NCBI GenBank assembly: GCA_021203465.1
Contig: JAJQBC010000092.1
Location: forward strand, 1-58,471
Source of the DNA: Lachnospiraceae bacterium
Lineage (GTDB): Bacteria; Bacillota; Clostridia; Lachnospirales; Lachnospiraceae
Reading direction: 5' to 3'
Length of the DNA: 58,471 nt
Positions 1-58,471 of this stretch are shown here, piece after piece; the first letter of the stretch is position 1; the number at the start of each line of letters is the position of its first letter. Under the pieces are notes generated by a model. That model was given only the letters and a program-made list of their open reading frames with translations. It searched no databases and was not told where the DNA came from. The position numbers and the translations under genes are program-made.

Positions 1-1
1 G

Positions 2-118
2 GCGATCCGGCATCCCAATGTTCCGGAGAGGCGCAGGCGCTACCACAACCCGAATGTTACGCTGAAAGAGATGCTCCGCTCTGAATTCCATGTAGGAGGA
101 AAAGACCGTGAAATATAA
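2..118 (+). CDS. C-terminal end of an unidentified upstream gene (partial)
   Basis: An open frame enters from the left edge and stops with TAA at 116-118. It encodes about 38 basic, polar residues (RHPNVPERRRRYHNPNV in the middle) and overlaps the GTG start of the next gene by 11 bases. Such an overlap suggests translational coupling to the aldo/keto reductase. The fragment is too short to assign a family. The other two frames stop earlier, at 63 and 84. Confidence 0.35.
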   Translation, partial: AIRHPNVPERRRRYHNPNVTLKEMLRSEFHVGGKDREI

Positions 119-1307
119 CATCAATCCAAAGAATGGGGATCGGCTGTCCGTCCTCGGCTATGGCTGTATGCGCTTTGCCGGGGACAGCATCGTGACCTCC
201 TTCTCCGGACATTTCGACGCGAAAAAAGTAGAGCAGCTCATTGTCTCCGCAGTAGAACAGGGGATCAATTACTTCGATACCGCCTACATCTATACGGGCA
301 GCGAGGAAATTTTAGGCAGCGTCCTGAAAAAGCACAACCTGCGCGACCAGGTTTATATCGCCACAAAAATGCCCTTGTTCCTGTGCCGGAAAGCGGAGGA
401 TCTGGACAAATTTTTTGAGAAACATTTAGAGCACCTGCAGACTGACCATATTGATTATTATCTTCTGCATATGCTGGGGGACATGAAGACATGGAATACC
501 CTCTGCGACTGGGGTATCCGTGAATGGGCAGAAGAAAAGAAAAAGTCCGGTCAGATCCGGAACTTTGGTTTTTCTTTCCACGGCGCGCAGGACGAATTTC
601 TGGCTTTGCTGGACGCCTATGACTGGGACTTCTGCCAGATTCAGTATAATTATTCCGACGAAAATTACCAGACAGGCGTCACCGGTCTGAGAACTGCCGC
701 CGCAAAAGGGATTCCTGTTATGATCATGGAGCCTCTGCTGGGCGGGAAGCTGGCGAAAAATCTGCCGATGGCGGCTGTAAAGCGCTTTGCGCAGGCTGAC
801 CCTGAGCTGTCCCCGGCTGCCTGGGGCTTCCGCTGGCTGTATAACCAGCCGGAGGTGACGGTGGTTCTAAGCGGTATGAATGAACAGGAGCAGCTGGACG
901 ATAATGTAAAAATAGCCGATACCGCAGCCCATGACATGCTCTCAGACGCCGACCAGGCCGCCATCCGGGATGTGAGGGAGATTTTCAAAGCCTCCTATAA
1001 AGTCCATTGCACGGGCTGCCACTACTGTATGCCCTGCCCCGCCGGAGTGAATATCCCGGCCTGCTTTACGTCCTACAATACCCGCTATTCCATCAGCAAG
1101 AGCCAGGGGATGATGCAGTACTACATGAGTACGCTGATGAGCGACAAGCCCAGCTACGCCGGTCTGTGCAAGGAGTGTGGAAAATGTGAGAAGCACTGTC
1201 CACAAAACCTGCCAATCCGGGAAAACCTAAAAGCCGTGTCGCGGGAATTTGAAGGCATATTATTTAAGGCAACGAAGACCGTGGCGCCGTTGTTCATGAA
1301 AAAATAA
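108..1307 (+). CDS. Aldo/keto reductase with C-terminal 4Fe-4S ferredoxin domain
   Basis: A 399-residue cytoplasmic oxidoreductase. Residues 1-290 are an aldo/keto reductase TIM barrel, with the Asp-Tyr-Lys-His catalytic set visible (YFDTAYIY near 55-62, ATKMP near 85-89, LLHML near 119-123). The C-terminal ~100 residues hold two cysteine clusters (CTGCHYCMPCP near 302 and CKECGKCEKHCP near 354), as in the clostridial AKR-ferredoxin fusions that probably reduce carbonyls using electrons from ferredoxin or NAD(P)H. The start is GTG at 108, behind AGGAGGA at 94-100. It overlaps the end of an upstream gene, so it is probably the last gene of an operon. The substrate cannot be read from the sequence. 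Confidence 0.9.
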   Translation: MKYNINPKNGDRLSVLGYGCMRFAGDSIVTSFSGHFDAKKVEQLIVSAVEQGINYFDTAYIYTGSEEILGSVLKKHNLRDQVYIATKMPLFLCRKAEDLDKFFEKHLEHLQTDHIDYYLLHMLGDMKTWNTLCDWGIREWAEEKKKSGQIRNFGFSFHGAQDEFLALLDAYDWDFCQIQYNYSDENYQTGVTGLRTAAAKGIPVMIMEPLLGGKLAKNLPMAAVKRFAQADPELSPAAWGFRWLYNQPEVTVVLSGMNEQEQLDDNVKIADTAAHDMLSDADQAAIRDVREIFKASYKVHCTGCHYCMPCPAGVNIPACFTSYNTRYSISKSQGMMQYYMSTLMSDKPSYAGLCKECGKCEKHCPQNLPIRENLKAVSREFEGILFKATKTVAPLFMKK

Positions 1308-1328
1308 AAGGGTGAAGCAATGTAAAAA

Positions 1329-1510
1329 GTGATAAGACCTGCCGCCCCGGAACCGTACCGGCTGGAAATGTGGATCAACACAGAAGAAAAAGTGCTGATG
1401 TTTCAGAGTACAAAGCCGGGACAGCACTGGTCAAAAAAATATTTGCAAATGAGAACCAGATGAGAAAAACGCTGCTGGAGTACTGCAATAATGGATATCG
1501 TGTAGGATAG
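1329..1510 (+). pseudogene. Frameshifted remnant of an unrecognised small protein
   Basis: Two short open frames join across one frameshift. The first begins at GTG 1329 and reads VIRPAAPEPYRLEMWINTEE. The second reads ALVKKIFANENQMRKTLLEY and stops with TAG at 1508-1510. Together they look like one short protein that lost frame near 1410-1420. I do not recognise the family. It lies directly downstream of the aldo/keto reductase and ahead of an ABC ATPase fragment, in a stretch made mostly of gene debris. Confidence 0.3.
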
Positions 1511-1532
1511 ATGAAAAAGAAAGGTACTCTTT

Positions 1533-1736
1533 ATGTTGCAGATAAAAGATATCCATAAACAATATAAAACCGGTGACCTCATCCAGAAATCGCTGGACGG
1601 CGTCTCCCTCAGGAACATATTTCTTGATTTATCGGAGAGCGGACTGTTGATCGCATCCGTCGGAAAGAACGGCGGGGTGCATCTGGCCAGAGCGCCCAAA
1701 AAACATTACATTGTGGGACACCTATCAGACAGGTGA
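1533..1736 (+). pseudogene. N-terminal stub of a MacB/LolD-type ABC transporter ATPase
   Basis: The first ~27 codons (beginning MLQIKDIHKQYKTGD and reaching LDGVSL) match the usual N-terminus of antimicrobial-peptide or lipoprotein-type ABC ATPases (FtsE/MacB/LolD group). The expected Walker A region (GPSGSGKST) is missing, and the frame continues into unrelated sequence until TGA at 1734-1736. The gene is therefore truncated just before the P-loop and cannot work as an ATPase. No matching permease is present downstream. Confidence 0.4.
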
Positions 1737-1819
1737 AAAGTCCACCTGCAAGCGCAGTCATTAGGCAGAGTCGGATGAAATAGCGTGGTAAACGATTTAC
1801 CTTTCCGCAGCGATTGCAG

Positions 1820-1955
1820 AGAGGATAGGCGCTTTCCGACGCCTCCAGATAGATTTTACCAACTCCGCGGCGCTTCGCCTCCCGCAGGACAATCTCCCGT
1901 CAGCGCAGCAGCTTTTTCTTTACCTCAGAGAGCACAAACTCCTTTTCTCCCGGCG
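1820..1955 (-). pseudogene. Mosaic remnant of the GNAT and adenylation-ligase genes
   Basis: Three short blocks match the intact operon in the same order and orientation. Positions 1825-1882 resemble the 3' part of the GNAT gene (about 9393-9450), 1882-1908 resemble its 5' part (about 9723-9757), and 1911-1955 resemble the 3' end of the ligase gene (about 9936-9975). Everything between these blocks is missing. It reads as an internally deleted relic of a second operon copy; the rest of that copy lies at 4003-5200. It also supplies the last codons of the HxlR gene. Confidence 0.55.
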
Positions 1956-2302
1956 CTCCTGTTCCTCTTCTCATTTTTTCTATTCCGATTTCCCCAGTCG
2001 CATAACTGGTCCAGTACCTGGACAAGAGAATGGCCTCTTTCCGTCAGGGAGTATTCCACTTTCGGAGGAATTTGCGGATAAACATTTCGGATGATAAGGT
2101 CATCCGCTTCCAGCTCTTTTAAGTTCGCGCTCAGCGTTCTGTCCGCAACTTTAATATATCTCTGCATTTCGTTGAAACGCACCGGTTCATATTCCATCAG
2201 ACAGTAGAGAATAACCGGTTTGTATTTGCCTGAAATGAGCGAGAGCGTATAGCTGTAACCGGTATCCTCAAAGTTCGCATCTTCAATCCGTTTTCTTTCC
2301 AT
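1925..2302 (-). CDS. HxlR-family winged-helix transcriptional regulator
   Basis: A 125-residue HxlR/MarR-like DNA-binding protein. The winged-helix core is clear: SLISGKYKPVILYCL, RFNEMQRYIK, DRTLSANLKELEADDLI and VEYSLTERG. The start is ATG at 2302, behind GGAGG in 2309-2313. It is divergent from the flavin reductase-like gene, with a palindrome in between that probably serves as its operator; HxlR proteins commonly respond to reactive electrophiles or redox change. The natural C-terminus seems to end near DWGNRNRKN. The last ~12 residues are read from the relic of the ligase gene, so the stop codon appears to be borrowed. Confidence 0.85.
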   Translation of the reverse strand: MERKRIEDANFEDTGYSYTLSLISGKYKPVILYCLMEYEPVRFNEMQRYIKVADRTLSANLKELEADDLIIRNVYPQIPPKVEYSLTERGHSLVQVLDQLCDWGNRNRKNEKRNRSAGRKGVCAL

Positions 2303-2319
2303 AGCTAACCTCCAGATAA

Positions 2320-2342
2320 GTACCTTACAAAAATGTAGGTAC
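2320..2342. promoter_or_regulatory. Probable HxlR operator palindrome
   Basis: GTACCTTACA and its near inverted repeat TGTAGGTAC flank an A-rich centre in the divergent region between the HxlR gene and the flavin reductase-like gene. A second perfect palindrome (ACTTGCAAGT, 2341-2350) abuts it. Position and symmetry fit an autoregulatory HxlR site; binding is inferred. Confidence 0.55.
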
Positions 2343-2371
2343 TTGCAAGTTTGTTTGTACCATGTTATCAT
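2343..2371 (+). promoter_or_regulatory. Sigma-A promoter for the flavin reductase-like gene
   Basis: TTGCAA at 2343-2348 and TATCAT at 2366-2371 are separated by 17 bases. The -35 box overlaps the palindromes at 2320-2350, so regulator binding there would block it. Confidence 0.45.
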
Positions 2372-2446
2372 ATATTCACCTTCAGGACAAGAAGGATACA
2401 GAGACTTTTATGCCTGAAAAAACAGAAATCACAGGAGGAGCCCATC

Positions 2447-3010
2447 ATGAGAAAAAATATTAAGACGACAGAAGCCATTTTTCCAATGCCGGTGCTGATG
2501 ATAGCGACCTACAATGAAGATGGAAGCGTGGATGTTATGAACGCCGCATGGGGCACCATGCTCGAAAGGAATCAGGTGATTTTAAACCTGACAGAAACGC
2601 ACAAAACTGTAAAGAATATCAAAGAAAGAAAGGCTTTTACAGTAAACATCGCCGACGCAGCGCACGTAGTGGAAGCTGATTATTTCGGCGTTGTTTCCGG
2701 AAACAATACGCCCGACAAATTTGAAAAGAGTGGTCTGACCACAACAAAGTCTGAACTTGTGGATGCCCCGATCATCAACGAATTTCCTCTTTGCATGGAA
2801 TGCGAATTCATACAGTATCAGGACGAGGAATATGGCTGTGGAGTCATCGGAAAGGTGGTCAGCACCACGGCAGATGAGTCCGTGATGAATGGCGATACTG
2901 TAGATATCGAAAAAGTGGCAGCCATTGCGTTCGATCCATACACACATGGCTACTATAAGGTCACGGAGAGAGTCGGGAATGCTTTTAAGGATGGCCTGCA
3001 GCTGAAATAA
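2447..3010 (+). CDS. Flavin reductase-like (FMN-binding split barrel) protein
   Basis: A 187-residue cytoplasmic protein of the flavin-reductase-like split-barrel family. Features include an N-terminal PMPVLMIATYNEDGSVDVMNAAW strand pair, a central NLTETHKTVKNI segment and a C-terminal PYTHGYYKV region. These proteins bind FMN and often act as flavin or quinone-type reductases. The start at 2447 follows AGGAGG (2433-2438). It is divergent from an HxlR regulator and followed by a convergent nitroreductase gene, which suggests a small module reacting to electrophiles or nitroaromatics. The substrate is not evident. Confidence 0.85.
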   Translation: MRKNIKTTEAIFPMPVLMIATYNEDGSVDVMNAAWGTMLERNQVILNLTETHKTVKNIKERKAFTVNIADAAHVVEADYFGVVSGNNTPDKFEKSGLTTTKSELVDAPIINEFPLCMECEFIQYQDEEYGCGVIGKVVSTTADESVMNGDTVDIEKVAAIAFDPYTHGYYKVTERVGNAFKDGLQLK

Positions 3011-3316
3011 GTATAAGTCAGAACAGACTCATCTGTCTGTCAATCCAGCCGACTTGCTTCGCTTCGTGGATCTGATCATTCGGATGACTTTCTCCAAACA
3101 GGCACGGAGGCTCTGGATAGAATACAACAAAATACAGCCCGTGGCACCGAATTAACCGACAGTCACGGGCTACATTCATTATCTTTGGCCACGTCAGTTT
3201 TCTTCTGTAAATCATTGAGGCTTTCGATACTGTGGCTCCCCTCAATATAGTCGGCCAACTGCTATATTTTATCTATATTCTTATCTTCTCTGGAAAATCT
3301 CATAGGCGCCACATCG
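3011..3316. other. Intergenic stretch with a weak small frame and an inverted repeat
   Basis: There is no convincing gene. A 75-codon minus-strand frame (3018-3245) exists without a good ribosome site or family resemblance. AGCCCGTG and CACGGGCT (about 3136-3172) form an 8-bp inverted repeat with a 20-base loop; it could be a weak terminator between the converging flavin reductase-like and nitroreductase genes. Confidence 0.3.
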
Positions 3317-3979
3317 TTATTTCCAGACAAAATTTTCCTTACCGGCACCCAATTCAAAATGATATTTGCTGATACCCAGATCTGCACCCGCGAAGGAAAT
3401 ATTCGCATAAGTCATGGACACCTGATTTTCCTGTCCCTTTATGCTGAAAGCCTGATGGTTCATAGCAGTCGGAGCAAGCAATGCTGCTTCCACACCGGCT
3501 TTAAACCAATCCGGCATGGCTCCGTCGTAAGACGACACCTCGGCTACTGATTTGGATTTATGTGGTACGCCCTGCTCCTTCCCATAACCAACGACAACAA
3601 CACCGATCACCTTATTCCCAGCATTGGCAAGTTTCTGCGCATTGGATTTGCTGTACATACCCCCGACCCACCATGTATTCAGGCCAAGCGTCTGCGCATA
3701 CAGCATGATATCTGTACTGCAGTATCCTAATTGCTCATCGATATCCGGTCGATCGGCTCCTTCCAGAAGAAAGTAGTTTTTGACTCCCTTTGTCATCAAC
3801 AACCTGAAAACCCCTGGTATTGCTTTTCCATCATCCGTTATCAATTTTATGTTGAGGTCATATTTCTCATTGTTCTGTGCCACCCTGGCATTCAGTTTCT
3901 CCACAATATCCTTTGGCAGCGGAGTATCCTCATATTTCCTGACTGTATGCCTCTGTTTCATTGCCTCCTGTAATGTCAC
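3317..3979 (-). CDS. Nitroreductase family protein
   Basis: A 220-residue FMN-dependent nitroreductase-fold enzyme. RHTVRKYEDTPLP near the N-terminus is the FMN-binding arginine motif. GYCSTDIMLYAQTLGLNTWW (mid-protein), VIGVVVVGYGKEQGVPHKSK and LLAPTAMNHQ complete the family pattern. The start is GTG at 3979, preceded by AGAGGAGG with good spacing; an internal ATG at residue 7 has its ribosome site too close. The 5' end sits directly against debris of the macrodomain and sirtuin genes, showing that this gene or its module was inserted into, or left inside, the collapsed operon copy. Confidence 0.85.
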   Translation of the reverse strand: MTLQEAMKQRHTVRKYEDTPLPKDIVEKLNARVAQNNEKYDLNIKLITDDGKAIPGVFRLLMTKGVKNYFLLEGADRPDIDEQLGYCSTDIMLYAQTLGLNTWWVGGMYSKSNAQKLANAGNKVIGVVVVGYGKEQGVPHKSKSVAEVSSYDGAMPDWFKAGVEAALLAPTAMNHQAFSIKGQENQVSMTYANISFAGADLGISKYHFELGAGKENFVWK

Positions 3980-4002
3980 TTCAAAACCTCCTCTACTCTT
4001 GA

Positions 4003-4050
4003 TCAGTTCCTGCAAAATTCTTTGTTTATTCCTGCTAAACTGTTTCCATT
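4003..4050 (-). pseudogene. Remnant of the macrodomain gene (two ends joined)
   Basis: Reading the minus strand, the stretch matches the first codons of the intact macrodomain gene (around 12402) and then jumps to its last codons (KEFCRN versus REFCRN in the intact protein, around 11340). About 1 kb of the gene is missing in this copy. It lies just 3' of the sirtuin remnant, in the same order as the intact operon. Confidence 0.5.
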
Positions 4051-4470
4051 TCGTCTTTCTTTCAGCTTCTGAAAGACCTCATCGGATCCTTCCCTGATAT
4101 TCAGATCCGCCTCGCGGTCAAAGCCAGTATGACCCGGGGTGATCTGGACGATCACAGCGTCCCTTCTCCGGTAATCCCAGTAGACGCCTCCATAGTTACC
4201 GCGCGTTCCGATGACAAGGATCAGGTCAGCTTTCGATATCCAGTTTCTGGCCTTTCTGACGTCCTCATCCCAGAGGCCGATATGGCTGTAAAGCGGCCAG
4301 AGCTGGATCGATCCTCCGCAGGACCTCGCACAGGGGAAGCTCCTTCTGTCTCCAGATCTCATAAGTATCATAGTAGCGGCCGCACTTTTCACAGCAGTTG
4401 ACCTGAAGACTGCCCTGGATCTCCGCGACGTTTTGGGAACCGGCGATCGTGTGCATACAGTCCACATTCA
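4051..4470 (-). pseudogene. 3' half of a duplicated sirtuin gene (Sir2-a copy)
   Basis: Closely similar to 12418-12835. It includes NVDCMHTIAGSQNVAEIQG, the C-x2-C zinc ribbon EKCGRYYDTYEIW and LILVIGTRGNYGGVYW. One extra base near 4322 shifts the frame inside the zinc region. The N-terminal Rossmann half is absent: the sequence jumps at about 4470 into the ABC ATPase signature region. The copy keeps the Gln in place of the catalytic His (EIQG), so the His-to-Gln state predates the duplication. It cannot encode a working sirtuin. Confidence 0.75.
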
Positions 4471-5200
4471 GCATGGGGCTGTTCTGGATCATCGCCCGGG
4501 CGATCGTCATCAGCTGCTTCTGCCCGCCGGAGATATTAGAGCCGCTCTACGAGATCCGGCTTTGCAGCCCTCCGTCCAGCTTCCGGACAAAATCTGTCGC
4601 CTGCGCGACATCCAGCGCCCCCCTCCTCATCGCCCTTCGTCTTTTTCTGTCCACTGTTTCCGAAACTGACGTTGCCCTCCACGGTATCAGCAAACAGCGT
4701 CGCCTTCTGCGGAATATAACCGATCTTTTTGCAAAGCGTCTCAAAGCTGTATGCGGAAACGTCCTTTCCGTCAAGCAAGATGCTTCCCGCCGTCACGTCG
4801 TAAAGCCTTGCAAGCAGGTCCACAAGCGTGGATTTCCCGGAACCGGTCGCACCGATAAAAGCGACTGTCTCGCCCTTCTTCGCGGAAAACGAGTATGCTT
4901 CAGGCAGTCCTCGGAGGCGTCCGGATCGCGGAACGACACGTCTTTAAATTCGACGCTCTCGCTCTCCTCCGACGCGGTTTCCGCGCCTTCCTGTACTGCG
5001 ATCTCCGCGTCAATCACCTCATTGATGCGGTTCGCGGACACCTGCGCGCGGATATCAAAAGAAAAATCCGCCGCGATCATGGCTGCAAAGTAGCCGACCA
5101 CCACGGTCAGAAGGGCGCTGCACAGGGCACAGACGAGCAGCAGGCACAAAAGCGCCAGCCACCGGTCCTTAGCCTTCATGTTCCGGAAAACATGAAGCAT
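4471..5200 (-). pseudogene. Collapsed hybrid of the two ABC exporter genes
   Basis: From ATG 5200 (behind AGGAGG) the sequence follows the second ABC exporter gene of the intact operon (17526-15730), but with large in-frame-scale deletions: 17462 joins 17335, and 17262 joins 16570. A one-base deletion near 4885 breaks the frame ahead of Walker A. At about 4525 it switches within the conserved GGQKQ coding region to the other ABC gene (ARAMIQNSPML), then jumps to the sirtuin relic. It carries remnants of both exporter subunits and cannot make either one. Confidence 0.8.
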
Positions 5201-5220
5201 AGAAAAACCTCCTGTTCTTG

Positions 5221-5344
5221 AGTGCTACGATTGTTGCTTGCTGTATATTATCACGATGACTTCCATTCATCAAGCAACAATTCTCAACATTTGTCGCATG
5301 ATGGACTTTTATCGCTTGTATTTCGGCGACAGGCGTTGTATAAT
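5221..5344. promoter_or_regulatory. TetR operator/promoter region A (divergent)
   Basis: This is homologous to the regulatory region at 17546-17671. CAACATTTGTCG (5285-5296) and CGACAGGCGTTG (5327-5338) are operator-like inverted repeats. The plus-strand promoter of the TetR gene is TTGTAT (5316-5321), a 17-base spacer containing the second repeat, and TATAAT (5339-5344). A minus-strand promoter for the dead exporter copy is also retained (TTGTTGCTTGATGAAT region, 5259-5279). Confidence 0.65.
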
Positions 5345-5382
5345 GCGGCTGTAAACGTGGGTACATTCGGAGGGAGATCATC

Positions 5383-5943
5383 ATGAAAAAACAGCCGAAA
5401 ATCACGGACGCGACAAGAGAAGCCTTTATCAGAGCCTTCTTTCAGCTGGCAAAGATCAAGAATATCAACCAGATTACCATCCGGGAGATCACGAACCTCG
5501 CCGGCTACAACCGCACGACCTTTTACCGCTATTTCGAGGATGTTTTCGCCCTGATGGAATACGCCGAGGATCAGTTCCTGCAGAGCACACATGCGGAAGT
5601 GGAGACGCAGCTTGGCTGGGATAAGATCGGCGAAAAGCAGTTTTTTCGGGTTCTCATCCGCTGTTTCCATGAAAACAAGGATCGCGTGAGCATCCTGCTG
5701 TCCGAGCAGAACCGATCCCATTTTTTAAGAAGATTAAAGGAAAATCTGACGAACAATATTTATATGTGCGATAACGATACGCCCCGGAAAAGCGTGGCGA
5801 GAGATATCTATTTTTATGGTATTTTCTACGCCATCTCCATCAATCTGCAAAGCAAGAATTCTCTGTCCGATGAGGATCTGCTGGAGCTCATCCAGAAGCT
5901 GTTCGAAAACTGGTACCGGCCGGAAATGCTGGAAAACACCTGA
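5383..5943 (+). CDS. TetR/AcrR-family regulator (intact paralogue)
   Basis: A 186-residue TetR-type repressor. The N-terminal helix-turn-helix is typical (INQITIREITNLAGYNRTTFYRYFEDVFALMEYAE, residues ~25-60). The C-terminal domain is helical and of unknown ligand specificity. The start at 5383 follows GGAGGGAG. It is a close paralogue of the TetR gene at 17735 over the whole length, and this copy is the complete one (…LIQKLFENWYRPEM…). It is divergent from the dead exporter copy, so its surviving targets are probably its own promoter and the matching operators at about 7.9 and 17.6 kb. Confidence 0.9.
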   Translation: MKKQPKITDATREAFIRAFFQLAKIKNINQITIREITNLAGYNRTTFYRYFEDVFALMEYAEDQFLQSTHAEVETQLGWDKIGEKQFFRVLIRCFHENKDRVSILLSEQNRSHFLRRLKENLTNNIYMCDNDTPRKSVARDIYFYGIFYAISINLQSKNSLSDEDLLELIQKLFENWYRPEMLENT

Positions 5944-5946
5944 ATT

Positions 5947-7029
5947 TTATTTCGGATACTCCCGATACCGATTCGGGAACAGAAGCAAAGAGACAAAAAA
6001 CCTCTTATATCGCATATAAAGCCCGACGTCCGCCGCGCCCTTGGTGTTCGTGATGGAAGTCGCCAGCCTCACAAGCGGTATTCTGCGATCGTAGACCAGG
6101 TAGCGCGTCTTCCACACGTTCGGATCGAACTTGCTTTTAAAGCGATAAAGGTTCTTGAAGTCATAGCCAAAATCCATATTGTTGAAGATCTCATCCATCA
6201 GCTTTTCTGTCCGGCAGGTATCCGGTCTCGTGGTGTCGATCCCTGCGAGCGGGGCAATATTCAGGCTGACTTCTTTAAGACCCTCATCCCTCATCTTCAT
6301 GGCGGCAGAAATGATCGCGTGCTCCATCGCCCCCGTCGGCCCGTCCAACTTCCGGTACATCACATCGACGCAGTAGGCACTCCCCTGCCTGTACGGCAGG
6401 AAGGACAGTGCCGTCAGAATCTGCCCTTCCGCATCTCTTGTGACAAAGTACCGCCTGCCGTATGTCTTTTCAAACTGCAGACCGCCGATGGAGTAAGTGA
6501 GCTTCAACTTTTTGTCCGCAAACCACTGCTCCTCCAGTTCAAAGAGTTTCTTTTCCAAAGAAAGGTCGCGGGCAGTCTCCGGGCAGTACTCCTCCAGCGT
6601 GGTACCGGCCCGGTTCAGCTTCGCCACGTTTCTGCGCAGGGCACCCTTCTCCCTGCCGGACAGGGAATAGCTGTTCAGATCGAGGATCGCCTCCTCGCCA
6701 TACTGCAGCACACAAAAATTCCTCTCTCTCAACAGGTCTGCCACGTCGGCGCTGACCGAATTGAACACTGCCCGGTATCCTCTCTCCTGGCAAAAAGCAA
6801 GGTATTCATCAAGCAGACGCCCCATATCTTCTGCGTGACAGGCTGGGTTTCCCTGGCTCATGGAACGCCTCCCTGCCAGCGCATAGGGAACGACACCGCA
6901 GACCTCTGTTCCGAAAAAGTAACTGCTTTCCACATTCAGAGCCAGACACTGCTGGGAGTCATCGCCCAACGCGCCGATAATCTGCGCGGCCCGCTCCATA
7001 TCTTCTGATAAATTCTCCATACCGCTCAT
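5947..7029 (-). CDS. DUF2156 protein (MprF C-terminal-like aminoacyltransferase domain)
   Basis: About 360 residues of the DUF2156 family, the soluble GNAT-like catalytic domain of phosphatidylglycerol lysyltransferase MprF. Visible hallmarks are VFNSVSADVADLL, EEAILDLNSYSLSGREKGALRRNVAKLNR, GRRYFVTRDAEGQILTALSFLPY, GPTGAMEHAIISAAMKM, EVSLNIAPLAGI and LYRFKSKFDPNVW. There is no membrane flippase domain, so it is a soluble form. The start is uncertain: ATG 7029 is used here, while GTG 7048-7050 has a GA-rich sequence before it. It lies just downstream of the alpha/beta hydrolase and probably shares its transcript. It converges on the TetR gene with a 3-base gap. Confidence 0.8.
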   Translation of the reverse strand: MSGMENLSEDMERAAQIIGALGDDSQQCLALNVESSYFFGTEVCGVVPYALAGRRSMSQGNPACHAEDMGRLLDEYLAFCQERGYRAVFNSVSADVADLLRERNFCVLQYGEEAILDLNSYSLSGREKGALRRNVAKLNRAGTTLEEYCPETARDLSLEKKLFELEEQWFADKKLKLTYSIGGLQFEKTYGRRYFVTRDAEGQILTALSFLPYRQGSAYCVDVMYRKLDGPTGAMEHAIISAAMKMRDEGLKEVSLNIAPLAGIDTTRPDTCRTEKLMDEIFNNMDFGYDFKNLYRFKSKFDPNVWKTRYLVYDRRIPLVRLATSITNTKGAADVGLYMRYKRFFVSLLLFPNRYREYPK

Positions 7030-7078
7030 TTGCGCTCTGCCAGTCCTCACACCTCTCCTCTCTTCCTGAACGCTGCCC

Positions 7079-7813
7079 TCATTTAGAAACCGTCTCACGG
7101 ATCTGCTCCGCAAAAAAATCCAGAACCAGCCGCACACTCTGCTCATTCTGCTCCTGCCAGGAGATGGAGGCCTCCCCGTCGCGTCCGGACGCCGATTTAT
7201 ATGCCGCAAATCCCTGATGATTCGTTCCTTCCAGCACGATATTGGCAGAATTTTCCGGCAGATTCCTGTTATAGTTTTCCATGCGGTCATTGTTCATAAC
7301 GCCGTCGTTCTGCGCGGTAATCCGAATCGCGGAAATATCGAGCTCCGACAGATCCACAGAAGCATAGGTCGCCAGAAGCACTACACCAAGCAGCTTTTCC
7401 GGCTGCGCGGCGGCGATTCGGCTAACAGGCATTCCTCCGAGCGAATGGCCGATCAGAATCCATTTTTCGATCTGCGAGCTGAATTCGATGATCTCCAATC
7501 CATGCTTCGTCCCAAACGCGCTCAGATGAAAAAGCTGCTTCGGAACCACCACCGTGTATCCCTCCTCATACAGCAGCTTCGCCATATACGCATAGGCCCG
7601 CTCGTCCGCCTTCGCACCCGCGAAGATGATAAAGCCGACGTCACTGTCCCCGTGGAACCAGTAATCACCGTCGATCAGCTTCATCTCCTCCGCGATTTCC
7701 TGTGCCTCCGGAAAGGCCTGATTGTAATAGAGCAGGATGCCGATCATCGCAATGGCAAGTATTCCGATTATACAAAGCAGCACTACCATGCGCGTTCTCC
7801 TTTTTCTCTCCAT
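7079..7813 (-). CDS. Membrane-anchored alpha/beta hydrolase
   Basis: A 244-residue protein. A basic N-terminus (MERKRRTR) is followed by one hydrophobic helix (about residues 8-28), then an extracytoplasmic alpha/beta hydrolase domain. The nucleophile elbow GHSLGG is near residue 121, a late Asp lies in the RITAQNDGV region, and the His is in EGTNHQGF. It resembles the alpha/beta hydrolase family 5 'dienelactone-like' proteins common in Firmicutes. The start at 7813 has an AAGGA upstream. It is divergent from a rhomboid gene across a TetR-type operator region and co-directional with the DUF2156 gene. Confidence 0.8.
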   Translation of the reverse strand: MERKRRTRMVVLLCIIGILAIAMIGILLYYNQAFPEAQEIAEEMKLIDGDYWFHGDSDVGFIIFAGAKADERAYAYMAKLLYEEGYTVVVPKQLFHLSAFGTKHGLEIIEFSSQIEKWILIGHSLGGMPVSRIAAAQPEKLLGVVLLATYASVDLSELDISAIRITAQNDGVMNNDRMENYNRNLPENSANIVLEGTNHQGFAAYKSASGRDGEASISWQEQNEQSVRLVLDFFAEQIRETVSK

Positions 7814-7878
7814 GCAGTATCCTTCTGTCCGGATTTGCGTCTTCCCGTACGCAGGAATCCACACCGATTGTAATTTTG

Positions 7879-8001
7879 CACAACACTTGTCGTGTGATTT
7901 TATTTTATCCTGTTACGATTCATTCATCAAGCAACAATATCCGGCAAATGTCGCATAATCGGCAATCGTCGCTTGCCGCTCCGGGAAATATCCTGTACAA
8001 T
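7879..8001. promoter_or_regulatory. TetR operator/promoter region B (hydrolase/rhomboid)
   Basis: Shares the sequence ATCAAGCAACAAT and the spacing of regions A and C. Operator-like repeats are CACAACACTTGTCGTG (about 7879-7896) and GGCAAATGTCGC (7943-7954). The plus-strand promoter is TTGCCG (7973-7978), 17 bases, TACAAT (7996-8001). The third repeat seen in regions A and C is not preserved here. The minus-strand promoter should serve the alpha/beta hydrolase and DUF2156 genes. Confidence 0.6.
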
Positions 8002-8028
8002 AGAATGCAGATCGAAGGAAAACCAGAT

Positions 8029-8628
8029 ATGAACAAAATCAAAAAATGGGGACGCCGCAACGCGATTGCGATCGGGCTTGTCATACTGTTCAGCGTAATC
8101 TTTCTGGCGTCGCAGCGTGTAGAGAATATTTTATTATACTATGGAACTACCGGTATACAGTATCTTGGCGGAGAGTATTACCGTTTTTTTACTTGTCTGT
8201 TCTTGCACTACGACCTCGGGCATCTGCTGGCCAATTCTGCCGCCCTGCTTTCGGTGAGTTCTCTGCTTACTCCGTTTTTAAGGAACAGACAGATGGTCTT
8301 CCTCTTTCTGTCGGGCGGTATTCTGTCGGAAATCGCGTATTCTGTCATCATCTCTGAACAGATATACGACATTGGCGCCTCAAGCGGAATTTTTGCGCTG
8401 ATTGCCTGCCTGCTTGTGTGTCATCTCCGGTTCCCGAAGCGGCTCCATCCGGTATGCTACAGATCGGATGGTATCATTGTCCTGGTATATTTTGTGTTCG
8501 CGAACACAAGCGTCAGCGCATTTCTGGTTCACACCTTCGGCTTCGCGGCGGGAATTTTAATCAGCTTTGTCATGGTGTCAATCGGGCGGATCGCCGTACA
8601 CGCCCCCGCGGATGATTGCCCACAATAA
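8029..8628 (+). CDS. Rhomboid-family intramembrane serine protease
   Basis: A 199-residue polytopic membrane protein with six likely helices. HYDLGHLLANS (residues ~63-73) is the rhomboid HxxxxHxxxN motif on helix 2. GASSGIF (~115-121) carries the catalytic serine, and HTFGFAAG (~168-175) the catalytic histidine. The start at 8029 follows GAAGGA (8014-8019). It is divergent from the alpha/beta hydrolase and shares operator region B, so it probably belongs to the TetR regulon. It converges on the esterase gene with a 7-base gap. The substrate is unknown. Confidence 0.85.
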   Translation: MNKIKKWGRRNAIAIGLVILFSVIFLASQRVENILLYYGTTGIQYLGGEYYRFFTCLFLHYDLGHLLANSAALLSVSSLLTPFLRNRQMVFLFLSGGILSEIAYSVIISEQIYDIGASSGIFALIACLLVCHLRFPKRLHPVCYRSDGIIVLVYFVFANTSVSAFLVHTFGFAAGILISFVMVSIGRIAVHAPADDCPQ

Positions 8629-8635
8629 CAGAAAG

Positions 8636-9322
8636 TTACTGCTGCAAGGCCCACCGCAGCCCCGCGGCCGTCCTTCCGGTGGAGTTGTGATAGTGATTTC
8701 CCGCGTTCAGCCGAAACGTAGTCTGAATCCCCTTTTCCGAATAATACTGCTCCAGAAAGCGCGTATTGTCCTCCACAGGGGCAAGATACGGATTTTTGGT
8801 GTGGCTCTCCTTATCTCCCAGGGAGAAATACATGACCTTCACCGCCTCTGAGATCTGATTCTGCTGCACAAAGGAAAGGAAATCCGGATACCACAGCGAA
8901 CCGGAGGCGGAGACAATGCGGGAAAAGCAGTCGGTTTTATAAGCCGCGTAAACGGCGAACAGCCCTGCAAGGGAGTAACCGGACAGCACACAGTATTCCG
9001 GCGGAGCCGGAAGCGCCTCCCTGATCTCCGGCAACAGTTCTATAAGCAGCTGATCTAAATAAGCATCCGCACCGCCGGAGCACGGCGTGTCGCCCTTCGC
9101 GATCGGCGGAATCGGCCAGGGCGTCATCTCGTCGTCCCAGTCCACACCATTAATCACCGCAAGGGAAAATTCCGGACAGCCAAGCTTCTGACAGTCCTGC
9201 CAGAGCTTTTTCCCTTCGCCCATCACGGCGTGATAGATGACCAGCGGTGCGGCCTGCGGCGCACGGTAAAGCTGTATTGTCTTGCCGCCGTAACACAGTT
9301 TGACTGCTTTTTCTTCTCTCAC
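8636..9322 (-). CDS. Esterase of the Fes/esterase-D-like alpha/beta hydrolase family
   Basis: A 228-residue predicted serine esterase with nucleophile motif GYSLAG near residue 116. The late Asp region is YFSLGDKES and the His is in AGNHYHNS. It has no signal peptide. The start is GTG at 9322, behind a GGGGTGAG stretch and only 4 bases after the stop of the GNAT gene, which marks it as the last gene of the eight-gene operon. This family includes siderophore and carbohydrate esterases. Here, beside an adenylation ligase and an acetyltransferase, a role in releasing or trimming an ester- or amide-linked small molecule is an inference. Confidence 0.8.
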   Translation of the reverse strand: MREEKAVKLCYGGKTIQLYRAPQAAPLVIYHAVMGEGKKLWQDCQKLGCPEFSLAVINGVDWDDEMTPWPIPPIAKGDTPCSGGADAYLDQLLIELLPEIREALPAPPEYCVLSGYSLAGLFAVYAAYKTDCFSRIVSASGSLWYPDFLSFVQQNQISEAVKVMYFSLGDKESHTKNPYLAPVEDNTRFLEQYYSEKGIQTTFRLNAGNHYHNSTGRTAAGLRWALQQ

Positions 9323-9326
9323 GTTC

Positions 9327-9800
9327 TCACCCCGGTTCTTTCATATATTTCAGATACCCGTCCATCTCGCAGAATCCCAGCTCCCTGTAGAGAGGATACG
9401 CGCTTTCGGACGCTTCCAGATAGATTTTACCGGCTCCGCGCTCCTTCGCCTCCTGCAGCAGCCACTCGACAATCGCCTTTCCGATGCCGCGCCGACGCAT
9501 GGCAGGAATCGTGTAAATATTCATGAAATACGCGCACCTGCCGCTCGGATTATCCGGCGAGGGCATCTCCTGATAGAGACAGACACCACCGCAGCCGACC
9601 GTCTTTCCCTCCGTCTGGGCGAAGCAGGCGATGTGCTCTCTTCTCTCCAGAGCGCTGAGATAATACTGTCGGTTCGCGGCGATGAGGTCATCCATATTTT
9701 CTTCCATCGGAATGGAAAATACTTCCCGCAGGACAATCTCCCGCCAGCGCAGCAGTTCCTCTATGTCCGGACTGTCCGCGCTCTTTATCGTAATCTCCAT
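9327..9800 (-). CDS. GNAT-family N-acetyltransferase
   Basis: A 157-residue acetyl-CoA-dependent acyltransferase. The acetyl-CoA pyrophosphate loop motif is MRRRGIGKAI (residues ~100-109); GCGGVCLYQ, AYFMNIYTIP and AYPLYRELGFCEMDGYLKY complete the GNAT fold. The start at 9800 comes 1 base after the ligase stop codon, so it is translated together with the ligase. The acceptor is unknown. Pieces of a second copy survive at 1820-1910. Confidence 0.88.
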   Translation of the reverse strand: MEITIKSADSPDIEELLRWREIVLREVFSIPMEENMDDLIAANRQYYLSALERREHIACFAQTEGKTVGCGGVCLYQEMPSPDNPSGRCAYFMNIYTIPAMRRRGIGKAIVEWLLQEAKERGAGKIYLEASESAYPLYRELGFCEMDGYLKYMKEPG

Positions 9801-9801
9801 T

Positions 9802-11271
9802 TTAGCAGTCTCCTTCCTTCAATACAAGCGGCAGGCTTTTCAGATCCGGCTTTCCGTTCGGCGTCAGGGGAATGTGATCCATCAGCACAAAAAATTCCGG
9901 TATCATAAAGGAAGTCAGATAGCGCGAAAGCTTCTTCTTTACCTCAGAAAGGACAAACTTTTCGTCCTCCGGGACAACATAGGCCGTCAGATAAGAAAGA
10001 CCCTGCTCATCCGTGCACGGGCAGACCACGGCGGTCTGCACCTCCTCACAGTCGCAGAGCACGTTTTCCACTTCCTCCGGCTCCACCCGTTTCCCCAGTA
10101 TCATCACCTGGGAATCCCTGCGGTGCAGGAAGGCCAGGTTGCCATCCGGCAGGAGCCGTCCCAGATCGCCGCTCCGATAGAGAGGCTTCCCATCCGCCCC
10201 GGTCACAAACATTTCATTCTTACTCTTGTCGAGATAGCCGCCGGAGACGCCGTCTCCCGCGATACAGATTTCCCCGACAGAACCGGCAGGAACGGGATTC
10301 ATCTTCTCATCCAGAAGCTCCATCCTTGTGCCGGGCACTGCCTTCCCGACCGGATAGGTGCCGTCGTCCAGGGCTTTCTGTCCGTTGCAGCAGAAATAAC
10401 TGCAGCACACCGTCGTCTCCGACGGCCCGTAGGTATTGTAGACTGTGACCTGTGGCAGAAGATGATTCACATAGCTCTCCCGCAGGACGTCGCCGCCGCT
10501 GATCAGGAGCCGCAGACTGGAAGGGATTTCCTCCAGCTCATTCATTTCCATCAGAAGATAAGGGAATCCGCTGATGATCGTCACCTGCTTTTCCTGGACA
10601 TACTCCATCAGAGAAACGATATCCGCCCTCGCGCGCCCGTCCGGGATGGCAAGCGCCGCGCCGGAGAGAAGTGTGGTAAAGACCTCCTCGACAAAGATAT
10701 CAAAAGAACATACTGAATACTGGAGCATGATGTCTCCGGCTGCCGGATGAAATTCCTGCCGAAACGCGCGCACGTAATGGCATACGTTCGCGTTTGTCAT
10801 GCAGACACCTTTGGGCACACCGGTGGAGCCGGAAGTGTAAAGGACGTATGCGAGGGACTCTTGTCTCGCCGCACAGTCCTCTGTCGGCGTGGATTCTCCT
10901 TCTTTTATGTCTTCCAGAAACAACAGGGGAAAGCCTTCCAGCTTCTCCTGATATTTCCGCTGCGTGATGAGGAAGCCCACGCCGCTCTCCTTCATCATGA
11001 AGCGAATACGCTCCTCCGGAAAATCCGGCTCCGCGGGAACATAGGCCGCCCCCGTTTTTAATACGGCCAAGATGGACGCGATCTGATCCGCCCCATGATC
11101 CGTCACAATCCCGATGAAATCTGCACGTGACGGGAAATTTCCCTCAATGGTACAAATCCGGCGGTCGAGCTGCTCATAGGTCAGTGACAGTTCTTTTTCT
11201 ACAATGGCTGTACGCGCGGGGGATTGTTTTACGACTTTTTTTAATTGCTCATAAATGATGGAATTACTCAT
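9802..11271 (-). CDS. Stand-alone amino-acid adenylation (NRPS A-domain-type) ligase
   Basis: A 489-residue AMP-forming enzyme with all core A-domain motifs: LTYEQLD, LYTSGSTGVPKGV (~147), YGPSETTV (~283), GEICIAGDGVSGGY, YRSGDLG, RRDSQVMILGKRVEPEEVE and PNGKPDLKSL with the catalytic Lys. The SFDIFVEEVF segment has the Asp that holds the amino group of amino-acid substrates, so an amino acid is more likely than a fatty acid. A Glu three residues later and V-C after YGPSETT hint at a basic residue such as lysine, but this is weak. No carrier, condensation or thioesterase domain follows. The start at 11271 is 27 bases after the macrodomain gene; the stop is 1 base from GNAT. Confidence 0.87.
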   Translation of the reverse strand: MSNSIIYEQLKKVVKQSPARTAIVEKELSLTYEQLDRRICTIEGNFPSRADFIGIVTDHGADQIASILAVLKTGAAYVPAEPDFPEERIRFMMKESGVGFLITQRKYQEKLEGFPLLFLEDIKEGESTPTEDCAARQESLAYVLYTSGSTGVPKGVCMTNANVCHYVRAFRQEFHPAAGDIMLQYSVCSFDIFVEEVFTTLLSGAALAIPDGRARADIVSLMEYVQEKQVTIISGFPYLLMEMNELEEIPSSLRLLISGGDVLRESYVNHLLPQVTVYNTYGPSETTVCCSYFCCNGQKALDDGTYPVGKAVPGTRMELLDEKMNPVPAGSVGEICIAGDGVSGGYLDKSKNEMFVTGADGKPLYRSGDLGRLLPDGNLAFLHRRDSQVMILGKRVEPEEVENVLCDCEEVQTAVVCPCTDEQGLSYLTAYVVPEDEKFVLSEVKKKLSRYLTSFMIPEFFVLMDHIPLTPNGKPDLKSLPLVLKEGDC

Positions 11272-11298
11272 ATTGTCGACTTTCTGTTATGCCTTTTT

Positions 11299-12402
11299 TC
11301 AACTGTGCTGCTTCTCTGGAAATCTGGAAAAATTCCTGCAAAACTCCCTGTAGTTATAATCTTTCTCCGGGCGGCAGAGCACTGCAAAATCAATGGAGGC
11401 AAACGGCAGGCCGCCTTCCTGTATTGCCCGGTAAAACAGATCAGAGACAAGCGCTGCGTCATTGCCAAACACCCCGCAGCCAAAGGCTCCCAGAATCAGA
11501 TGGCGATAGTGCTGCGACGCGGCGACCAGCAGCATCCCCTGAACGCGCTTATAAAGCATCTCTTCGTATTCCTGCTGTGACATTCCTTCCAGACCCATGC
11601 GGATCATCGGCGCCGCACAACTCATGACAGAGATCGAAAATGGCTCAGAGAGTATTTCCGCGGAGGCATCCTTCAGCACCTCCACGCAGGGAGATAGCAT
11701 CACGCCGTCCGAACCCATGCGTGTCTTTCTTGCATTATTATAGTCATAATATTTCTTCGCCTCCCCGCTTTCCAGCGACAGCAGAAGAGACGTCCTGCGG
11801 CAGAGATCCTCCTCCTGCGCGCTGGCTCCGTCCCTCGTGCGGCCGCCCGGGCGCGTGGCGCTCGCCAGATTCAAGACAAGGATACAAGACTCAGGCTCTC
11901 CGTTTTCTTTTAATTCCTGATATCTTCTCTGCGCGAGGACAAGGGAGTCTATATTCTCACAGCTGAACGTACAGATACTGCTCTGTAGCTGTTTTTCATT
12001 GTCCTTACCGAAAGTATCCTGTTTGAAGTGTTCTGTCTGAGATAAAGCAGTATCGTTATCTCCAGTTAAAAAGTCAGATAAAGCAGAGACTGTGTTACTT
12101 TCTGGCTCAGTCCGCAGCGAATCGATATCCTCCGGCAGAAATACCTGGATTTCCCGCATCTGCTCTGGTGAAAAGCGCAGATTTACCTCCCGACCGTCTT
12201 TTTCATAGCTGCCTTTTTCCAGAATATCCAGCGTGTCCCCCAGTATCTCCACATTCCTTTTCCTGCGCATTTCCTTTTGCCGCTCTCTTTCCTGAATTTC
12301 TTCTTCGGAGAGCCCCTTATATTCCGCGGCCTGCACCTGCGCCGCCAGCTTCTGTAACTGTTCTTCCTCCGTCAACTCCCGTTTGGTTTCCTGCTCAGCC
12401 AT
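11299..12402 (-). CDS. TIGR02452-type PARG-like macrodomain protein
   Basis: A 367-residue protein. Residues 1-45 are charged and probably coiled-coil; residues ~46-360 are the bacterial poly(ADP-ribose) glycohydrolase-like macrodomain (NVEILGDTLDILEKGSY at the family start). The signature near residue 184 reads RPGGRTRDGASAQEEDLCR: the QEE catalytic loop is intact, but the usual third Gly of the GGG loop is Arg. ILGAFGCGVFGND is the second ADP-ribose-binding loop. The family removes ADP-ribose from proteins or nucleic acid. The ATG overlaps the stop of the sirtuin gene by 8 bases, suggesting coupled synthesis of writer and eraser. Confidence 0.85.
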   Translation of the reverse strand: MAEQETKRELTEEEQLQKLAAQVQAAEYKGLSEEEIQERERQKEMRRKRNVEILGDTLDILEKGSYEKDGREVNLRFSPEQMREIQVFLPEDIDSLRTEPESNTVSALSDFLTGDNDTALSQTEHFKQDTFGKDNEKQLQSSICTFSCENIDSLVLAQRRYQELKENGEPESCILVLNLASATRPGGRTRDGASAQEEDLCRRTSLLLSLESGEAKKYYDYNNARKTRMGSDGVMLSPCVEVLKDASAEILSEPFSISVMSCAAPMIRMGLEGMSQQEYEEMLYKRVQGMLLVAASQHYRHLILGAFGCGVFGNDAALVSDLFYRAIQEGGLPFASIDFAVLCRPEKDYNYREFCRNFSRFPEKQHS

Positions 12403-13105
12403 TTCCGCTCCTCACTTCCTTCAGCTTCTGAAAGACTTCATCAGACCCTTCCCGGATATTCAGATCCGCCTCGCGGTCAAAGCCTGTATGACCCGGGTTG
12501 ATCTGAACAATCACGGCGTCCCTTCTCCGATAACCCCAGTAGACGCCTCCATAGTTTCCGTGCGTCCCGATGACAAGAATCAGATCCGCTTTCGAGATCC
12601 AGTTTCTGGCTTTTCTGACATCCTCATCCCAGAGGCCGATATGGCTGTAAAGCGGCCAGGGCTGGATCTCGCCTCCGCAGGACTCGCATCGGGGCAGCTC
12701 CTTCTGTCTCCAGATCTCATACGTATCATAGTGGCGGCCGCACTTTTCACAGCAGTTGACCTGAAGGCTTCCCTGAATCTCCGCTACATTTCGGGAACCG
12801 GCAATCGTGTGCATGCAATCTACATTGGTCGTGATAATCCCGATGAGTTTTCCTTCTTTTTCCAGATCTGCCAGAGCATAATGCGCAAAGCTCGGTTCAT
12901 AGGAAAACATGGTCTCCAGATAAGTAGGCAGAAAAGAGCCGCCCCCAGAACCGCGGCGCGCGAAGCGCATCTGTCCATAGGTCACCCCTCCACCGGCAAC
13001 CGAAATCCCCGCGCCGGTCGTGGCGACGATATTTTCGCTCTGGTCTATATAATCGGCCAGTTTCTGTATCTGATCTGTGCTCTGATCTCCCTTCCAGAAT
13101 CCCAT
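12395..13105 (-). CDS. Divergent sirtuin, class-M-like (Sir2-a)
   Basis: A 236-residue sirtuin. It has ATTGAGISVAGGG (NAD loop, ~30), GIITTNVDCMHTIAGS (~90-105), a four-Cys zinc ribbon (CEKCG and CESCG) and DLILVIGTHGN. The catalytic His of the normal HG motif is Gln (EIQG, ~108), and the PDFR stretch after GAG is missing. In SirTM enzymes, which ADP-ribosylate proteins rather than deacylate them, the same His is Gln, so mono-ADP-ribosyltransferase activity is the better guess. It is followed by an overlapping PARG-like macrodomain gene and preceded by a second sirtuin. Confidence 0.85.
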   Translation of the reverse strand: MGFWKGDQSTDQIQKLADYIDQSENIVATTGAGISVAGGGVTYGQMRFARRGSGGGSFLPTYLETMFSYEPSFAHYALADLEKEGKLIGIITTNVDCMHTIAGSRNVAEIQGSLQVNCCEKCGRHYDTYEIWRQKELPRCESCGGEIQPWPLYSHIGLWDEDVRKARNWISKADLILVIGTHGNYGGVYWGYRRRDAVIVQINPGHTGFDREADLNIREGSDEVFQKLKEVRSGNG

Positions 13106-13143
13106 AAGCGATCTCTCCTCTCTTATTGCAGGGTTGCAAACTA

Positions 13144-13863
13144 CTACAGGATCGCAGCCAGCACATCCGCCGCGTCCGCCCGGATATTCAGATCCGCAAT
13201 CCGGTCAAACTGCGTCCCGGATGGGTTGATCTGCACCAGCTTTGTCCCTGACTGCATACGGCTTAAGTATTCCTCGCTACGGAATCCGGTGGTACCGATG
13301 ACAAGCACCAGATCTGCCCCGGAGATCATATCGGCGGCTTTTCGCATGCTCTCCGCAGAGACAGCCGCAGTCTCCTTGAAATCTCCGCAGAAGCCTGTTG
13401 GCATCAGCGGCGCTCCGCATTTCTCACAGCGCGGCGCATGCCCCTGATTCCACACCTGATAATCATAGCAGCGCGTACCACAGTCAATACAGACGTTATC
13501 GCGGAAACTTCCCTGAAATTCCACCACATTCTGCGATCCGGCAATGGTATGCAGGCAGTCCAGGTTCTGTGTGACGATGCCATAGAGCTTCCCATGATTT
13601 TCCAGCTCTGCGAGCTGCTTATGGACAGGACTCGGCCCCTTGACAAAAGTCACATCCAGGAAAGCGTTTTTCATTACCTTATAAAATTCCTCTGGATTTT
13701 TTCGGACATACGAAGCAGAAAAAATCCGCCCTGCATTCAGCCTGCCGACGCTCTGCTTCAGCCTGCTCACGCCGTAGAGGTAAGAAATCCCTGCGCCGGT
13801 GACGGCGACAGTCTTCCGGCTCGCATCCATATATTCTTTTAACTGACTGTATTCTTTCTTCAT
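13144..13863 (-). CDS. Divergent sirtuin, class-M-like (Sir2-b)
   Basis: A 239-residue sirtuin, clearly related to but distinct from the next gene. It shows VAVTGAGISYLYG (~20-32), GIVTQNLDCLHTIAGSQN (~95-112), a zinc ribbon with CIDCG and CEKCG, and DLVLVIGTTGF. The catalytic His is replaced by Gln (VEFQGS, ~116), as in its neighbour. ATG 13863 follows AAGAGGT and lies 17 bases after the ABC subunit gene. Two different sirtuins with the same substitution suggest a heterodimer or two targets. Deacylase activity would be unusual without the His. Confidence 0.85.
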   Translation of the reverse strand: MKKEYSQLKEYMDASRKTVAVTGAGISYLYGVSRLKQSVGRLNAGRIFSASYVRKNPEEFYKVMKNAFLDVTFVKGPSPVHKQLAELENHGKLYGIVTQNLDCLHTIAGSQNVVEFQGSFRDNVCIDCGTRCYDYQVWNQGHAPRCEKCGAPLMPTGFCGDFKETAAVSAESMRKAADMISGADLVLVIGTTGFRSEEYLSRMQSGTKLVQINPSGTQFDRIADLNIRADAADVLAAIL

Positions 13864-13880
13864 TTTTACCTCTTTTCGCT

Positions 13881-15716
13881 TCAGGATGCCTGTTCAAACT
13901 GGCTGTTGTAGAGTTCGGCGTAGAAGCCGTTCTGCCGCAGCAGTTCCTCGTGATTTCCCTGTTCCACAATATCCCCGTTCCGCATGACCAGGATGATGTC
14001 TGCATTCTTGATCGTAGAGAGCCGGTGCGCGATGACGAAGCTCGTGCGCTTATCCGTCAACTTATCCATCGCCTGCTGCGTCAGCATTTCCGTCCGTGTG
14101 TCCACGCTGGAAGTCGCCTCGTCAAGGATCAGCATGGGACTGTTCTGGATCATCGCCCGGGCGATCGTCATCAGCTGCTTCTGCCCGGCAGAGATGGACG
14201 TGTTGTCCCTCAGGATTGAGTCATATCCGTTCGGCAGCGCCTGGATGAACTTGTGGATGCCGCAGGCTTCACAGGCCTCGATCATCTGTCCTTCCGTGAC
14301 GCCCTTTGTATTATAGAGAAGGTTTTCACGAACCGTTCCCTCAAAAAGCCAGGTATCCTGCAGCACCATGCCGAACTGGCTGTGCACATTACTCCGCGGG
14401 ATATTCTCCGTCGGAACCCCATCGATCAGGATGCTTCCGCCCGTCGGCTCGAAGAAGCGCATCAGCAGGTTGACCATCGTGGTCTTGCCCGCGCCGGTCG
14501 GTCCGACGATCGCCACCTTCTGTCCCGGCTTCACCTTGACGCTGAAATCGTGGATAATCTCCTTTTCCGGCGCATTCGGGTAGGCAAATTTCACATGGCG
14601 GAACTCCACCTCGCCGCGCACCTTATCAATGCGCTCCTTCTTTGCGGATTCATCCTCCATCTCCTCCTCCGCAAGGAACTCGAAGACCCGCTCGGAGGCC
14701 GCCGCACAGGACTGCACCTGCGTCATTGCCTGCGAGATCTGACGCAGCGGCGATTCAAACAGGCGCGTGTAGATCAGAAAGGCCGTGATCACACCGAAGG
14801 TGATTCTCCCATTGATAATCTGCGAAGCGCCCACCACGCAGACCGCCACATAGCCCAGATTTCCGATGAAGGCCATCAGCGGCTGTATCAGGCCGGACAG
14901 AAACTGGGAGCGGAAGTTTGCGTTCTTCACCGCCCGGTTGTAGGCGGAAAACTGATCCCGTACCTCATCCTCCGCGTTCAGGATACGGATCACATCGTGG
15001 CCGTTGTACATTTCCTCGATATAGCCGTTCAGCACGCCGAGGCTTTCCTGCCTGGCCGTGAAATATTTCTGCGAGCGGCTCATGATCAGCACCATCAGGA
15101 CAAGGCCGATGAGCGTCGCGACCACGGTCGTTGTTGCCAGCACCCAGTCGGTGTAATACATCATGATCAGACAGCCAATGAACTGCGCGACCGCCGTAAC
15201 GAGGTTCGACAGGCTGTTCGACATGGCCTGCCCGATCATGTCCACGTCGTTGGTCATACGCGAGAGCACATCGCCTGCGGCATTTCCGGAGAAATACTTG
15301 AGCGGCAGGCGGTTGATCTTGGTGCTGATGTCCCCGCGCAGCCATTTGGCTGTCCGCTGCGTCACGGTCTGCATGATAAAGTGCTGTGTGAAATTGCATA
15401 AAGCACTTAAAAGATAAATACCGACCAGCAGCATTGCCACGCTACGGATTCCGGCCATGTCGATAACGCCGGAGAGTCCGTCGTAAATATAATCCGTCAG
15501 GCGGCTGATCTGGTTCGGCCCGATGATCGTAAAGACCGCGCCGACCGCAGCCAGTATGAGCGCAAAGGCAATAATCCCCGCCTGGCCTCTGACATAGGAG
15601 AGCAGGCTGAGCAAGGCTCCTTTCATGTCCTTCGCTTTTCCTCCGCCCATGCCGCCCATCGGCCCGCGTCCCATGGGTCCCCGTCTCATCGGGGCTCCGC
15701 TTCTTGATTCTGGCAT
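13881..15716 (-). CDS. ABC exporter subunit (canonical Walker B)
   Basis: A 611-residue half-transporter: a Gly/Met/Arg-rich N-terminus (PMRRGPMGRGPMGGMGGG), six transmembrane helices (about residues 40-320) and a nucleotide-binding domain. Walker A GPTGAGKTT is near 407, the signature is ISAGQKQ (degenerate from LSGGQ), and Walker B MLILDEAT near 532 has the catalytic Glu. It pairs with the gene immediately upstream as a heterodimeric exporter of the LmrCD/TM287-288 type. The start at 15716 follows GGAGGT. These exporters move drugs, peptides or lipids out of the cell; the cargo here may be the product of the downstream enzymes. Confidence 0.9.
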   Translation of the reverse strand: MPESRSGAPMRRGPMGRGPMGGMGGGKAKDMKGALLSLLSYVRGQAGIIAFALILAAVGAVFTIIGPNQISRLTDYIYDGLSGVIDMAGIRSVAMLLVGIYLLSALCNFTQHFIMQTVTQRTAKWLRGDISTKINRLPLKYFSGNAAGDVLSRMTNDVDMIGQAMSNSLSNLVTAVAQFIGCLIMMYYTDWVLATTTVVATLIGLVLMVLIMSRSQKYFTARQESLGVLNGYIEEMYNGHDVIRILNAEDEVRDQFSAYNRAVKNANFRSQFLSGLIQPLMAFIGNLGYVAVCVVGASQIINGRITFGVITAFLIYTRLFESPLRQISQAMTQVQSCAAASERVFEFLAEEEMEDESAKKERIDKVRGEVEFRHVKFAYPNAPEKEIIHDFSVKVKPGQKVAIVGPTGAGKTTMVNLLMRFFEPTGGSILIDGVPTENIPRSNVHSQFGMVLQDTWLFEGTVRENLLYNTKGVTEGQMIEACEACGIHKFIQALPNGYDSILRDNTSISAGQKQLMTIARAMIQNSPMLILDEATSSVDTRTEMLTQQAMDKLTDKRTSFVIAHRLSTIKNADIILVMRNGDIVEQGNHEELLRQNGFYAELYNSQFEQAS

Positions 15717-15729
15717 ACTATGCACCTCC

Positions 15730-17526
15730 TTACGCGTTCGCCGCAAGCTCCTCCGCGGAGAGCTGCGACAAAGCGATCTGCTGATAAACAGCACAATTTT
15801 TCATCAGTTCCTCATGCGTGCCGATCCCGGCAACCGCGCCATTATCCAGTACCACGATCCGGTCCGCATTCCGGATGGTTCCGATCCGCTGCGCGACGAT
15901 CAGGCAGGTCGTCCCCTTGAGATCGGTTTTGATCCGCTCCCGCAATGTCCGGTCCGTCTTATAGTCCAGCGCCGAGAAGGAATCGTCAAAGATCAAAATC
16001 TCCGGCTTTCTGGCGATAGCCCTCGCGATCGAGAGGCGCTGCTTCTGGCCGCCCGACACATTGGAGCCACTCTGGGAAATGTGTCCCTTAAGCCCTCCAT
16101 CCATCGCATGGACGAAGTCGGAAGCCTGGGCGATGTCCAGCGCATTCTCCACATCGGCCTGCGTCTTTTTCTGTCCGCTCTTGCCAAAGCTAACATTTCC
16201 CTCCACCGTATCGGCGAACAGAGTCGCCTTCTGCGGGATATAGCCGATCTTATTGTAAAGCGTCTCAAAACTGTAGATCCGGACGTCTTTTCCGTCCAGC
16301 AGAACGGTGCCCGACGTGACGTCGTAGAGTCTCGCGGCGAGTCCGGCCAGCGTCGTTTTTCCGGAGCCTGTCGCGCCGATAAATGCGACGGTCTCTCCCT
16401 TCTTTGCCGTAAACGAGATGTGTTTCAGGCAGTCCTCGGAAGCGTCGGGATAGTGGAACGACACATCCCGGAATTCAATACTCCCGCTCTCCTCCGATAC
16501 GGTTTCCGCACCCTCCTTCACCGCAATATCCGCGTCAATCACTTCATTGATACGGCTGGCGGACACCTGCGCACGGGGCAGCAGCATGAAGATCATCAGC
16601 AGCATCACGAAGGACATAATCACATACAGGGCATAAGAGCTGAAGGAGACAACCTCGCCGAGCATCAACGAGCGGGCGGAAACGGACGCTGCGATCGCCT
16701 CTGCCGTACCACCCAGCGGGATCTCAATCGCGTTGATCAGCCTGGCTCCCACAAAGTAAATGCCGACGCTCACACAGCTCTGGACAAACATCATAATCGG
16801 AGAAAGGAAAGCCATCCCGCGTCCGGTAAAGAGCTGCGTCCGCATCAGATTGTTATTCGCTGTCTCGAACTTGTCCTCCTGGTACTGCTCCGCGTTGAAC
16901 GCGCGCACCACCCGGATGCCGTTCAGGTTTTCGCCTGTGATCCGGTTCACATCGTCGATCTGCCGCTGCACGATGCGGAACCTCGGGATCATGATGGCCA
17001 GCAGGATAACCATCGCACTCACAATGATGACCACCGCGGCCGCGACGACTGCGGACAGCTGCCAGCTTTTCCCGACAATCTTGATGATCGCCCAGATCGC
17101 CATAATGGGAGCCCGCAGCATCATCTGCAGTCCCATGGCGATGATCAGCTGGATCTGCGTGATATCGTTCGTAGTACGGGTGATGAGACTGGCGGTAGAG
17201 AACTTCTTGATCTCCCCGCTGCCCATCGCCGCGACCTTGTTGAACACCTTCGCACGGACGTCAAAGGAAAAGTCCGACGCGATCATGGCAGCAAAGTAGC
17301 CGACTACCACCGTCAGGAGGGCGCTGCACAGGGCGCAGCCGAGCATCTTCCCGCCCGCCGCGTAGTACTGCGACAGCTCCGTGACCTCGCTGCTGATCAG
17401 CACCGTAATTTCCGCCGTGTAGTCCGGCAGGCGCAGATCAAAATATACCTGACCGCAGACGAGTAACAGGCACAGAAGCGCCAGCCACCGGTCTTTGGTC
17501 TTCATGTTTCGAAAAATATGAATCAT
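15730..17526 (-). CDS. ABC exporter subunit (degenerate Walker B)
   Basis: A 598-residue half-transporter, first gene of the operon. Six membrane helices occupy residues ~15-330. In the ATPase domain, Walker A is GATGSGKTT (~388) and the signature VSGGQKQ is good, but Walker B is ILIFDDSFS (~513), with Asp where the catalytic Glu should be. With its partner it gives one consensus and one degenerate ATP site, the pattern of heterodimeric exporters. The start at 17526 follows AAGGAGGT (17533-17540). Operator palindromes begin 20 bases upstream, so the TetR protein probably represses the whole operon. A collapsed copy lies at 4471-5200. Confidence 0.9.
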   Translation of the reverse strand: MIHIFRNMKTKDRWLALLCLLLVCGQVYFDLRLPDYTAEITVLISSEVTELSQYYAAGGKMLGCALCSALLTVVVGYFAAMIASDFSFDVRAKVFNKVAAMGSGEIKKFSTASLITRTTNDITQIQLIIAMGLQMMLRAPIMAIWAIIKIVGKSWQLSAVVAAAVVIIVSAMVILLAIMIPRFRIVQRQIDDVNRITGENLNGIRVVRAFNAEQYQEDKFETANNNLMRTQLFTGRGMAFLSPIMMFVQSCVSVGIYFVGARLINAIEIPLGGTAEAIAASVSARSLMLGEVVSFSSYALYVIMSFVMLLMIFMLLPRAQVSASRINEVIDADIAVKEGAETVSEESGSIEFRDVSFHYPDASEDCLKHISFTAKKGETVAFIGATGSGKTTLAGLAARLYDVTSGTVLLDGKDVRIYSFETLYNKIGYIPQKATLFADTVEGNVSFGKSGQKKTQADVENALDIAQASDFVHAMDGGLKGHISQSGSNVSGGQKQRLSIARAIARKPEILIFDDSFSALDYKTDRTLRERIKTDLKGTTCLIVAQRIGTIRNADRIVVLDNGAVAGIGTHEELMKNCAVYQQIALSQLSAEELAANA

Positions 17527-17545
17527 GTCAAAACCTCCTTTTGTA

Positions 17546-17671
17546 TACAACATTTGTTGTATTGCAGGGTATGTTATCACTACCATCTGGATTTATCAAG
17601 CAACAATTTCCAACATTTGTTGTATTTTTTGTGTTTGAACGCTTGTTTTTTTGCAACACGAGTTGTATAAT
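17546..17671. promoter_or_regulatory. TetR operator/promoter region C (operon/TetR)
   Basis: Three inverted repeats occur: TACAACATTTGTTGTA (17546-17561), CAACATTTGTTG (17611-17622) and CAACACGAGTTG (17654-17665). The plus-strand TetR promoter is TTGTTT (17643-17648), 17 bases, TATAAT (17666-17671), with the third repeat inside the spacer. The minus-strand operon promoter lies between repeats 1 and 2 (TTGCTTGATAA, about 17594-17604 as -35 region). This is the clearest version of the shared operator. Confidence 0.75.
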
Positions 17672-17734
17672 GCACGCGTAAATATACAGCAAATCTTTCC
17701 ATTCCATTTTTGCGGGGGAATAAGGAGGCAACTC

Positions 17735-18247
17735 ATGAAAAAACAATCAAAAGTCACAGATGCGACAAGAGAATCTCTTGTGAATGCTTTCTTTCAGCTG
17801 GCCAAGGGGAAAAACATTGATCGAATTACCATCCGAGAAATCACGGATCTTGCCGGATACGAACGGACAACCTTTTACCGGTATTTCGTAGACGTCTTCG
17901 CTTTGATTGAATATGCCGAGAATCAGCTTTTGCAAAGCGCCCGGGAAGCGATAGAGTCACAACAGAGTGAAAGCACATTCGGCGAAAAGCAGTTTTTCCA
18001 AATTATCATTCAGTGTTTTCACGAAAATGCAGATCGTGTGTCCGTCCTGCTTTCCGAACGAAATCGCTCCCATTTTTTGAGGAGAATCAAAGAAAATGTG
18101 ACAAACAACCTCTATATACAGAATAACGACAGTCCCAGAAAAATGGTGGTGAGGGATATCTATTTTTATGGTATTTTCCATGCCATATCGGTCAACCTGC
18201 AGAACAAGGACGCACTCCCCGATGAGGACCTGCTGGACATTATTTAG
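17735..18247 (+). CDS. TetR/AcrR-family regulator, shortened by an amber codon
   Basis: A 170-residue TetR repressor, close paralogue of the gene at 5383. The DNA-binding helix-turn-helix (IDRITIREITDLAGYERTTFYRYF) is nearly identical, so the two proteins probably bind the same palindromes. The start at 17735 follows AAGGAGG. At 18245-18247 a TAG replaces the CAG Gln codon of the paralogue. The frame beyond it (KLFENWYWPEM…) stays open and conserved to TGA at 18293-18295. The last helix is therefore lost unless the stop is read through. It may still function, or its role may have passed to the intact paralogue. Confidence 0.85.
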   Translation: MKKQSKVTDATRESLVNAFFQLAKGKNIDRITIREITDLAGYERTTFYRYFVDVFALIEYAENQLLQSAREAIESQQSESTFGEKQFFQIIIQCFHENADRVSVLLSERNRSHFLRRIKENVTNNLYIQNNDSPRKMVVRDIYFYGIFHAISVNLQNKDALPDEDLLDII

Positions 18248-18295
18248 AAGCTGTTTGAAAACTGGTACTGGCCGGAGATGAAAAAACAGGCCTGA

Positions 18296-18580
18296 CTTTT
18301 ACTCCTGATGTCCGCCACGCGGACTGCGAATACATCGGACCGGGGATGCTGTCCATCTTCTCATTCTTCCTCAATTGAATCTTCAGAATAACTTCATTAT
18401 AATAGCAGTTTTCCCAAAGTCCACCGGACATTTGAGAATATTTGGTAAGAATTTCGGCATGAGTAAGAAAATGTAACACTTTTGGACAAACAGGTAAAAA
18501 TGTGACCTTGCCATGAAGCACAAAATAGATTAACATGGCATTAAAAAGAATTGCTTTGCGGAAGAAAGGAAGTGGTGCGG
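18296..18580. other. Intergenic region with a likely promoter
   Basis: AT-rich and non-coding. TTGCCA (about 18510-18515), a 17-base gap and TAACAT (about 18533-18538) form a plausible plus-strand promoter for the next gene; AGGAAG precedes its ATG. No other repeat or RNA is evident. Confidence 0.35.
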
Positions 18581-19585
18581 ATGGCAGACAGCATGTCCCG
18601 CATTTTGATCGAAACCATTGTCAGGAGAACCCTGAAAGATTTAAAGGACTCTCCGGAACGCAGCATCCGAAATCTTGTCGATATGGCTCTGAGCTCTTCG
18701 GAGGGACGCTTTCAGCGCTCTTTTTTTTCGATTGCGGAAACGATGCTGAAAAATGAGAACAGCGCTTACTATGACGTCATAAAGGATGTCGTCGCCAATG
18801 TTGAGACGGAGCGCATTCTGCAGTTCGGAATGAACCTCGGCTATAACAGTTGCACGGAGGGAGCGGAAAAAATCCGCAAAAAAGAAGCCGAATGCGGCTT
18901 CAACGTTCCCTGGGTCATCTCAATCAACGTCGACATGAAGAGAGTCACAGAAAATCCGGAAAGCTACAATGCCATCCTCACGCAGGGAAAAAAGCTCGGC
19001 GTATACACCTGGATCCTGCAGGCACATGGATTGCTTCAGGAGGTTCTGCCCCTGATGCGAAGGCATACGGACTGTGCGTTTGTCCTATTCTGTGAACCCT
19101 CCGATCTCACCCCTGCCTTTCTGGACTGCATGTCAGATGTGAAACACCTGATGCTGGCCGTCCGCTATGATGAGAACGCCGGAGACGTGTACAGCCAGCT
19201 GCGAAAAAGACAGTTTTTCTATTCTGTATTCCATGTATATGAGGAAAAAGATGCAGAAAGCATTATCGGCGGAGACCTGTTCTACAGCACAGAACAGCTG
19301 CATCCGGTTTTCACCGCGGTCATCCCCGACGCGACCTGCTCCCGGGAGACGCGCGATCGGGTATACAGCGCAATCATGGGCTTTCACACAGAACAGGACT
19401 TTCAGACCCTGCCGCTGGATATGGTTCAGGATATTCGTTACATTGACAGTGTAATCTCCGGCGACGATTGTCTTGTCAGCTTTGACGCGGACGGCGGACT
19501 GTATTCCCGACAGGGAAAAGCAGAATCTTTGAATATATTTGACCAGCAGCTGGAAAATATTCTGCGTCAGGCATTTTCCAAGTAA
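18581..19585 (+). CDS. Unrecognised 334-residue protein
   Basis: I do not recognise this family. The start at 18581 (MADSMSRILIE) has AGGAAG upstream. The protein is soluble, with no signal peptide or membrane helix. A helical N-terminal half (~100 residues) is followed by alternating strand/helix segments (VPWVISINVDMK, VYTWILQAHGLLQEVLPLM, CAFVLFCEPSDLT, KHLMLAVRYDE). It ends in a region with CLVSFDADGGLYSRQGKA, loosely like the end of radical SAM/SPASM proteins. The CxxxCxxC radical SAM motif is absent, so if related it is catalytically dead. It stands alone between TetR genes. Confidence 0.7.
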   Translation: MADSMSRILIETIVRRTLKDLKDSPERSIRNLVDMALSSSEGRFQRSFFSIAETMLKNENSAYYDVIKDVVANVETERILQFGMNLGYNSCTEGAEKIRKKEAECGFNVPWVISINVDMKRVTENPESYNAILTQGKKLGVYTWILQAHGLLQEVLPLMRRHTDCAFVLFCEPSDLTPAFLDCMSDVKHLMLAVRYDENAGDVYSQLRKRQFFYSVFHVYEEKDAESIIGGDLFYSTEQLHPVFTAVIPDATCSRETRDRVYSAIMGFHTEQDFQTLPLDMVQDIRYIDSVISGDDCLVSFDADGGLYSRQGKAESLNIFDQQLENILRQAFSK

Positions 19586-19646
19586 ACAGGCCATTTAAAA
19601 TGTCAGCAAGCAAGAAGACGCAAAGACGCGGCGGCTGCGTTCTCCC

Positions 19647-20177
19647 TCATGACGCGTAGATAGTCGCCGCATTCCCTATCAGAGAGTGCAGGATATCGAC
19701 AAACTCCTCCGCAGGAATGTCGTATTTCCCGAGAAGCCAGCGTTTGAGCGAGCAGAGAAGACCGTCCACAACGAAATCTATGCATATGGGGTGAAGCTCT
19801 TTGCCTGCATAGACCGTCTGCAGTCGGTTCTGAATCATGGGGAACAGAAGCTCCTCAAAATGCGCCGAAAAAGAATTCTGTCCCTCGATTGCCAGTACCT
19901 TCCGGTAAAAGTCACGGTTCTCATAGAGATAGCTGCACAGAAGCTCCATAAACGTCCAGGCGTCCTTCGGCTCCTTTTTCACGATGGCAATAAAATTTTC
20001 ATCAAAAATCCAGGCGACCAGATCGTACTTGTCCTTGAAGTGATAATAGAAGCTCTTGCGGCTCATCCCATATTTTTCACAGATCTAAGCCACTGTGATT
20101 TTCTCGAAAGGCACCTCCTGCATCAGTTCCGTGAGCGCCCTGGCGTATGCCTGCTTTGTGATGTTGGAATAAGACAT
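19647..20177 (-). pseudogene. TetR (DhaS-like) regulator interrupted by an in-frame TAG
   Basis: ATG at 20177 starts MSYSNITKQAYARALTELMQ and continues EVPFEKITVA, but a TAG at 20085-20087 interrupts the helix-turn-helix before ICEKYGMSRKSFYYHFKDKYDLV. The remaining 139 codons to TGA at 19647 are intact and match the TetR C-terminal domain type 39/DhaS group (WTFMELLCSYLYENRDFYRKVL). One base change in the recognition region thus separates this from a normal ~175-residue regulator. It is divergent from the AI-2E permease gene, its probable former target. No second frame disruption is visible, so the mutation is recent or read through. Confidence 0.75.
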
Positions 20178-20275
20178 GATACACCGCTCCCTTGATTAGA
20201 GCAAATCTTAGCAGAAATCCTGTTTTTTTTCAAGAGACAAAGGTGACAAAATAAAATTTTGAAGAAGGAATCCTT

Positions 20276-21436
20276 ATGAAAAACAAGAAAAAAATCGATC
20301 TAAAACTGATGCTGAGCCTGTTCGGCGCAGCCGCGCTGGCAATCCTGCTCCAGTTCTTTCTTACTCATCTGAATCAGGTCGACGGCTTCCTTAAGACGGT
20401 GATCGGAATCCTGATGCCCTTCATCATTGGGGCGGTAATCGCCTATCTGCTGACGCCCACCTGCACTCGTCTGGAGAGCGGTCTTAAGAAGCTGCTGGCG
20501 AAAAGGAAGAACAGCGCCGGGCTGGCGGGAGGCTTAAGCGTCCTGCTCACCCTACTGCTGGCCGCCGTCGTTATCCTTGCGCTGCTGTTCATCGTCGTCC
20601 CGGCGCTGGCAAACAGTATCTATTCCATCCTGCTGCAGATCCCCTCCAGTATCCGGCATTTCCAGAACTGGGCGATCGAGCTGGCGGGCGACAATGAGAC
20701 GCTGCAAAACTATATTAACGACCTGACGGCTACCGCTTCCACCAGCCTTCCGGCCTGGCTTCGAAACACAGTGCTCCCCTGGCTACAGACGCTGATCGGC
20801 GGCGTCTCCGCAGGCGTGACGAGTGTTTTCAGCGCCCTTTATAATCTCCTGGTTGGGATCATCGTATCGGTCTACCTTCTGGGCAGCCGGAAAAATTTTG
20901 CCCGGCAGGGAAAAAAGATTCTTTATTGTGTTTTCAACCGCAAATGGGCAGACCGGATTCTGAATGAGATCCGCTACGCGGACCGAATGTTCACCGGTTT
21001 CCTGAGTGGCAGAATTATTGATTCCCTGATCATCGGCGTGATCTGTTTCATCGGCATGCTGATCCTCCGGATTCCCAATCCGCTGCTCATCAGCGTGATC
21101 GTGGGCGTCACGAATATCATCCCCTTCTTCGGCCCCTACATCGGCGCTGTTCCGTCCTTCCTGCCGATCCTGATGGTGAGCCCCATAAAGTCGCTCATCT
21201 TCCTGATCTTTATCCTGATCCTCCAGCAGTTCGACGGCAATATCTTAGGGCCACGTATCCTCGGGAACGTGACAGGTCTGAACAGCTTCTGGGTGTTGTT
21301 CGCGATTTTGTTCTTTGGAGGAATGTTCGGCTTTATCGGCATGATTGTCGGCGTACCGGTGTTCGCAGTCATTTATGATGTTATAAGAAAGCTTGTCAAT
21401 AAGGGACTGGCGTATCGCGAAGCGCAGGAATCGTAA
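20276..21436 (+). CDS. AI-2E family transporter (PerM/YtvI-type permease)
   Basis: A 386-residue integral membrane protein with about eight helices. The C-terminal block typical of the AI-2E exporter/permease family is present: GFLSGRIIDSLIIGVICFIGM, IPFFGPYIGAVPSFL, QQFDGNILGPRILG and GLNSFWVLFAILFFGG. Members include YtvI and some Na+/H+ antiporters, so the name does not prove autoinducer transport. The start at 20276 follows GAAGGAA. It is divergent from a broken TetR gene that may once have controlled it. Confidence 0.88.
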   Translation: MKNKKKIDLKLMLSLFGAAALAILLQFFLTHLNQVDGFLKTVIGILMPFIIGAVIAYLLTPTCTRLESGLKKLLAKRKNSAGLAGGLSVLLTLLLAAVVILALLFIVVPALANSIYSILLQIPSSIRHFQNWAIELAGDNETLQNYINDLTATASTSLPAWLRNTVLPWLQTLIGGVSAGVTSVFSALYNLLVGIIVSVYLLGSRKNFARQGKKILYCVFNRKWADRILNEIRYADRMFTGFLSGRIIDSLIIGVICFIGMLILRIPNPLLISVIVGVTNIIPFFGPYIGAVPSFLPILMVSPIKSLIFLIFILILQQFDGNILGPRILGNVTGLNSFWVLFAILFFGGMFGFIGMIVGVPVFAVIYDVIRKLVNKGLAYREAQES

Positions 21437-21490
21437 ATTTTTGTAGCGTTTGCAAAGGCTCTGCCCTCCGTGGCGCAAACATGAACAGGC

Positions 21491-22042
21491 TCAGTCATTC
21501 AATTTTTCTGCAATCTGCCGCAGCTTTTCCTGCACATCCGGCCTCTCATCAAGTCCCTTCTTATCCGTGCCGCCCATGCAGGCCTCTCCCACGCACTCCG
21601 CGCCGAGATCATCGAGCATGTACCGCAGTGTCTGAATCGCTCCCTGAAACTGCCGCGGGGATTCCGGCGCGCCGCCTGCGAGCAGGATCGCACCCTTCTT
21701 TGTGAGCGGCCTTTTGTCGCCGCGCAGAACTCCGGCCCAATAGACCTGCAGCCGATCGAGCACCGCTTTCATGGAGCCGGGAATATTGTAAAAATAAACC
21801 GGGGCTGCAAATACAATCCGATCTGCAGCTTCCAGATTTGCATAGATTTCTTCCATTCCATCATGGATTGCACACTCCGGATGTGTATAGCAGTAGCGGC
21901 AGTCACGACAGGGCATGATGTCCTTTCGGTTGTCCAGCGACAGGTATTCCACTTCTCCCTCAAGATATTCTGCGAGATATTCCGCCATGCGCATGCTGTG
22001 TCCGTTTTTCCGGGGTGAACCGGTGAGTATCAGTGTTTTCAT
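21491..22042 (-). CDS. NADPH-dependent FMN reductase/flavodoxin-fold oxidoreductase
   Basis: A 183-residue flavodoxin-like protein. The FMN phosphate loop is LTGSPRKNGHSMRMAEYL near the N-terminus, and IVFAAPVYFYNIPGSMKAVLDR is the second FMN segment. CRDCRYCYTHPECAIHDGME is the cysteine-containing insert common in the iron-sulfur flavoprotein-like clostridial group; it has four Cys but no clear 4Fe-4S spacing. ATG 22042 is chosen because MKTLILTGSPR is the family N-terminus. It lies downstream of a terminator and is probably monocistronic. Confidence 0.85.
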   Translation of the reverse strand: MKTLILTGSPRKNGHSMRMAEYLAEYLEGEVEYLSLDNRKDIMPCRDCRYCYTHPECAIHDGMEEIYANLEAADRIVFAAPVYFYNIPGSMKAVLDRLQVYWAGVLRGDKRPLTKKGAILLAGGAPESPRQFQGAIQTLRYMLDDLGAECVGEACMGGTDKKGLDERPDVQEKLRQIAEKLND

Positions 22043-22083
22043 ATCCTGTTCCCATCTTTTTTTGTTTTTCCTGCCCATTATAC

Positions 22084-22129
22084 ACAAAAAGAGGCTGCCG
22101 CACAATATCGCTCTTGTACAGCAGCCTCT
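22084..22129 (-). terminator. Rho-independent terminator after the GPH symporter gene
   Basis: AGAGGCTGC (22090-22098) and GCAGCCTCT (22121-22129) form a 9-bp stem. On the minus strand it is followed by TTTTTGTG. Confidence 0.8.
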
Positions 22130-22157
22130 GTCAGCCTGTTCTCAGGCTCCGGATATT

Positions 22158-23570
22158 TTATGATCTTGCCGCGATCTCTGCCGCGTACTGGTTTACCTTG
22201 TCCCTTGTGAGCCGGAAGCCGAACAGCAGACACAGCACCGCGATGATCAGTGCAATCACCGGGATTGCCATAAAGCCGATGCTGATTGCTCTCTTGAGCT
22301 GTTCGCTCGCCGCCGCAGCGTCGATATCTGCGCTGAAGGATCCCATGGCGAGACAGGCCGAGATGATGATGCCGCGGGTCATGATGCCGACCTTCAACAG
22401 CACATTCTGCAGACCGCTGATCCAGCCGGTCGCATTCTTTCCGGTCTTCCACTCACTGTACACGATCGTATCTCCGAACAGCGCCGGCATGCAGGCATAG
22501 GTGATGCCGTATCCAAACATCGCGACGCTCATCAGAATGATCACGAGCGTGACATTGTTGTAGAAGAGGAACGAGACGATAAGCAGAATCGCCTGAATCG
22601 CCATAACCCCGATACTTGTGCTCCTCGTGGAAAATTTATTGCTCAGCGTCTTGCTCAGGTACGCACCGATCACGCAGAAAATATTGGTGACCAGAATATA
22701 AGTGGCCAGCATACCCGCATTGTTCGCCACATAGGTAAAGTAGTAGGTAGCGATTCCCATCAGGACGAAATTAAACATGTACATCGCCAGATCCGCGACC
22801 AGCAGCGCAATAAGCGGGGGCGTCTGGAACAGCGCCCGAACGAGATCCATGCCGCTCGTCTTGTCCTTCGCGGCCGCCTTTTTCTTTTCCTCGTCCGCGG
22901 TCGTCTCCTGCGGCTGCACTTCCTCGTAGCCATCGAGCATCCGGAAATGCGCATAGTACAGAATCGCCATGACGCAGCCAAACGCAAACGCCGCGCCGCC
23001 GTACTGATTCACTTCCCCGATCAGACCCGCCATAATGCTGGCAACCGCCGGTCCGACATAGGAGAAGATCACCTTCGACAAGTTCGACCAGGCTCCTCTG
23101 GTAGCGGCGAGCTGGGAACGGTCCTCCGGCGTTTTTCCCGCCACAGAGATCATGGAGATGTTTGCCACATAGGGAATATTCCAGGCAATATGGCTGGTAA
23201 TCGCTGCGATGATGATGATTGCTGCCGAGAGCATTCCGTCGCCCACCTTGATAAACTGGAAGGCGTACAGGAAGGGCACCAGCCAAGGCAGGACGACCAG
23301 CCAGGAGCGGTAGCGACCCCATTTCATCGGCTTCACACTGTTGATGATCGCGCCGTACATCCAGGAGAGCACGGCGTCCACCGTGCTGGCGACCGTCGTG
23401 ATGAAGGTCACCATCGGCAAGCTGAACTGCGCGAGGTTTGTCAGGAAAAAGCTGAAATAATAGCTCTCAATATTGGACATCAGGGTGAAACCGCAGTCAC
23501 CGACGCCATAAAACAGTTTCAAAGCCTTACTGAGTTCTTTTTTCTTTGGCATATCTTGTTTTTCACTCAT
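22158..23570 (-). CDS. GPH-family sugar:cation symporter
   Basis: A 470-residue, twelve-helix major-facilitator protein of the glycoside-pentoside-hexuronide group. Typical pieces are KLFYGVGDCGFTLMSN, MYGAIINSVKPMKWGRYRSWL, the GAWSNLSKVIFSYVGP helix and GYGITYACMPALFGDTIVYSEWKTGKNATG. ATG 23570 (MSEKQDMPKKK) follows an AGAGGATA stretch and lies 13 bases after the methyltransferase-like gene, so the two are one operon. The family takes up glycosides or oligosaccharides with Na+ or H+. Here the substrate may be a methoxylated or aromatic glycoside, judging from the partner gene only. Confidence 0.87.
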   Translation of the reverse strand: MSEKQDMPKKKELSKALKLFYGVGDCGFTLMSNIESYYFSFFLTNLAQFSLPMVTFITTVASTVDAVLSWMYGAIINSVKPMKWGRYRSWLVVLPWLVPFLYAFQFIKVGDGMLSAAIIIIAAITSHIAWNIPYVANISMISVAGKTPEDRSQLAATRGAWSNLSKVIFSYVGPAVASIMAGLIGEVNQYGGAAFAFGCVMAILYYAHFRMLDGYEEVQPQETTADEEKKKAAAKDKTSGMDLVRALFQTPPLIALLVADLAMYMFNFVLMGIATYYFTYVANNAGMLATYILVTNIFCVIGAYLSKTLSNKFSTRSTSIGVMAIQAILLIVSFLFYNNVTLVIILMSVAMFGYGITYACMPALFGDTIVYSEWKTGKNATGWISGLQNVLLKVGIMTRGIIISACLAMGSFSADIDAAAASEQLKRAISIGFMAIPVIALIIAVLCLLFGFRLTRDKVNQYAAEIAARS

Positions 23571-23583
23571 TCTCTTATCCTCT

Positions 23584-24645
23584 CTATTTCTCGGCCAGCT
23601 CAGCCAGCTTGATCCGGCTGTAACGATAAAGCTCTTCCGCAAGGTTCACGGGGCGATCCACCTTGCTGTCGCGCAGACGGCAGGCAAAACGTCCGGTTGT
23701 GCCCAGCTCGTCCACCTTCTTGTGAATATCCGCAATCGCGTCCTCGTCGCTCATATCCTCCGGGATGATATACAACGTGCACTGCGCGAGATCCTTGCCG
23801 TACTCGTCGATAATCGCCTTCTTGTCATTCGCAGAATCCTGCCCTTCCCAGGCGTCGAAACCGGCCTCAATAAACAATGGCATCAGCGTCTTGATGCAGC
23901 CGCAGGAATGCAGGCAGATATACATTCCCATGTCGTGCGCCGCTTTCGTCAGCTTCTGATACTGCGGCAGGAACAGCTCCTCGTAGATACTCGGCGAGAA
24001 GAACGTGCTGATCTGGGTTCCCATATCGTCATGGAACAGAATCATGTCCGCATGATAGACTTCCCTCGCAATCTTGAACAACTCGATATGCCAGTCCACA
24101 AGCTTGTCGTAGAATGCGGTCAGCTCCTCCGGCTCCTCCAGAAGATAGCAGAAGGTATCCTCAAAACTGGTCAGATCTGCGGTGCGCTCAAAGAGTCCGT
24201 TCACGATGACGAAATAGGACAGTCTGTCCTCCACAATGCGTCCCTTGAAATTCTCCTCATAATCCTTCTGCCAGTCGATCTTGGAAAGATCCGGAAACGT
24301 AAGCTCGTTCCTCCACTCCGTGATGTCGGACAATCTGCGGAAACCCGGCTTCACCATCGCTGCCTTCGTCAGCGGCTCATAGACCCACTCAATCCCAAAC
24401 CAGTCTGTCCCGCCAAAATTGCGTGCACGTGCGTCGTCCATCACAAGCGGCTGGATCGCGTTATTCTCGATCGTCTGGTTCGGAACCCACAGCGGCATCT
24501 CGCCCCGCAGCATGCGGAGCATGTTCTCCTTCGGAGTGATCGGGTAATTGTACTTCGGCACGATCGTATCCGGCGCGCCGTAGATACCGGGCATGCTGTA
24601 CTCCCCTATTACCTTTAACTCCTCCTCGTTGAATTGAAACGCCAT
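23584..24645 (-). CDS. Uroporphyrinogen decarboxylase-fold methyltransferase-like protein
   Basis: A 353-residue UroD-superfamily TIM barrel. LHSCGCI near residue 247 gives the His-X-Cys zinc-ligand pattern of corrinoid-dependent methyltransferases (MtaA/MtbA/CmuA group) and not of heme-pathway UroD. ILFHDDMGTQISTFFSPSIYEELFLPQYQKL and GFDAWEGQDSANDK fit the same group. The start at 24645 follows AAGGAGG. It heads an operon with a GPH symporter and is divergent from a PucR-type regulator. No corrinoid protein or reactivase gene is in the window, so the methyl donor and acceptor are unknown. Confidence 0.8.
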   Translation of the reverse strand: MAFQFNEEELKVIGEYSMPGIYGAPDTIVPKYNYPITPKENMLRMLRGEMPLWVPNQTIENNAIQPLVMDDARARNFGGTDWFGIEWVYEPLTKAAMVKPGFRRLSDITEWRNELTFPDLSKIDWQKDYEENFKGRIVEDRLSYFVIVNGLFERTADLTSFEDTFCYLLEEPEELTAFYDKLVDWHIELFKIAREVYHADMILFHDDMGTQISTFFSPSIYEELFLPQYQKLTKAAHDMGMYICLHSCGCIKTLMPLFIEAGFDAWEGQDSANDKKAIIDEYGKDLAQCTLYIIPEDMSDEDAIADIHKKVDELGTTGRFACRLRDSKVDRPVNLAEELYRYSRIKLAELAEK

Positions 24646-24875
24646 GTTGCCTTCCTCCTTCTCTCTTATTTTCGGCTGCGGCTCCCTTTTGCTCCTACTG
24701 TTTGCCTAGTCCGCAGCCTTTTATATTTTTACTATATCATTCTCGTTTTTTTTCGTAAATCCGTCATCAAATCCAGTATTTCGTTTCCTCACTCCTACAA
24801 TTTGTCGGATAATATCCTATGATTATTCACAAAAGAAGAAAGATATGTTACACTTCACAAAAAGGGGGAGTTCTC
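24646..24875. other. Divergent promoter region, methyltransferase operon and PucR gene
   Basis: A 230-base AT-rich region between two divergently transcribed units. The end nearest the PucR gene carries the AAAGGGGGAG ribosome site for ATG 24876. It is the natural place for PucR binding, but I see no clear palindrome. Confidence 0.3.
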
Positions 24876-26420
24876 ATGTCTTTCAGACTTACGGTACAGA
24901 TTTTGTTTGACGCCGCGGAAAAATGCTATTCTGGAAGGGTCCGGCTGACCGGCCCGGATCATGTCTCGCTGGAGGATGTGCGGCTCTATCACGCAGGGAC
25001 CATCCTGCAGCCTCGCTTTATCTACGCGCTCACAGCAAAAGAGGCGACGGCGGATTTTCCCTTCCGGAAGGATGTCGCGCTGATTCTGTGCGGTCAGGAG
25101 CCCGCCCCGGCGGTTCCGGAAGAATGCACCGTGCTCACGATCGAGGCGAATGTTCCCCTGGCCGAGGTATTTACACTGATGCAGGACACCTTCGAGCAGT
25201 ACCGCATCTGGGATCGAAAGCTGAACGAGGCCTGCCTCTCCAATCACCCGCTGGACGTCATGCTGGAGGCAAGCCTGCCAATCCTCGGAAACCCGCTGTT
25301 TATTCACGACCAGGACTTCTGCGTGATGTCCTGTCCGCGTCACATTCCCGGCATGCTCATCTGGACACGCGACGCCAGGACCGGTTGGAACCTCGTTCCC
25401 TTAAGCCTGATTCAGGATTTCAAGACGGACCCGGAATACATCAGGACCCTGAACACGCATGGAGCCTGCCTCTACTCAAAAGAACAGCGCGGTTATCCCA
25501 TCCTGTACGTCAACCTCTGGAAGGGAAGACAGTATCTTGGCCGAATCTGTGTGGATGAGCTGGAAAACCCCATAGAACCCGGACACTATACAGTACTTAC
25601 TTATCTGGGGCAGATGATCGAGCAAATGCTGCAGAATCAGACGATGTTCCAGCTGAACTACCGGAACGAGATGATCAGTTTCTTCATCGATTATCTTGAA
25701 GGGAGGACGCAGGAAGCTCCGCTGATTACACAGACCATAAGCTATCTGAACTGGAAGCCGGATGACCGGTATCTGTGTCTGCGTCTGGAGGGTCTGCGTC
25801 AGAACATTCAAAGGCTCTCCTCCGCCGCCACGCTGAATGCCATCAATACGGTGATTCCCAGCGGCTACGCCTTCCTCCATCAGAACGGCATCAGCGTCAT
25901 CGTGAATCTTTCCTACTCTCACACCCGCCCTTCAGACGTAATTAGCAGTCTGGCGGTTCTGCTCCGGGAAGGGCTGCTGAAGATGGGCGTCAGCTCGGAA
26001 CTGCGCAACTTCCTGCAGTTCCCACAGGGCTACACCCAGGCAAAAGCGGCGCTGGAGATCGGACGGCAGAGCGAAAGCATGACCTGGTGCTACCGTTTTG
26101 ACGACTATTGTCTTGACTTTCTGCTACGGCAGGGAACGGCGGTCCTAGCTCCGGAGCTTCTGTGCTCTGAAAAACTCATCCTGCTGAAGGACTACGACGT
26201 CAAAAACGATACGGAGCTGTACCGCACACTCCGCATTTTTCTCGAAAATGAGCGCAATGTTATGCAGACCGCCCGGGATCTGTTTATCCATCGCAGCACG
26301 CTGCTCTATCGCCTGAAACGCATCCGGAAACTGACAGATGTGAATCTGGACGATGAAAAGGAGCGGCTGGTTCTGCGAATCTCCTATTACATTCTGGAGG
26401 GAAAGGGCGCTTCCCTCTGA
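24876..26420 (+). CDS. PucR/CdaR-family transcriptional regulator
   Basis: A 514-residue regulator. The N-terminal ~380 residues form a ligand-sensing region with a GAF/PAS-like middle (LPILGNPLFIHDQDFCVMSC). The C-terminus is the PucR helix-turn-helix: LYRTLRIFLENERNVMQTARDL, then FIHRSTLLYRLKRIRKLTDVNLDD. The start is ATG 24876 behind AAAGGGGGAG. It is divergent from the methyltransferase-symporter operon, which it probably activates in response to an aromatic or glycosidic substrate; that last step is inferred. Confidence 0.85.
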   Translation: MSFRLTVQILFDAAEKCYSGRVRLTGPDHVSLEDVRLYHAGTILQPRFIYALTAKEATADFPFRKDVALILCGQEPAPAVPEECTVLTIEANVPLAEVFTLMQDTFEQYRIWDRKLNEACLSNHPLDVMLEASLPILGNPLFIHDQDFCVMSCPRHIPGMLIWTRDARTGWNLVPLSLIQDFKTDPEYIRTLNTHGACLYSKEQRGYPILYVNLWKGRQYLGRICVDELENPIEPGHYTVLTYLGQMIEQMLQNQTMFQLNYRNEMISFFIDYLEGRTQEAPLITQTISYLNWKPDDRYLCLRLEGLRQNIQRLSSAATLNAINTVIPSGYAFLHQNGISVIVNLSYSHTRPSDVISSLAVLLREGLLKMGVSSELRNFLQFPQGYTQAKAALEIGRQSESMTWCYRFDDYCLDFLLRQGTAVLAPELLCSEKLILLKDYDVKNDTELYRTLRIFLENERNVMQTARDLFIHRSTLLYRLKRIRKLTDVNLDDEKERLVLRISYYILEGKGASL

Positions 26421-26427
26421 GTATCAC

Positions 26428-26474
26428 AAAAAAATCCGCTGTTTCCCTCTTAAGGGAATCCAGCGGATTTTTTA
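26428..26474. terminator. Bidirectional terminator between PucR and thioredoxin genes
   Basis: AAATCCGCTG (26432-26441) pairs with CAGCGGATTT (26461-26470), with an inner CCC/GGG pair. A-run and T-run flanks allow use from both strands. Confidence 0.8.
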
Positions 26475-26475
26475 C

Positions 26476-26781
26476 TCAAAGCAGATCAAGAATCTGATTT
26501 TTCGGCATCGCCCCAATCGCCTGATTTGCCACTTTACCGTCTTTCATGACCACCAGCGTGGGAATGCTCATGACCTTGAACTGCGCGGCCAGCTCCGGCT
26601 GCTCGTCCACATTGACTTTTCCCACCTTGATATCGGAGCGCTCGGCGGCGATCTCATCCACCAGCGGACTGACCATCCGGCAGGGGCCGCACCAGCTTGC
26701 CCAGAAATCCAGAAGCACCGGCTTATCGGAAGCCAGGACTTCTTCCTGAAAATTACTTTGATTGATCGTGATTACACTCAT
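26476..26781 (-). CDS. trxA: Thioredoxin
   Basis: A 101-residue cytoplasmic thioredoxin. The active site WCGPC lies at residues 30-34 within VLLDFWASWCGPCRM. VDEQPELAAQFKVMSIPTLVVMKDGK carries the conserved cis-Pro and the Gly-Lys loop. Length is normal. The start at 26781 follows AGGAGGG. It is single, terminated by the hairpin shared with the PucR gene; no thioredoxin reductase is nearby. Confidence 0.93.
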   Translation of the reverse strand: MSVITINQSNFQEEVLASDKPVLLDFWASWCGPCRMVSPLVDEIAAERSDIKVGKVNVDEQPELAAQFKVMSIPTLVVMKDGKVANQAIGAMPKNQILDLL

Positions 26782-26890
26782 GTGTATGCCCTCCTGTTCT
26801 GTGTTGTTACCCGCATTCTATCAGTATATCCAGCCTGCTTCCGTGATATAATCACTGAAAGCTGACATATGCCGATCTGTCTCCCTTTTC

Positions 26891-27625
26891 CTACATGCAG
26901 ATGATCGGCAACAGATACGCTCCGATCAGATAGTAAAGCAAAAGATGCACCGGATAAAACCAGTAGAAAAACCATTTTGACTGTCGCCCGCGCCTTCCAT
27001 TGTAAAAATAGGTCAACACGAACGCAAAGACCGCCGGCCACTCCTCCCACAGGCAGACCAACGCGGCGCCGACGCTCTGCATGAGACGCTGCTCCCGAAA
27101 CAAATAGAGAAGCGCGATCAGCGCGACTCCAAACACATCATAATCTGTATGGAGCAGATACGCCGCGCCGCAGCCCACAAAAAAGCCAATCATCCGCAGC
27201 CACCACCGCTCCTTCTTTTCCTCCATGAACCAGATCGTCAGAAGTCCAATCAGCAGTGTAAAATACACATTCTGATAAGACCAGACGAACGGTGCACCGC
27301 GCACCGCGAGGTCGAAGGGAATCTCGCTGAGTAGCGCGAATATCCCGAGCCTCAGCGCATACCGTTTCACATTTCTGGTGTGAAAGAGACCCTCTACAAT
27401 CAGGAAGCAGAACAGCGGGAAAGCCACACGCCCCACGCAGCGCAGAATCCGGTCAAAAGAATAGATCGCGTCCCACTGTTCGGAGAAGACACCGGCCAGC
27501 GGCGAATTTCCACGCAGATTCAATACAAAATTTTCCAGAATGCAAGCCCCAAAATGATCGATCGCCATGGTAATGACGGCGATCCATTTCAGCTCGCTCC
27601 CGCTGATGCCAAATCTGCTCTTCAT
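26891..27625 (-). CDS. TraX-family membrane protein
   Basis: A 244-residue polytopic protein of the TraX family: ELKWIAVITMAIDHFGA at the start, RCVGRVAFPLFCFLIVEGLFHT, KRYALRLGIFALLSEIPFDLAV and FFYWFYPVHLLLYYLIG at the end. TraX acetylates F pilin in plasmids. Chromosomal Firmicute members are of unknown acyltransferase-like role, so no conjugation system is implied. The ATG at 27625 overlaps the stop of the preceding gene (ATGA), giving translational coupling. It ends with TAG. Confidence 0.85.
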   Translation of the reverse strand: MKSRFGISGSELKWIAVITMAIDHFGACILENFVLNLRGNSPLAGVFSEQWDAIYSFDRILRCVGRVAFPLFCFLIVEGLFHTRNVKRYALRLGIFALLSEIPFDLAVRGAPFVWSYQNVYFTLLIGLLTIWFMEEKKERWWLRMIGFFVGCGAAYLLHTDYDVFGVALIALLYLFREQRLMQSVGAALVCLWEEWPAVFAFVLTYFYNGRRGRQSKWFFYWFYPVHLLLYYLIGAYLLPIICM

Positions 27626-28287
27626 ATTTTCTCTGCGATCTCACCCTGTTTCTTATAAATCGAATGCGCAGGCACCACACCGCGAACGCTCGAGAGCGGA
27701 TAGATATTGCTCTGACGCCCGATCACCGAGCCCGGGTTCAGGATCGAACCGCAGCCGACCTCCACCATATCACCGATCATCGCGCCAAACTTTTTGATAC
27801 CTGTCTCGATATCCCCCTCCGGCGTGTGCACCTTCACGAGCAGCTTATCCGACTTCACGTTCGAGGTGATGGAACCCGCGCCCATGTGCGCCCGGTAGCC
27901 GAGGATGGAATCGCCCACGTAGTTGTAATGCGGCACCTGTACCTTATTGAACAGCACAACATTCTTAAGCTCGGTCGAATTGCCGACCACCGCGCCCTCG
28001 CCGACCAGCGCATTTCCGCGGATGAAGGCGCAATGGCGTACCTCAGCGTTCTTCCCGATGATCGCCGGCCCATGGATATAGGCGCTCGGGAGAATCGTCG
28101 CGCTGCGCGCGATCCAGACATCTTCGCCGACTTTCTCATACTCTTCCTCACTCAAGGTCTCGCCGAGCTTCCGGATAAAATCCCCGATCTTCGGCAAAGC
28201 TTCCCAAGGGTAAGTCAGACCCTCGAAGAGCTCCGCCCCGATCGTCTCGTTTAAATCGAATAAATCTGCAATCTTAATTTCGCTCAT
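27622..28287 (-). CDS. Left-handed beta-helix (hexapeptide repeat) protein
   Basis: A 221-residue protein. A short N-terminal helical region (IADLFDLNETIGAELFEG) is followed by hexapeptide repeats (ATILPSAYIHGPAIIGKNAEVRH and so on), with GAGSITSNVKSDKLLVKV and GCGSILNPGSVIGRQSNIYPL as in the GlmU/UDP-GlcNAc pyrophosphorylase acyltransferase domain. There is no nucleotidyltransferase domain, so it is an acyltransferase or binding protein of unknown substrate. The start at 28287 follows GGGAG. It is co-translated with TraX. Confidence 0.82.
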   Translation of the reverse strand: MSEIKIADLFDLNETIGAELFEGLTYPWEALPKIGDFIRKLGETLSEEEYEKVGEDVWIARSATILPSAYIHGPAIIGKNAEVRHCAFIRGNALVGEGAVVGNSTELKNVVLFNKVQVPHYNYVGDSILGYRAHMGAGSITSNVKSDKLLVKVHTPEGDIETGIKKFGAMIGDMVEVGCGSILNPGSVIGRQSNIYPLSSVRGVVPAHSIYKKQGEIAEKI

Positions 28288-28371
28288 ATTCTTTCGCTCC
28301 CTTCTTACTCTATCACCCTTGTCCTCATAATTCTATAAACTTTCCTGCATTTTCTGCGAGATTTCCGGCAG

Positions 28372-28425
28372 TCATGCTTTTCGCCGGAACAGTCTTTCGC
28401 TCCCATACACATGGACTGCGATCAT
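28372..28425 (-). other. Possible 17-codon ORF after topB
   Basis: ATG at 28425 overlaps the topB stop (ATGA), has AGGAGG at ideal distance, and encodes MIAVHVYGSERLFRRKA before TGA at 28372-28374. It may be a microprotein or the decayed start of a lost gene. The ribosome site also codes for the last residues of topoisomerase III, so it could be chance. Confidence 0.2.
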
Positions 28426-30437
28426 GTCTTCCTCCTGGAGTTTTCCTTTTTATAATATGCTGCAGCCGCCTCAAAGTAGGGCCGCATCGCGGTGTGCTGG
28501 CGGCTTTCCTTCACCTGCCGTGTGTGCCGCGAGACAAAATTCTCAAGCTTACCCATATACTCCTCCGGCGTGATCTGCCCCTCGGCCACATAGGTCAGCC
28601 CCTTCTCCCAGCTCGCGGTCAGCTCCGGGTTCAGCAGGGAACGGATCGAGACATTCACCACATCGAAAATATTTTCACCCAGCAGCGTCGGTGTGATGAT
28701 CTGTGTCTTTTTGTTCAGCGCGATGTATTTATTTTTGACCAGCTTGTTCAGAATCTCGGCACGGGTCGCGCTCGTGCCGATGCCGCTGCCCTTGATCTGC
28801 GCGCGCAGTTCCTCGTCCTCGATGAGCTGCCCCGCGTTCTCCATCGCGAGGATCATCGAGCCGGAATTGTAGCGCTTCGGCGGCGTGGTCTCGCCCTCCT
28901 TGATTTTCACATCCTTCACCGGGAGCTTCGCGCCCTTTCGCAGCTTCATCAGCGCCTCAAGCATCTGCGCGTCGCCACCCGTCTCCTCCTCCTCGTCGTC
29001 CTTTTTCTTCTTCTCAAAGCTATTCGGGGCTACCGCAAGATATCCCTCCTCCATGAGAATGCGGAAGTTTGCGAAGAACTGCTCGCCTCCCAGCTTCGTC
29101 ACCAGCGCCGCCTTCTGATAGACCGCTGGCGGGTAAAAAATGCTCAGGAAACGTCGTACAATGAGGTCATAGACCTGCTGCCCCGTCGGGGCGACACGCG
29201 CGAGCGCCGCAAGGCCCTGTCCGGTCGGCACGATCGCGTAGTGGTCCGTGATCTGTTTGTCATTGACATAGCGGCTCTTCGCAATGCCCTGCCAGCTCTT
29301 TTTCTCCAGAACTTCGGAGGCAAAGCCTGCTGCGGGCGCATAGCTTCGCAGGCCGCCTATGTTTTTATAAATCTCCTTCGCGACCGCGCTTGAGAGCACA
29401 CGCGCGTCCGTTCTCGGGTAGGTGACGAGCTTTTTCTCGTAGAGCTCCTGCGTGATCTTCAGCGTCTCGTCAGGACTGATATGGAAGCGGCGGGAGCACT
29501 CGTTCTGCAGCTCCGCCAGATTGAAAAGGAGCGGCGCGTATTTCTGCTCCTTCTTGCGCTCAATCTTCACTACCTCGGCGAGCTGCGGCTCTGTGGCCTT
29601 CAGCTTCGCGCACAGCGCCTCGGCATCCTCTTTTCTTTTAAAACCGTTCTCCTTATAGAGCAACGGCGACTGAAAATATGCGCTTCCCTCCACCGCGCGA
29701 CACTCCGCGTCGAAAGGCTTTCCATCCAGTTCCTGTGTGAGCAGCACGCGGTAAAACGGCGTCTTCACAAAGCTGCGAATCTCGCGCTCGCGCCGCACAA
29801 CCATGCCGAGCACGCAGGTCATCACACGTCCGACCGAGACGACCGCGCGCTTCTCCATATGCTGAAAGTCCGAGATCGCGCTGCCGTAGCGCAGAGTCAG
29901 CAGGCGGGAAAAGTTAATGCCCATTAGATAGTCTTCCTTCGCGCGCAGGTAGGCGGCGTTCGACAGATTATCATATTCGGAAAGATCCTTTGCCTCGCGG
30001 ATACCGCGCAGGATCTCCTCCTCCGTCTGCGAATCAATCCAGACGCGGCGGCGTTCCTTCCCGCTCACCCCCGCCATCTGCTCGACCAGGCGATAGATAT
30101 ACTCTCCCTCACGCCCGGAGTCGGTACAGACGTAGATGCGCGAGATATCCTCGCGTCTCAGCAGACTGCTCACAATTCGGTACTGCTTTTTCACACTGTC
30201 GATCACCTCATACTTCCACTCCTTCGGCAGAAAGGGCAGCGTGTCGAGCGACCAGCGCCGGTACTTTTCATCGTATGCCGCCGGATAGCTCATCGTGACC
30301 AGATGGCCGACGCACCAGGTCACGATCGCGTCGTCCGACTCAATGTAACCGTCCTTCCGGCTGCCGCTGATCTTCAGCGCCTTCGCGAATTCCTGCGCCA
30401 CGCTCGGTTTCTCGGCAATATATAAAAATTTACCCAT
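28422..30437 (-). CDS. topB: DNA topoisomerase III
   Basis: A 671-residue type IA topoisomerase. The N-terminal Toprim domain begins KFLYIAEKPSVAQEFAKAL and has the acidic motif CTDSGREGEYIYRLV (~105). The catalytic tyrosine is in LVTYPRTDARVL (~341). GIGTSATRAEILNKLVKNKYI is the conserved C-terminal core motif. No zinc fingers follow, as in short TopB forms. The start at 30437 has a GA-rich site (AAAGAGAG) upstream. It relaxes negative supercoils and decatenates single-strand links. Such forms also occur on mobile elements, but nothing else here suggests one. Confidence 0.92.
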   Translation of the reverse strand: MGKFLYIAEKPSVAQEFAKALKISGSRKDGYIESDDAIVTWCVGHLVTMSYPAAYDEKYRRWSLDTLPFLPKEWKYEVIDSVKKQYRIVSSLLRREDISRIYVCTDSGREGEYIYRLVEQMAGVSGKERRRVWIDSQTEEEILRGIREAKDLSEYDNLSNAAYLRAKEDYLMGINFSRLLTLRYGSAISDFQHMEKRAVVSVGRVMTCVLGMVVRREREIRSFVKTPFYRVLLTQELDGKPFDAECRAVEGSAYFQSPLLYKENGFKRKEDAEALCAKLKATEPQLAEVVKIERKKEQKYAPLLFNLAELQNECSRRFHISPDETLKITQELYEKKLVTYPRTDARVLSSAVAKEIYKNIGGLRSYAPAAGFASEVLEKKSWQGIAKSRYVNDKQITDHYAIVPTGQGLAALARVAPTGQQVYDLIVRRFLSIFYPPAVYQKAALVTKLGGEQFFANFRILMEEGYLAVAPNSFEKKKKDDEEEETGGDAQMLEALMKLRKGAKLPVKDVKIKEGETTPPKRYNSGSMILAMENAGQLIEDEELRAQIKGSGIGTSATRAEILNKLVKNKYIALNKKTQIITPTLLGENIFDVVNVSIRSLLNPELTASWEKGLTYVAEGQITPEEYMGKLENFVSRHTRQVKESRQHTAMRPYFEAAAAYYKKENSRRKT

Positions 30438-30486
30438 GTATTCTCTCTTTCTACGATTTCCCGGTGAAATTGTACCACAAAGATGA

Positions 30487-30492
30487 TATAAT
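30487..30492 (+). promoter_or_regulatory. -10 box for the tmcAL transcript
   Basis: A perfect TATAAT without a good -35 at 17 bases. The predicted start (about 30499) falls just before the structured leader. Confidence 0.4.
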
Positions 30493-30508
30493 GTCCACGA
30501 TAGCAATG

Positions 30509-30639
30509 AGCAGTGTTTGTCTCTTTTCATAGGGCGAAGCCCGTGAGCGACACATTGAACACCTGGCGAGGTCTTTTCGAGCCTGGTGTGAAAGCGTGCA
30601 TTGCAGATGAAGCGAAGCGGAATCGAGCGCGCACTGCTC
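30509..30639 (+). ncRNA. Candidate multi-branched structured leader RNA
   Basis: GAGCAGTG (30509-30516) pairs perfectly with CACTGCTC (30632-30639), closing a 131-base unit. Inside are hairpins GGGC-GAA-GCCC (30532-30542), ACACC-GGC/GCC-GGTGT (about 30560-30589) and GCGTG/CGCGC (30594-30631). It lies between a TATAAT box and the ribosome site of tmcAL. I cannot match it to a known riboswitch class. It could be a regulatory leader or an independent RNA. Confidence 0.45.
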
Positions 30640-30657
30640 TGACAAAAGGAGGCTCCC

Positions 30658-31866
30658 ATGAACGTCGTCGGCATCATCGCAGAATACAATCCCTTTCATC
30701 AGGGCCATGCACTGCATCTTCGCGAAGCGCGCGCGCAGGCCGGCGCAGACTATACCGTCGTCGTCATGAGCGGAAACTACGTGCAGCGCGGCACGCCTGC
30801 CATGTTTGACAAGTACACGCGCGCGGAGGCTGCGCTTCGCTGCGGCGCGGACCTCGTGCTGGAACTGCCGATCACATCCGCGACGGCGAGCGCGGAGTAT
30901 TTTGCCATGGGCGCGGTATGGCTGCTCGAGAGAACCGGCTTCGTGACGGATCTCTGCTTCGGCAGCGAGTGCGGAAGCCTCTCTGATCTGCATCGCACTG
31001 CGGAGGTTCTGGCGCATGAGCCCGAGGAATACCGGATACTGCTACGTTCTTCTCTCAGCGAAGGCAATAGCTTTCCAAAAGCGCGGGCGCTCGCGCTTGC
31101 CGGGCTGAATCCTTCCATTCATACAGTGCTTCTGGAAAGTCCGAATAATCTGCTCGGGATCGAATACCTGAAAGCACTTATCCGCCTGCACAGCGATATC
31201 CGCCCGCATACCATTGCACGCCTCGGGAAAGACTATCATGAACTGACGCTTGAGGCGGGACAGCCTGCTTCCGCGGGCGCACTCCGCTCCGCGCTCCTCG
31301 CATCCGGCGGACACTTCACGGAAGAAATCCGCCCGCAGCTTCCCTATCCGAAGCCCTTCCTCTCCTATGAAGGAAAGACACCGCTCACGGAGGATGCGTT
31401 CTCTCTTCTTCTGCTGCAAAAACTGCGCAGCATCCAGGATACGCCGCTCGACTCTTATTTCGATGTAAGCCGGGAGCTGTCCAACCGCATCTGGGAAAAG
31501 CTGGACTGTTTCTCATCCTTTTCGCAGTTTACAGATCTGTTAAAGACAAAGAATCTGACCCGCACAGCTGTAAGCCGCGCCCTGCTGCACGTTCTTCTCA
31601 ATATCCGGGAATGGCACGAGCCGGAGGCATTCCGCGTGCTTGGTTTCCGCAAGAACGCCGAACCGCTTGTCGGGCTTCTGAAAGAGAAAGGCGCGCTTCC
31701 GCTGATCTGCGCCCCTTCGGATACGGAATTATCCCCAGATACACTGTACGCGGATCACCTGTATGAATCCGTGCGCTCCCTGCTGCACGGAACACCGTTC
31801 CATAACGAATACCGAAGAAAACTGCTGGTCATTCCATCTTCGGAAAGAGAGGAGGGACTGCTTTGA
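30658..31866 (+). CDS. tmcAL: tRNA(Met) cytidine acetate ligase (TmcAL)
   Basis: A 402-residue member of the YlbM/TmcAL nucleotidyltransferase family, which activates acetate with ATP and makes N4-acetylcytidine at the elongator tRNA-Met wobble position. EYNPFHQGHALHL (residues ~9-21) is the HxGH nucleotidyltransferase motif. VVVMSGNYVQRGTPAMFDKYTRAEAAL and LELPITSATASAEYFAMGAV are family-diagnostic, and LESPNNLLGIEYLKAL follows. The start at 30658 sits behind AAAAGGAGG. The stop overlaps the TTG start of the histidine kinase gene. Confidence 0.93.
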   Translation: MNVVGIIAEYNPFHQGHALHLREARAQAGADYTVVVMSGNYVQRGTPAMFDKYTRAEAALRCGADLVLELPITSATASAEYFAMGAVWLLERTGFVTDLCFGSECGSLSDLHRTAEVLAHEPEEYRILLRSSLSEGNSFPKARALALAGLNPSIHTVLLESPNNLLGIEYLKALIRLHSDIRPHTIARLGKDYHELTLEAGQPASAGALRSALLASGGHFTEEIRPQLPYPKPFLSYEGKTPLTEDAFSLLLLQKLRSIQDTPLDSYFDVSRELSNRIWEKLDCFSSFSQFTDLLKTKNLTRTAVSRALLHVLLNIREWHEPEAFRVLGFRKNAEPLVGLLKEKGALPLICAPSDTELSPDTLYADHLYESVRSLLHGTPFHNEYRRKLLVIPSSEREEGLL

Positions 31867-33017
31867 AAAAACGCATCTGGAGCCTGTTCACCCGTATTAC
31901 AGACAGGGTCTCGCTCTCCCACACCTTTGACGCGCACCACAGTCTGCTCTTCACGGTCAGCGTGATGCTGGCTGCTACCGTGCTTTCTGCCCTGTACCGG
32001 CAGCTGAACGCGCACGATTCTATCAACATCGCGCTCATCTATATTCTGGCGATCATACTGATCTCCTATCACACGGATCTTTACCGCTATGGGGTAATCT
32101 CCAGCCTCGTGAGTGTCTTCCTGATCAACGGTATTTTCACTTATCCCTACTGGGAGATCAGCTTTGCGGTGTCGGGCAGTACCATCACCTTCGCGATCAT
32201 GTATATCATCTCCATCCTGTCCAGCGCGACGGTCTTCCGCATGAAAGAACAGGCGCGAAAACTCAAGGAAGGAGAGCTTCGTATCGCGGAGGCGGAAAAG
32301 GAAAAAGAGAAAGAAAAGCTGCGCGCGAACCTGCTACGCGCCGTCTCGCACGACCTGCGCACACCACTGACCTCGATGATCGGCGCCAGCTCCTCCTATC
32401 TGGAAAACGAAGAGGCTCTGACCTCGGCGGAAAAGCGTCGGCTCATCTCACAGATCTATGAGGACGCCAACTGGCTGCTCCACATGGTCGAGAATCTTCT
32501 CTCCGTCACACGCATCACGGAGGACGGAGCGAATGTCTTGAAAAAGACGCCCGAGCCGATGGAGGAGGTGTTGTTCGACGCAATTTCCACTGTCCGCAAG
32601 CGCTATCCGGATCTGAAGATTGAAACCGAGATTCCTGACGAGCTGGTGGTTGCCCCGATGGACCCGCTGCTGATCAAGCAGGTGATCCTGAACCTGCTTG
32701 AAAATTCTTATTTTCACGCGCACAGTACACAGCCAGTGAAATGCATACTGGACAGCACAGACGCTTTCGTAAATGTCCATATCCGGGATTTCGGCGACGG
32801 AATCGCCCCGGAACGACTCGACGCCATCTTCGATGCGGTTCCCTCCGCCCCCACCTCAGCCTCTGACACCTGCAAAGGTATGGGCATCGGCCTGTCAATC
32901 TGCAAAGCCATCATCAATGCACACGGCGGCGACATCACGGCCCACAACTGTGAACCGGGCGCAGAATTCTGTTTCAGCATACCAAAGGAGGAAAAAACGC
33001 ATGAGTCCGACCGCTAA
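31863..33017 (+). CDS. Short KdpD-like sensor histidine kinase
   Basis: A 384-residue membrane kinase. Residues ~28-120 form a DUF4118-type four-helix membrane region, followed by a coiled coil rich in Lys/Glu, then HisKA with the phospho-His in RAVSHDLRTPLTSM (~161) and HATPase motifs NLLENSYFHA, DFGDGI and GMGIGLSICKAI. It matches the C-terminal half of KdpD and lacks the ~400-residue N-terminal KdpD/Usp domains. The start is TTG at 31863, overlapping the tmcAL stop, with GAGGAGG at good distance. Its stop overlaps the response-regulator start. Confidence 0.87.
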   Translation: MKKRIWSLFTRITDRVSLSHTFDAHHSLLFTVSVMLAATVLSALYRQLNAHDSINIALIYILAIILISYHTDLYRYGVISSLVSVFLINGIFTYPYWEISFAVSGSTITFAIMYIISILSSATVFRMKEQARKLKEGELRIAEAEKEKEKEKLRANLLRAVSHDLRTPLTSMIGASSSYLENEEALTSAEKRRLISQIYEDANWLLHMVENLLSVTRITEDGANVLKKTPEPMEEVLFDAISTVRKRYPDLKIETEIPDELVVAPMDPLLIKQVILNLLENSYFHAHSTQPVKCILDSTDAFVNVHIRDFGDGIAPERLDAIFDAVPSAPTSASDTCKGMGIGLSICKAIINAHGGDITAHNCEPGAEFCFSIPKEEKTHESDR

Positions 33018-33711
33018 GATTCTTATTATAGAGGACGAAAAGAATATCCGAAGTTTCATCATCTCCGTCCTCGAGACACAGGGCTATCAGGTCGTCCCCG
33101 CAGCCACGGGACAGGAGGGGCTCTCGCTCGCGGCTTCGCTCTGCCCCGATCTCATCCTCCTCGATCTCGGCCTGCCTGACATGGATGGAAATGAAGTAAT
33201 CCACAGACTCCGGGAATGGTCTGCCGTCCCGCTGCTCGTCATCTCTGCACGCACGGAAGAGAATGATAAGGTGCAGGCGCTTGACCTAGGAGCCGACGAC
33301 TATATCACCAAACCCTTCGGTAATTCCGAGCTGCTGGCGCGCATCCGCACGGCTCTTCGGCACGGAAGCCTGCGTCAAGCGGATGCAGCCGCCGTCTTTG
33401 GTCCCTACCGCTGCGGTGGGCTTATCATTGACTTTGCAAAACGTCTGGTCACTCGAGACGGACAGGAGATTCATCTGACACAGAATGAATTCAAGATTGT
33501 AGAACTGCTCGCGCGCAACGCCGGACGCGTGCTGACCTATGACCGGCTGATCGAGCACATCTGGGGTCCCTATTCCGAAAATGACAACACCATCCTCCGC
33601 GTCAATATGGCCAACATCCGCCGCAAACTGGAACCGAATCCGGCGGAACCCATCTATATTTTCACCGAGATTGGAATCGGCTACCGGATGGCTGAGGAAG
33701 ACGCACGCTGA
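33001..33711 (+). CDS. KdpE-like OmpR-family response regulator
   Basis: A 236-residue regulator. The receiver domain has phospho-acceptor Asp in LILLDLGLPDMDG (~54), an acidic pair at IIEDEK, and the Lys in DYITKPFG. The C-terminal winged helix contains LTQNEFKIVELLARNAGRVLTYDRLIEHIWG and ANIRRKLEPNP. It is translated from ATG 33001, overlapping the kinase by 17 bases. The pair resembles KdpDE, but no kdpFABC genes are in the window, so the target genes must lie elsewhere. Confidence 0.9.
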   Translation: MSPTAKILIIEDEKNIRSFIISVLETQGYQVVPAATGQEGLSLAASLCPDLILLDLGLPDMDGNEVIHRLREWSAVPLLVISARTEENDKVQALDLGADDYITKPFGNSELLARIRTALRHGSLRQADAAAVFGPYRCGGLIIDFAKRLVTRDGQEIHLTQNEFKIVELLARNAGRVLTYDRLIEHIWGPYSENDNTILRVNMANIRRKLEPNPAEPIYIFTEIGIGYRMAEEDAR

Positions 33712-33724
33712 GGACTGTAAATGT

Positions 33725-33776
33725 AAAACCCCTCCGGGAGGCAGGATGTTCAGGAGGCCTGCGCCCGGTGGGGTTT
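33725..33776. terminator. Terminator at the end of the kinase-regulator operon
   Basis: AAAACCCCTCCGGG (33725-33738) pairs with CCCGGTGGGGTTTT (33763-33776). It also lies in the path of the minus-strand riboswitch transcript and could end both. Confidence 0.8.
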
Positions 33777-33778
33777 TA

Positions 33779-33978
33779 CTGATTCGGTTCGGCGTGCCAT
33801 TCTCATGTGTTTGATAATGGAGGATTTCACATGAACGCCTTCCCTTTATATTGTGCATATTGCTTGAGATTTCACATAAAAACGCCGCCTCAACCCACGA
33901 GCCGACATTTCAAAAGACGAAGCGCGCCATTCACCCCGTCTGTTGGATGTTAAGCCTTGCTCGGAGACTCATCTCATA
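33779..33978. other. Region below the riboswitch without a full gene
   Basis: On the minus strand, only tiny frames follow the riboswitch. One starts GTG 33830 with GGGAAGG upstream, encodes 26 residues (VKSSIIKHMRMARRTESV in part) and stops at 33750 inside the terminator. Nothing resembling a cobalamin transport or synthesis gene is present. Confidence 0.4.
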
Positions 33979-34160
33979 TGTCAAGCAGGTTTCCTGGCTT
34001 ACGGATACAAACGTCTATCCTCCCCTTCTCGCACGTCTTTGGGTTCTGCAATGGGATAATGAGGACAGGCTCTCCGAATACAGTGACCGGATCGTTCAGG
34101 ACTCACACCTGATTCCCTTTCTCACAAGCGGCAACTGCCGCTGTGCACTTGACACAGCAT
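33979..34160 (-). ncRNA. Cobalamin (AdoCbl-type) riboswitch
   Basis: On the minus strand, AAGGGAATCAGGTGTGAGTC, GGTCACTGTATTCGGAGAG and the near-invariant AAGCCAGGAAACCTGC occur in the order and spacing of the cobalamin riboswitch core. A P2-like hairpin (AGCGGCAGTTGCCGCT) precedes the core. Cobalamin binding normally represses the downstream gene, but none is present here. Confidence 0.85.
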
Positions 34161-34177
34161 TCTTCTGCACAAGTATT

Positions 34178-34206
34178 ATTATAGCTGTTGCCTTTGGTCA
34201 TGTCAA
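34178..34206 (-). promoter_or_regulatory. Perfect consensus sigma-A promoter for the riboswitch
   Basis: On the minus strand: TTGACA (34206-34201), exactly 17 bases, TATAAT (34183-34178). Both hexamers match consensus completely. Confidence 0.85.
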
Positions 34207-34229
34207 GCTGTTTGCAGAAACAATTACTT

Positions 34230-34652
34230 TTATTCCTTCTTCAACTCTTTCTGGGAGTAGCTCTCATAACAGAAACGGATGATATCCTTTCTGGTCACGA
34301 TCCCGATGAAGATCTCCTTGTCGTCGATCACAGGCACAAAGTTCTGATTCAACGCCAGCCGAACCAGATCCTCCATCGACGCGTCGATCGACACCGCTCT
34401 GGTCTGGAGACGGCGCTCAATGCTGGTGATCGAAATATTCTCCGCTGCCTTCAGATTCATATCATAGCGCTTTTTCAGCGTCCAGAGGATATCGCCCTCC
34501 GTCACAGTGCCGACATAGTGACCCTCGCGGTCAATCATGGGAATTCCCGTATAGCTGCTTCTCTCCAGCTTCTCAATCGCCTGCCGGAGCGTCCAGTCAT
34601 TGCGCAGGTAAGAAACTTCACTCTTCGGCGTCAAAAAAAACAGTATATTCAT
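34230..34652 (-). CDS. CBS-domain pair protein
   Basis: A 140-residue protein made of two CBS domains (Bateman module): WTLRQAIEKLERSSYTGIPMIDREGHYVGTVTEGDIL and VSIDASMEDLVRLALNQNFVPVIDDKEIFIGIVTRKDIIRF. Such modules bind adenosine nucleotides and regulate partners. It lies 13 bases after the cardiolipin synthase stop and is probably co-transcribed with it. No enzyme domain is attached; its partner is unknown. Confidence 0.87.
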   Translation of the reverse strand: MNILFFLTPKSEVSYLRNDWTLRQAIEKLERSSYTGIPMIDREGHYVGTVTEGDILWTLKKRYDMNLKAAENISITSIERRLQTRAVSIDASMEDLVRLALNQNFVPVIDDKEIFIGIVTRKDIIRFCYESYSQKELKKE

Positions 34653-34665
34653 ATTTCTTCATCCT

Positions 34666-36198
34666 TTACATCAGGGGAGCCACCACGCGCAGGGCAGAAT
34701 TGATAATCCCGCCAACCAAGCCCTCGCGGCAGTCCGCAAGCGACACTTCGCGGCTCTTCTCGAAACAGTCCTCAAAATCGCGCTTCACATCCATCACCGC
34801 ACTGCAGCGGTAAAGGAAGGTGCCGCACTCAAAGTGCAGATACAGGCTGCGATAGTCCAGATTAATCGTGCCGACCGTGGCAATCCGATCATCGCACACG
34901 AAAGACTTCGCGTGTACAAAACCCGGCGAATACTCGTAGATCTTCACACCCGCAATCAAAAGGGACGGGTAATAGGTCTTCGCCATGGAAAATACCAGTT
35001 TCTTATCCGGGATACCCGGCATCTGAATCCGCACGTCGACGCCGCGTTTTGCGGCAAGGCAGAGCGCGCTCTCCATCTCATCGCTGACCAGCAGGTAAGG
35101 CGTCGCGATATAGACATAATCCTTCGCCTGATTCAAAATATTGATATAGACATTCTCGCCAAGCGCCTCATTGTCGAGCGGCGTATCGCCGTAAGGCACA
35201 ACATAGCCGTCATCCTCAAAGGGCTTCGGATGCCATCTGTGCGGGCAGAACCGCTCAAAATCTGTCTCCGGCGTGCGGAAACCGTTCCAGATCTCCAGAA
35301 ACATCATCGTAAAGTTGAAGACCGCCTCACCCTCCAGACGCACCGCCGTATCCTTCCAGTGGCCAAAGCGCATCTTTCGGTTGATATACTCATCCGCCAG
35401 ATTGATACCGCCGTTGTAGGCCGTATGGCCATCGACCACCAGAATCTTGCGGTGGTCGCGGTTGTTCATGACAATCGAGAAGAACGGGATGAAACGATTA
35501 AAAGCCATGCATTGAATACCCATCTTCTCAAGCTTCTGCGCATAGCGGATCGGCAGCAGCGACACACAACCCACATCGTCATAGATCAGGCGAACATCGA
35601 CGCCCTCCTTTACCTTGCGCAGCAAAAGCTCCAGAATCATGTCCCACATCACGCCCTCGGCAATGATATAGTATTCCAGAAAAATGTAGTGCTCTGCCTT
35701 CCGAATATCCTCGAGCATGTCCGCAAACATCTCTTCGCCGACGCGATAATACTTTACAGACGTATTTTTCCATACAGGATAGCCGCCATATCTGCCGATA
35801 TAACTCAATCCTCCGGCCGTCTGCGGATCCGTCTGCCGGACCTCCTCCAGCGTGTCCTCATTCTGCGCCATCGTCCCCTGCATCCCGTCCTTGACCTTCG
35901 CCAGACGTCTCGCAAGTCTCCTGCTCGGCCTCTTATTCCCGATCATCAGATAGAGAATGCCACCCAACAGCGGCACTGCCATGATCAGGATAATCCACAC
36001 AATCTTGTAAGCAGAATTTTCATCCTTGCGGATCAGGTAAAGCAAGATCAGTATACTCAATACCCGGAAAAAAATATTGATGTAGATCGAATACGTTCCC
36101 AGATAGGCAAAGAAGACTAAAAGCCAGAGTCCCTGGACGATAATCGCCAGGCCGACCAGCACCACGCGGCTCGTAAAAATTTTCAGTAATTTTCTCAT
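34666..36198 (-). CDS. cls: Cardiolipin synthase
   Basis: A 510-residue phospholipase D-superfamily enzyme that joins phosphatidylglycerols into cardiolipin at the membrane. Two N-terminal transmembrane helices (residues ~10-65) are followed by PxxGxxxY-like PLLGGILYLMIGNKRP. HKD motif 1 is HRKILVVDG (~250) with YNGGINLADEYINR; motif 2 is HAKSFVCDD (~431) with TVGTINLDYRSLYLHFE. ATG 36198 is used; an ATG seven codons upstream (36219) is an alternative, and neither has a strong ribosome site. Confidence 0.9.
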   Translation of the reverse strand: MRKLLKIFTSRVVLVGLAIIVQGLWLLVFFAYLGTYSIYINIFFRVLSILILLYLIRKDENSAYKIVWIILIMAVPLLGGILYLMIGNKRPSRRLARRLAKVKDGMQGTMAQNEDTLEEVRQTDPQTAGGLSYIGRYGGYPVWKNTSVKYYRVGEEMFADMLEDIRKAEHYIFLEYYIIAEGVMWDMILELLLRKVKEGVDVRLIYDDVGCVSLLPIRYAQKLEKMGIQCMAFNRFIPFFSIVMNNRDHRKILVVDGHTAYNGGINLADEYINRKMRFGHWKDTAVRLEGEAVFNFTMMFLEIWNGFRTPETDFERFCPHRWHPKPFEDDGYVVPYGDTPLDNEALGENVYINILNQAKDYVYIATPYLLVSDEMESALCLAAKRGVDVRIQMPGIPDKKLVFSMAKTYYPSLLIAGVKIYEYSPGFVHAKSFVCDDRIATVGTINLDYRSLYLHFECGTFLYRCSAVMDVKRDFEDCFEKSREVSLADCREGLVGGIINSALRVVAPLM

Positions 36199-36287
36199 GT
36201 ATACCCGTACTCCATCCAACTACAGTATACCTCTCTCCGCGTAAACTTTCTGTTAAATCTTTCTTAAAATATTATGGCTGTGAACAC

Positions 36288-37106
36288 TCACGAATCCGCA
36301 TTTTCCAGATGTACGGTCATCTGCGGGAACGGAATGTCGATCTGCTCCTCTGCGAAACGGTTGTGCACAGTCTCCAGCACACTCCACTTGACGTCCCAGT
36401 AGTCGCCTGCCATGACCCACGGGCGGATCAAGATCGTGATGCCGCTGTCGCCAAGCTCGTCGACCGCTACCACACAGGCCGGTTCTTGAAGAATCCGCTC
36501 ATCACTGTCGAGAATCTCGTGAATCACCCGCTGCGCCTTCTTGAGATCGGAACCGTAAGCCACGCTGACGCTCATGTCGACGCGCCGCGTCTCGTTGGCG
36601 GAATAGTTGACAATCGTGCCGTTTGCCAGCGTGCCGTTCGGCAGAATTACATTGCGATTGTCCACCGTATGTAGGGTCGTGGCAAAGAGCGAAATCTCCA
36701 CCACCGTTCCCTCGCAGCTGCTCGCCGAGACGAAGTCGCCGACCTTGAAGGGCTTCAGGATCAGAATCAGAATGCCGCCGGCAAAATTCGATAGGCTGCC
36801 CTGCAGGGACAGGCCGACCGCCACGCCCGCGGTGCCGAGGATCGTGATAAAGGAGGTCGTCTGCACGCCAAAGTGCGCGAGAATGACGAGCGCCAGGATC
36901 ACGTAGGCCGCGATTTTTACAAAGCCGTCCAGAAACTGGATGACGCCGGTATCGATCTGCGCGCGTTCCAACACTCCCTGCAAGAGCTTTCTCAGATATT
37001 TGATCGCTTTAATCCCAATAAACAGGAACACAAGCGCCCAGACGACCGACATGCCTGCCGAGAGAAATTTAGGCCAAAGAGTTGCGATAACAGTTTCCAG
37101 ATTCAT
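36288..37106 (-). CDS. mscS: Small-conductance mechanosensitive channel (MscS family)
   Basis: A 272-residue membrane channel with three transmembrane helices. The pore helix region is TILGTAGVAVGLSLQGSLSNFAGGILILILKPFKVGDF (residues ~90-130), and the cytoplasmic beta domain carries GTVVEISLFATTLHTVDNRNVILPNG. It protects cells against hypo-osmotic shock. The ATG at 37106 overlaps the ligA stop (ATGA), so it is translated together with DNA ligase. Length matches E. coli MscS. Confidence 0.92.
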   Translation of the reverse strand: MNLETVIATLWPKFLSAGMSVVWALVFLFIGIKAIKYLRKLLQGVLERAQIDTGVIQFLDGFVKIAAYVILALVILAHFGVQTTSFITILGTAGVAVGLSLQGSLSNFAGGILILILKPFKVGDFVSASSCEGTVVEISLFATTLHTVDNRNVILPNGTLANGTIVNYSANETRRVDMSVSVAYGSDLKKAQRVIHEILDSDERILQEPACVVAVDELGDSGITILIRPWVMAGDYWDVKWSVLETVHNRFAEEQIDIPFPQMTVHLENADS

Positions 37107-39088
37107 GATATATTTTCCTCACTTTCCACAAAACGGTTCAGGAAATCCTGTTCCGATATAATTTCAACGCCCAGCTCCTTCGCTTTTTTATTTTTTGAAG
37201 AAGCCGAATGGACGTCGTTGTTAATAAGAAACCCTGTCTTCGAGGTGACGCTCCCGGTCACTTTCCCGCCCTTCGACTCGATCAGGTCTTTCAGCGCGTT
37301 CCGATTCGGAAAATGCGTGAGGCTGCCGGTGATCACGAAAATCTTTCCGGCGAGCGTCTGCGCGCTTTCGTCCGTCTCCTCACGGTAAAGGGAAAGCTCG
37401 TCCATAAGATCGTCAAGCCAGCGGTTATGCTCCGCGTCGCGAAAATACTCCTCCACCGACGCGCCGATCACACCGCCGATACCGGGGATCTCACTCAATT
37501 CCTCTGCCGAAGCACTTCGCAGCAAGGCGAGATCGTCCTGATACTCGCGGCTGAGCAGCTTTGCATTTGCAAGGCCGATATTCGGAATACCAAGGCTGTA
37601 GATCACGCGAGCAAGCGTCGTACGGCGTGCTTTCCCCGCGCTCGCGATCAGATTCTCGTAGGATTTCTCGCCAAATCCCTCCATCTCCACGATCGCGTCG
37701 CGGTGGCGGTCCAGATGAAACAGATCCGCATATTCATGAATAAAGCCCTTTCCGATCAGCTTTTCCAGCGTCATCTCGGAGAGGCCGTCGATATTCATCG
37801 CGTCGCGGCTCACGAAGAGCGTAAATGCCTTGATCTTCTTTGCCTGGCAGTCCGGGTTCGTGCAATAAAGCGACTCCACACCGCCTGTATTCTCAATCCG
37901 GGTCAGTCCGCCGCAGACCGGACAGCGCTCCGGAATCGGCGCGTTTCCGCTGCCGGTCAGGTTCTCAGCAATCTGCGGGATGATCATGTTCGCCTTATAA
38001 ACCGTGATCTCATCGCCGATGCCGAGGCACAGCGCCTTCAGAATGCTGACGTTGTGCACCGACGCGCGGCTGACCGTCGTTCCCTCCAGCTCCACCGGCT
38101 CAAAGACCGCGACCGGATTGATAAGGCCGGTACGTGAAGGACTCCATTCAATTTCGACGAGTTTCGTCTCCCGCTGCTCATCCTGCCACTTGAAAGCATA
38201 GGAATCCCGCGGAAATTTCGCCGTGCGGCCGAGCGACTGTCCATAGGCGATGTCCTCATAGACGCTGACCAGCCCGTCCGACGGAAAATCATTCTGCGCG
38301 ATCGCCTCGGAAAAAGCACGCACCGCTTCCGGCACCTGCGCGCCAGTCACTTTTTTATATTCCACCACGTCGAAGCCTTGCTCCTGCATCCAGAGAAACT
38401 GCTTTTCCCTCGAATTCTCAAAATCGACGCCGTCCGCACGCACAAGGGCGAAAGCATAGAAATAGACGCAGCGCTGTGCGGTAATCTCGTTATTCAGCTG
38501 CCTGACAGAACCGCTACAGAGATTTCGCGGATTCTTGTAGCGAGCCGCCTCGTCGTCGATCTCCCGGTTGATCCGTTCAAAGTCCGAATAACGGATGACC
38601 GCCTCGCCGCGCAGCACCGTCGTCCCCTCATGCGGGATCTTAAGCGGCACATTCTGAAAGACCCGCGCATTGTTCGTGATGACTTCACCGATCTCGCCGT
38701 TTCCCCGCGTCACAGCCTTGAAAAGCGCGCCATCCTCGTAGGTCAGGACAACCGTCAGCCCGTCCAACTTCCAGGACAGAAGCACCTCATGTTCTCCCGC
38801 AAAATCCGCGAGCGCACCGACATCCTTTGTCTTGTCAAGCGAGAGCATCGGCGTCTCATGCCGCTCCTTCGGCAGCTCATCAACCGCCTCATAGCCAACG
38901 GTCACAGTTGGGCTGCCGGAGAGCACCGTGCCGGTCTCCTGTTCTAACTTCACAAGCTCGTCGTACAGCCGGTCATACTCGAAGTTGCTCATAATCTCGC
39001 GGTCTTCCTGATAATAAGCCTTTGAAGCTGCACGAAGCTGCACCCCAAGCTCCCGCATGCGCGCGACCTTAGTCTCTCTCTCATCCAT
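37103..39088 (-). CDS. ligA: NAD-dependent DNA ligase LigA
   Basis: A 661-residue essential replication and repair ligase. The adenylation Lys is in WKLDGLTVVL (~106). The OB-fold region contains SPSRTGLINPVAVFEPVELEGTTVSRASVHN. The zinc finger has CPVCGG and CTNPDCQAK (~397-420), followed by helix-hairpin-helix repeats and a C-terminal BRCT domain (AGKIFVITGSLTHFPNR, from ~575). ATG 39088 follows AGGAGG and overlaps the 3' end of the pseudouridine synthase gene by 8 bases. The active-site motif is KLDG where many ligases have KIDG or KVDG. Confidence 0.94.
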   Translation of the reverse strand: MDERETKVARMRELGVQLRAASKAYYQEDREIMSNFEYDRLYDELVKLEQETGTVLSGSPTVTVGYEAVDELPKERHETPMLSLDKTKDVGALADFAGEHEVLLSWKLDGLTVVLTYEDGALFKAVTRGNGEIGEVITNNARVFQNVPLKIPHEGTTVLRGEAVIRYSDFERINREIDDEAARYKNPRNLCSGSVRQLNNEITAQRCVYFYAFALVRADGVDFENSREKQFLWMQEQGFDVVEYKKVTGAQVPEAVRAFSEAIAQNDFPSDGLVSVYEDIAYGQSLGRTAKFPRDSYAFKWQDEQRETKLVEIEWSPSRTGLINPVAVFEPVELEGTTVSRASVHNVSILKALCLGIGDEITVYKANMIIPQIAENLTGSGNAPIPERCPVCGGLTRIENTGGVESLYCTNPDCQAKKIKAFTLFVSRDAMNIDGLSEMTLEKLIGKGFIHEYADLFHLDRHRDAIVEMEGFGEKSYENLIASAGKARRTTLARVIYSLGIPNIGLANAKLLSREYQDDLALLRSASAEELSEIPGIGGVIGASVEEYFRDAEHNRWLDDLMDELSLYREETDESAQTLAGKIFVITGSLTHFPNRNALKDLIESKGGKVTGSVTSKTGFLINNDVHSASSKNKKAKELGVEIISEQDFLNRFVESEENIS

Positions 39089-39809
39089 CCTGCACATCCT
39101 CCTGCTCTGTCTCAAGCATTGCCATCAGCTCCAGCCGTTCCCTCTCCGTCACATTCCGCCAAGCGCCGGTCTTCAGATGGCCGAGCCGGATATTCAGGAC
39201 CCGCACCCTTTTGAGTTCCTGCACATGATAGCCAAACTCCCCGCACATCCTGCGGATCTGCCGGTTCAGCCCCTGAGTCAGCACGATGCGGAACGAGCGC
39301 TTTCCGATCCGCTCTGCCTGACAGGGTCTCGTCGTGACACCAAGCTCCCGCAAAGCCACGCCCGCCGCCATGTCCTTCAGAAAACGGTCATTGAAATCAC
39401 GGTCGAGCGTCACCTCATATTCCTTCTCATGGAAATTCGCGCCGCGCATCATGCGCTGAATGAGGTCTCCCTGATTCGTCATCAGAAGCAGGCCCTCCGA
39501 ATCCTTGTCCAACCTTCCTGCATAGGTGATGCGCTTCGGATAATTCAGAAATTCAATAATATTTACGTCGCCGCCCTGACTCCTCTCCGAGCAAACGATA
39601 CCGCGGGGCTTGTTGACTGCCAGCAGAATGAAGCCATCCTTCCCTTCAACCGGCTCGCCGTCAAGAAGCACTCTCTGCCCCTCCTCGATCTGCATCCCCA
39701 GCTCAGCCGCGCGTCCGTCAACGCTCACGCGTCCCGCCGCGATCAGCCTGTCCGCTTCACGCCGCGAGCAGACGCCCGCCTCACTCAGATATTTATTTAA
39801 ACGAACCAT
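39081..39809 (-). CDS. rluF: RsuA/RluF-family pseudouridine synthase
   Basis: A 242-residue rRNA-modifying enzyme. The N-terminal S4 RNA-binding domain is VRLNKYLSEAGVCSRREADRLI. The catalytic Asp is in YAGRLDKDSEGLLLMTNQGDL (~100), followed by KEYEVTLDRDF and LTQGLNRQIRRMCGEFGY. The LNRQIRRM motif and the single S4 domain place it in the RluF/RluB branch, likely modifying 23S rRNA; the exact uridine is not proven. It is first in an operon with ligA and mscS. Confidence 0.87.
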   Translation of the reverse strand: MVRLNKYLSEAGVCSRREADRLIAAGRVSVDGRAAELGMQIEEGQRVLLDGEPVEGKDGFILLAVNKPRGIVCSERSQGGDVNIIEFLNYPKRITYAGRLDKDSEGLLLMTNQGDLIQRMMRGANFHEKEYEVTLDRDFNDRFLKDMAAGVALRELGVTTRPCQAERIGKRSFRIVLTQGLNRQIRRMCGEFGYHVQELKRVRVLNIRLGHLKTGAWRNVTERERLELMAMLETEQEDVQDG

Positions 39810-39900
39810 CTATGTACTGTTCCCTTCCGGGACTGCTTATCGCGCAGCCCCGCTTTTCCTATCATACCAGAGATTTCCAGAAAAGACCAGAACTTCTTCT

Positions 39901-40335
39901 CTATAGATAAGCCCGAAGTTTTTCCATATTTTTCTCCTCAAAATCCATAATTTCCCGCGCCATCTCACAGTATTCCCTCTGCGCGCCGCTGTTTTCCTTC
40001 ACCGCCTTCATCAGGTCGGTGATGCCCATCGCGTTCCCGCGGATCAGCATGTCCGCGAGATGCGGCGTGCTGGTGTTGAGCAGCGTGTTCATCTGAATTC
40101 CACCCCACAACTTTGTGCGGTCCAAAACGCTGCCTTGCGGCATCTCCTCTTTCTCCTTCGCAAATTCTCGTTCCACCCGCTCTTCGAACCGCTGAAATCT
40201 GCAGGCCTGCCTGTTCAGGTCGAGCGCCAGATCCTCGTCCTCCACCTTGCTGATCATCATGTTGATCGCATCGCGGCCCACATGCGCATTCTTATAGCAC
40301 TCCGTGAGCACTGCCCTGTCTGCCCCTGTAATCAT
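39901..40335 (-). CDS. Small helical (ferritin-like) protein
   Basis: A 144-residue, almost entirely helical protein. NAHVGRDAINMMISKVEDEDLALDLNRQACRFQRFEERVEREF and DLMKAVKENSGAQREYCEMAREIMDFEEKNMEKL suggest a ferritin-like or DUF2383-type four-helix bundle, but the full di-iron ligand set is not clear. The family role is unknown. The start at 40335 has AAGGAG as ribosome site, and this site lies in the 3' arm of a hairpin, which may limit translation. Confidence 0.7.
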   Translation of the reverse strand: MITGADRAVLTECYKNAHVGRDAINMMISKVEDEDLALDLNRQACRFQRFEERVEREFAKEKEEMPQGSVLDRTKLWGGIQMNTLLNTSTPHLADMLIRGNAMGITDLMKAVKENSGAQREYCEMAREIMDFEEKNMEKLRAYL

Positions 40336-40382
40336 AAAAAAAGCTCCTTTCCCTCACTTGATCCTAGGGTATGGAGCTTTTT
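40335..40382 (-). terminator. Terminator-like hairpin that contains a ribosome binding site
   Basis: On the minus strand AAAAAGCTCC (from 40382) pairs with GGAGCTTTTT, followed by TT and directly by ATG 40335. It looks like the terminator of the SH3-protein gene, yet AAGGAG of the next gene is part of its 3' arm. Confidence 0.65.
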
Positions 40383-40409
40383 CACATTTTATTCAGATGT
40401 CAGGCGTCT

Positions 40410-41411
40410 TCATTCCAGATATTCGCTCATCACATAACCGGTCTGGCCGTTATACTCGATCTTGCTCCAGCCGTTTTCATAAGACTCAATCACGGTAACG
40501 CTCTCGCCCTGATACGCCAGCGCCACTCTGTCAGAGTCTGACGACGCTTCGCTGCGCACATTGACGCTGTCCGTCACTCGCGTTGTGCGGTTCTCCGCAG
40601 TCGCTTCGCCGGTATCTACAGCCTCGTCGTCCGCCTCCTCATTCTCCTCGGAAGCATCCGCAGTCTCCGCACTCTCCTCTTCGCTCGCCTCCTCAGAATC
40701 GTCGCTCGCCAGCTCGAGCGCGCTCTGCATAAACTGTGCCAGCGTGGAATCGCTCTCCAGAGCCTCCTCGTAACGCGCCTGCACATCCGCGTAGAGCGCC
40801 TGCACATCTTCATCCTGCTCCAGCTCCTCGACGTAAGCCTGCAGATCCGCATCGTCATCCACGTTGCTGTACTGAATCAGCCGGTCTCCATACTCGTCCT
40901 GCGGCAGCAGAGAAAGACAGATGATACCCGGCGCGAGCGTTTCCACCCCATCGATCTTCATGTCATAACAGATAAACGCAATGTAAGCGTCCTCCTCCAG
41001 CCCGTTCATGGTATAGCAGACCAGATTACTGTAGGATTCATAGGCCCTGTCGTTCTTCTCAATCTCTTCCCTGTCCTCGTCAGACAGCTCGTCGACGATC
41101 AGCGCCAGCGTATCCACATCCCCATCCACGATGCAGTCCATATAGGTCTTCACCAGCGTAATGATAGACGCATGTTCATTTACAGTTAATACATTTTCCT
41201 CTTCGACTTCCTCTGCCTCATCCGTCGTTGCGTCCTCTTCGCCCTCAGCCTCCGTCTCCTGCGTGGCCTCTTCCGAAATACTCTCCTGCGTGTCCCCGCT
41301 GCCGCAGCCGCGTACCAGCAGGATTATCACAACAAGCAGCACCACAAGCGCCGCGATATACTGCTTATATTTCTGCAAAAATTTTACGATTTCCTCTTTG
41401 TTCAGTTTCAT
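40410..41411 (-). CDS. Membrane-anchored SH3-domain protein
   Basis: A 333-residue envelope protein. A short cytoplasmic head is followed by one transmembrane helix (YIAALVVLLVVIILLVRGCG, residues ~19-38), acidic low-complexity linkers, and a middle domain ENVLTVNEHASIITLVKTYMDCIVDGDVDTLALIVD that resembles a NTF2-like fold. A long Glu/Asp-rich linker leads to a C-terminal bacterial SH3 domain (TRVTDSVNVRSEASSDSDRV, QTGYVMSEYLE), which usually binds cell-wall peptides. ATG 41411 follows GAGGAA. It lies just downstream of the tRNA-Arg gene. Confidence 0.8.
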   Translation of the reverse strand: MKLNKEEIVKFLQKYKQYIAALVVLLVVIILLVRGCGSGDTQESISEEATQETEAEGEEDATTDEAEEVEEENVLTVNEHASIITLVKTYMDCIVDGDVDTLALIVDELSDEDREEIEKNDRAYESYSNLVCYTMNGLEEDAYIAFICYDMKIDGVETLAPGIICLSLLPQDEYGDRLIQYSNVDDDADLQAYVEELEQDEDVQALYADVQARYEEALESDSTLAQFMQSALELASDDSEEASEEESAETADASEENEEADDEAVDTGEATAENRTTRVTDSVNVRSEASSDSDRVALAYQGESVTVIESYENGWSKIEYNGQTGYVMSEYLE

Positions 41412-41471
41412 GGTAAATTCCTCCAAAAATGAATTTCCATAACAGCCTCCCTCAAAAGTAAGAACGAAAAA

Positions 41472-41545
41472 TGCACCTGACAAGATTCGAACTTGCGACA
41501 CCGGGCGTCGGAGGCCCGTGCTCTATCCAGCTGAGCTACAGGTGC
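41472..41545 (-). tRNA. tRNA-Arg (anticodon CCG)
   Basis: The cloverleaf reads from the minus strand: acceptor GCACCTG/CAGGTGC, D-arm GCTC…GAGC, anticodon arm CGGGC-CTCCGAC-GCCCG with anticodon CCG, T-arm GCAAG-TTCGAAT-CTTGT, discriminator A. CCA is not encoded. It decodes CGG. Confidence 0.95.
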
Positions 41546-41627
41546 ATGGCTTATTACCTCACCTATCATACACCAAGTTGAAGAAATAAGCAAATGTTTT
41601 TTGTAACAAAGTTGTAATATTTTTCCC

Positions 41628-41846
41628 CAGTTCAGCGCGGCAGAGGGCTGGTAAAGCAGGCTTTGCAGATTTATCTGCAAAAGACTGGTTTTCCAGACCG
41701 TAGGCTGGGCGGAACGCCCAGCAGGCTCCCGACAGCCCGCTCATGCGGGCTGTCGGGAGCCTGCCGCGCTGAACTGCCACTACCTAACGGGGCTTCCTGC
41801 ACCCTGCCGCGCTGAACCGCCACTACCTTACCTCGGCTTCCCGATT
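41628..41846. repeat. Palindromic multi-hairpin element with a 43-base direct repeat
   Basis: Outer inverted arms CAGTTCAGCGCGGCAG (41628-41643) and CTGCCGCGCTGAACTG (41761-41776) enclose several hairpins: TTTGCAGAT/ATCTGCAAA (41662-41681), CTGG/CCAG (41685-41696), GCTGGGCG-GAA-CGCCCAGC (41704-41722), and a perfect 20-bp stem (41721-41740 with 41745-41764, loop TCAT). The right arm recurs 43 bases later (41804-41846). It could be a repeat element, a terminator cluster or a structured RNA. Confidence 0.7.
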
Positions 41847-42720
41847 ACCCTTTCTTCCACAGCAGCACCCGCTTCTCCTTACTCGAATAATAATACACAT
41901 TCCCGCTGAGATACTCCTCCCGACTCACGCAGCGCTGGTTCACCGTGCGCACGATCTCCTCCAGATCCGCATTCTCCGGCGTTTCTGATACGGGGAGCAA
42001 AATGACCTCGTGAATGCTGCTCGGCAACACATAGTAATCTCCACCCAGACGCTCCCTGCACATCCTCTGCACCCCCGGATCCAAAATGCAGGCCGCGCCA
42101 TACTCCTTCCGGCTATTGCTCAGGACATAAAGATGGCTCTTCACTTCGCTAAGGCCGTACTCCGCCAGCAGCTGCTCCAGCGGCTGGAAAAACGTCGGCT
42201 CCCTGCGCATATTCCGCACAGCGATCTCATGCAGCTCCTCCGGCGTCAGCCCCCAGCTGCTCATGTGTTCCGTGCGAACCAGCGCCGTCGCATTTTTAAT
42301 GATATGTTCGGGAATCTTAAGATAATACACGATGACCAGGTCTAACCATTTCCGATGGGGAACCTGCTCCAGAAGCTCTGTGTTGCGGGACGCGGAGATC
42401 AGCCTGCAGTATATCAGATCCCGCGCCCTGTCGGGTTCCAACAGCTTCTTGATCTCCTCCCCCGGCAGCATGCGGCTCTCTCTTTGCAGGCTCAGCACCG
42501 TCTGTGCGATTTCCCGGATATAGCCGGGATCCGGGCTGCTTCGATAATAATTATTCACATAGACGGTAGGCTGCTCCTTTCGCCCCGGCATCATGCAGCT
42601 GAAACCGTCCAGATGAACATTGTTGTTTTTGAGTACGCGAACCCGTCGGACGCTCTCTCCGGGAGCCAGCCTGTTGCCGATCTCCTCCTCAAGGAGATCC
42701 AGAAATTTATCATAGGTCAT
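41845..42720 (-). CDS. DUF5688-type protein of unknown function
   Basis: A 291-residue soluble protein resembling the DUF5688 family, frequent in Lachnospiraceae and often present in many copies. Features include VRRVRVLKNNNVHLDGFSCM, PTVYVNNYY, LIYCRLISASRNTELLEQVPHRKWLDLVIVYYLKI and a C-terminal DYYVLPSSIHEVILLPV segment. The last motif suggests a protein that reads out, or responds to, folded segments, but no catalytic residues stand out. The start at 42720 has AAAGGA upstream. Its stop lies inside the second repeat of the palindromic element. Confidence 0.75.
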   Translation of the reverse strand: MTYDKFLDLLEEEIGNRLAPGESVRRVRVLKNNNVHLDGFSCMMPGRKEQPTVYVNNYYRSSPDPGYIREIAQTVLSLQRESRMLPGEEIKKLLEPDRARDLIYCRLISASRNTELLEQVPHRKWLDLVIVYYLKIPEHIIKNATALVRTEHMSSWGLTPEELHEIAVRNMRREPTFFQPLEQLLAEYGLSEVKSHLYVLSNSRKEYGAACILDPGVQRMCRERLGGDYYVLPSSIHEVILLPVSETPENADLEEIVRTVNQRCVSREEYLSGNVYYYSSKEKRVLLWKKG

Positions 42721-42847
42721 GAAAAATCCTTTCCGCTTCTCTCCTCCTTTTACTCTGTTCCATCTTGGGAAAATGTTGTGCGAGAGCACAGACTCGTTTT
42801 ATATCTGCATCCAGTGTAACCGATCCGGCGTTTTTTTGCAAGCCGCA

Positions 42848-42876
42848 TTTACAATCTTTTCAAAGTATATTATAAT
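42848..42876 (+). promoter_or_regulatory. Promoter of the DAHP synthase gene
   Basis: TTTACA (42848-42853), 17 bases, TATAAT (42871-42876). The start codon is at 42921; no attenuator or T-box is seen in the short leader. Confidence 0.7.
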
Positions 42877-42920
42877 TACTCTGTTCGCGTTGCGGACAAT
42901 TCTACACGAGGAGAACTGTT

Positions 42921-43949
42921 ATGGGATTTACATTCAATAAAAAACTGCCGATTCCAAAGGAGATCAAGACGATGTACCCGGTCTCTGCAAAATGCGCGGC
43001 GATAAAGGAACAGCGTGATAAGGAGATTCGCGACGTGATCACCGGAGCGGACGACCGCTTCCTGATCATCATCGGACCCTGCTCGGTGGACAATGAGACA
43101 GCGGTCATGGACTATCTGAACCGTCTGGTGCCGGTGCAGGAAAAGATCAAAGATAAGTGCATCATTATTCCGCGCATTTATACAAATAAACCACGTACAA
43201 CCGGCGAGGGCTACAAAGGTATGCTCCATCAGGCCGATCCGGAGGCCGCGCCCGACCTGCTTGAAGGCCTCATCGCGATCCGTAAGCTCCATATCCGCAA
43301 TATTGAGGAGACCGGACTGACCGCATCGGACGAGATGCTCTACCCGGAAAACTGGTGGTATCTGGTCGACCTTCTGTCCTATGTGGCGATCGGCGCGCGC
43401 TCTGTAGAGGATCAGCACCACCGCATGACCGCCAGCAGCTTCGACGTGCCGGCCGGCATGAAGAATCCGACAAGCGGTGACCTGACCGTCATGCTGAATT
43501 CCGTCCTGGCAGCGCAGCACGCCCACTCCTTCATCTATCGCGGCTGGGATGTCAATACCGACGGCAACCCACTGGCGCACACGGTTCTGCGCGGTGCAAC
43601 AAACAAGTCCGGAATTGCGCTGCCGAACTACCACTACGAGGACCTGCTGAACCTCTACGAACTATACCAGCAGAAAAACCTGCTGAACCCGGCCTGCATC
43701 GTGGATGTAAACCACTCGAATTCCAACAAGAAATATCTCGAGCAAATCCGCATCTCTAAGGAAGTGCTGCACAGCCGCCGCCACAATCCGGATATCCACC
43801 GCCTTGTGAAAGGACTTATGATCGAGAGTTATATCGAGGACGGAAATCAGGGCGTGCACGACAAGGTCTACGGAAAATCCATCACCGACCCCTGCCTCGG
43901 CTGGAAAAAGTCGGAGCGCCTCATGTACGAGATTGCGGAGAACTGCTGA
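42921..43949 (+). CDS. aroF: 3-deoxy-7-phosphoheptulonate synthase (DAHP synthase, type I)
   Basis: A 342-residue AroF/G/H-type enzyme that joins PEP and erythrose 4-phosphate, the first step of the shikimate pathway. IIIGPCSVDNETAV (~48), PRIYTNKPRTTGEGYKGML (~75-93), YVAIGARSVEDQHHRMTASSFDVPAGMKNPTSGD and IVDVNHSNSNKKY are diagnostic and include the metal and PEP ligands. The start at 42921 follows GAGGAG. It has its own promoter and a terminator at 43971, so it is monocistronic. The N-terminal extension of ~40 residues is the one used for aromatic amino-acid feedback in this class. Confidence 0.95.
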   Translation: MGFTFNKKLPIPKEIKTMYPVSAKCAAIKEQRDKEIRDVITGADDRFLIIIGPCSVDNETAVMDYLNRLVPVQEKIKDKCIIIPRIYTNKPRTTGEGYKGMLHQADPEAAPDLLEGLIAIRKLHIRNIEETGLTASDEMLYPENWWYLVDLLSYVAIGARSVEDQHHRMTASSFDVPAGMKNPTSGDLTVMLNSVLAAQHAHSFIYRGWDVNTDGNPLAHTVLRGATNKSGIALPNYHYEDLLNLYELYQQKNLLNPACIVDVNHSNSNKKYLEQIRISKEVLHSRRHNPDIHRLVKGLMIESYIEDGNQGVHDKVYGKSITDPCLGWKKSERLMYEIAENC

Positions 43950-43970
43950 TCCTGACAAGATATATAGTTT

Positions 43971-44000
43971 GCCCCCCTGCCTGAGACAGGGGGCAATTTT
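43971..44000. terminator. Terminator between DAHP synthase and nucleoside phosphorylase
   Basis: GCCCCCCTG (43971-43979) pairs with CAGGGGGC (43987-43994), followed by AATTTTT on the plus strand. Confidence 0.8.
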
Positions 44001-44747
44001 TCAGTGTTTTCTCTTTTCAAGTGAGACAAAAGCTTCCAGCGCGACACGAATCTCGTCGCTCTCTCCCTGAAGTACAGCTGACGCGCCATCCACATAACTG
44101 TTGATTCCCTTTTCCAGGCTGCTCTGCGCTTCCACCACGGTATTCAGGATGGATGCTGTCCGGAACCCGCGAAGAGATCCCACGGTAAAGAGTGTCGCGG
44201 TCTCCATGTCGGAACCGAGGACTCCTCTGGCCGCCCAGTAATCATTGAGCTCGTCCTTCTGATCCACATAAAGTCCGTCGTGGCTTCTGGTGATACCGAT
44301 ATGATAGCCCGCGCCGCAGCTGTCCGCCGCATGGATCACGTCGATCAGAAGCTCCGTATCCGGAATCGCCGGATACTCCGTCCCCACGTATGTCTTTGAA
44401 GTGCCGTCATCCCGAACCGCACCGTTTGCTATTACAAGCTCTCCGAGACGTATTCCCGGGACCAGCGCCCCACAGCTTCCGATGCGGATCATCGCCTCCA
44501 CCCCGATTTTCCGGAGCTCTTCCGCCGCGATCGCCGTGGACGGCCCTCCCATGCCGGTGGACACCGCCATGACCTTCACGCCCTTATAGTATCCCACCGC
44601 GCTTTTGTGTTCCCGGTTGAACGCAATGTCTCTTACGTCTGTCAAAAATTCCTTGATTCGCTCCACTCTCCCGGGATCTCCCGGAAGAATGGCATAGCTC
44701 GCTGCATCCTCGCTGCTGCATCTGATATGTGGCTGTAAATTGCTCAT
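44001..44747 (-). CDS. udp: Uridine phosphorylase-type nucleoside phosphorylase
   Basis: A 248-residue member of the PNP/UDP family. ILPGDPGRVERI (~20-31), VSTGMGGPSTAIAAEELRKIG (phosphate loop), MIRIGSCGAL, GTSKTYVGTEYPA and GSDMETATLF (metal/ribose Glu) are all present. GTSKTYVGTEYPA leans toward uridine phosphorylase over purine phosphorylase, but specificity is not certain. The start at 44747 follows GAGAGG. It is co-directional with the large kinase-amidotransferase fusion 59 bases upstream. Confidence 0.87.
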   Translation of the reverse strand: MSNLQPHIRCSSEDAASYAILPGDPGRVERIKEFLTDVRDIAFNREHKSAVGYYKGVKVMAVSTGMGGPSTAIAAEELRKIGVEAMIRIGSCGALVPGIRLGELVIANGAVRDDGTSKTYVGTEYPAIPDTELLIDVIHAADSCGAGYHIGITRSHDGLYVDQKDELNDYWAARGVLGSDMETATLFTVGSLRGFRTASILNTVVEAQSSLEKGINSYVDGASAVLQGESDEIRVALEAFVSLEKRKH

Positions 44748-44806
44748 TTTCCTCTCGTCCTTTCCTGTTTTATGTTTTTTCGTTTCCGGCTGTCAGCATA
44801 CAGCCG

Positions 44807-47800
44807 TCATCTCACATTATTCTGGATGAAATCCAAGATAATCTTCCGCGTCTCCTCGTAACCGCTGCCCGTCTCGAAGCGCCGCTCCGGGTGCCACTGC
44901 AGCGCGAGTACCTTCATCTCCTCCGAGCCGAAGGCCTCGACGACATGGTTCTCCCGGTCAATGGCTAACGGCTCAAAACAAGGCGCGAGCCCATCCTCAT
45001 AGATACAGTCAGAGTGATAATTATTCACCCAGATACTCCGCTGTTCCTTTACAAGCCAGACTTCATGGTCGACGCCGCGCGTTCGGCGAACCGGGAGCTT
45101 CGGATGATACCAGAGCTTTCCGCCGAACATGACATTGATATACTGCATGCCGCGACAGGTCGCAATGATCGGGATGCCATGCGCCAGACAGTAGTGGATG
45201 ACCTGTTCCTCCATATGGTCGCGATGCGGCTGCAGCTCGTCCTCATGAGGCCGGTCGTACATCTGGGGCGGCAGCGAGCCGCCGCCGACCACGATCAGCA
45301 GGTCCCGCTTCTTATTGAACACCATCTCCACGTTTTTTGTAAAATTCGATATCGCCTTCGGAATAAAACCGAGCAGCTCGTAAAAGCGCACATAGCCGGA
45401 TTCCAGAATATCCACCGGATCGCCGTACTGGTTCACACCCTCGCGCTGCGTGATCAGCGCGCTTAAGTTCCAGTACTGCAGCCCCTCCTCGATCTTTCCC
45501 GCGCGGCAGTCCATGACCAGATAGGACAGCGACGACACATAGTTGTAGATCTTCTCGCCACAGCCGATCGCCGCCGGAATCTCGAACTCTGCGCAGCGGA
45601 TCGCCATATGTGAGGCCGCGCCTCCGAAACGCGTGATGAACCCCTTGATTCCCTTCGCGAATACCCACTCATAACCCGGATCCGCCTTTGGCACGACCAC
45701 AATCTTGTCGCGGATATCCGCGCCGGGTTCCTCATCCAGCAGCACCACTTCACCTTCGACGCGCTTCGTCGTGATGAAATTCGGCCTCGCCTCGTAGACC
45801 TCTACAACATCCAGACTGCTCCGATCCAGAATCACCTCCGGCAGGAAGAGCTCCTGATACTCGAGATATTCCCGGCGCCGCCGCTCAATGCGAAGCTCCA
45901 GTCTGTCCTTCAGCTCCTCCATCGTCATGTATTGCGGCAGCTTAAAATCTTCGATCTCCAGCCAGGAAAGATCATTTCGGGTGATCTCCATGATCGCCCC
46001 GCTGCGAACCAGCAGCTCCAGGATCAGGCTCAGGGATTTTGTAAATTCAAATTTAAAATATTCGCGCTGCTTGATCGCCTGATAAATAAAATAGACGAGC
46101 TCCTCGACACTGACAGACAACCCCGTCTTAAGCAGCGCCGTCTCAAGACGTGCTGCATCAAGACGTTTTCTTCCGGATTCCGGGCGTGCAGTCCGCGACT
46201 GTCCCGGTCGGAAATTCATCTGATCATAGCGCTCCGTCCGGATATCATAGGTGCCGACCCGCAGATGCCCATATTTCTTATTAAACTCCGCACGGCTGAT
46301 CTCATCCATGGAAAAGGCGCGGAAATCCTCCTCAAATTCCGTGGAGACCGTCGTGATCGACTGCATGAACGCGTCGATATCCTCCTCCGTGAACCAGGTC
46401 TTGCCTGCCTGCCCGTCCGGCCCGCTCTCCGTCAGGCTGCGCAGGAAAGCCCGCGCCATGAAGGCCATCCTGGCCTGCCTTGCAAACTGAGGCGTCCCAT
46501 AGTGCTGCAGACTGGCGCGCAGGGACTGCACCGCCGCCAGAATTCTGTGCAGGGAAGCGTTCGGATCATCAAGAAGCTTCTCCTCATTGACGCGCACCTC
46601 CTCCAGCCTCCGCAGGCTCTCGCGATCCATGGCAAGAATCTCGTCAAAATGCAGGATCGCCTGTTCTGTCACATGTTTCAGGCTGCAAAGAAGCTGCTGT
46701 CGTTCCTCCTCGCTGAATCCATGCTGCAGCAAGCGCTTCGTCTTCTCCGTCGTGCTGAAATCATAGCTGGTAAATACAATCTCAAATTCGATCTTGTCAT
46801 GCGCGGTAAGATTGTGACGCAGCGCGTCCTGATAATATTCCACCAGCCGAAGCGAGAGATCCTCGCTTAGCTCCTGCGGGATCAGAGAGTAGAACGCGTA
46901 TTCCAGACAGATGTATGGCTTGTTGCCAATCCGATGCATCAGATCCTGCTGCAGTCTGCGGTAGCCCAGGCCCTCAATTCCCTGATTCCACGCGCGGTGC
47001 GTGATAATCGCGCGGTACAGGGAGTAATCCAGCGGACGCGGGTTATTTCCAATAATCTCCGAAGGATTCCAGAAAGCCATATCGGACATCATCATCGGCG
47101 TGCCGGTGATCACATTCTTATGATGCTCGTACATCTTTCCCGCATTTTCCAGCATATTATAAAATTTGTGGTCATCGTAGGCATTTTCCTGCCGGTAACT
47201 GGCCACGAGCGGGCGCATCTGAAACAAAATCACCTTCCCGTCGCGGTCAATCGCAAACTCGATATCCAGCGCCAGTCCGTCCATGATGTGTTCGAGCTCC
47301 TGCACTGCATACAAAAGATCCCGCCATGGCTGCCGCAGCCGCCCCACATCCGCATTTCTCACGACCTTCATCATGCGCCCGGCGGAGCCGCTCGTCACGC
47401 TGTCCGTTGAACCGGTCTCATCATAATTAATCAGATAATAAGGCTTATTATTCTGGATATCCCTCGTGAAGACGACGCCGCTGTAGACAACATGCTGCGC
47501 CTGACACTGGATCAGCACCTGCTCATTCTCCAGATTATAAATATCGCGCGCATAAGAAGCGATCACCGCGTCTACTGCCGCGATGATCTCCTCCTCACTG
47601 GACGAATCCACGTCCAGAATGCTCTTATAATGTCCGGCGTTCGAATTCCGATATGAATCCTCCTCCGACGAGGAGCTGCGAACCACAATCCGCCGTCCGC
47701 GAAACTGCGCCATGATCTCATGGCAGACCGCAAGTTTATCCTTCTGATAATCGCGATTCCATAAGATATACATCTCCTCAATCGAGGATTTCTTTACAAG

Positions 47801-47854
47801 ACTGCGCAGGGCGAAGAGCGTGCCCGCCTTCGTCGATATCAGTTTGTGCTCCAT
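44807..47854 (-). CDS. PEP-synthase-like kinase fused to a class I glutamine amidotransferase
   Basis: A 1015-residue fusion. Residues ~1-230 form the ATP-grasp-like N-terminal domain of PEP synthase/PPDK (RIVVRSSSSEEDS, LALDIEFAIDRDGKVILFQMRP). A helical middle follows to ~690. The phospho-His swivel domain has GGAASHMAIRCAEFEIPAAIG, His ~747. Residues ~850-1015 are a class I glutamine amidotransferase/peptidase C26 with nucleophile ATCRGMQY (Cys ~897) and LQWHPE (~987). The pairing matches Campylobacter Cj1418 (L-glutamine kinase) plus Cj1417 (gamma-glutamyl-CDP-amidate hydrolase) in phosphoramidate synthesis. ATG 47854 is chosen for its AAGGAG. No cytidylyltransferase gene is adjacent. Confidence 0.8.
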   Translation of the reverse strand: MEHKLISTKAGTLFALRSLVKKSSIEEMYILWNRDYQKDKLAVCHEIMAQFRGRRIVVRSSSSEEDSYRNSNAGHYKSILDVDSSSEEEIIAAVDAVIASYARDIYNLENEQVLIQCQAQHVVYSGVVFTRDIQNNKPYYLINYDETGSTDSVTSGSAGRMMKVVRNADVGRLRQPWRDLLYAVQELEHIMDGLALDIEFAIDRDGKVILFQMRPLVASYRQENAYDDHKFYNMLENAGKMYEHHKNVITGTPMMMSDMAFWNPSEIIGNNPRPLDYSLYRAIITHRAWNQGIEGLGYRRLQQDLMHRIGNKPYICLEYAFYSLIPQELSEDLSLRLVEYYQDALRHNLTAHDKIEFEIVFTSYDFSTTEKTKRLLQHGFSEEERQQLLCSLKHVTEQAILHFDEILAMDRESLRRLEEVRVNEEKLLDDPNASLHRILAAVQSLRASLQHYGTPQFARQARMAFMARAFLRSLTESGPDGQAGKTWFTEEDIDAFMQSITTVSTEFEEDFRAFSMDEISRAEFNKKYGHLRVGTYDIRTERYDQMNFRPGQSRTARPESGRKRLDAARLETALLKTGLSVSVEELVYFIYQAIKQREYFKFEFTKSLSLILELLVRSGAIMEITRNDLSWLEIEDFKLPQYMTMEELKDRLELRIERRRREYLEYQELFLPEVILDRSSLDVVEVYEARPNFITTKRVEGEVVLLDEEPGADIRDKIVVVPKADPGYEWVFAKGIKGFITRFGGAASHMAIRCAEFEIPAAIGCGEKIYNYVSSLSYLVMDCRAGKIEEGLQYWNLSALITQREGVNQYGDPVDILESGYVRFYELLGFIPKAISNFTKNVEMVFNKKRDLLIVVGGGSLPPQMYDRPHEDELQPHRDHMEEQVIHYCLAHGIPIIATCRGMQYINVMFGGKLWYHPKLPVRRTRGVDHEVWLVKEQRSIWVNNYHSDCIYEDGLAPCFEPLAIDRENHVVEAFGSEEMKVLALQWHPERRFETGSGYEETRKIILDFIQNNVR

Positions 47855-47873
47855 CAGCCGCTCCTTTTTCGCG

Positions 47874-48755
47874 TCATGCACGCGGATGCGTCTTGCTGTA
47901 CTCCATCTTCATGCCGCTCTGAAATCCCGCGTAGATCTGTGTCGCCGCGATATCTGTGTGCCCTAGCATCTCCTGAATAACCGGAAGGCCCGCACCCCGC
48001 GCCGCCATATGTGCCGCACAGGAATGGCGGAACATCCGCGGCGTGATGTCTTTGTCAATACCGGCCTTCGCCGCATAACTCTTCAGAAGCTTCCAGAAAC
48101 CCTGCCTGCTCATCGGTGTCCCCGAGCAATTCAGGAATAAAATCACCTGTGACCCGTTTTTCAGAAACGTATTGCATGCCAGACTGAGGTAATCCCGCAG
48201 AGCCTTCGCCGCAGCCTCCCCGAACGGAATCATGCGCTCACGCTCTGCATCGCGGCAGATCAGCCAGCAGAAACGCAGATTGACATCATCAACCCGAAGG
48301 GCGATCAGCTCGCTGACCCGCATCCCTGTCGCATAGAGCAGCTCCAGCATCGCCCGGTCACGCAGCTCCTTCGGCCTGTTCGACGAAGGCTGCGCCAGCA
48401 GGCACTCCATCTCCTGTTCCGTCAGGATTTCCGGCGCGTGCTTCTCCACCTTCGGCGGCTTCAAAAAAAATGATGGATCCTCCGCGATCGCGCGTTCACG
48501 CAGCAGATATTCAAAGAAAGCTTTGATCGATGCGACATATCGGGATACCGTCGCCGCCGACATTCCCTTTTTCTCCATGTCCAGCACGTAAGCGCTCAGC
48601 ATCGTCGCACTGACATCCTCCACGCGCTGCGTTCCCTGCCCCTCCAGATAAGCAGCCATCTTCATCAGATCACCGCGATAAGACAACACCATATTGTGTG
48701 AAAGCCGCTTTACCGTCTCCAGATATTCTGTAAACTCCCGTATTTCCTTCTCCAT
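47874..48755 (-). CDS. XerC/D-like tyrosine recombinase
   Basis: A 293-residue tyrosine recombinase. The N-terminal SAM-like core-binding domain runs to ~100. The catalytic domain has ATGMRVSELIAL (Arg ~143), FRHSCAAHMAARGAG (Arg ~243), MLGHTDIAATQIYAGF (His ~265, Tyr ~272). The usual HxxR motif reads RMFR here: the first His is Arg. It could be a chromosome-dimer resolvase of the XerC/XerD type or a stand-alone integrase; no dif-like or att site is obvious nearby. ATG 48755 is used. It ends 19 bases before the kinase fusion. Confidence 0.85.
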   Translation of the reverse strand: MEKEIREFTEYLETVKRLSHNMVLSYRGDLMKMAAYLEGQGTQRVEDVSATMLSAYVLDMEKKGMSAATVSRYVASIKAFFEYLLRERAIAEDPSFFLKPPKVEKHAPEILTEQEMECLLAQPSSNRPKELRDRAMLELLYATGMRVSELIALRVDDVNLRFCWLICRDAERERMIPFGEAAAKALRDYLSLACNTFLKNGSQVILFLNCSGTPMSRQGFWKLLKSYAAKAGIDKDITPRMFRHSCAAHMAARGAGLPVIQEMLGHTDIAATQIYAGFQSGMKMEYSKTHPRA

Positions 48756-48768
48756 AACAAGCCCCCGC

Positions 48769-48789
48769 AAAAACCGCAACGCGGTTTTT
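48769..48789 (-). terminator. Terminator below the SpoIIM gene
   Basis: AAAAACCGC (48769-48777) and GCGGTTTTT (48781-48789) form a perfect 9-bp stem with a 3-base loop. On the minus strand it lies after SpoIIM and just ahead of the recombinase start. Confidence 0.7.
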
Positions 48790-48855
48790 ATATATAGCTA
48801 AAGTATAGCGGAGAATTCACGGGATTTCAACATGTTTTTGTTTTGCCGCTCTCCT

Positions 48856-49389
48856 TCAAAGTCTCCTCAGCAGCTGCTGCAGCAACGGCGGATTTATGTA
48901 AACTTCTGTGAGTATCCCAAAAAGCAGGAACAAAGCACCCGCCAGTGATAGAAATAGGTATTTCCTGCGGCTGTTGCCACCCCGACGCACCCACAGAAAC
49001 ACCCATCCAAATGCCGGAATATAGAAAAAAATCTGCGGCACTACACCCACCGCACAGATCAAAATTCCCTTCAGGCCAAGACGCAGGGCAGAGATACTCA
49101 GGACTGTTCCCAGAAGCGCCCCAACGCCAAACAGCAATATGCCGAGCGCCACCGAAGCCGCTGACAGGCCGCCGAGACAGATCAGCAGCATGTACTGCCC
49201 TGCACGGCAGCGCCCTACATACCCCAGCAGTTTTCCTGTATCAATTCGCAGCGACGCATACTGGTTCAGAAAATATTCACTGAAAATCCCGGAAAACTGT
49301 GCTTCCCTTTGTATCTGTACCAAGCCAATTCCCACAAACAGACCCAAAAACAACAACAGAAGACAACGGCCGCTCCCCGGTTTGCGCAT
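48856..49389 (-). CDS. spoIIM: Stage II sporulation protein M (SpoIIM family)
   Basis: A 177-residue membrane protein with five hydrophobic helices, of the SpoIIM/DUF95 family. LLFLGLFVGIGLVQIQ at the start, GILLFGVGALLGTVLSISALRLGLKGILICAVGVVPQIFFYIPAF (centre, the conserved GxxPH-like segment) and LFGILTEVYINPPLLQQLL at the end fit. In Bacillus SpoIIM acts in peptidoglycan remodelling during engulfment. The start at 49389 follows GGGGAGGTG. It lies beside proC and the recombinase, a common clostridial order. Confidence 0.85.
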   Translation of the reverse strand: MRKPGSGRCLLLLFLGLFVGIGLVQIQREAQFSGIFSEYFLNQYASLRIDTGKLLGYVGRCRAGQYMLLICLGGLSAASVALGILLFGVGALLGTVLSISALRLGLKGILICAVGVVPQIFFYIPAFGWVFLWVRRGGNSRRKYLFLSLAGALFLLFGILTEVYINPPLLQQLLRRL

Positions 49390-49434
49390 AAAAAACACCT
49401 CCCCGTCCAATATATGGACGAGGAGGCTTATCCA

Positions 49435-50229
49435 TTACACTTCCGTGCATTTTCTATAAACCGCCTCTGACGCTTTCATGACCGCGCCGCGGAAACCGCA
49501 CGCTTCCAGCGCATTGACGCCTTCCATCGTCGTTCCGCCCGGGCTGCAGACTCGGTCCTTCAGGACACCCGGATGCTCGCCGCTCTCCAGCACCATCGCC
49601 GCCGATCCCTTTACCGCCTGCGCCGCAAATACGTAAGCCTGTTTTCTCGGCATCCCACAGTGCACCGCGCTGTCGGCAAGCGCCTCAATAAACATATACA
49701 CGAAAGCCGGTGAACTCCCGCTCGCGCAGACGACTGCGTCCATCAGGCGCTCTTCGATGAATTCCGCATTTCCGCAGGACGTAAAAATTCGCATCAGCAT
49801 ATCGAGCTCCTCCGCCGTCAGCTCTTCCTTCCTGCAGCTGATACCGGTCATTCCCTCGCCGATCATCGCAGGTGTGTTTGGCATCGCCCGCACGATGCGT
49901 TTATCACTGCCCAGATACTGCTTCAGCTGCTCAATCGTCCTCCCCGGCGCCAACGAGATAATCACATGCTCCGGCGTCAGCATATAGCGGATTCCTTTCA
50001 GCACCTCGTCATAAAACTGAGGCTTGATCGCCAGAATCAGATACTTGCAGCGATTCGCGCACTCCGCGTTCGAGTCGGCATACACGACGCCGGTCTCCTC
50101 ATGAACCCGCTGCTTCGTCTCCTCTGTTTTAGCTGAAAACACAAAGTCTGTCTTCGGAAACATCTTCAGCGCACCCTTCAGAATCGCACTGCCCATGTTT
50201 CCCATTCCAATAAAACCAATTTTTTCCAT
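49435..50229 (-). CDS. proC: Pyrroline-5-carboxylate reductase
   Basis: A 264-residue NAD(P)H-dependent enzyme for the last step of proline synthesis. The Rossmann motif is IGFIGMGNMGSAILKG at the N-terminus; RAMPNTPAMIGEGMTGI and SGSSPAFVYMFIEALADSAVHCGM are family motifs, and VCSPGGTTMEGVNALE is the conserved C-terminal block. ATG 50229 gives the normal N-terminus, with AAAGGATTACG upstream. It is monocistronic or weakly linked to spoIIM. Confidence 0.94.
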   Translation of the reverse strand: MEKIGFIGMGNMGSAILKGALKMFPKTDFVFSAKTEETKQRVHEETGVVYADSNAECANRCKYLILAIKPQFYDEVLKGIRYMLTPEHVIISLAPGRTIEQLKQYLGSDKRIVRAMPNTPAMIGEGMTGISCRKEELTAEELDMLMRIFTSCGNAEFIEERLMDAVVCASGSSPAFVYMFIEALADSAVHCGMPRKQAYVFAAQAVKGSAAMVLESGEHPGVLKDRVCSPGGTTMEGVNALEACGFRGAVMKASEAVYRKCTEV

Positions 50230-50331
50230 TCTTTCGTAATCCTTTCGTGCCATAAAGTGATTATTCGGAACAAAAAGCCCGGAAATCAGTGAATTTTCAC
50301 AGATTCTCAGGCTTTTACATTCTACATAATC

Positions 50332-51879
50332 TTATTTTGCATAATCGGTCACCCGGCTTTCGCGAATGACATTGACCTTAATCTGACCAGGATATTCGAG
50401 ACTTGCCTCGATCTGCTTGGCAATATCGCGTGCCATCAACACCATCGATGCCTCATCCACCTGATCCGGAACTACCATAACCCGAATCTCTCTTCCTGCC
50501 TGAATAGCAAAAGACTTCTCTACTCCCTTGTAGGAGTTCGCAATATCTTCCAGTTGTTTTAATCTGTTTGTATAAGTCTCCAGTGTCTCTCTTCTCGCAC
50601 CCGGTCTCGCCGCGGAGATCGTATCAGCCGCCTGTACAATACAGGCAATCAGAGAAGTAGGCTCTACATCACCATGATGTGATTCAACTGCGTTGATCAC
50701 TGTAGCTGATTCCTTATACTTTCTGCACAATTCCACACCGATCTGGATGTGGGATCCCTCCATCTCGTGATCGATGGACTTACCAATATCATGTAAGAGT
50801 CCGGCACGCTTCGCCAGACGCACATCAACGCCGATCTCGCCCGCCAAAAGTCCGGACAGCTGCGCTACTTCGATCGAATGCTTCAGGGCATTCTGTCCGT
50901 AGCTGCTGCGGAATTTCATGCGCCCGAGCAGACGCACCAGCTCCGGATGGAGACCGTGAACGCCGACCTCCAGAGTCGCCGCTTCACCCTCCTCACGGAT
51001 CTTCGTGTCCACTTCCTTCTGGGCTTTTTCCACCATCTCCTCGATTCTCGCGGGATGGATACGGCCATCGACAATCAGTTTTTCCAACGCGATGCGGGCA
51101 ACCTCGCGCCGTATCGGATCAAATGAGGAGAGAACGACTGCTTCCGGCGTATCGTCGATAATCAGCTCAACTCCGGTCATCGTCTCGAGCATACGGATAT
51201 TCCGTCCCTCACGACCGATGATACGTCCTTTCATCTCATCACTGGGAAGCGGTACGACAGAGATCGTGGTCTCAGCCACATGGTCGGCTGCACATCTCTG
51301 AATCGCGGTGACGACATAATCCTTCGCCTTCTTGTCCGCTTCTTCCTTTGCCCTGGCTTCCATTTCTTTCACCAGTTTGGCAGTTTCATGCTTTACATCG
51401 TCTTCAACTGTTTTTAAAAGATATTCTTTTGCTTGTTCGGAGGTAAGGCCAGAGATTCTTTCCAGTTCCTGTAAGCGTTTCGCGGACAACTGTTCCACTT
51501 CTGCGCGCCTTTTTGCCAGCTTTTCTTCCTGGGCATTGAAGCTCGCTTCCCTGCGCTCGATCTGCTCCGTCTTCTTATCCAATGCTTCTTCCTTGGACAG
51601 AACACGGCGCTCGTAGCGTTGCAGCTCTGCTCTGCGCTCTTTGGTCTCTTTTTCCAGCTCGTTTCTGGTCTTCACAGACTCTTCCTTCACTTCCAGCAGG
51701 GATTCCCGTTTCTTCGTCTCCGCCGCCTTCAGTGCCTCGTCTATGATTTCCCTCGCTCTGTCTTCCGCATTCCCAATCTTGGCTTCCACTACTTTTTTAC
51801 GGTAAGTAATCGCACAAGGCCAGGTGATCGCTGCTGTCAGAACGATCGCGACCACAACTGCTATCATGATCGGACCCAT
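50332..51879 (-). CDS. rny: Ribonuclease Y
   Basis: A 515-residue membrane-tethered endoribonuclease that starts mRNA decay in Firmicutes. An N-terminal transmembrane helix ([17 protein letters not shown]) is followed by a long coiled coil (residues ~25-190), a KH RNA-binding domain ([19 protein letters not shown]) and the HD domain with the metal-binding HD pair in [22 protein letters not shown] (~363). Length is normal. ATG 51879 follows AGGAGGT; an upstream GTG overlaps that site and is unlikely. Confidence 0.95.
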
Positions 51880-51930
51880 ATACAGGAGCACCTCCTTATT
51901 TAGTTTTCATTGTACAAACACAACATATTG

Positions 51931-51959
51931 ATTTTAATCTAATTTTACAATTATGTCAA
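51931..51959 (-). promoter_or_regulatory. Promoter of rny
   Basis: On the minus strand TTGACA (51959-51954), 17 bases, TAAAAT (51936-51931). It lies upstream of rny and downstream of recX. Confidence 0.7.
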
Positions 51960-51998
51960 GTAGCGCGCAGGGAAAATTGTGCAAATTCTATTGAAAAT

Positions 51999-52532
51999 TC
52001 AAAAATCTTCTCTCAAGACTGCCAGAATATCGCTCATGGAAAAACCGCGGCGGACGAGCGCCGCGATCAGCCTTTCCCGCTGCGCATCGTCCGCCTCAGC
52101 TCCGTGGTACTGTTTTTTCTCGAGAAACCGGCGGATCAGAGGCCGTTCATCCGCGGGGCCAAGCTCCTCGCAGACCTGCTCAATCAACTCCGCAGGAACT
52201 CCTTTTTTAAATCGGAGTTCCTGCATGAGCTGACGGCGGCTTTTCTGATCACTGCGATATGTAATGTAACTGCGAACATAACGCTCGTCATCTATGTATC
52301 CATAGGACTTTACATAGTCCACTGCTTCCTCAACAGGTTCCTCCTCGAAACCGGCGTCGCTAAGCTTCTCGCGAAGCTGCGCCTCCGTCCGGTCCATCCG
52401 CTCCAGAATGTGAAGTGCCTTCAGCTTCGCATCACGAAGCTGTACCTCCCGGGGGCGTTCCTGCATCGGCGTCTCCGGGCTCTCCTCCCGTGCTCTGCGG
52501 TTTCGGGCTTTCTTTCGGTACTGATAATCCAT
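51999..52532 (-). CDS. recX: RecX regulatory protein
   Basis: A 177-residue modulator of RecA. Three-helix repeats are visible: [68 protein letters not shown] and a C-terminal [20 protein letters not shown] 52532 ([13 protein letters not shown]) has GGGAG upstream and lies inside recA, giving a 101-base overlap. An internal ATG at 52466 would shorten the overlap but lacks a ribosome site. The two genes are transcribed together. Confidence 0.87.
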
Positions 52533-53550
52533 AGTGCTCCCGCACCTTCCTTTCGATCTCATCGCAGGCTTCCGGATTATTGCGCAGGAACTGCTTCGCA
52601 TTTTCGCGTCCCTGCCCGATCTTCTCCCCATTGTAGGCATACCAGGCGCCGCTCTTCACAACCACGCCGCAGTCCGCCGCCAGATCGATGATATCACCTT
52701 CCTTCACAATCCCCTTGCCGAACATAATGTCGAACTCGGCTTCCTTGAAGGGCGGGGCGATCTTGTTCTTCACCACCTTGATACGGGTGTGGTTTCCCAC
52801 CACCTCACCGCTCTGCTTCAGCTGCTCGACCCGGCGCACATCCAGCCGGATCGTCGCATAGAACTTCAGCGCGCGGCCGCCGGTCGTCGTCTCCGGATTT
52901 CCGTACATGACGCCGATCTTCTCGCGAAGCTGGTTGATAAAAATCACGATACAGTTCGTCTTGCTCACGACGGAGGTCAGCTTCCGCAGCGCCTGAGACA
53001 TCAATCTGGCCTGCAGGCCTACATGGGAATCACCCATATCCCCGTCGATCTCCGCCTTCGGCACGAGCGCCGCGACCGAGTCCACAATCACGATATCCAC
53101 CGCTCCCGAGCGCACCATCATCTCAGTGATCTCCAGCGCCTGCTCCCCATTATCCGGCTGGGAGATATAGAGATTGTCGACATCAACGCCGATATTCCGC
53201 GCATAAGCCGGGTCGAGCGCATGCTCCGCGTCAATAAACCCGGCGATGCCGCCTCGCTTCTGCACCTCCGCTACCATATGAAGGGCCACCGTCGTCTTAC
53301 CGCTCGACTCCGGCCCATAGATCTCCACGATCCGTCCCTTCGGCACGCCGCCCGCACCGAGCGCAATGTCCAGACTCAGCGAACCCGTGGGAACGGTCTC
53401 CACCTGCAGTCCCGACTGGTCTCCCATCTTCATCACGGAGCCCTTGCCATACTGCTTCTCAATCTGCGCGAGCGCCGCATCCAGCGCCTTCAGCCTTTCG
53501 CTCTGATCCGCCGGTCTTGAGATCGTCTTTTCCTCAGTTGATTTTGCCAT
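52432..53550 (-). CDS. recA: Recombinase RecA
   Basis: A 372-residue ATP-dependent strand-exchange protein and SOS co-protease. Walker A is [12 protein letters not shown] (~80), with [43 protein letters not shown] and [26 protein letters not shown]. The acidic/Pro/Gly tail ([15 protein letters not shown]) is longer than usual because the recX start lies within it. ATG 53550 follows GAAGGAGAG. A LexA box sits in its promoter. Confidence 0.96.
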
Positions 53551-53583
53551 GAATACTCTCCTTCAATCTCGTATTTCACAACA

Positions 53584-53597
53584 CGAACTTTTGTTCG
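53584..53597. promoter_or_regulatory. LexA (DinR) box at recA
   Basis: A perfect CGAAC-TTTT-GTTCG palindrome between the recA promoter and its start codon, matching the Gram-positive SOS operator CGAAC-N4-GTTCG. Confidence 0.9.
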
Positions 53598-53611
53598 ATT
53601 TCCTGTCTACT

Positions 53612-53640
53612 ATCCTATCCCATACAGACAAAAATGTCAA
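53612..53640 (-). promoter_or_regulatory. recA promoter
   Basis: On the minus strand TTGACA (53640-53635), 17 bases, TAGGAT (53617-53612). The LexA box lies just downstream. Confidence 0.75.
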
Positions 53641-53669
53641 GTAAAAGATACAAATATTACCCCTGTCAA

Positions 53670-53701
53670 AAAACGGGACTGTCTTCCGACCGCCCCGTTT
53701 T
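53670..53701 (-). terminator. Terminator after asd
   Basis: On the minus strand AAAACGGGG pairs with CCCGTTTT and is followed by TT. It closes the argH-asd operon ahead of recA. Confidence 0.75.
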
Positions 53702-53787
53702 CCCCGATATTTAATTTTACAGCTGACATGCAGGCAGTGCATAACCTTCGGAGGAGGCAGTCTCAGAGCCTGCTGTTCTGAATTTTC

Positions 53788-54873
53788 TTATTTTCTGTTG
53801 ATATAGCCCTTCGCCTTCAGCGCCTCCGCGCAGAGCACCGCGCCGCCTGCCGCGCCGCGCACCGTATTGTGCGAGAGACCGACGAACTTCCAGTCATAAA
53901 TCGTATCCTCGCAGAGTCTTCCCACAGACACACCCATGCCGTTCTCGTAGTCGACGTCGAGCTGCACCTGCGGTCGGTCGCACTCCTCCATATAGCGAAT
54001 GAACTGCTGCGGTGCGCTCGGAAGCTTTGCCTCCTGCGGAAAACTGCGGAAATTCACGAGCCGGTCGATCAGCTCCTCCTTCGTCGGTTTTTTACGGAAT
54101 TTTACAAACACTGCGGCCGTATGGCCGTTCAGCACCGGGACGCGGATGCACTGGCAAGTGATCTTCGGCTCCTCCGCCTTCACGATCACTCCGTTCTCCA
54201 CATGACCCCAGATGCGCAGCGGCTCCTGCTCAGACTTCTCCTCCTCGCCGCCGATATAGGGGATAATATTCTCCACCATCTCCGGCCAGTCCTTAAAGGT
54301 CTTGCCCGCCCCGGAGATCGCCTGATAGGTCGTCGCCACAACCTCATAGGGTTCAAACTCCTTCCAGGCCGTCAGCGCGGGCGTATAGCTCTGGATCGAG
54401 CAGTTCGGCTTCACGGCGATAAAGCCGCGCTTCGTGCCGAGGCGCTGCTTCTGGGAGGCGATCACCTCAAAGTGCTCCGGATTGATCTCCGGCACTACCA
54501 TCGGCACGTCCGGCGTCCAGCGGTGCGCGCTGTTGTTCGACACAACCGGCGTCTCCGTCTTCGCATAGGCCTCCTCGATCGCGCGGATCTCGTCCTTCGA
54601 CATGTCCACCGCGCTGAACACGAAATCGACGGAAGAGGCCACACACTCGACCTCATTCACATTCATAACGGTGATCTTTTTCACCGCCTCCGGCATCGGC
54701 GTCGTCATCTTCCAACGGCTGCCGACCGCCTCCTCATAGCTCTTTCCCGCGGAGCGCGGGCTGGCCGCGATCGTCACGACCTCGAACCACGGATGATTCT
54801 CCAGAAGAGAAATAAATCTCTGTCCCACCATCCCGGTGCCGCCCAAGATGCCAACTCTCAGCTTCTCACTCAT
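53788..54873 (-). CDS. asd: Aspartate-semialdehyde dehydrogenase
   Basis: A 361-residue NADP-dependent enzyme of lysine, methionine and threonine synthesis. RVGILGGTGMVGQRFISLL (Rossmann loop) is at the start, catalytic Cys in VKPNCSIQSYTPAL (~158), and ATTYQAISGAGKTF, CQCIRVPVLNGHTAAV and VGLSHNTVRGAAGGAVL follow. It belongs to the archaeal/fungal-type group. ATG 54873 (MSEKLRV) is chosen because AAGGAG is 9 bases upstream. It overlaps the argH stop by 8 bases, so it is translated after argH. Confidence 0.93.
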   Translation of the reverse strand: MSEKLRVGILGGTGMVGQRFISLLENHPWFEVVTIAASPRSAGKSYEEAVGSRWKMTTPMPEAVKKITVMNVNEVECVASSVDFVFSAVDMSKDEIRAIEEAYAKTETPVVSNNSAHRWTPDVPMVVPEINPEHFEVIASQKQRLGTKRGFIAVKPNCSIQSYTPALTAWKEFEPYEVVATTYQAISGAGKTFKDWPEMVENIIPYIGGEEEKSEQEPLRIWGHVENGVIVKAEEPKITCQCIRVPVLNGHTAAVFVKFRKKPTKEELIDRLVNFRSFPQEAKLPSAPQQFIRYMEECDRPQVQLDVDYENGMGVSVGRLCEDTIYDWKFVGLSHNTVRGAAGGAVLCAEALKAKGYINRK

Positions 54874-56257
54874 TTTCACATTCTCCTTCCATATATTCCC
54901 TGTATTTTTTGATTACATCCTCCATCGCTGCTTTGCCCGGCGCGCCCACCGTCAGACGGCGGTTCACGCAGGTCTCCATCGCGATAGCCTCGTAAATATC
55001 TTCCTCAAAAGCCGGACTCTCCTCGCGGTACTCCGCAAGCGTCAGCTCATCCAGCGATTTTCCCTCCGCAATGCACTTGAGCACCAGCCGTCCGACGACG
55101 CCATGTGCGTCCCGGAAAGGCACACCATGGTTCACGAGATAGTCCGCCGCGTCCGTCGCGTTTGTGAAACCATTCTCCGCGCTCTTCCGCATCCGCTCCT
55201 CGCGGAAGCTTAAGGTGTCCAGCATTCCGGTGAACAGCGCGATGCAGCCCTTCGTCGTGTCGATCGCGTCAAAGACCAGCTCCTTGTCCTCCTGCATGTC
55301 CTTGTTATAGGCGAGCGGAATGCCCTTCATCGTCGTCAACAGCGACATCAGTGCCCCGTAGACCCGTCCGGTCTTGCCGCGCACGAGCTCCGCGATATCC
55401 GGATTCTTCTTCTGCGGCATGATCGAACTGCCGGTGCTGTAGCCGTCGTCGATCTCGACGAACTGGTATTCATTGCTGTTCCAGAGAATGATCTCCTCGC
55501 AGAAACGGCTCAGATGCATCATGATCGTCGACATGGCCGCGAGATACTCGATCAGGTAATCCCGGTCGGACACCGCGTCCATGCTGTTGAGCATCGGCCC
55601 GTAAAAGCCGAGCAACTCCGCCGTGTAATCACGGTCGAGCGGATAAGTCGTTCCCGCAAGCGCACCCGCGCCGAGCGGGCAGTAATTCATGCGCTCCCGG
55701 ATATCGTGCAGCCGTGAGCGATCCCGCTTAAACATCTCAAAATAAGCGCCCATATGATGCGCCAGCGTGATCGGCTGCGCCTTCTGCAGATGCGTAAAGC
55801 CCGGCATGATCGTCTCCGTATGCTCCTCCATAATCCGCAGCAAAACTTTCAACAGCTCTTTCAGCAGCGCGTCCGTCTCCTGCACCTCATCGCACGTATA
55901 GAGCCGCATATCCAGCGCGACTTGATCGTTGCGGCTCCTGCCTGTGTGCAGCTTCTTTCCCGCCTCGCCGATGCGTGCGGTCAGGCTCGCCTCCACAAAG
56001 CTGTGGACATCCTCATATTCCTCCGTGATCGCGAGCGCTCCGGACTCCACGTCCGTGAGGATCCCCTGAAGGCCACTGAGAATCTGATCCCGCTCATTCT
56101 CTGTAAGAACGCCCTGCTTCGCGAGCATCCGCACGTGCGCCATGCTGCCCTCAATATCCTGCCTTAAAAATCTCTGATCAAACGAGATGGACGCGTTAAA
56201 ACGATAGACGAGCTCGTCCGTCTTCTTCGTAAAGCGTCCTCCCCATAGCTGTGCCAT
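54866..56257 (-). CDS. argH: Argininosuccinate lyase
   Basis: A 463-residue fumarase-superfamily enzyme that releases fumarate and arginine. AQLWGGRFTKKTDELVYRFNASISFDQRF at the start, HTGRSRNDQVALDMRL, PGFTHLQKAQPITLAHHMGAY and the signature GSSIMPQKKNPDIAEL (catalytic Ser loop) are complete. The start at 56257 follows GAGAGG. argG is not next to it. It is the first gene of an operon with asd. Confidence 0.95.
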   Translation of the reverse strand: MAQLWGGRFTKKTDELVYRFNASISFDQRFLRQDIEGSMAHVRMLAKQGVLTENERDQILSGLQGILTDVESGALAITEEYEDVHSFVEASLTARIGEAGKKLHTGRSRNDQVALDMRLYTCDEVQETDALLKELLKVLLRIMEEHTETIMPGFTHLQKAQPITLAHHMGAYFEMFKRDRSRLHDIRERMNYCPLGAGALAGTTYPLDRDYTAELLGFYGPMLNSMDAVSDRDYLIEYLAAMSTIMMHLSRFCEEIILWNSNEYQFVEIDDGYSTGSSIMPQKKNPDIAELVRGKTGRVYGALMSLLTTMKGIPLAYNKDMQEDKELVFDAIDTTKGCIALFTGMLDTLSFREERMRKSAENGFTNATDAADYLVNHGVPFRDAHGVVGRLVLKCIAEGKSLDELTLAEYREESPAFEEDIYEAIAMETCVNRRLTVGAPGKAAMEDVIKKYREYMEGECENE

Positions 56258-56389
56258 GAACCGTTCCTCTCCTTCCCTGACAATGGTCATAGTGTACCAC
56301 AAAAAAACAGCCGATACAAGCGCCAAAAACGCCGACAGATAGTCGGCGTTCTTGGTTATATGGGATTCAACTTAATATAAGATGTATGC
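56258..56389. other. argH upstream region with a hairpin
   Basis: AACGCCGAC (56328-56336) pairs with GTCGGCGTT (56342-56350) around a 5-base loop. It could be the terminator of the formate/nitrite transporter relic, which ends at 56390 on the minus strand. No further gene is seen. Confidence 0.5.
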
Positions 56390-56511
56390 TTATGAATTTT
56401 TGTCCTTCTGTATTATATAGTATGGCAGAGCCACCACAAAGATACCGCCAACCATATTTCCAAGCGTCACCCAAAGCAGGTTGCTAACATAGCCGGCAAT
56501 GGACAAGCCCC
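56390..56511 (-). pseudogene. C-terminal fragment of a formate/nitrite (FNT) transporter, cut by an IS
   Basis: The minus strand encodes GLSIAGYVSNLLWVTLGNMV, then GGIFVVALPYYIIQKDKNS and a TAA at 56390-56392. NLLWVTLGNMVGG is the last conserved helix of FocA/NirC-type channels. The 5' part is absent: the frame ends abruptly at about 56512, where the insertion sequence begins. The rest of the gene should lie beyond the right end of the window if the IS simply inserted. Confidence 0.75.
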
Positions 56512-56544
56512 GGGAGTTTGACAGTTGAATAACAAAAAAAGTAT

Positions 56545-56577
56545 TTGCAGGCCGCATAAAACCTGCTTTTTTTGTGT
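56545..56577 (+). terminator. Hairpin inside the left end of the IS
   Basis: GCAGG and CCTGC followed by TTTTTTT, with a matching A-run to the left. It probably stops read-through into the transposase gene. Confidence 0.55.
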
Positions 56578-56621
56578 CAAATTTTTTGTTTTTATATATA
56601 GTATTTTATGTCATTGTGTGG

Positions 56622-56627
56622 TATAAT
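56622..56627 (+). promoter_or_regulatory. -10 box of the transposase gene
   Basis: TATAAT lies 27 bases upstream of the start codon. No good -35 is seen, so expression is likely weak. AGGAGG follows at about 56636-56641. Confidence 0.4.
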
Positions 56628-56648
56628 AAGGGGTAGGAGGGAACGTTT

Positions 56649-58376
56649 ATGAATCTTCATATATCAAAATCCAAAAATGCGGAGTCATTTTATATCTGCA
56701 AATCTTTTGTAAAGGCAAATGGCAGTACTTCTTCCATGATCGTCCGAAAGCTGGGGACCTTAGAACAGCTTTTAGTTGAACATGGCCCAACAAGGGATGA
56801 CGTTCTTACATGGGCAAAGAATGAAGTGAGAATAGAAACTGAAAAATATAAAAATGAAAAAGAAACGAAAACGGTGTTAATCCCCTTTCATGCAGACAGG
56901 CAGCTGGATTATAATAAGCAGGCTTTTTTCCGTGGCGGGTACCTTTTCCTCCAATCCGTTTATTACCAGCTGCAGATGAATAAGATCTGCCGGAAATTGA
57001 GGGCGAAATATAAGTTTCAATACGATATCAATACAATTCTCTCCGATCTGATTTATACAAGGGTTCTGGAACCCCGCAGCAAGCGTTCCTCCTATAAGGC
57101 CGCTTTGGAGTTTTTAGAGAAACCATCCTATGAACTTCATGACGTATACCGTGCGTTAGATGTCCTCGGCGCTGAGTGTGACATGGTCCAGACAGAAGTT
57201 TATAAAAACAGCCATTTCATGGGACAACGGAATGACAAGATCCTTTATTATGACTGCTCGAATTATTACTTTGAAATTGAACAGGAAGACGGCAGTAAAA
57301 AATACGGAAAGTGTAAAGAGCACAGGCCCAATCCGATTATTCAAATGGGGCTGTTCATGGATGGGGACGGGATTCCCCTCGCCTTCTCCCTTTTCCCCGG
57401 CAACGCTAACGAGCAAACTTCTTTAAAGCCATTAGAGCAAAAAGTCCTCTCCGAATTCGGCTGCACAAAGTTTATATACTGCAGCGACGCCGGCCTGGGT
57501 TCCGAAAGTATCCGGGCGTTTAACCACATGGGTGAGCGTGCCTATATCGTAACCCAGTCAATTAAAAAACTGAAAACGGAAGAAAAAGAATGGGCACTGG
57601 ACAAAAAGGGATTCAAAAGGATATCCGATGATGAACCGGTCGACATTACAAAACTGCCTGCAGACGACACAGGCCTGTACTATAAAGATGAGCCATACAC
57701 GACCAACAGGCTTCACCAGCGCCTGATTGTTACCTATTCTCCGAAATATGCCATCTACCAGAAGACCATCCGCGGCGGCCAGGTGGAACGTGCAGAGGAA
57801 ATGCTGAAAGCCGGGAAAACCAAAAAGAACAGGAAGAACCCGAATGACCCGGCACGTTTCATTGGGAAAATGGCCGTTACAAAGGAGGGGGAAGCTGCGG
57901 ATATCAGGCAGTATCTGGATGAGGACAGGATTGCTGAGGAAGCGCAGTATGATGGGTTCTATGCAGTATGCACGGATCTGTTGGATGATGAAGTCGGTGA
58001 TATTTTAAAGGTAAGCGAAGGCAGATGGCAGATCGAAGAATGTTTCCGGATCATGAAAACAGATTTCTCTGCAAGGCCGGTTTATTTGCAGGATGAGAGC
58101 CGGATTAAAGCACATTTCCTGATTTGCTTCCTTGCATTAACTATCTACCGTTACCTTGAGAGAAAACTGGATTCAAGGTACACCTGTGAAGAGTTACTGG
58201 GGACTCTGAAAACGATGAATTTTGCCGGGATACAGGAACAGGGATTCATCCCACTGTACAGACGGGAAAAAATCACGGATGATCTTCATAAAGCCTGCGG
58301 TTTCCGGACAGACTACCAATTCATAACCAAAAGTCAAATGAGATCAATTCAGAAAAAAAGTAAAGGGAAGGAATAA
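56649..58376 (+). CDS. IS1634-family transposase
   Basis: A 575-residue DDE transposase of the IS4-like superfamily. Key stretches are KILYYDCSNYYFEIEQEDG (first Asp), FIYCSDAGLGSESIRAFN (second Asp) and VSEGRWQIEECFRIMKTDF (the Y/W-x2-E-x3-R-x6-K-like Glu motif), with FLALTIYRYLERKL after it. The start at 56649 has AGGAGG eight bases upstream. The gene is complete and the element may be active. Confidence 0.92.
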   Translation: MNLHISKSKNAESFYICKSFVKANGSTSSMIVRKLGTLEQLLVEHGPTRDDVLTWAKNEVRIETEKYKNEKETKTVLIPFHADRQLDYNKQAFFRGGYLFLQSVYYQLQMNKICRKLRAKYKFQYDINTILSDLIYTRVLEPRSKRSSYKAALEFLEKPSYELHDVYRALDVLGAECDMVQTEVYKNSHFMGQRNDKILYYDCSNYYFEIEQEDGSKKYGKCKEHRPNPIIQMGLFMDGDGIPLAFSLFPGNANEQTSLKPLEQKVLSEFGCTKFIYCSDAGLGSESIRAFNHMGERAYIVTQSIKKLKTEEKEWALDKKGFKRISDDEPVDITKLPADDTGLYYKDEPYTTNRLHQRLIVTYSPKYAIYQKTIRGGQVERAEEMLKAGKTKKNRKNPNDPARFIGKMAVTKEGEAADIRQYLDEDRIAEEAQYDGFYAVCTDLLDDEVGDILKVSEGRWQIEECFRIMKTDFSARPVYLQDESRIKAHFLICFLALTIYRYLERKLDSRYTCEELLGTLKTMNFAGIQEQGFIPLYRREKITDDLHKACGFRTDYQFITKSQMRSIQKKSKGKE

Positions 58377-58401
58377 ATTACTAAAGTTCGTAACGATGGC
58401 A

Positions 58402-58446
58402 AAAATCGCTGTAGCCCAGTAAACACAAGGGATACAGCGATTTTTT
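58402..58446 (+). terminator. Terminator after the transposase gene
   Basis: AATCGCTGTA pairs with TACAGCGATT, followed by TTTTTT, just inside the right inverted repeat. Confidence 0.8.
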
Positions 58447-58471
58447 ATTTTCTTAACTGTCAAAAACAGGA

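Follow-up and report, generated by a model that had tools for sequence, protein, structure and literature searches.

A pair of sirtuins with glutamine in place of the catalytic histidine, closely coupled to a PARG-type macrodomain, forms the conserved core of a gene module in a Lachnospiraceae bacterium. We give about even odds (roughly 50%) to the reading that these convergent QG sirtuins and the PARG-type eraser carry out ADP-ribosylation that is reversible and linked to flavin redox enzymes. The sequence-only reading of this DNA had also proposed reversible ADP-ribosylation, the natural reading where two QG sirtuins stand with a PARG-type macrodomain; the class M identity it gave the sirtuins and the export role it gave the system did not hold.

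The module lies on the minus strand at positions 8636 to 17526 of the window, by which we mean the whole 58,471-nucleotide stretch of contig JAJQBC010000092.1 that was analyzed. The ORF listing of the window gives eight ORFs there, and families were assigned to them by Pfam and NCBIfam profiles. They are given here with the promoter region and the regulator ahead of them:

8636..9322, minus strand: EST, putative esterase PF00756 (Pfam E 1.1e-8)
9327..9800, minus strand: GNAT acetyltransferase PF00583 (Pfam E 8.5e-17)
9802..11271, minus strand: ADEN, stand-alone amino-acid adenylation domain (TIGR01733, 337 bits, cut-off 317.4)
11299..12402, minus strand: MACRO, microbial PARG-type macrodomain PF10021/TIGR02452 (Pfam E 2.5e-25; TIGR02452, 160.4 bits)
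12395..13105, minus strand: SIRA, QG sirtuin (PF02146, E 1.5e-20)
13144..13863, minus strand: SIRB, QG sirtuin (PF02146)
13881..15713, minus strand: ABC exporter half 2 (PF00664 and PF00005; probable start 15713, mechanical ORF to 15794)
15730..17526, minus strand: ABC exporter half 1 (PF00664 and PF00005; probable start 17526, mechanical ORF to 17586)
17546..17626, no strand: promoter region holding a 15-base palindrome twice, each copy a probable TetR operator
17651..18247, plus strand: divergent TetR-like regulator (PF00440, E 2.3e-4, below its cut-off)

The eight genes are as tightly packed as had been described, with intergenic gaps of at most 38 bases and an 8-base overlap between MACRO and SIRA. 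Against near relatives, where computable, dN/dS is 0.04 to 0.22 across the eight genes, with dS above 1 in many comparisons and three GNAT pairs lacking a value. The palindrome-rich region reported ahead of the run was also borne out: a 15-base palindrome at 17547 recurs at 17610 with one mismatch, and a search at up to two mismatches returned three matches, one of them the first site on the opposite strand, where 0.02 were expected. A promoter-like site (17599-17571) lies between the two copies; since the region holds 11 such sites against 7.6 expected, it is no evidence by itself.

SIRA and SIRB pass the Sir2 family profile PF02146 (74.4 and 84.5 bits; cut-off, 24). Both keep GAG-S, N-x-D, and four zinc cysteines, the latter two features being invariant in alignments A1 and A2, whose rows were pre-selected for QG. 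Both also have QG where the catalytic HG is expected, the SIRA motif being EIQGS instead of ELHGS. Among sirtuin-like frames from loci L040 to L119, aligned with no QG filter, glutamine fills the catalytic-histidine column in 180 of the 182 frames that reach it; the other two have E (L113) and Y (L048, where the sirtuin is distant, at 30% identity), and the histidine is replaced in all 182. The catalytic asparagine is present in 181 of 183 frames, with one T and one frame short of the column. A pattern search of loci from L035 onward gave sirtuin-like frames with 160 Q, 2 H (both CobB), 1 S, and 1 E, and left 25 uncaught. CobB-type sirtuins of the window's family, including that of its own genome, have HG.

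The earlier description of SIRA and SIRB as class-M-like is apt for the single QG substitution and fails for class M membership, which we rejected because of the profile scores and the lack of class M motifs. All 203 QG rows score 103 to 148 bits with a CobB profile and 3 to 34 bits with a class M profile, which gives 442 to 535 bits on its own 18 building members; the reference range of each profile comes from the rows it was built from, and the 203 rows were chosen by a motif filter, as were those of A1, A2, and the tree, and count some contigs twice, which leaves them non-independent. A tree of the 18 class M rows with 13 CobB rows, reduced from 26, places class M apart as one branch with a support of 100. 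Because this tree carries a long-branch warning and a support of only 67 for the CobB branch, the class call rests on the profile scores and not on the branching order. The module therefore reads as a second case, convergent with class M, in which QG sirtuins are paired with a macrodomain.

An AF2 model of SIRA (pLDDT 78) has the Sir2 fold, and Foldseek and VIA return Sir2Tm and Sir2Af as top matches for fold; no SirTM structure is among the matches listed, an absence that proves nothing. The CobB profile scores and the Sir2Tm-like fold would suit sirtuins that are ordinary or weak deacylases, with a macrodomain that only clears O-acyl-ADP-ribose or free ADP-ribose adducts. We consider this quite unlikely in view of the universal loss of the catalytic histidine alongside the retained asparagine, and the same change in SirTMs accompanies no detected deacylation in the available text of PMC4518038. 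In the alignment, the QG sirtuins have lost the IPDFR cofactor loop of ordinary sirtuins and do not have the class M loop in its place, so their NAD+ turnover is uncertain. This loss, with the low confidence of the SIRA model in the same region (residues 41 to 60), lends some weight to a role without NAD+ turnover, in which the QG sirtuins would serve as scaffolds or as sensors of NAD+ or ADP-ribose. That alternative is improbable given the near-strict conservation of the asparagine and the glutamine, neither of which is obviously required for sensing alone.

Enzymes of the PARG family cleave ribose-ribose O-glycosidic bonds. MACRO scores above both profile cut-offs (PF10021, 90 bits against 23.5; TIGR02452, 160.4 bits against 50) and aligns with the solved bacterial PARG 5zdf. 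With bacterial PARG macrodomains (5zda-5zdg and 3sig) it shares the fold family, the QEE catalytic glutamates (kept in 63 of 63 MACRO homologues in an alignment), and the GAFGCG loop (62 of 63 by alignment; 17 of 63 by a pattern demanding F two residues on). It differs from them in its coupling to sirtuins and in the GGG motif, whose third glycine is replaced in 62 of the 63 homologues and kept in one; the PARG motif is given as GGG-X(6-8)-QEE in the available text of PMC6397177. MACRO thus belongs to PF10021/TIGR02452 and not to the Zn-Macro subclass linked to class M sirtuins.

The related loci compared here are the best 80 of 107 relatives, the other 27 being left out. They come from a scan keyed on exact matches to short peptides, which would overlook distant relatives elsewhere, and their genes were called as greedy ORFs from the earliest start, grouped into Louvain clusters, and labeled by hand, a procedure that possibly overstates overlaps. 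Across these best 80 of 107, the core order SIRB-SIRA-(SIRC)-macrodomain is kept: 70 loci have two to five sirtuins, and at 61 a sirtuin immediately precedes the macrodomain, with a median gap of about -14 to -15 under the earliest-start calls. Gene order and profiles therefore agree with the claim that the QG sirtuin pair and the PARG-type macrodomain are one tight conserved unit. As for the expectation that the same order would recur in other genomes, it holds for the sirtuin/macrodomain core and not for the whole eight-gene order, which occurs at none of the best 80 of 107. At 19 of the 80 loci the sequence stops right behind the block, and at 6 right ahead of it, which makes the linkage counts minimum values.

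A nitroreductase or flavodoxin gene lies somewhere in the stretch at 55 of the best 80 of 107 loci. Directly 5' of the first sirtuin, at the 74 loci of that set where a gene is visible, stand nr2 (22 loci), a flavodoxin gene (14), or NTR12 (9), the Pfam identity of these upstream flavin genes having been established on representatives. An Rrf2 regulator, often divergent, is present at 34 of the same 80. The eight-gene run itself has no nitroreductase; the nearest one found is about 4.7 kb further downstream, beside a decayed second copy of the module:

1527..1896, no strand: pieces like ABC ATPase, Rrf2, YkgJ-like, and GNAT genes that lie near the module elsewhere (similarity)
3317..3979, minus strand: NTR, PF14512 nitroreductase (Pfam), beside the remains of the second copy
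4042..4468, minus strand: what is left of a second SIRA-like gene, in two pieces of 86-94% identity
4460..5260, minus strand: remains of a second ABC exporter pair (sequence similarity)
5383..5943, plus strand: TetR-like regulator adjoining the decayed second copy (PF00440 under its cut-off, E 3.6e-4)

The TetR-like genes at 17651-18247 and 5383-5943 are 70% identical over 91%. G529 and G851, genomes from other genera, have a minimal pair of a nitroreductase and one QG sirtuin, and NTR is 54 to 56% identical to the nitroreductases of these pairs; in the window's own genome, nr2 matches are weak, the best reaching 26% identity. No macrodomain was seen at the two minimal loci in the sequence stretches read by eye, so not every version needs reversal. 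The earlier statement that no flavin oxidoreductase is present is accurate for the eight-gene run and wrong for the window (NTR), for 55 of the best 80 of 107 loci, and for the G529 and G851 pairs.

The exporter is outside the conserved unit, and its joining to the module here is a local fusion. An ABC gene stands immediately before a sirtuin at 1 of the best 80 of 107 loci, and exporter homologues of about 78 to 96% identity lie near the module at 13 of them, one being a short piece (L071). Further exporter homologues (50-66% identity) occur in seven other genomes of the window's family, out of 60, where the listed sirtuin matches fall only in the CobB score range; three of the seven were read and are HG. 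The A-domain/GNAT/esterase trio is accessory and outside the conserved core: among the best 80 of 107 loci, ADEN is present at 24, GNAT immediately after it at 21, and EST immediately after GNAT at 19, with the stretch from SIRB to the esterase unbroken at 14.

All five core motif patterns of ADEN are found in 21 of 22 homologues and four of the five in the remaining one; the A10 lysine is present, and the code residues D-I-E-S-I-G-T-V-C-K are identical in 22 of 22 aligned homologues. The code positions were assigned manually, guided by motif; if they are right, and if the code does resemble those for lysine, ADEN would activate an amino acid that is possibly basic, for example lysine. ADEN shares its core motifs and A10 lysine with stand-alone NRPS adenylation domains and DltA and differs from them in its link to sirtuins. 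No carrier domain was found in ADEN, and neither a carrier protein nor an obvious target gene was seen in the module. As had been noted earlier, the eight genes include no GcvH-like carrier and no lipoate ligase (LplA) by Pfam and NCBIfam, and none was found in the commoner neighbor clusters, which were read and partly scanned.

From the A-domain, GNAT, esterase, and exporter, the sequence-only reading concluded that ADP-ribosylation controls, or protects against, the making and export of a small aminoacyl product. The tight run of eight genes behind one apparent promoter region speaks for this, as do the ADEN-like genes (E 1e-85), found in 1 of 146 genomes of the order, the window's own, and the exporter homologues near the module at 13 loci. 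However, with the exporter outside the conserved unit, control of export rests on the local fusion. The single ABC-sirtuin adjacency, the 24 loci with ADEN, and the lack of the full order at any of the best 80 of 107, together with exporter homologues in genomes with only CobB-range sirtuin matches, leave the export claim unsupported and the proposal as a whole very unlikely.

Class M SirTM/Zn-Macro systems (S. pyogenes and the S. aureus extended operon) share with the module the change from HG to QG, a sirtuin adjoining a macrodomain, flavin oxidoreductases nearby, and, in part of the loci, an adenylate-forming ligase. They differ in sirtuin sequence, far off by the scores above and here without a class M loop or zinc-module insert; in having a Zn-Macro where the module has a PARG-type TIGR02452 protein; in having a lipoate ligase in place of the A-domain; in GcvH-L and LplA, not seen here; and in the multiple sirtuins of most loci here. 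In the available text of PMC4518038 and PMC11490716, SirTMs with QG ADP-ribosylate, show no detected deacylation, and adjoin OYE/LLM flavoproteins, and PMC4518038 makes QG in place of HG part of the class M SirTM definition. CobB/Sir2Tm-type sirtuins share the fold and zinc module and have the nearer profile, yet they have HG and IPDFR and another gene context. No report of the sirtuin/macrodomain pairing was found among the papers listed, subscription papers and preprints aside.

So far, the module has been met almost only in a few metagenome-genome sets, one of them from koala (Zagget, in the available text of PMC5697889). Koala MAGs provide 3 of the best 80 of 107 loci (L042, L078, and L106), and the other 77 come from JAJP/JAJQ/JAJB records; L042 and L078 share blocks of 1.8 to 7.9 kb at 93 to 97% identity with L041, L076, and L079. 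The records are named Lachnospiraceae, Oscillospiraceae, and Erysipelotrichaceae, and 5 of 74 MAGs have two or three loci. Two scans of viral contigs found no relative, and tblastn with the G529 sirtuin gave matches in plasmid (77) and phage (40) records, all below 60% identity; two of the phage records, when read, have ordinary HG sirtuins with IPDFR. We rejected a phage or plasmid origin on these results. A known anti-phage defense system was rejected as well, PADLOC returning 0 families for seven module proteins (ABC genes left out).

The three named families, the MAGs with several loci, the decayed second copy, and the Rrf2, nitroreductase, and TetR/efflux settings are consistent with a stress or conflict system, a mobile resistance cassette whose sirtuins and PARG-type macrodomain would defend against ADP-ribosylation or electrophiles coming from competitors or the diet. 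There is precedent in the available text of PMC11833690, according to which PARGs of bacteria are able to shield against a toxin that ADP-ribosylates and bear marks of having often been transferred horizontally. The PADLOC and viral-contig results argue against such a system, and two to five sirtuins would be unneeded for a protective role; we regard it as unlikely.

Under the favored reading, reversible ADP-ribosylation, SIRA and SIRB would represent a convergent class of non-deacylating sirtuins that keep the NAD-binding features and have glutamine for the general-base histidine, an exchange that probably lets the enzymes hand the ADP-ribose of NAD+ on to an acceptor instead of using it in deacylation. 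The closely coupled macrodomain would, judging from its family, take the mark off. The nitroreductase/flavodoxin and Rrf2 setting, conserved by gene order, points to a switch that may act on flavin redox enzymes, or report on them, when the cell meets electrophile or oxidative stress. The accessory A-domain/GNAT/esterase genes may activate an amino acid, possibly basic if the code is as we assume. In the window, the usual Rrf2/nitroreductase front is missing and the module lies behind a TetR-type ABC exporter promoter, so that it is now probably induced with efflux. A long shot is PARP-free, sirtuin-built oligo-ADP-ribosylation of bacterial origin, tied to flavin redox enzymes, in which one QG sirtuin would prime a target and another would lengthen the ADP-ribose; such a division of labor would account for two to three paralogues beside a PARG-type hydrolase instead of a Zn-Macro.

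If confirmed, reversible ADP-ribosylation by this module would mean that the combination of an HG-to-QG change, a macrodomain eraser, and flavin enzymes arose twice, from different sirtuin groups and with unlike erasers. It would make testable whether QG alone converts a deacylase into an ADP-ribosyltransferase, and it may offer a physiological partner for the poorly understood bacterial PARG-type macrodomains. A redox-linked ADP-ribosylation switch would then extend across Bacillota, in several families by record names, and come partly from the koala, whose diet is chemically defended leaves.

The eight minus-strand genes at 8636-17526 have the order and spacing that the sequence-only reading claimed, and assigning each gene to a family bore out the gene set as well: two ABC exporter halves, two sirtuins (SIRB, then SIRA), a PARG-type macrodomain, a stand-alone A-domain (ADEN), a GNAT acetyltransferase and a putative esterase. 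The macrodomain and SIRA reading frames overlap by 8 bases, and dN/dS against near relatives is low across the eight genes (0.04-0.22, where computable). A 15-base palindrome occurs twice 5' of the first ABC gene, on either side of a promoter-like site, and a divergent TetR-like gene faces this region. The TetR-like frame (17651-18247) stops sooner than its intact-looking paralogue at 5383-5943 of the window. A 344-residue protein encoded at 18551-19585 has no Pfam match at E 0.01.

SIRA relatives were sought in one genome per species across 84,980 species, which yielded 107 relatives. The best 80 of these 107, from 74 MAGs (counted by record prefix) with the record names Lachnospiraceae, Oscillospiraceae, Ruminococcus, Erysipelotrichaceae and others, supply all locus counts. 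None of the 80 loci has the full eight-gene order, which had been expected to be conserved elsewhere. What is conserved is a core: 70 loci carry at least two sirtuins, 65 have SIRB followed directly by SIRA, and 61 place a sirtuin immediately before the macrodomain. The run from SIRB to the esterase is unbroken in 14, and an ABC gene lies directly 5' of a sirtuin in one (L119). Redox neighbors recur, with a nitroreductase or flavodoxin gene anywhere in the locus in 55/80; where the gene upstream of the first sirtuin is visible (74 loci), it belongs to the hand-labeled nitroreductase cluster nr2 in 22 and to NTR12 in 9, and is a flavodoxin in 14. Pfam identities of neighbor genes rest on representatives. 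An Rrf2 gene is present in 34 loci. Genes for LPG_synthase_C (PF09924) and an alpha/beta hydrolase lie at 5947-7290 and 7085-7816 in the window, and L044, L069, and L097 have homologs of them just 5' of their sirtuins. A second cassette recurs upstream in L072, L076, L077, L078, and L114. It encodes HXXEE membrane proteins together with an SDR-like protein and one that resembles flavodoxin-ferredoxin, and all but one of these five loci also have a TetR-like gene.

ADEN is present in 24 of these best 80 loci, and an ADEN-like gene occurs in 1 of 146 genomes of the order, the window's own (E 1e-85). The core motifs are present, no carrier domain was found in ADEN, and ten binding-pocket residues are identical in 22/22 homologs. 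This ten-residue code, which we take to resemble that of lysine-activating domains, serves as a lead only.

The catalytic HG is changed to QG in both SIRA and SIRB (EIQGS and EFQGS). Among sirtuin-like frames of the 80 loci, taken without a QG filter, Q occupies the catalytic column in 180 of the 182 that reach it, and the catalytic Asn is kept in 181/183. The IPDFR loop was found in 27 of 29 HG sirtuin frames from the window's genome and others of its family, the search pattern having missed it in the remaining two. Predicted models of SIRB (pLDDT 89) and SIRA (pLDDT 78) share their fold with Sir2Tm and Sir2Af. Class M SirTM sirtuins are defined by this HG-to-QG change; they ADP-ribosylate, and deacylation by them went undetected (PMC4518038).

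We collected genuine class M members through places matching the Zn-Macro model NF003163, which scores above cut-off in 83/200 genomes of the window's family and 0/14 control genomes. Stretches around these places gave 18 SirTM-like frames (from 17 of 20 stretches), and a class M profile built from them was compared with a CobB profile built from 28 CobBs. The two profiles separate the groups: each of the 203 QG rows gets 103-148 bits from the CobB profile and 3-34 bits from the class M profile, on which class M's own rows score 442-535 bits. The QG sirtuin rows displayed in the alignment have neither the Y-G-RF loop of class M nor its zinc-module insert. The sirtuins had been called class-M-like, which holds for the QG change and fails for class membership. 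Because the QG rows are CobB-like by profile and those displayed lack this loop and insert, the QG change appears, from sequence, to have arisen separately from class M. The window's genome has two NF003163 places, and class M and non-class-M QG sirtuins seem to coexist there. One locus on contig C104 of this genome (L150) has two class M SirTM-like frames and one Zn-Macro place.

The macrodomain is PARG-type (PF10021, TIGR02452), unlike the Zn-Macro of class M. It can be aligned with bacterial PARGs of solved structure, and its QEE glutamates match theirs. QEE is present in 63/63 macrodomain homologs and the GAFGCG loop in 62/63, but the GGG motif keeps its third glycine in just 1/63. PARG enzymes cut O-glycosidic ADP-ribose links and bear traces of frequent horizontal transfer; what they do in bacteria is largely unknown (PMC11833690). 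Elsewhere, the window's genome has two more TIGR02452-like genes (43-46% identity), and a third contig gives a partial match.

Minimal loci, each pairing a PF14512 nitroreductase with a lone QG sirtuin, occur in two further genomes that are not part of the main set:

L193:2455-3815, minimal nitroreductase and QG sirtuin locus
L194:9464-11267, minimal nitroreductase and QG sirtuin locus

G529, of another genus in the window's family, has one QG sirtuin beside a PF14512 nitroreductase; in G851, of another family in the same class, a MarR gene separates the single QG sirtuin from its PF14512 nitroreductase. No macrodomain or A-domain was seen around either pair in ORFs read by eye over 13 kb. The window's nitroreductase (3317-3979) is 56% and 54% identical to those of G529 and G851, respectively, and the most widely conserved link found is thus that between a flavin nitroreductase and a QG sirtuin. 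Class M operons offer a parallel in their OYE/LLM flavoproteins (PMC4518038 and PMC11490716). Close SIRB relatives occur in 10/392 order genomes and 4/391 class genomes, and close relatives of the G529 sirtuin in 1/398 phylum genomes, the window's own; these genome samples overlap.

The leftmost 5.9 kb of the window holds remnants resembling SIRA, SIRC (a third sirtuin type of the related loci), GNAT, Rrf2, a YkgJ-like gene and the two ABC genes; a nitroreductase and a TetR-like gene in this stretch look intact. This suggests rapid duplication and loss of module copies. Module remnants span 1527-5943. L041 shares 90-91% identity with the window across the ABC pair and across SIRA; its match to the pair ends where the second ABC gene ends, and its sirtuin is separated from the pair by opposite-strand genes, one of them Rrf2. 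The window's exporter-sirtuin junction therefore looks like a local fusion that placed the module under the exporter promoter. Exporter homologs occur in 8/60 genomes of the family, including the window's own (E 1e-150), and the listed sirtuin matches in the other seven fall solely in the CobB range.

Three of the best 80 loci come from Zagget MAGs, Zagget being a koala (PMC5697889); a tie between the module and Eucalyptus chemistry is conjecture. We infer ADP-ribosyl transfer by the QG sirtuins, its reversal and its target, as well as what induces the module. We consider it most likely that the module is a sirtuin/macrodomain switch variant that arose by convergence.
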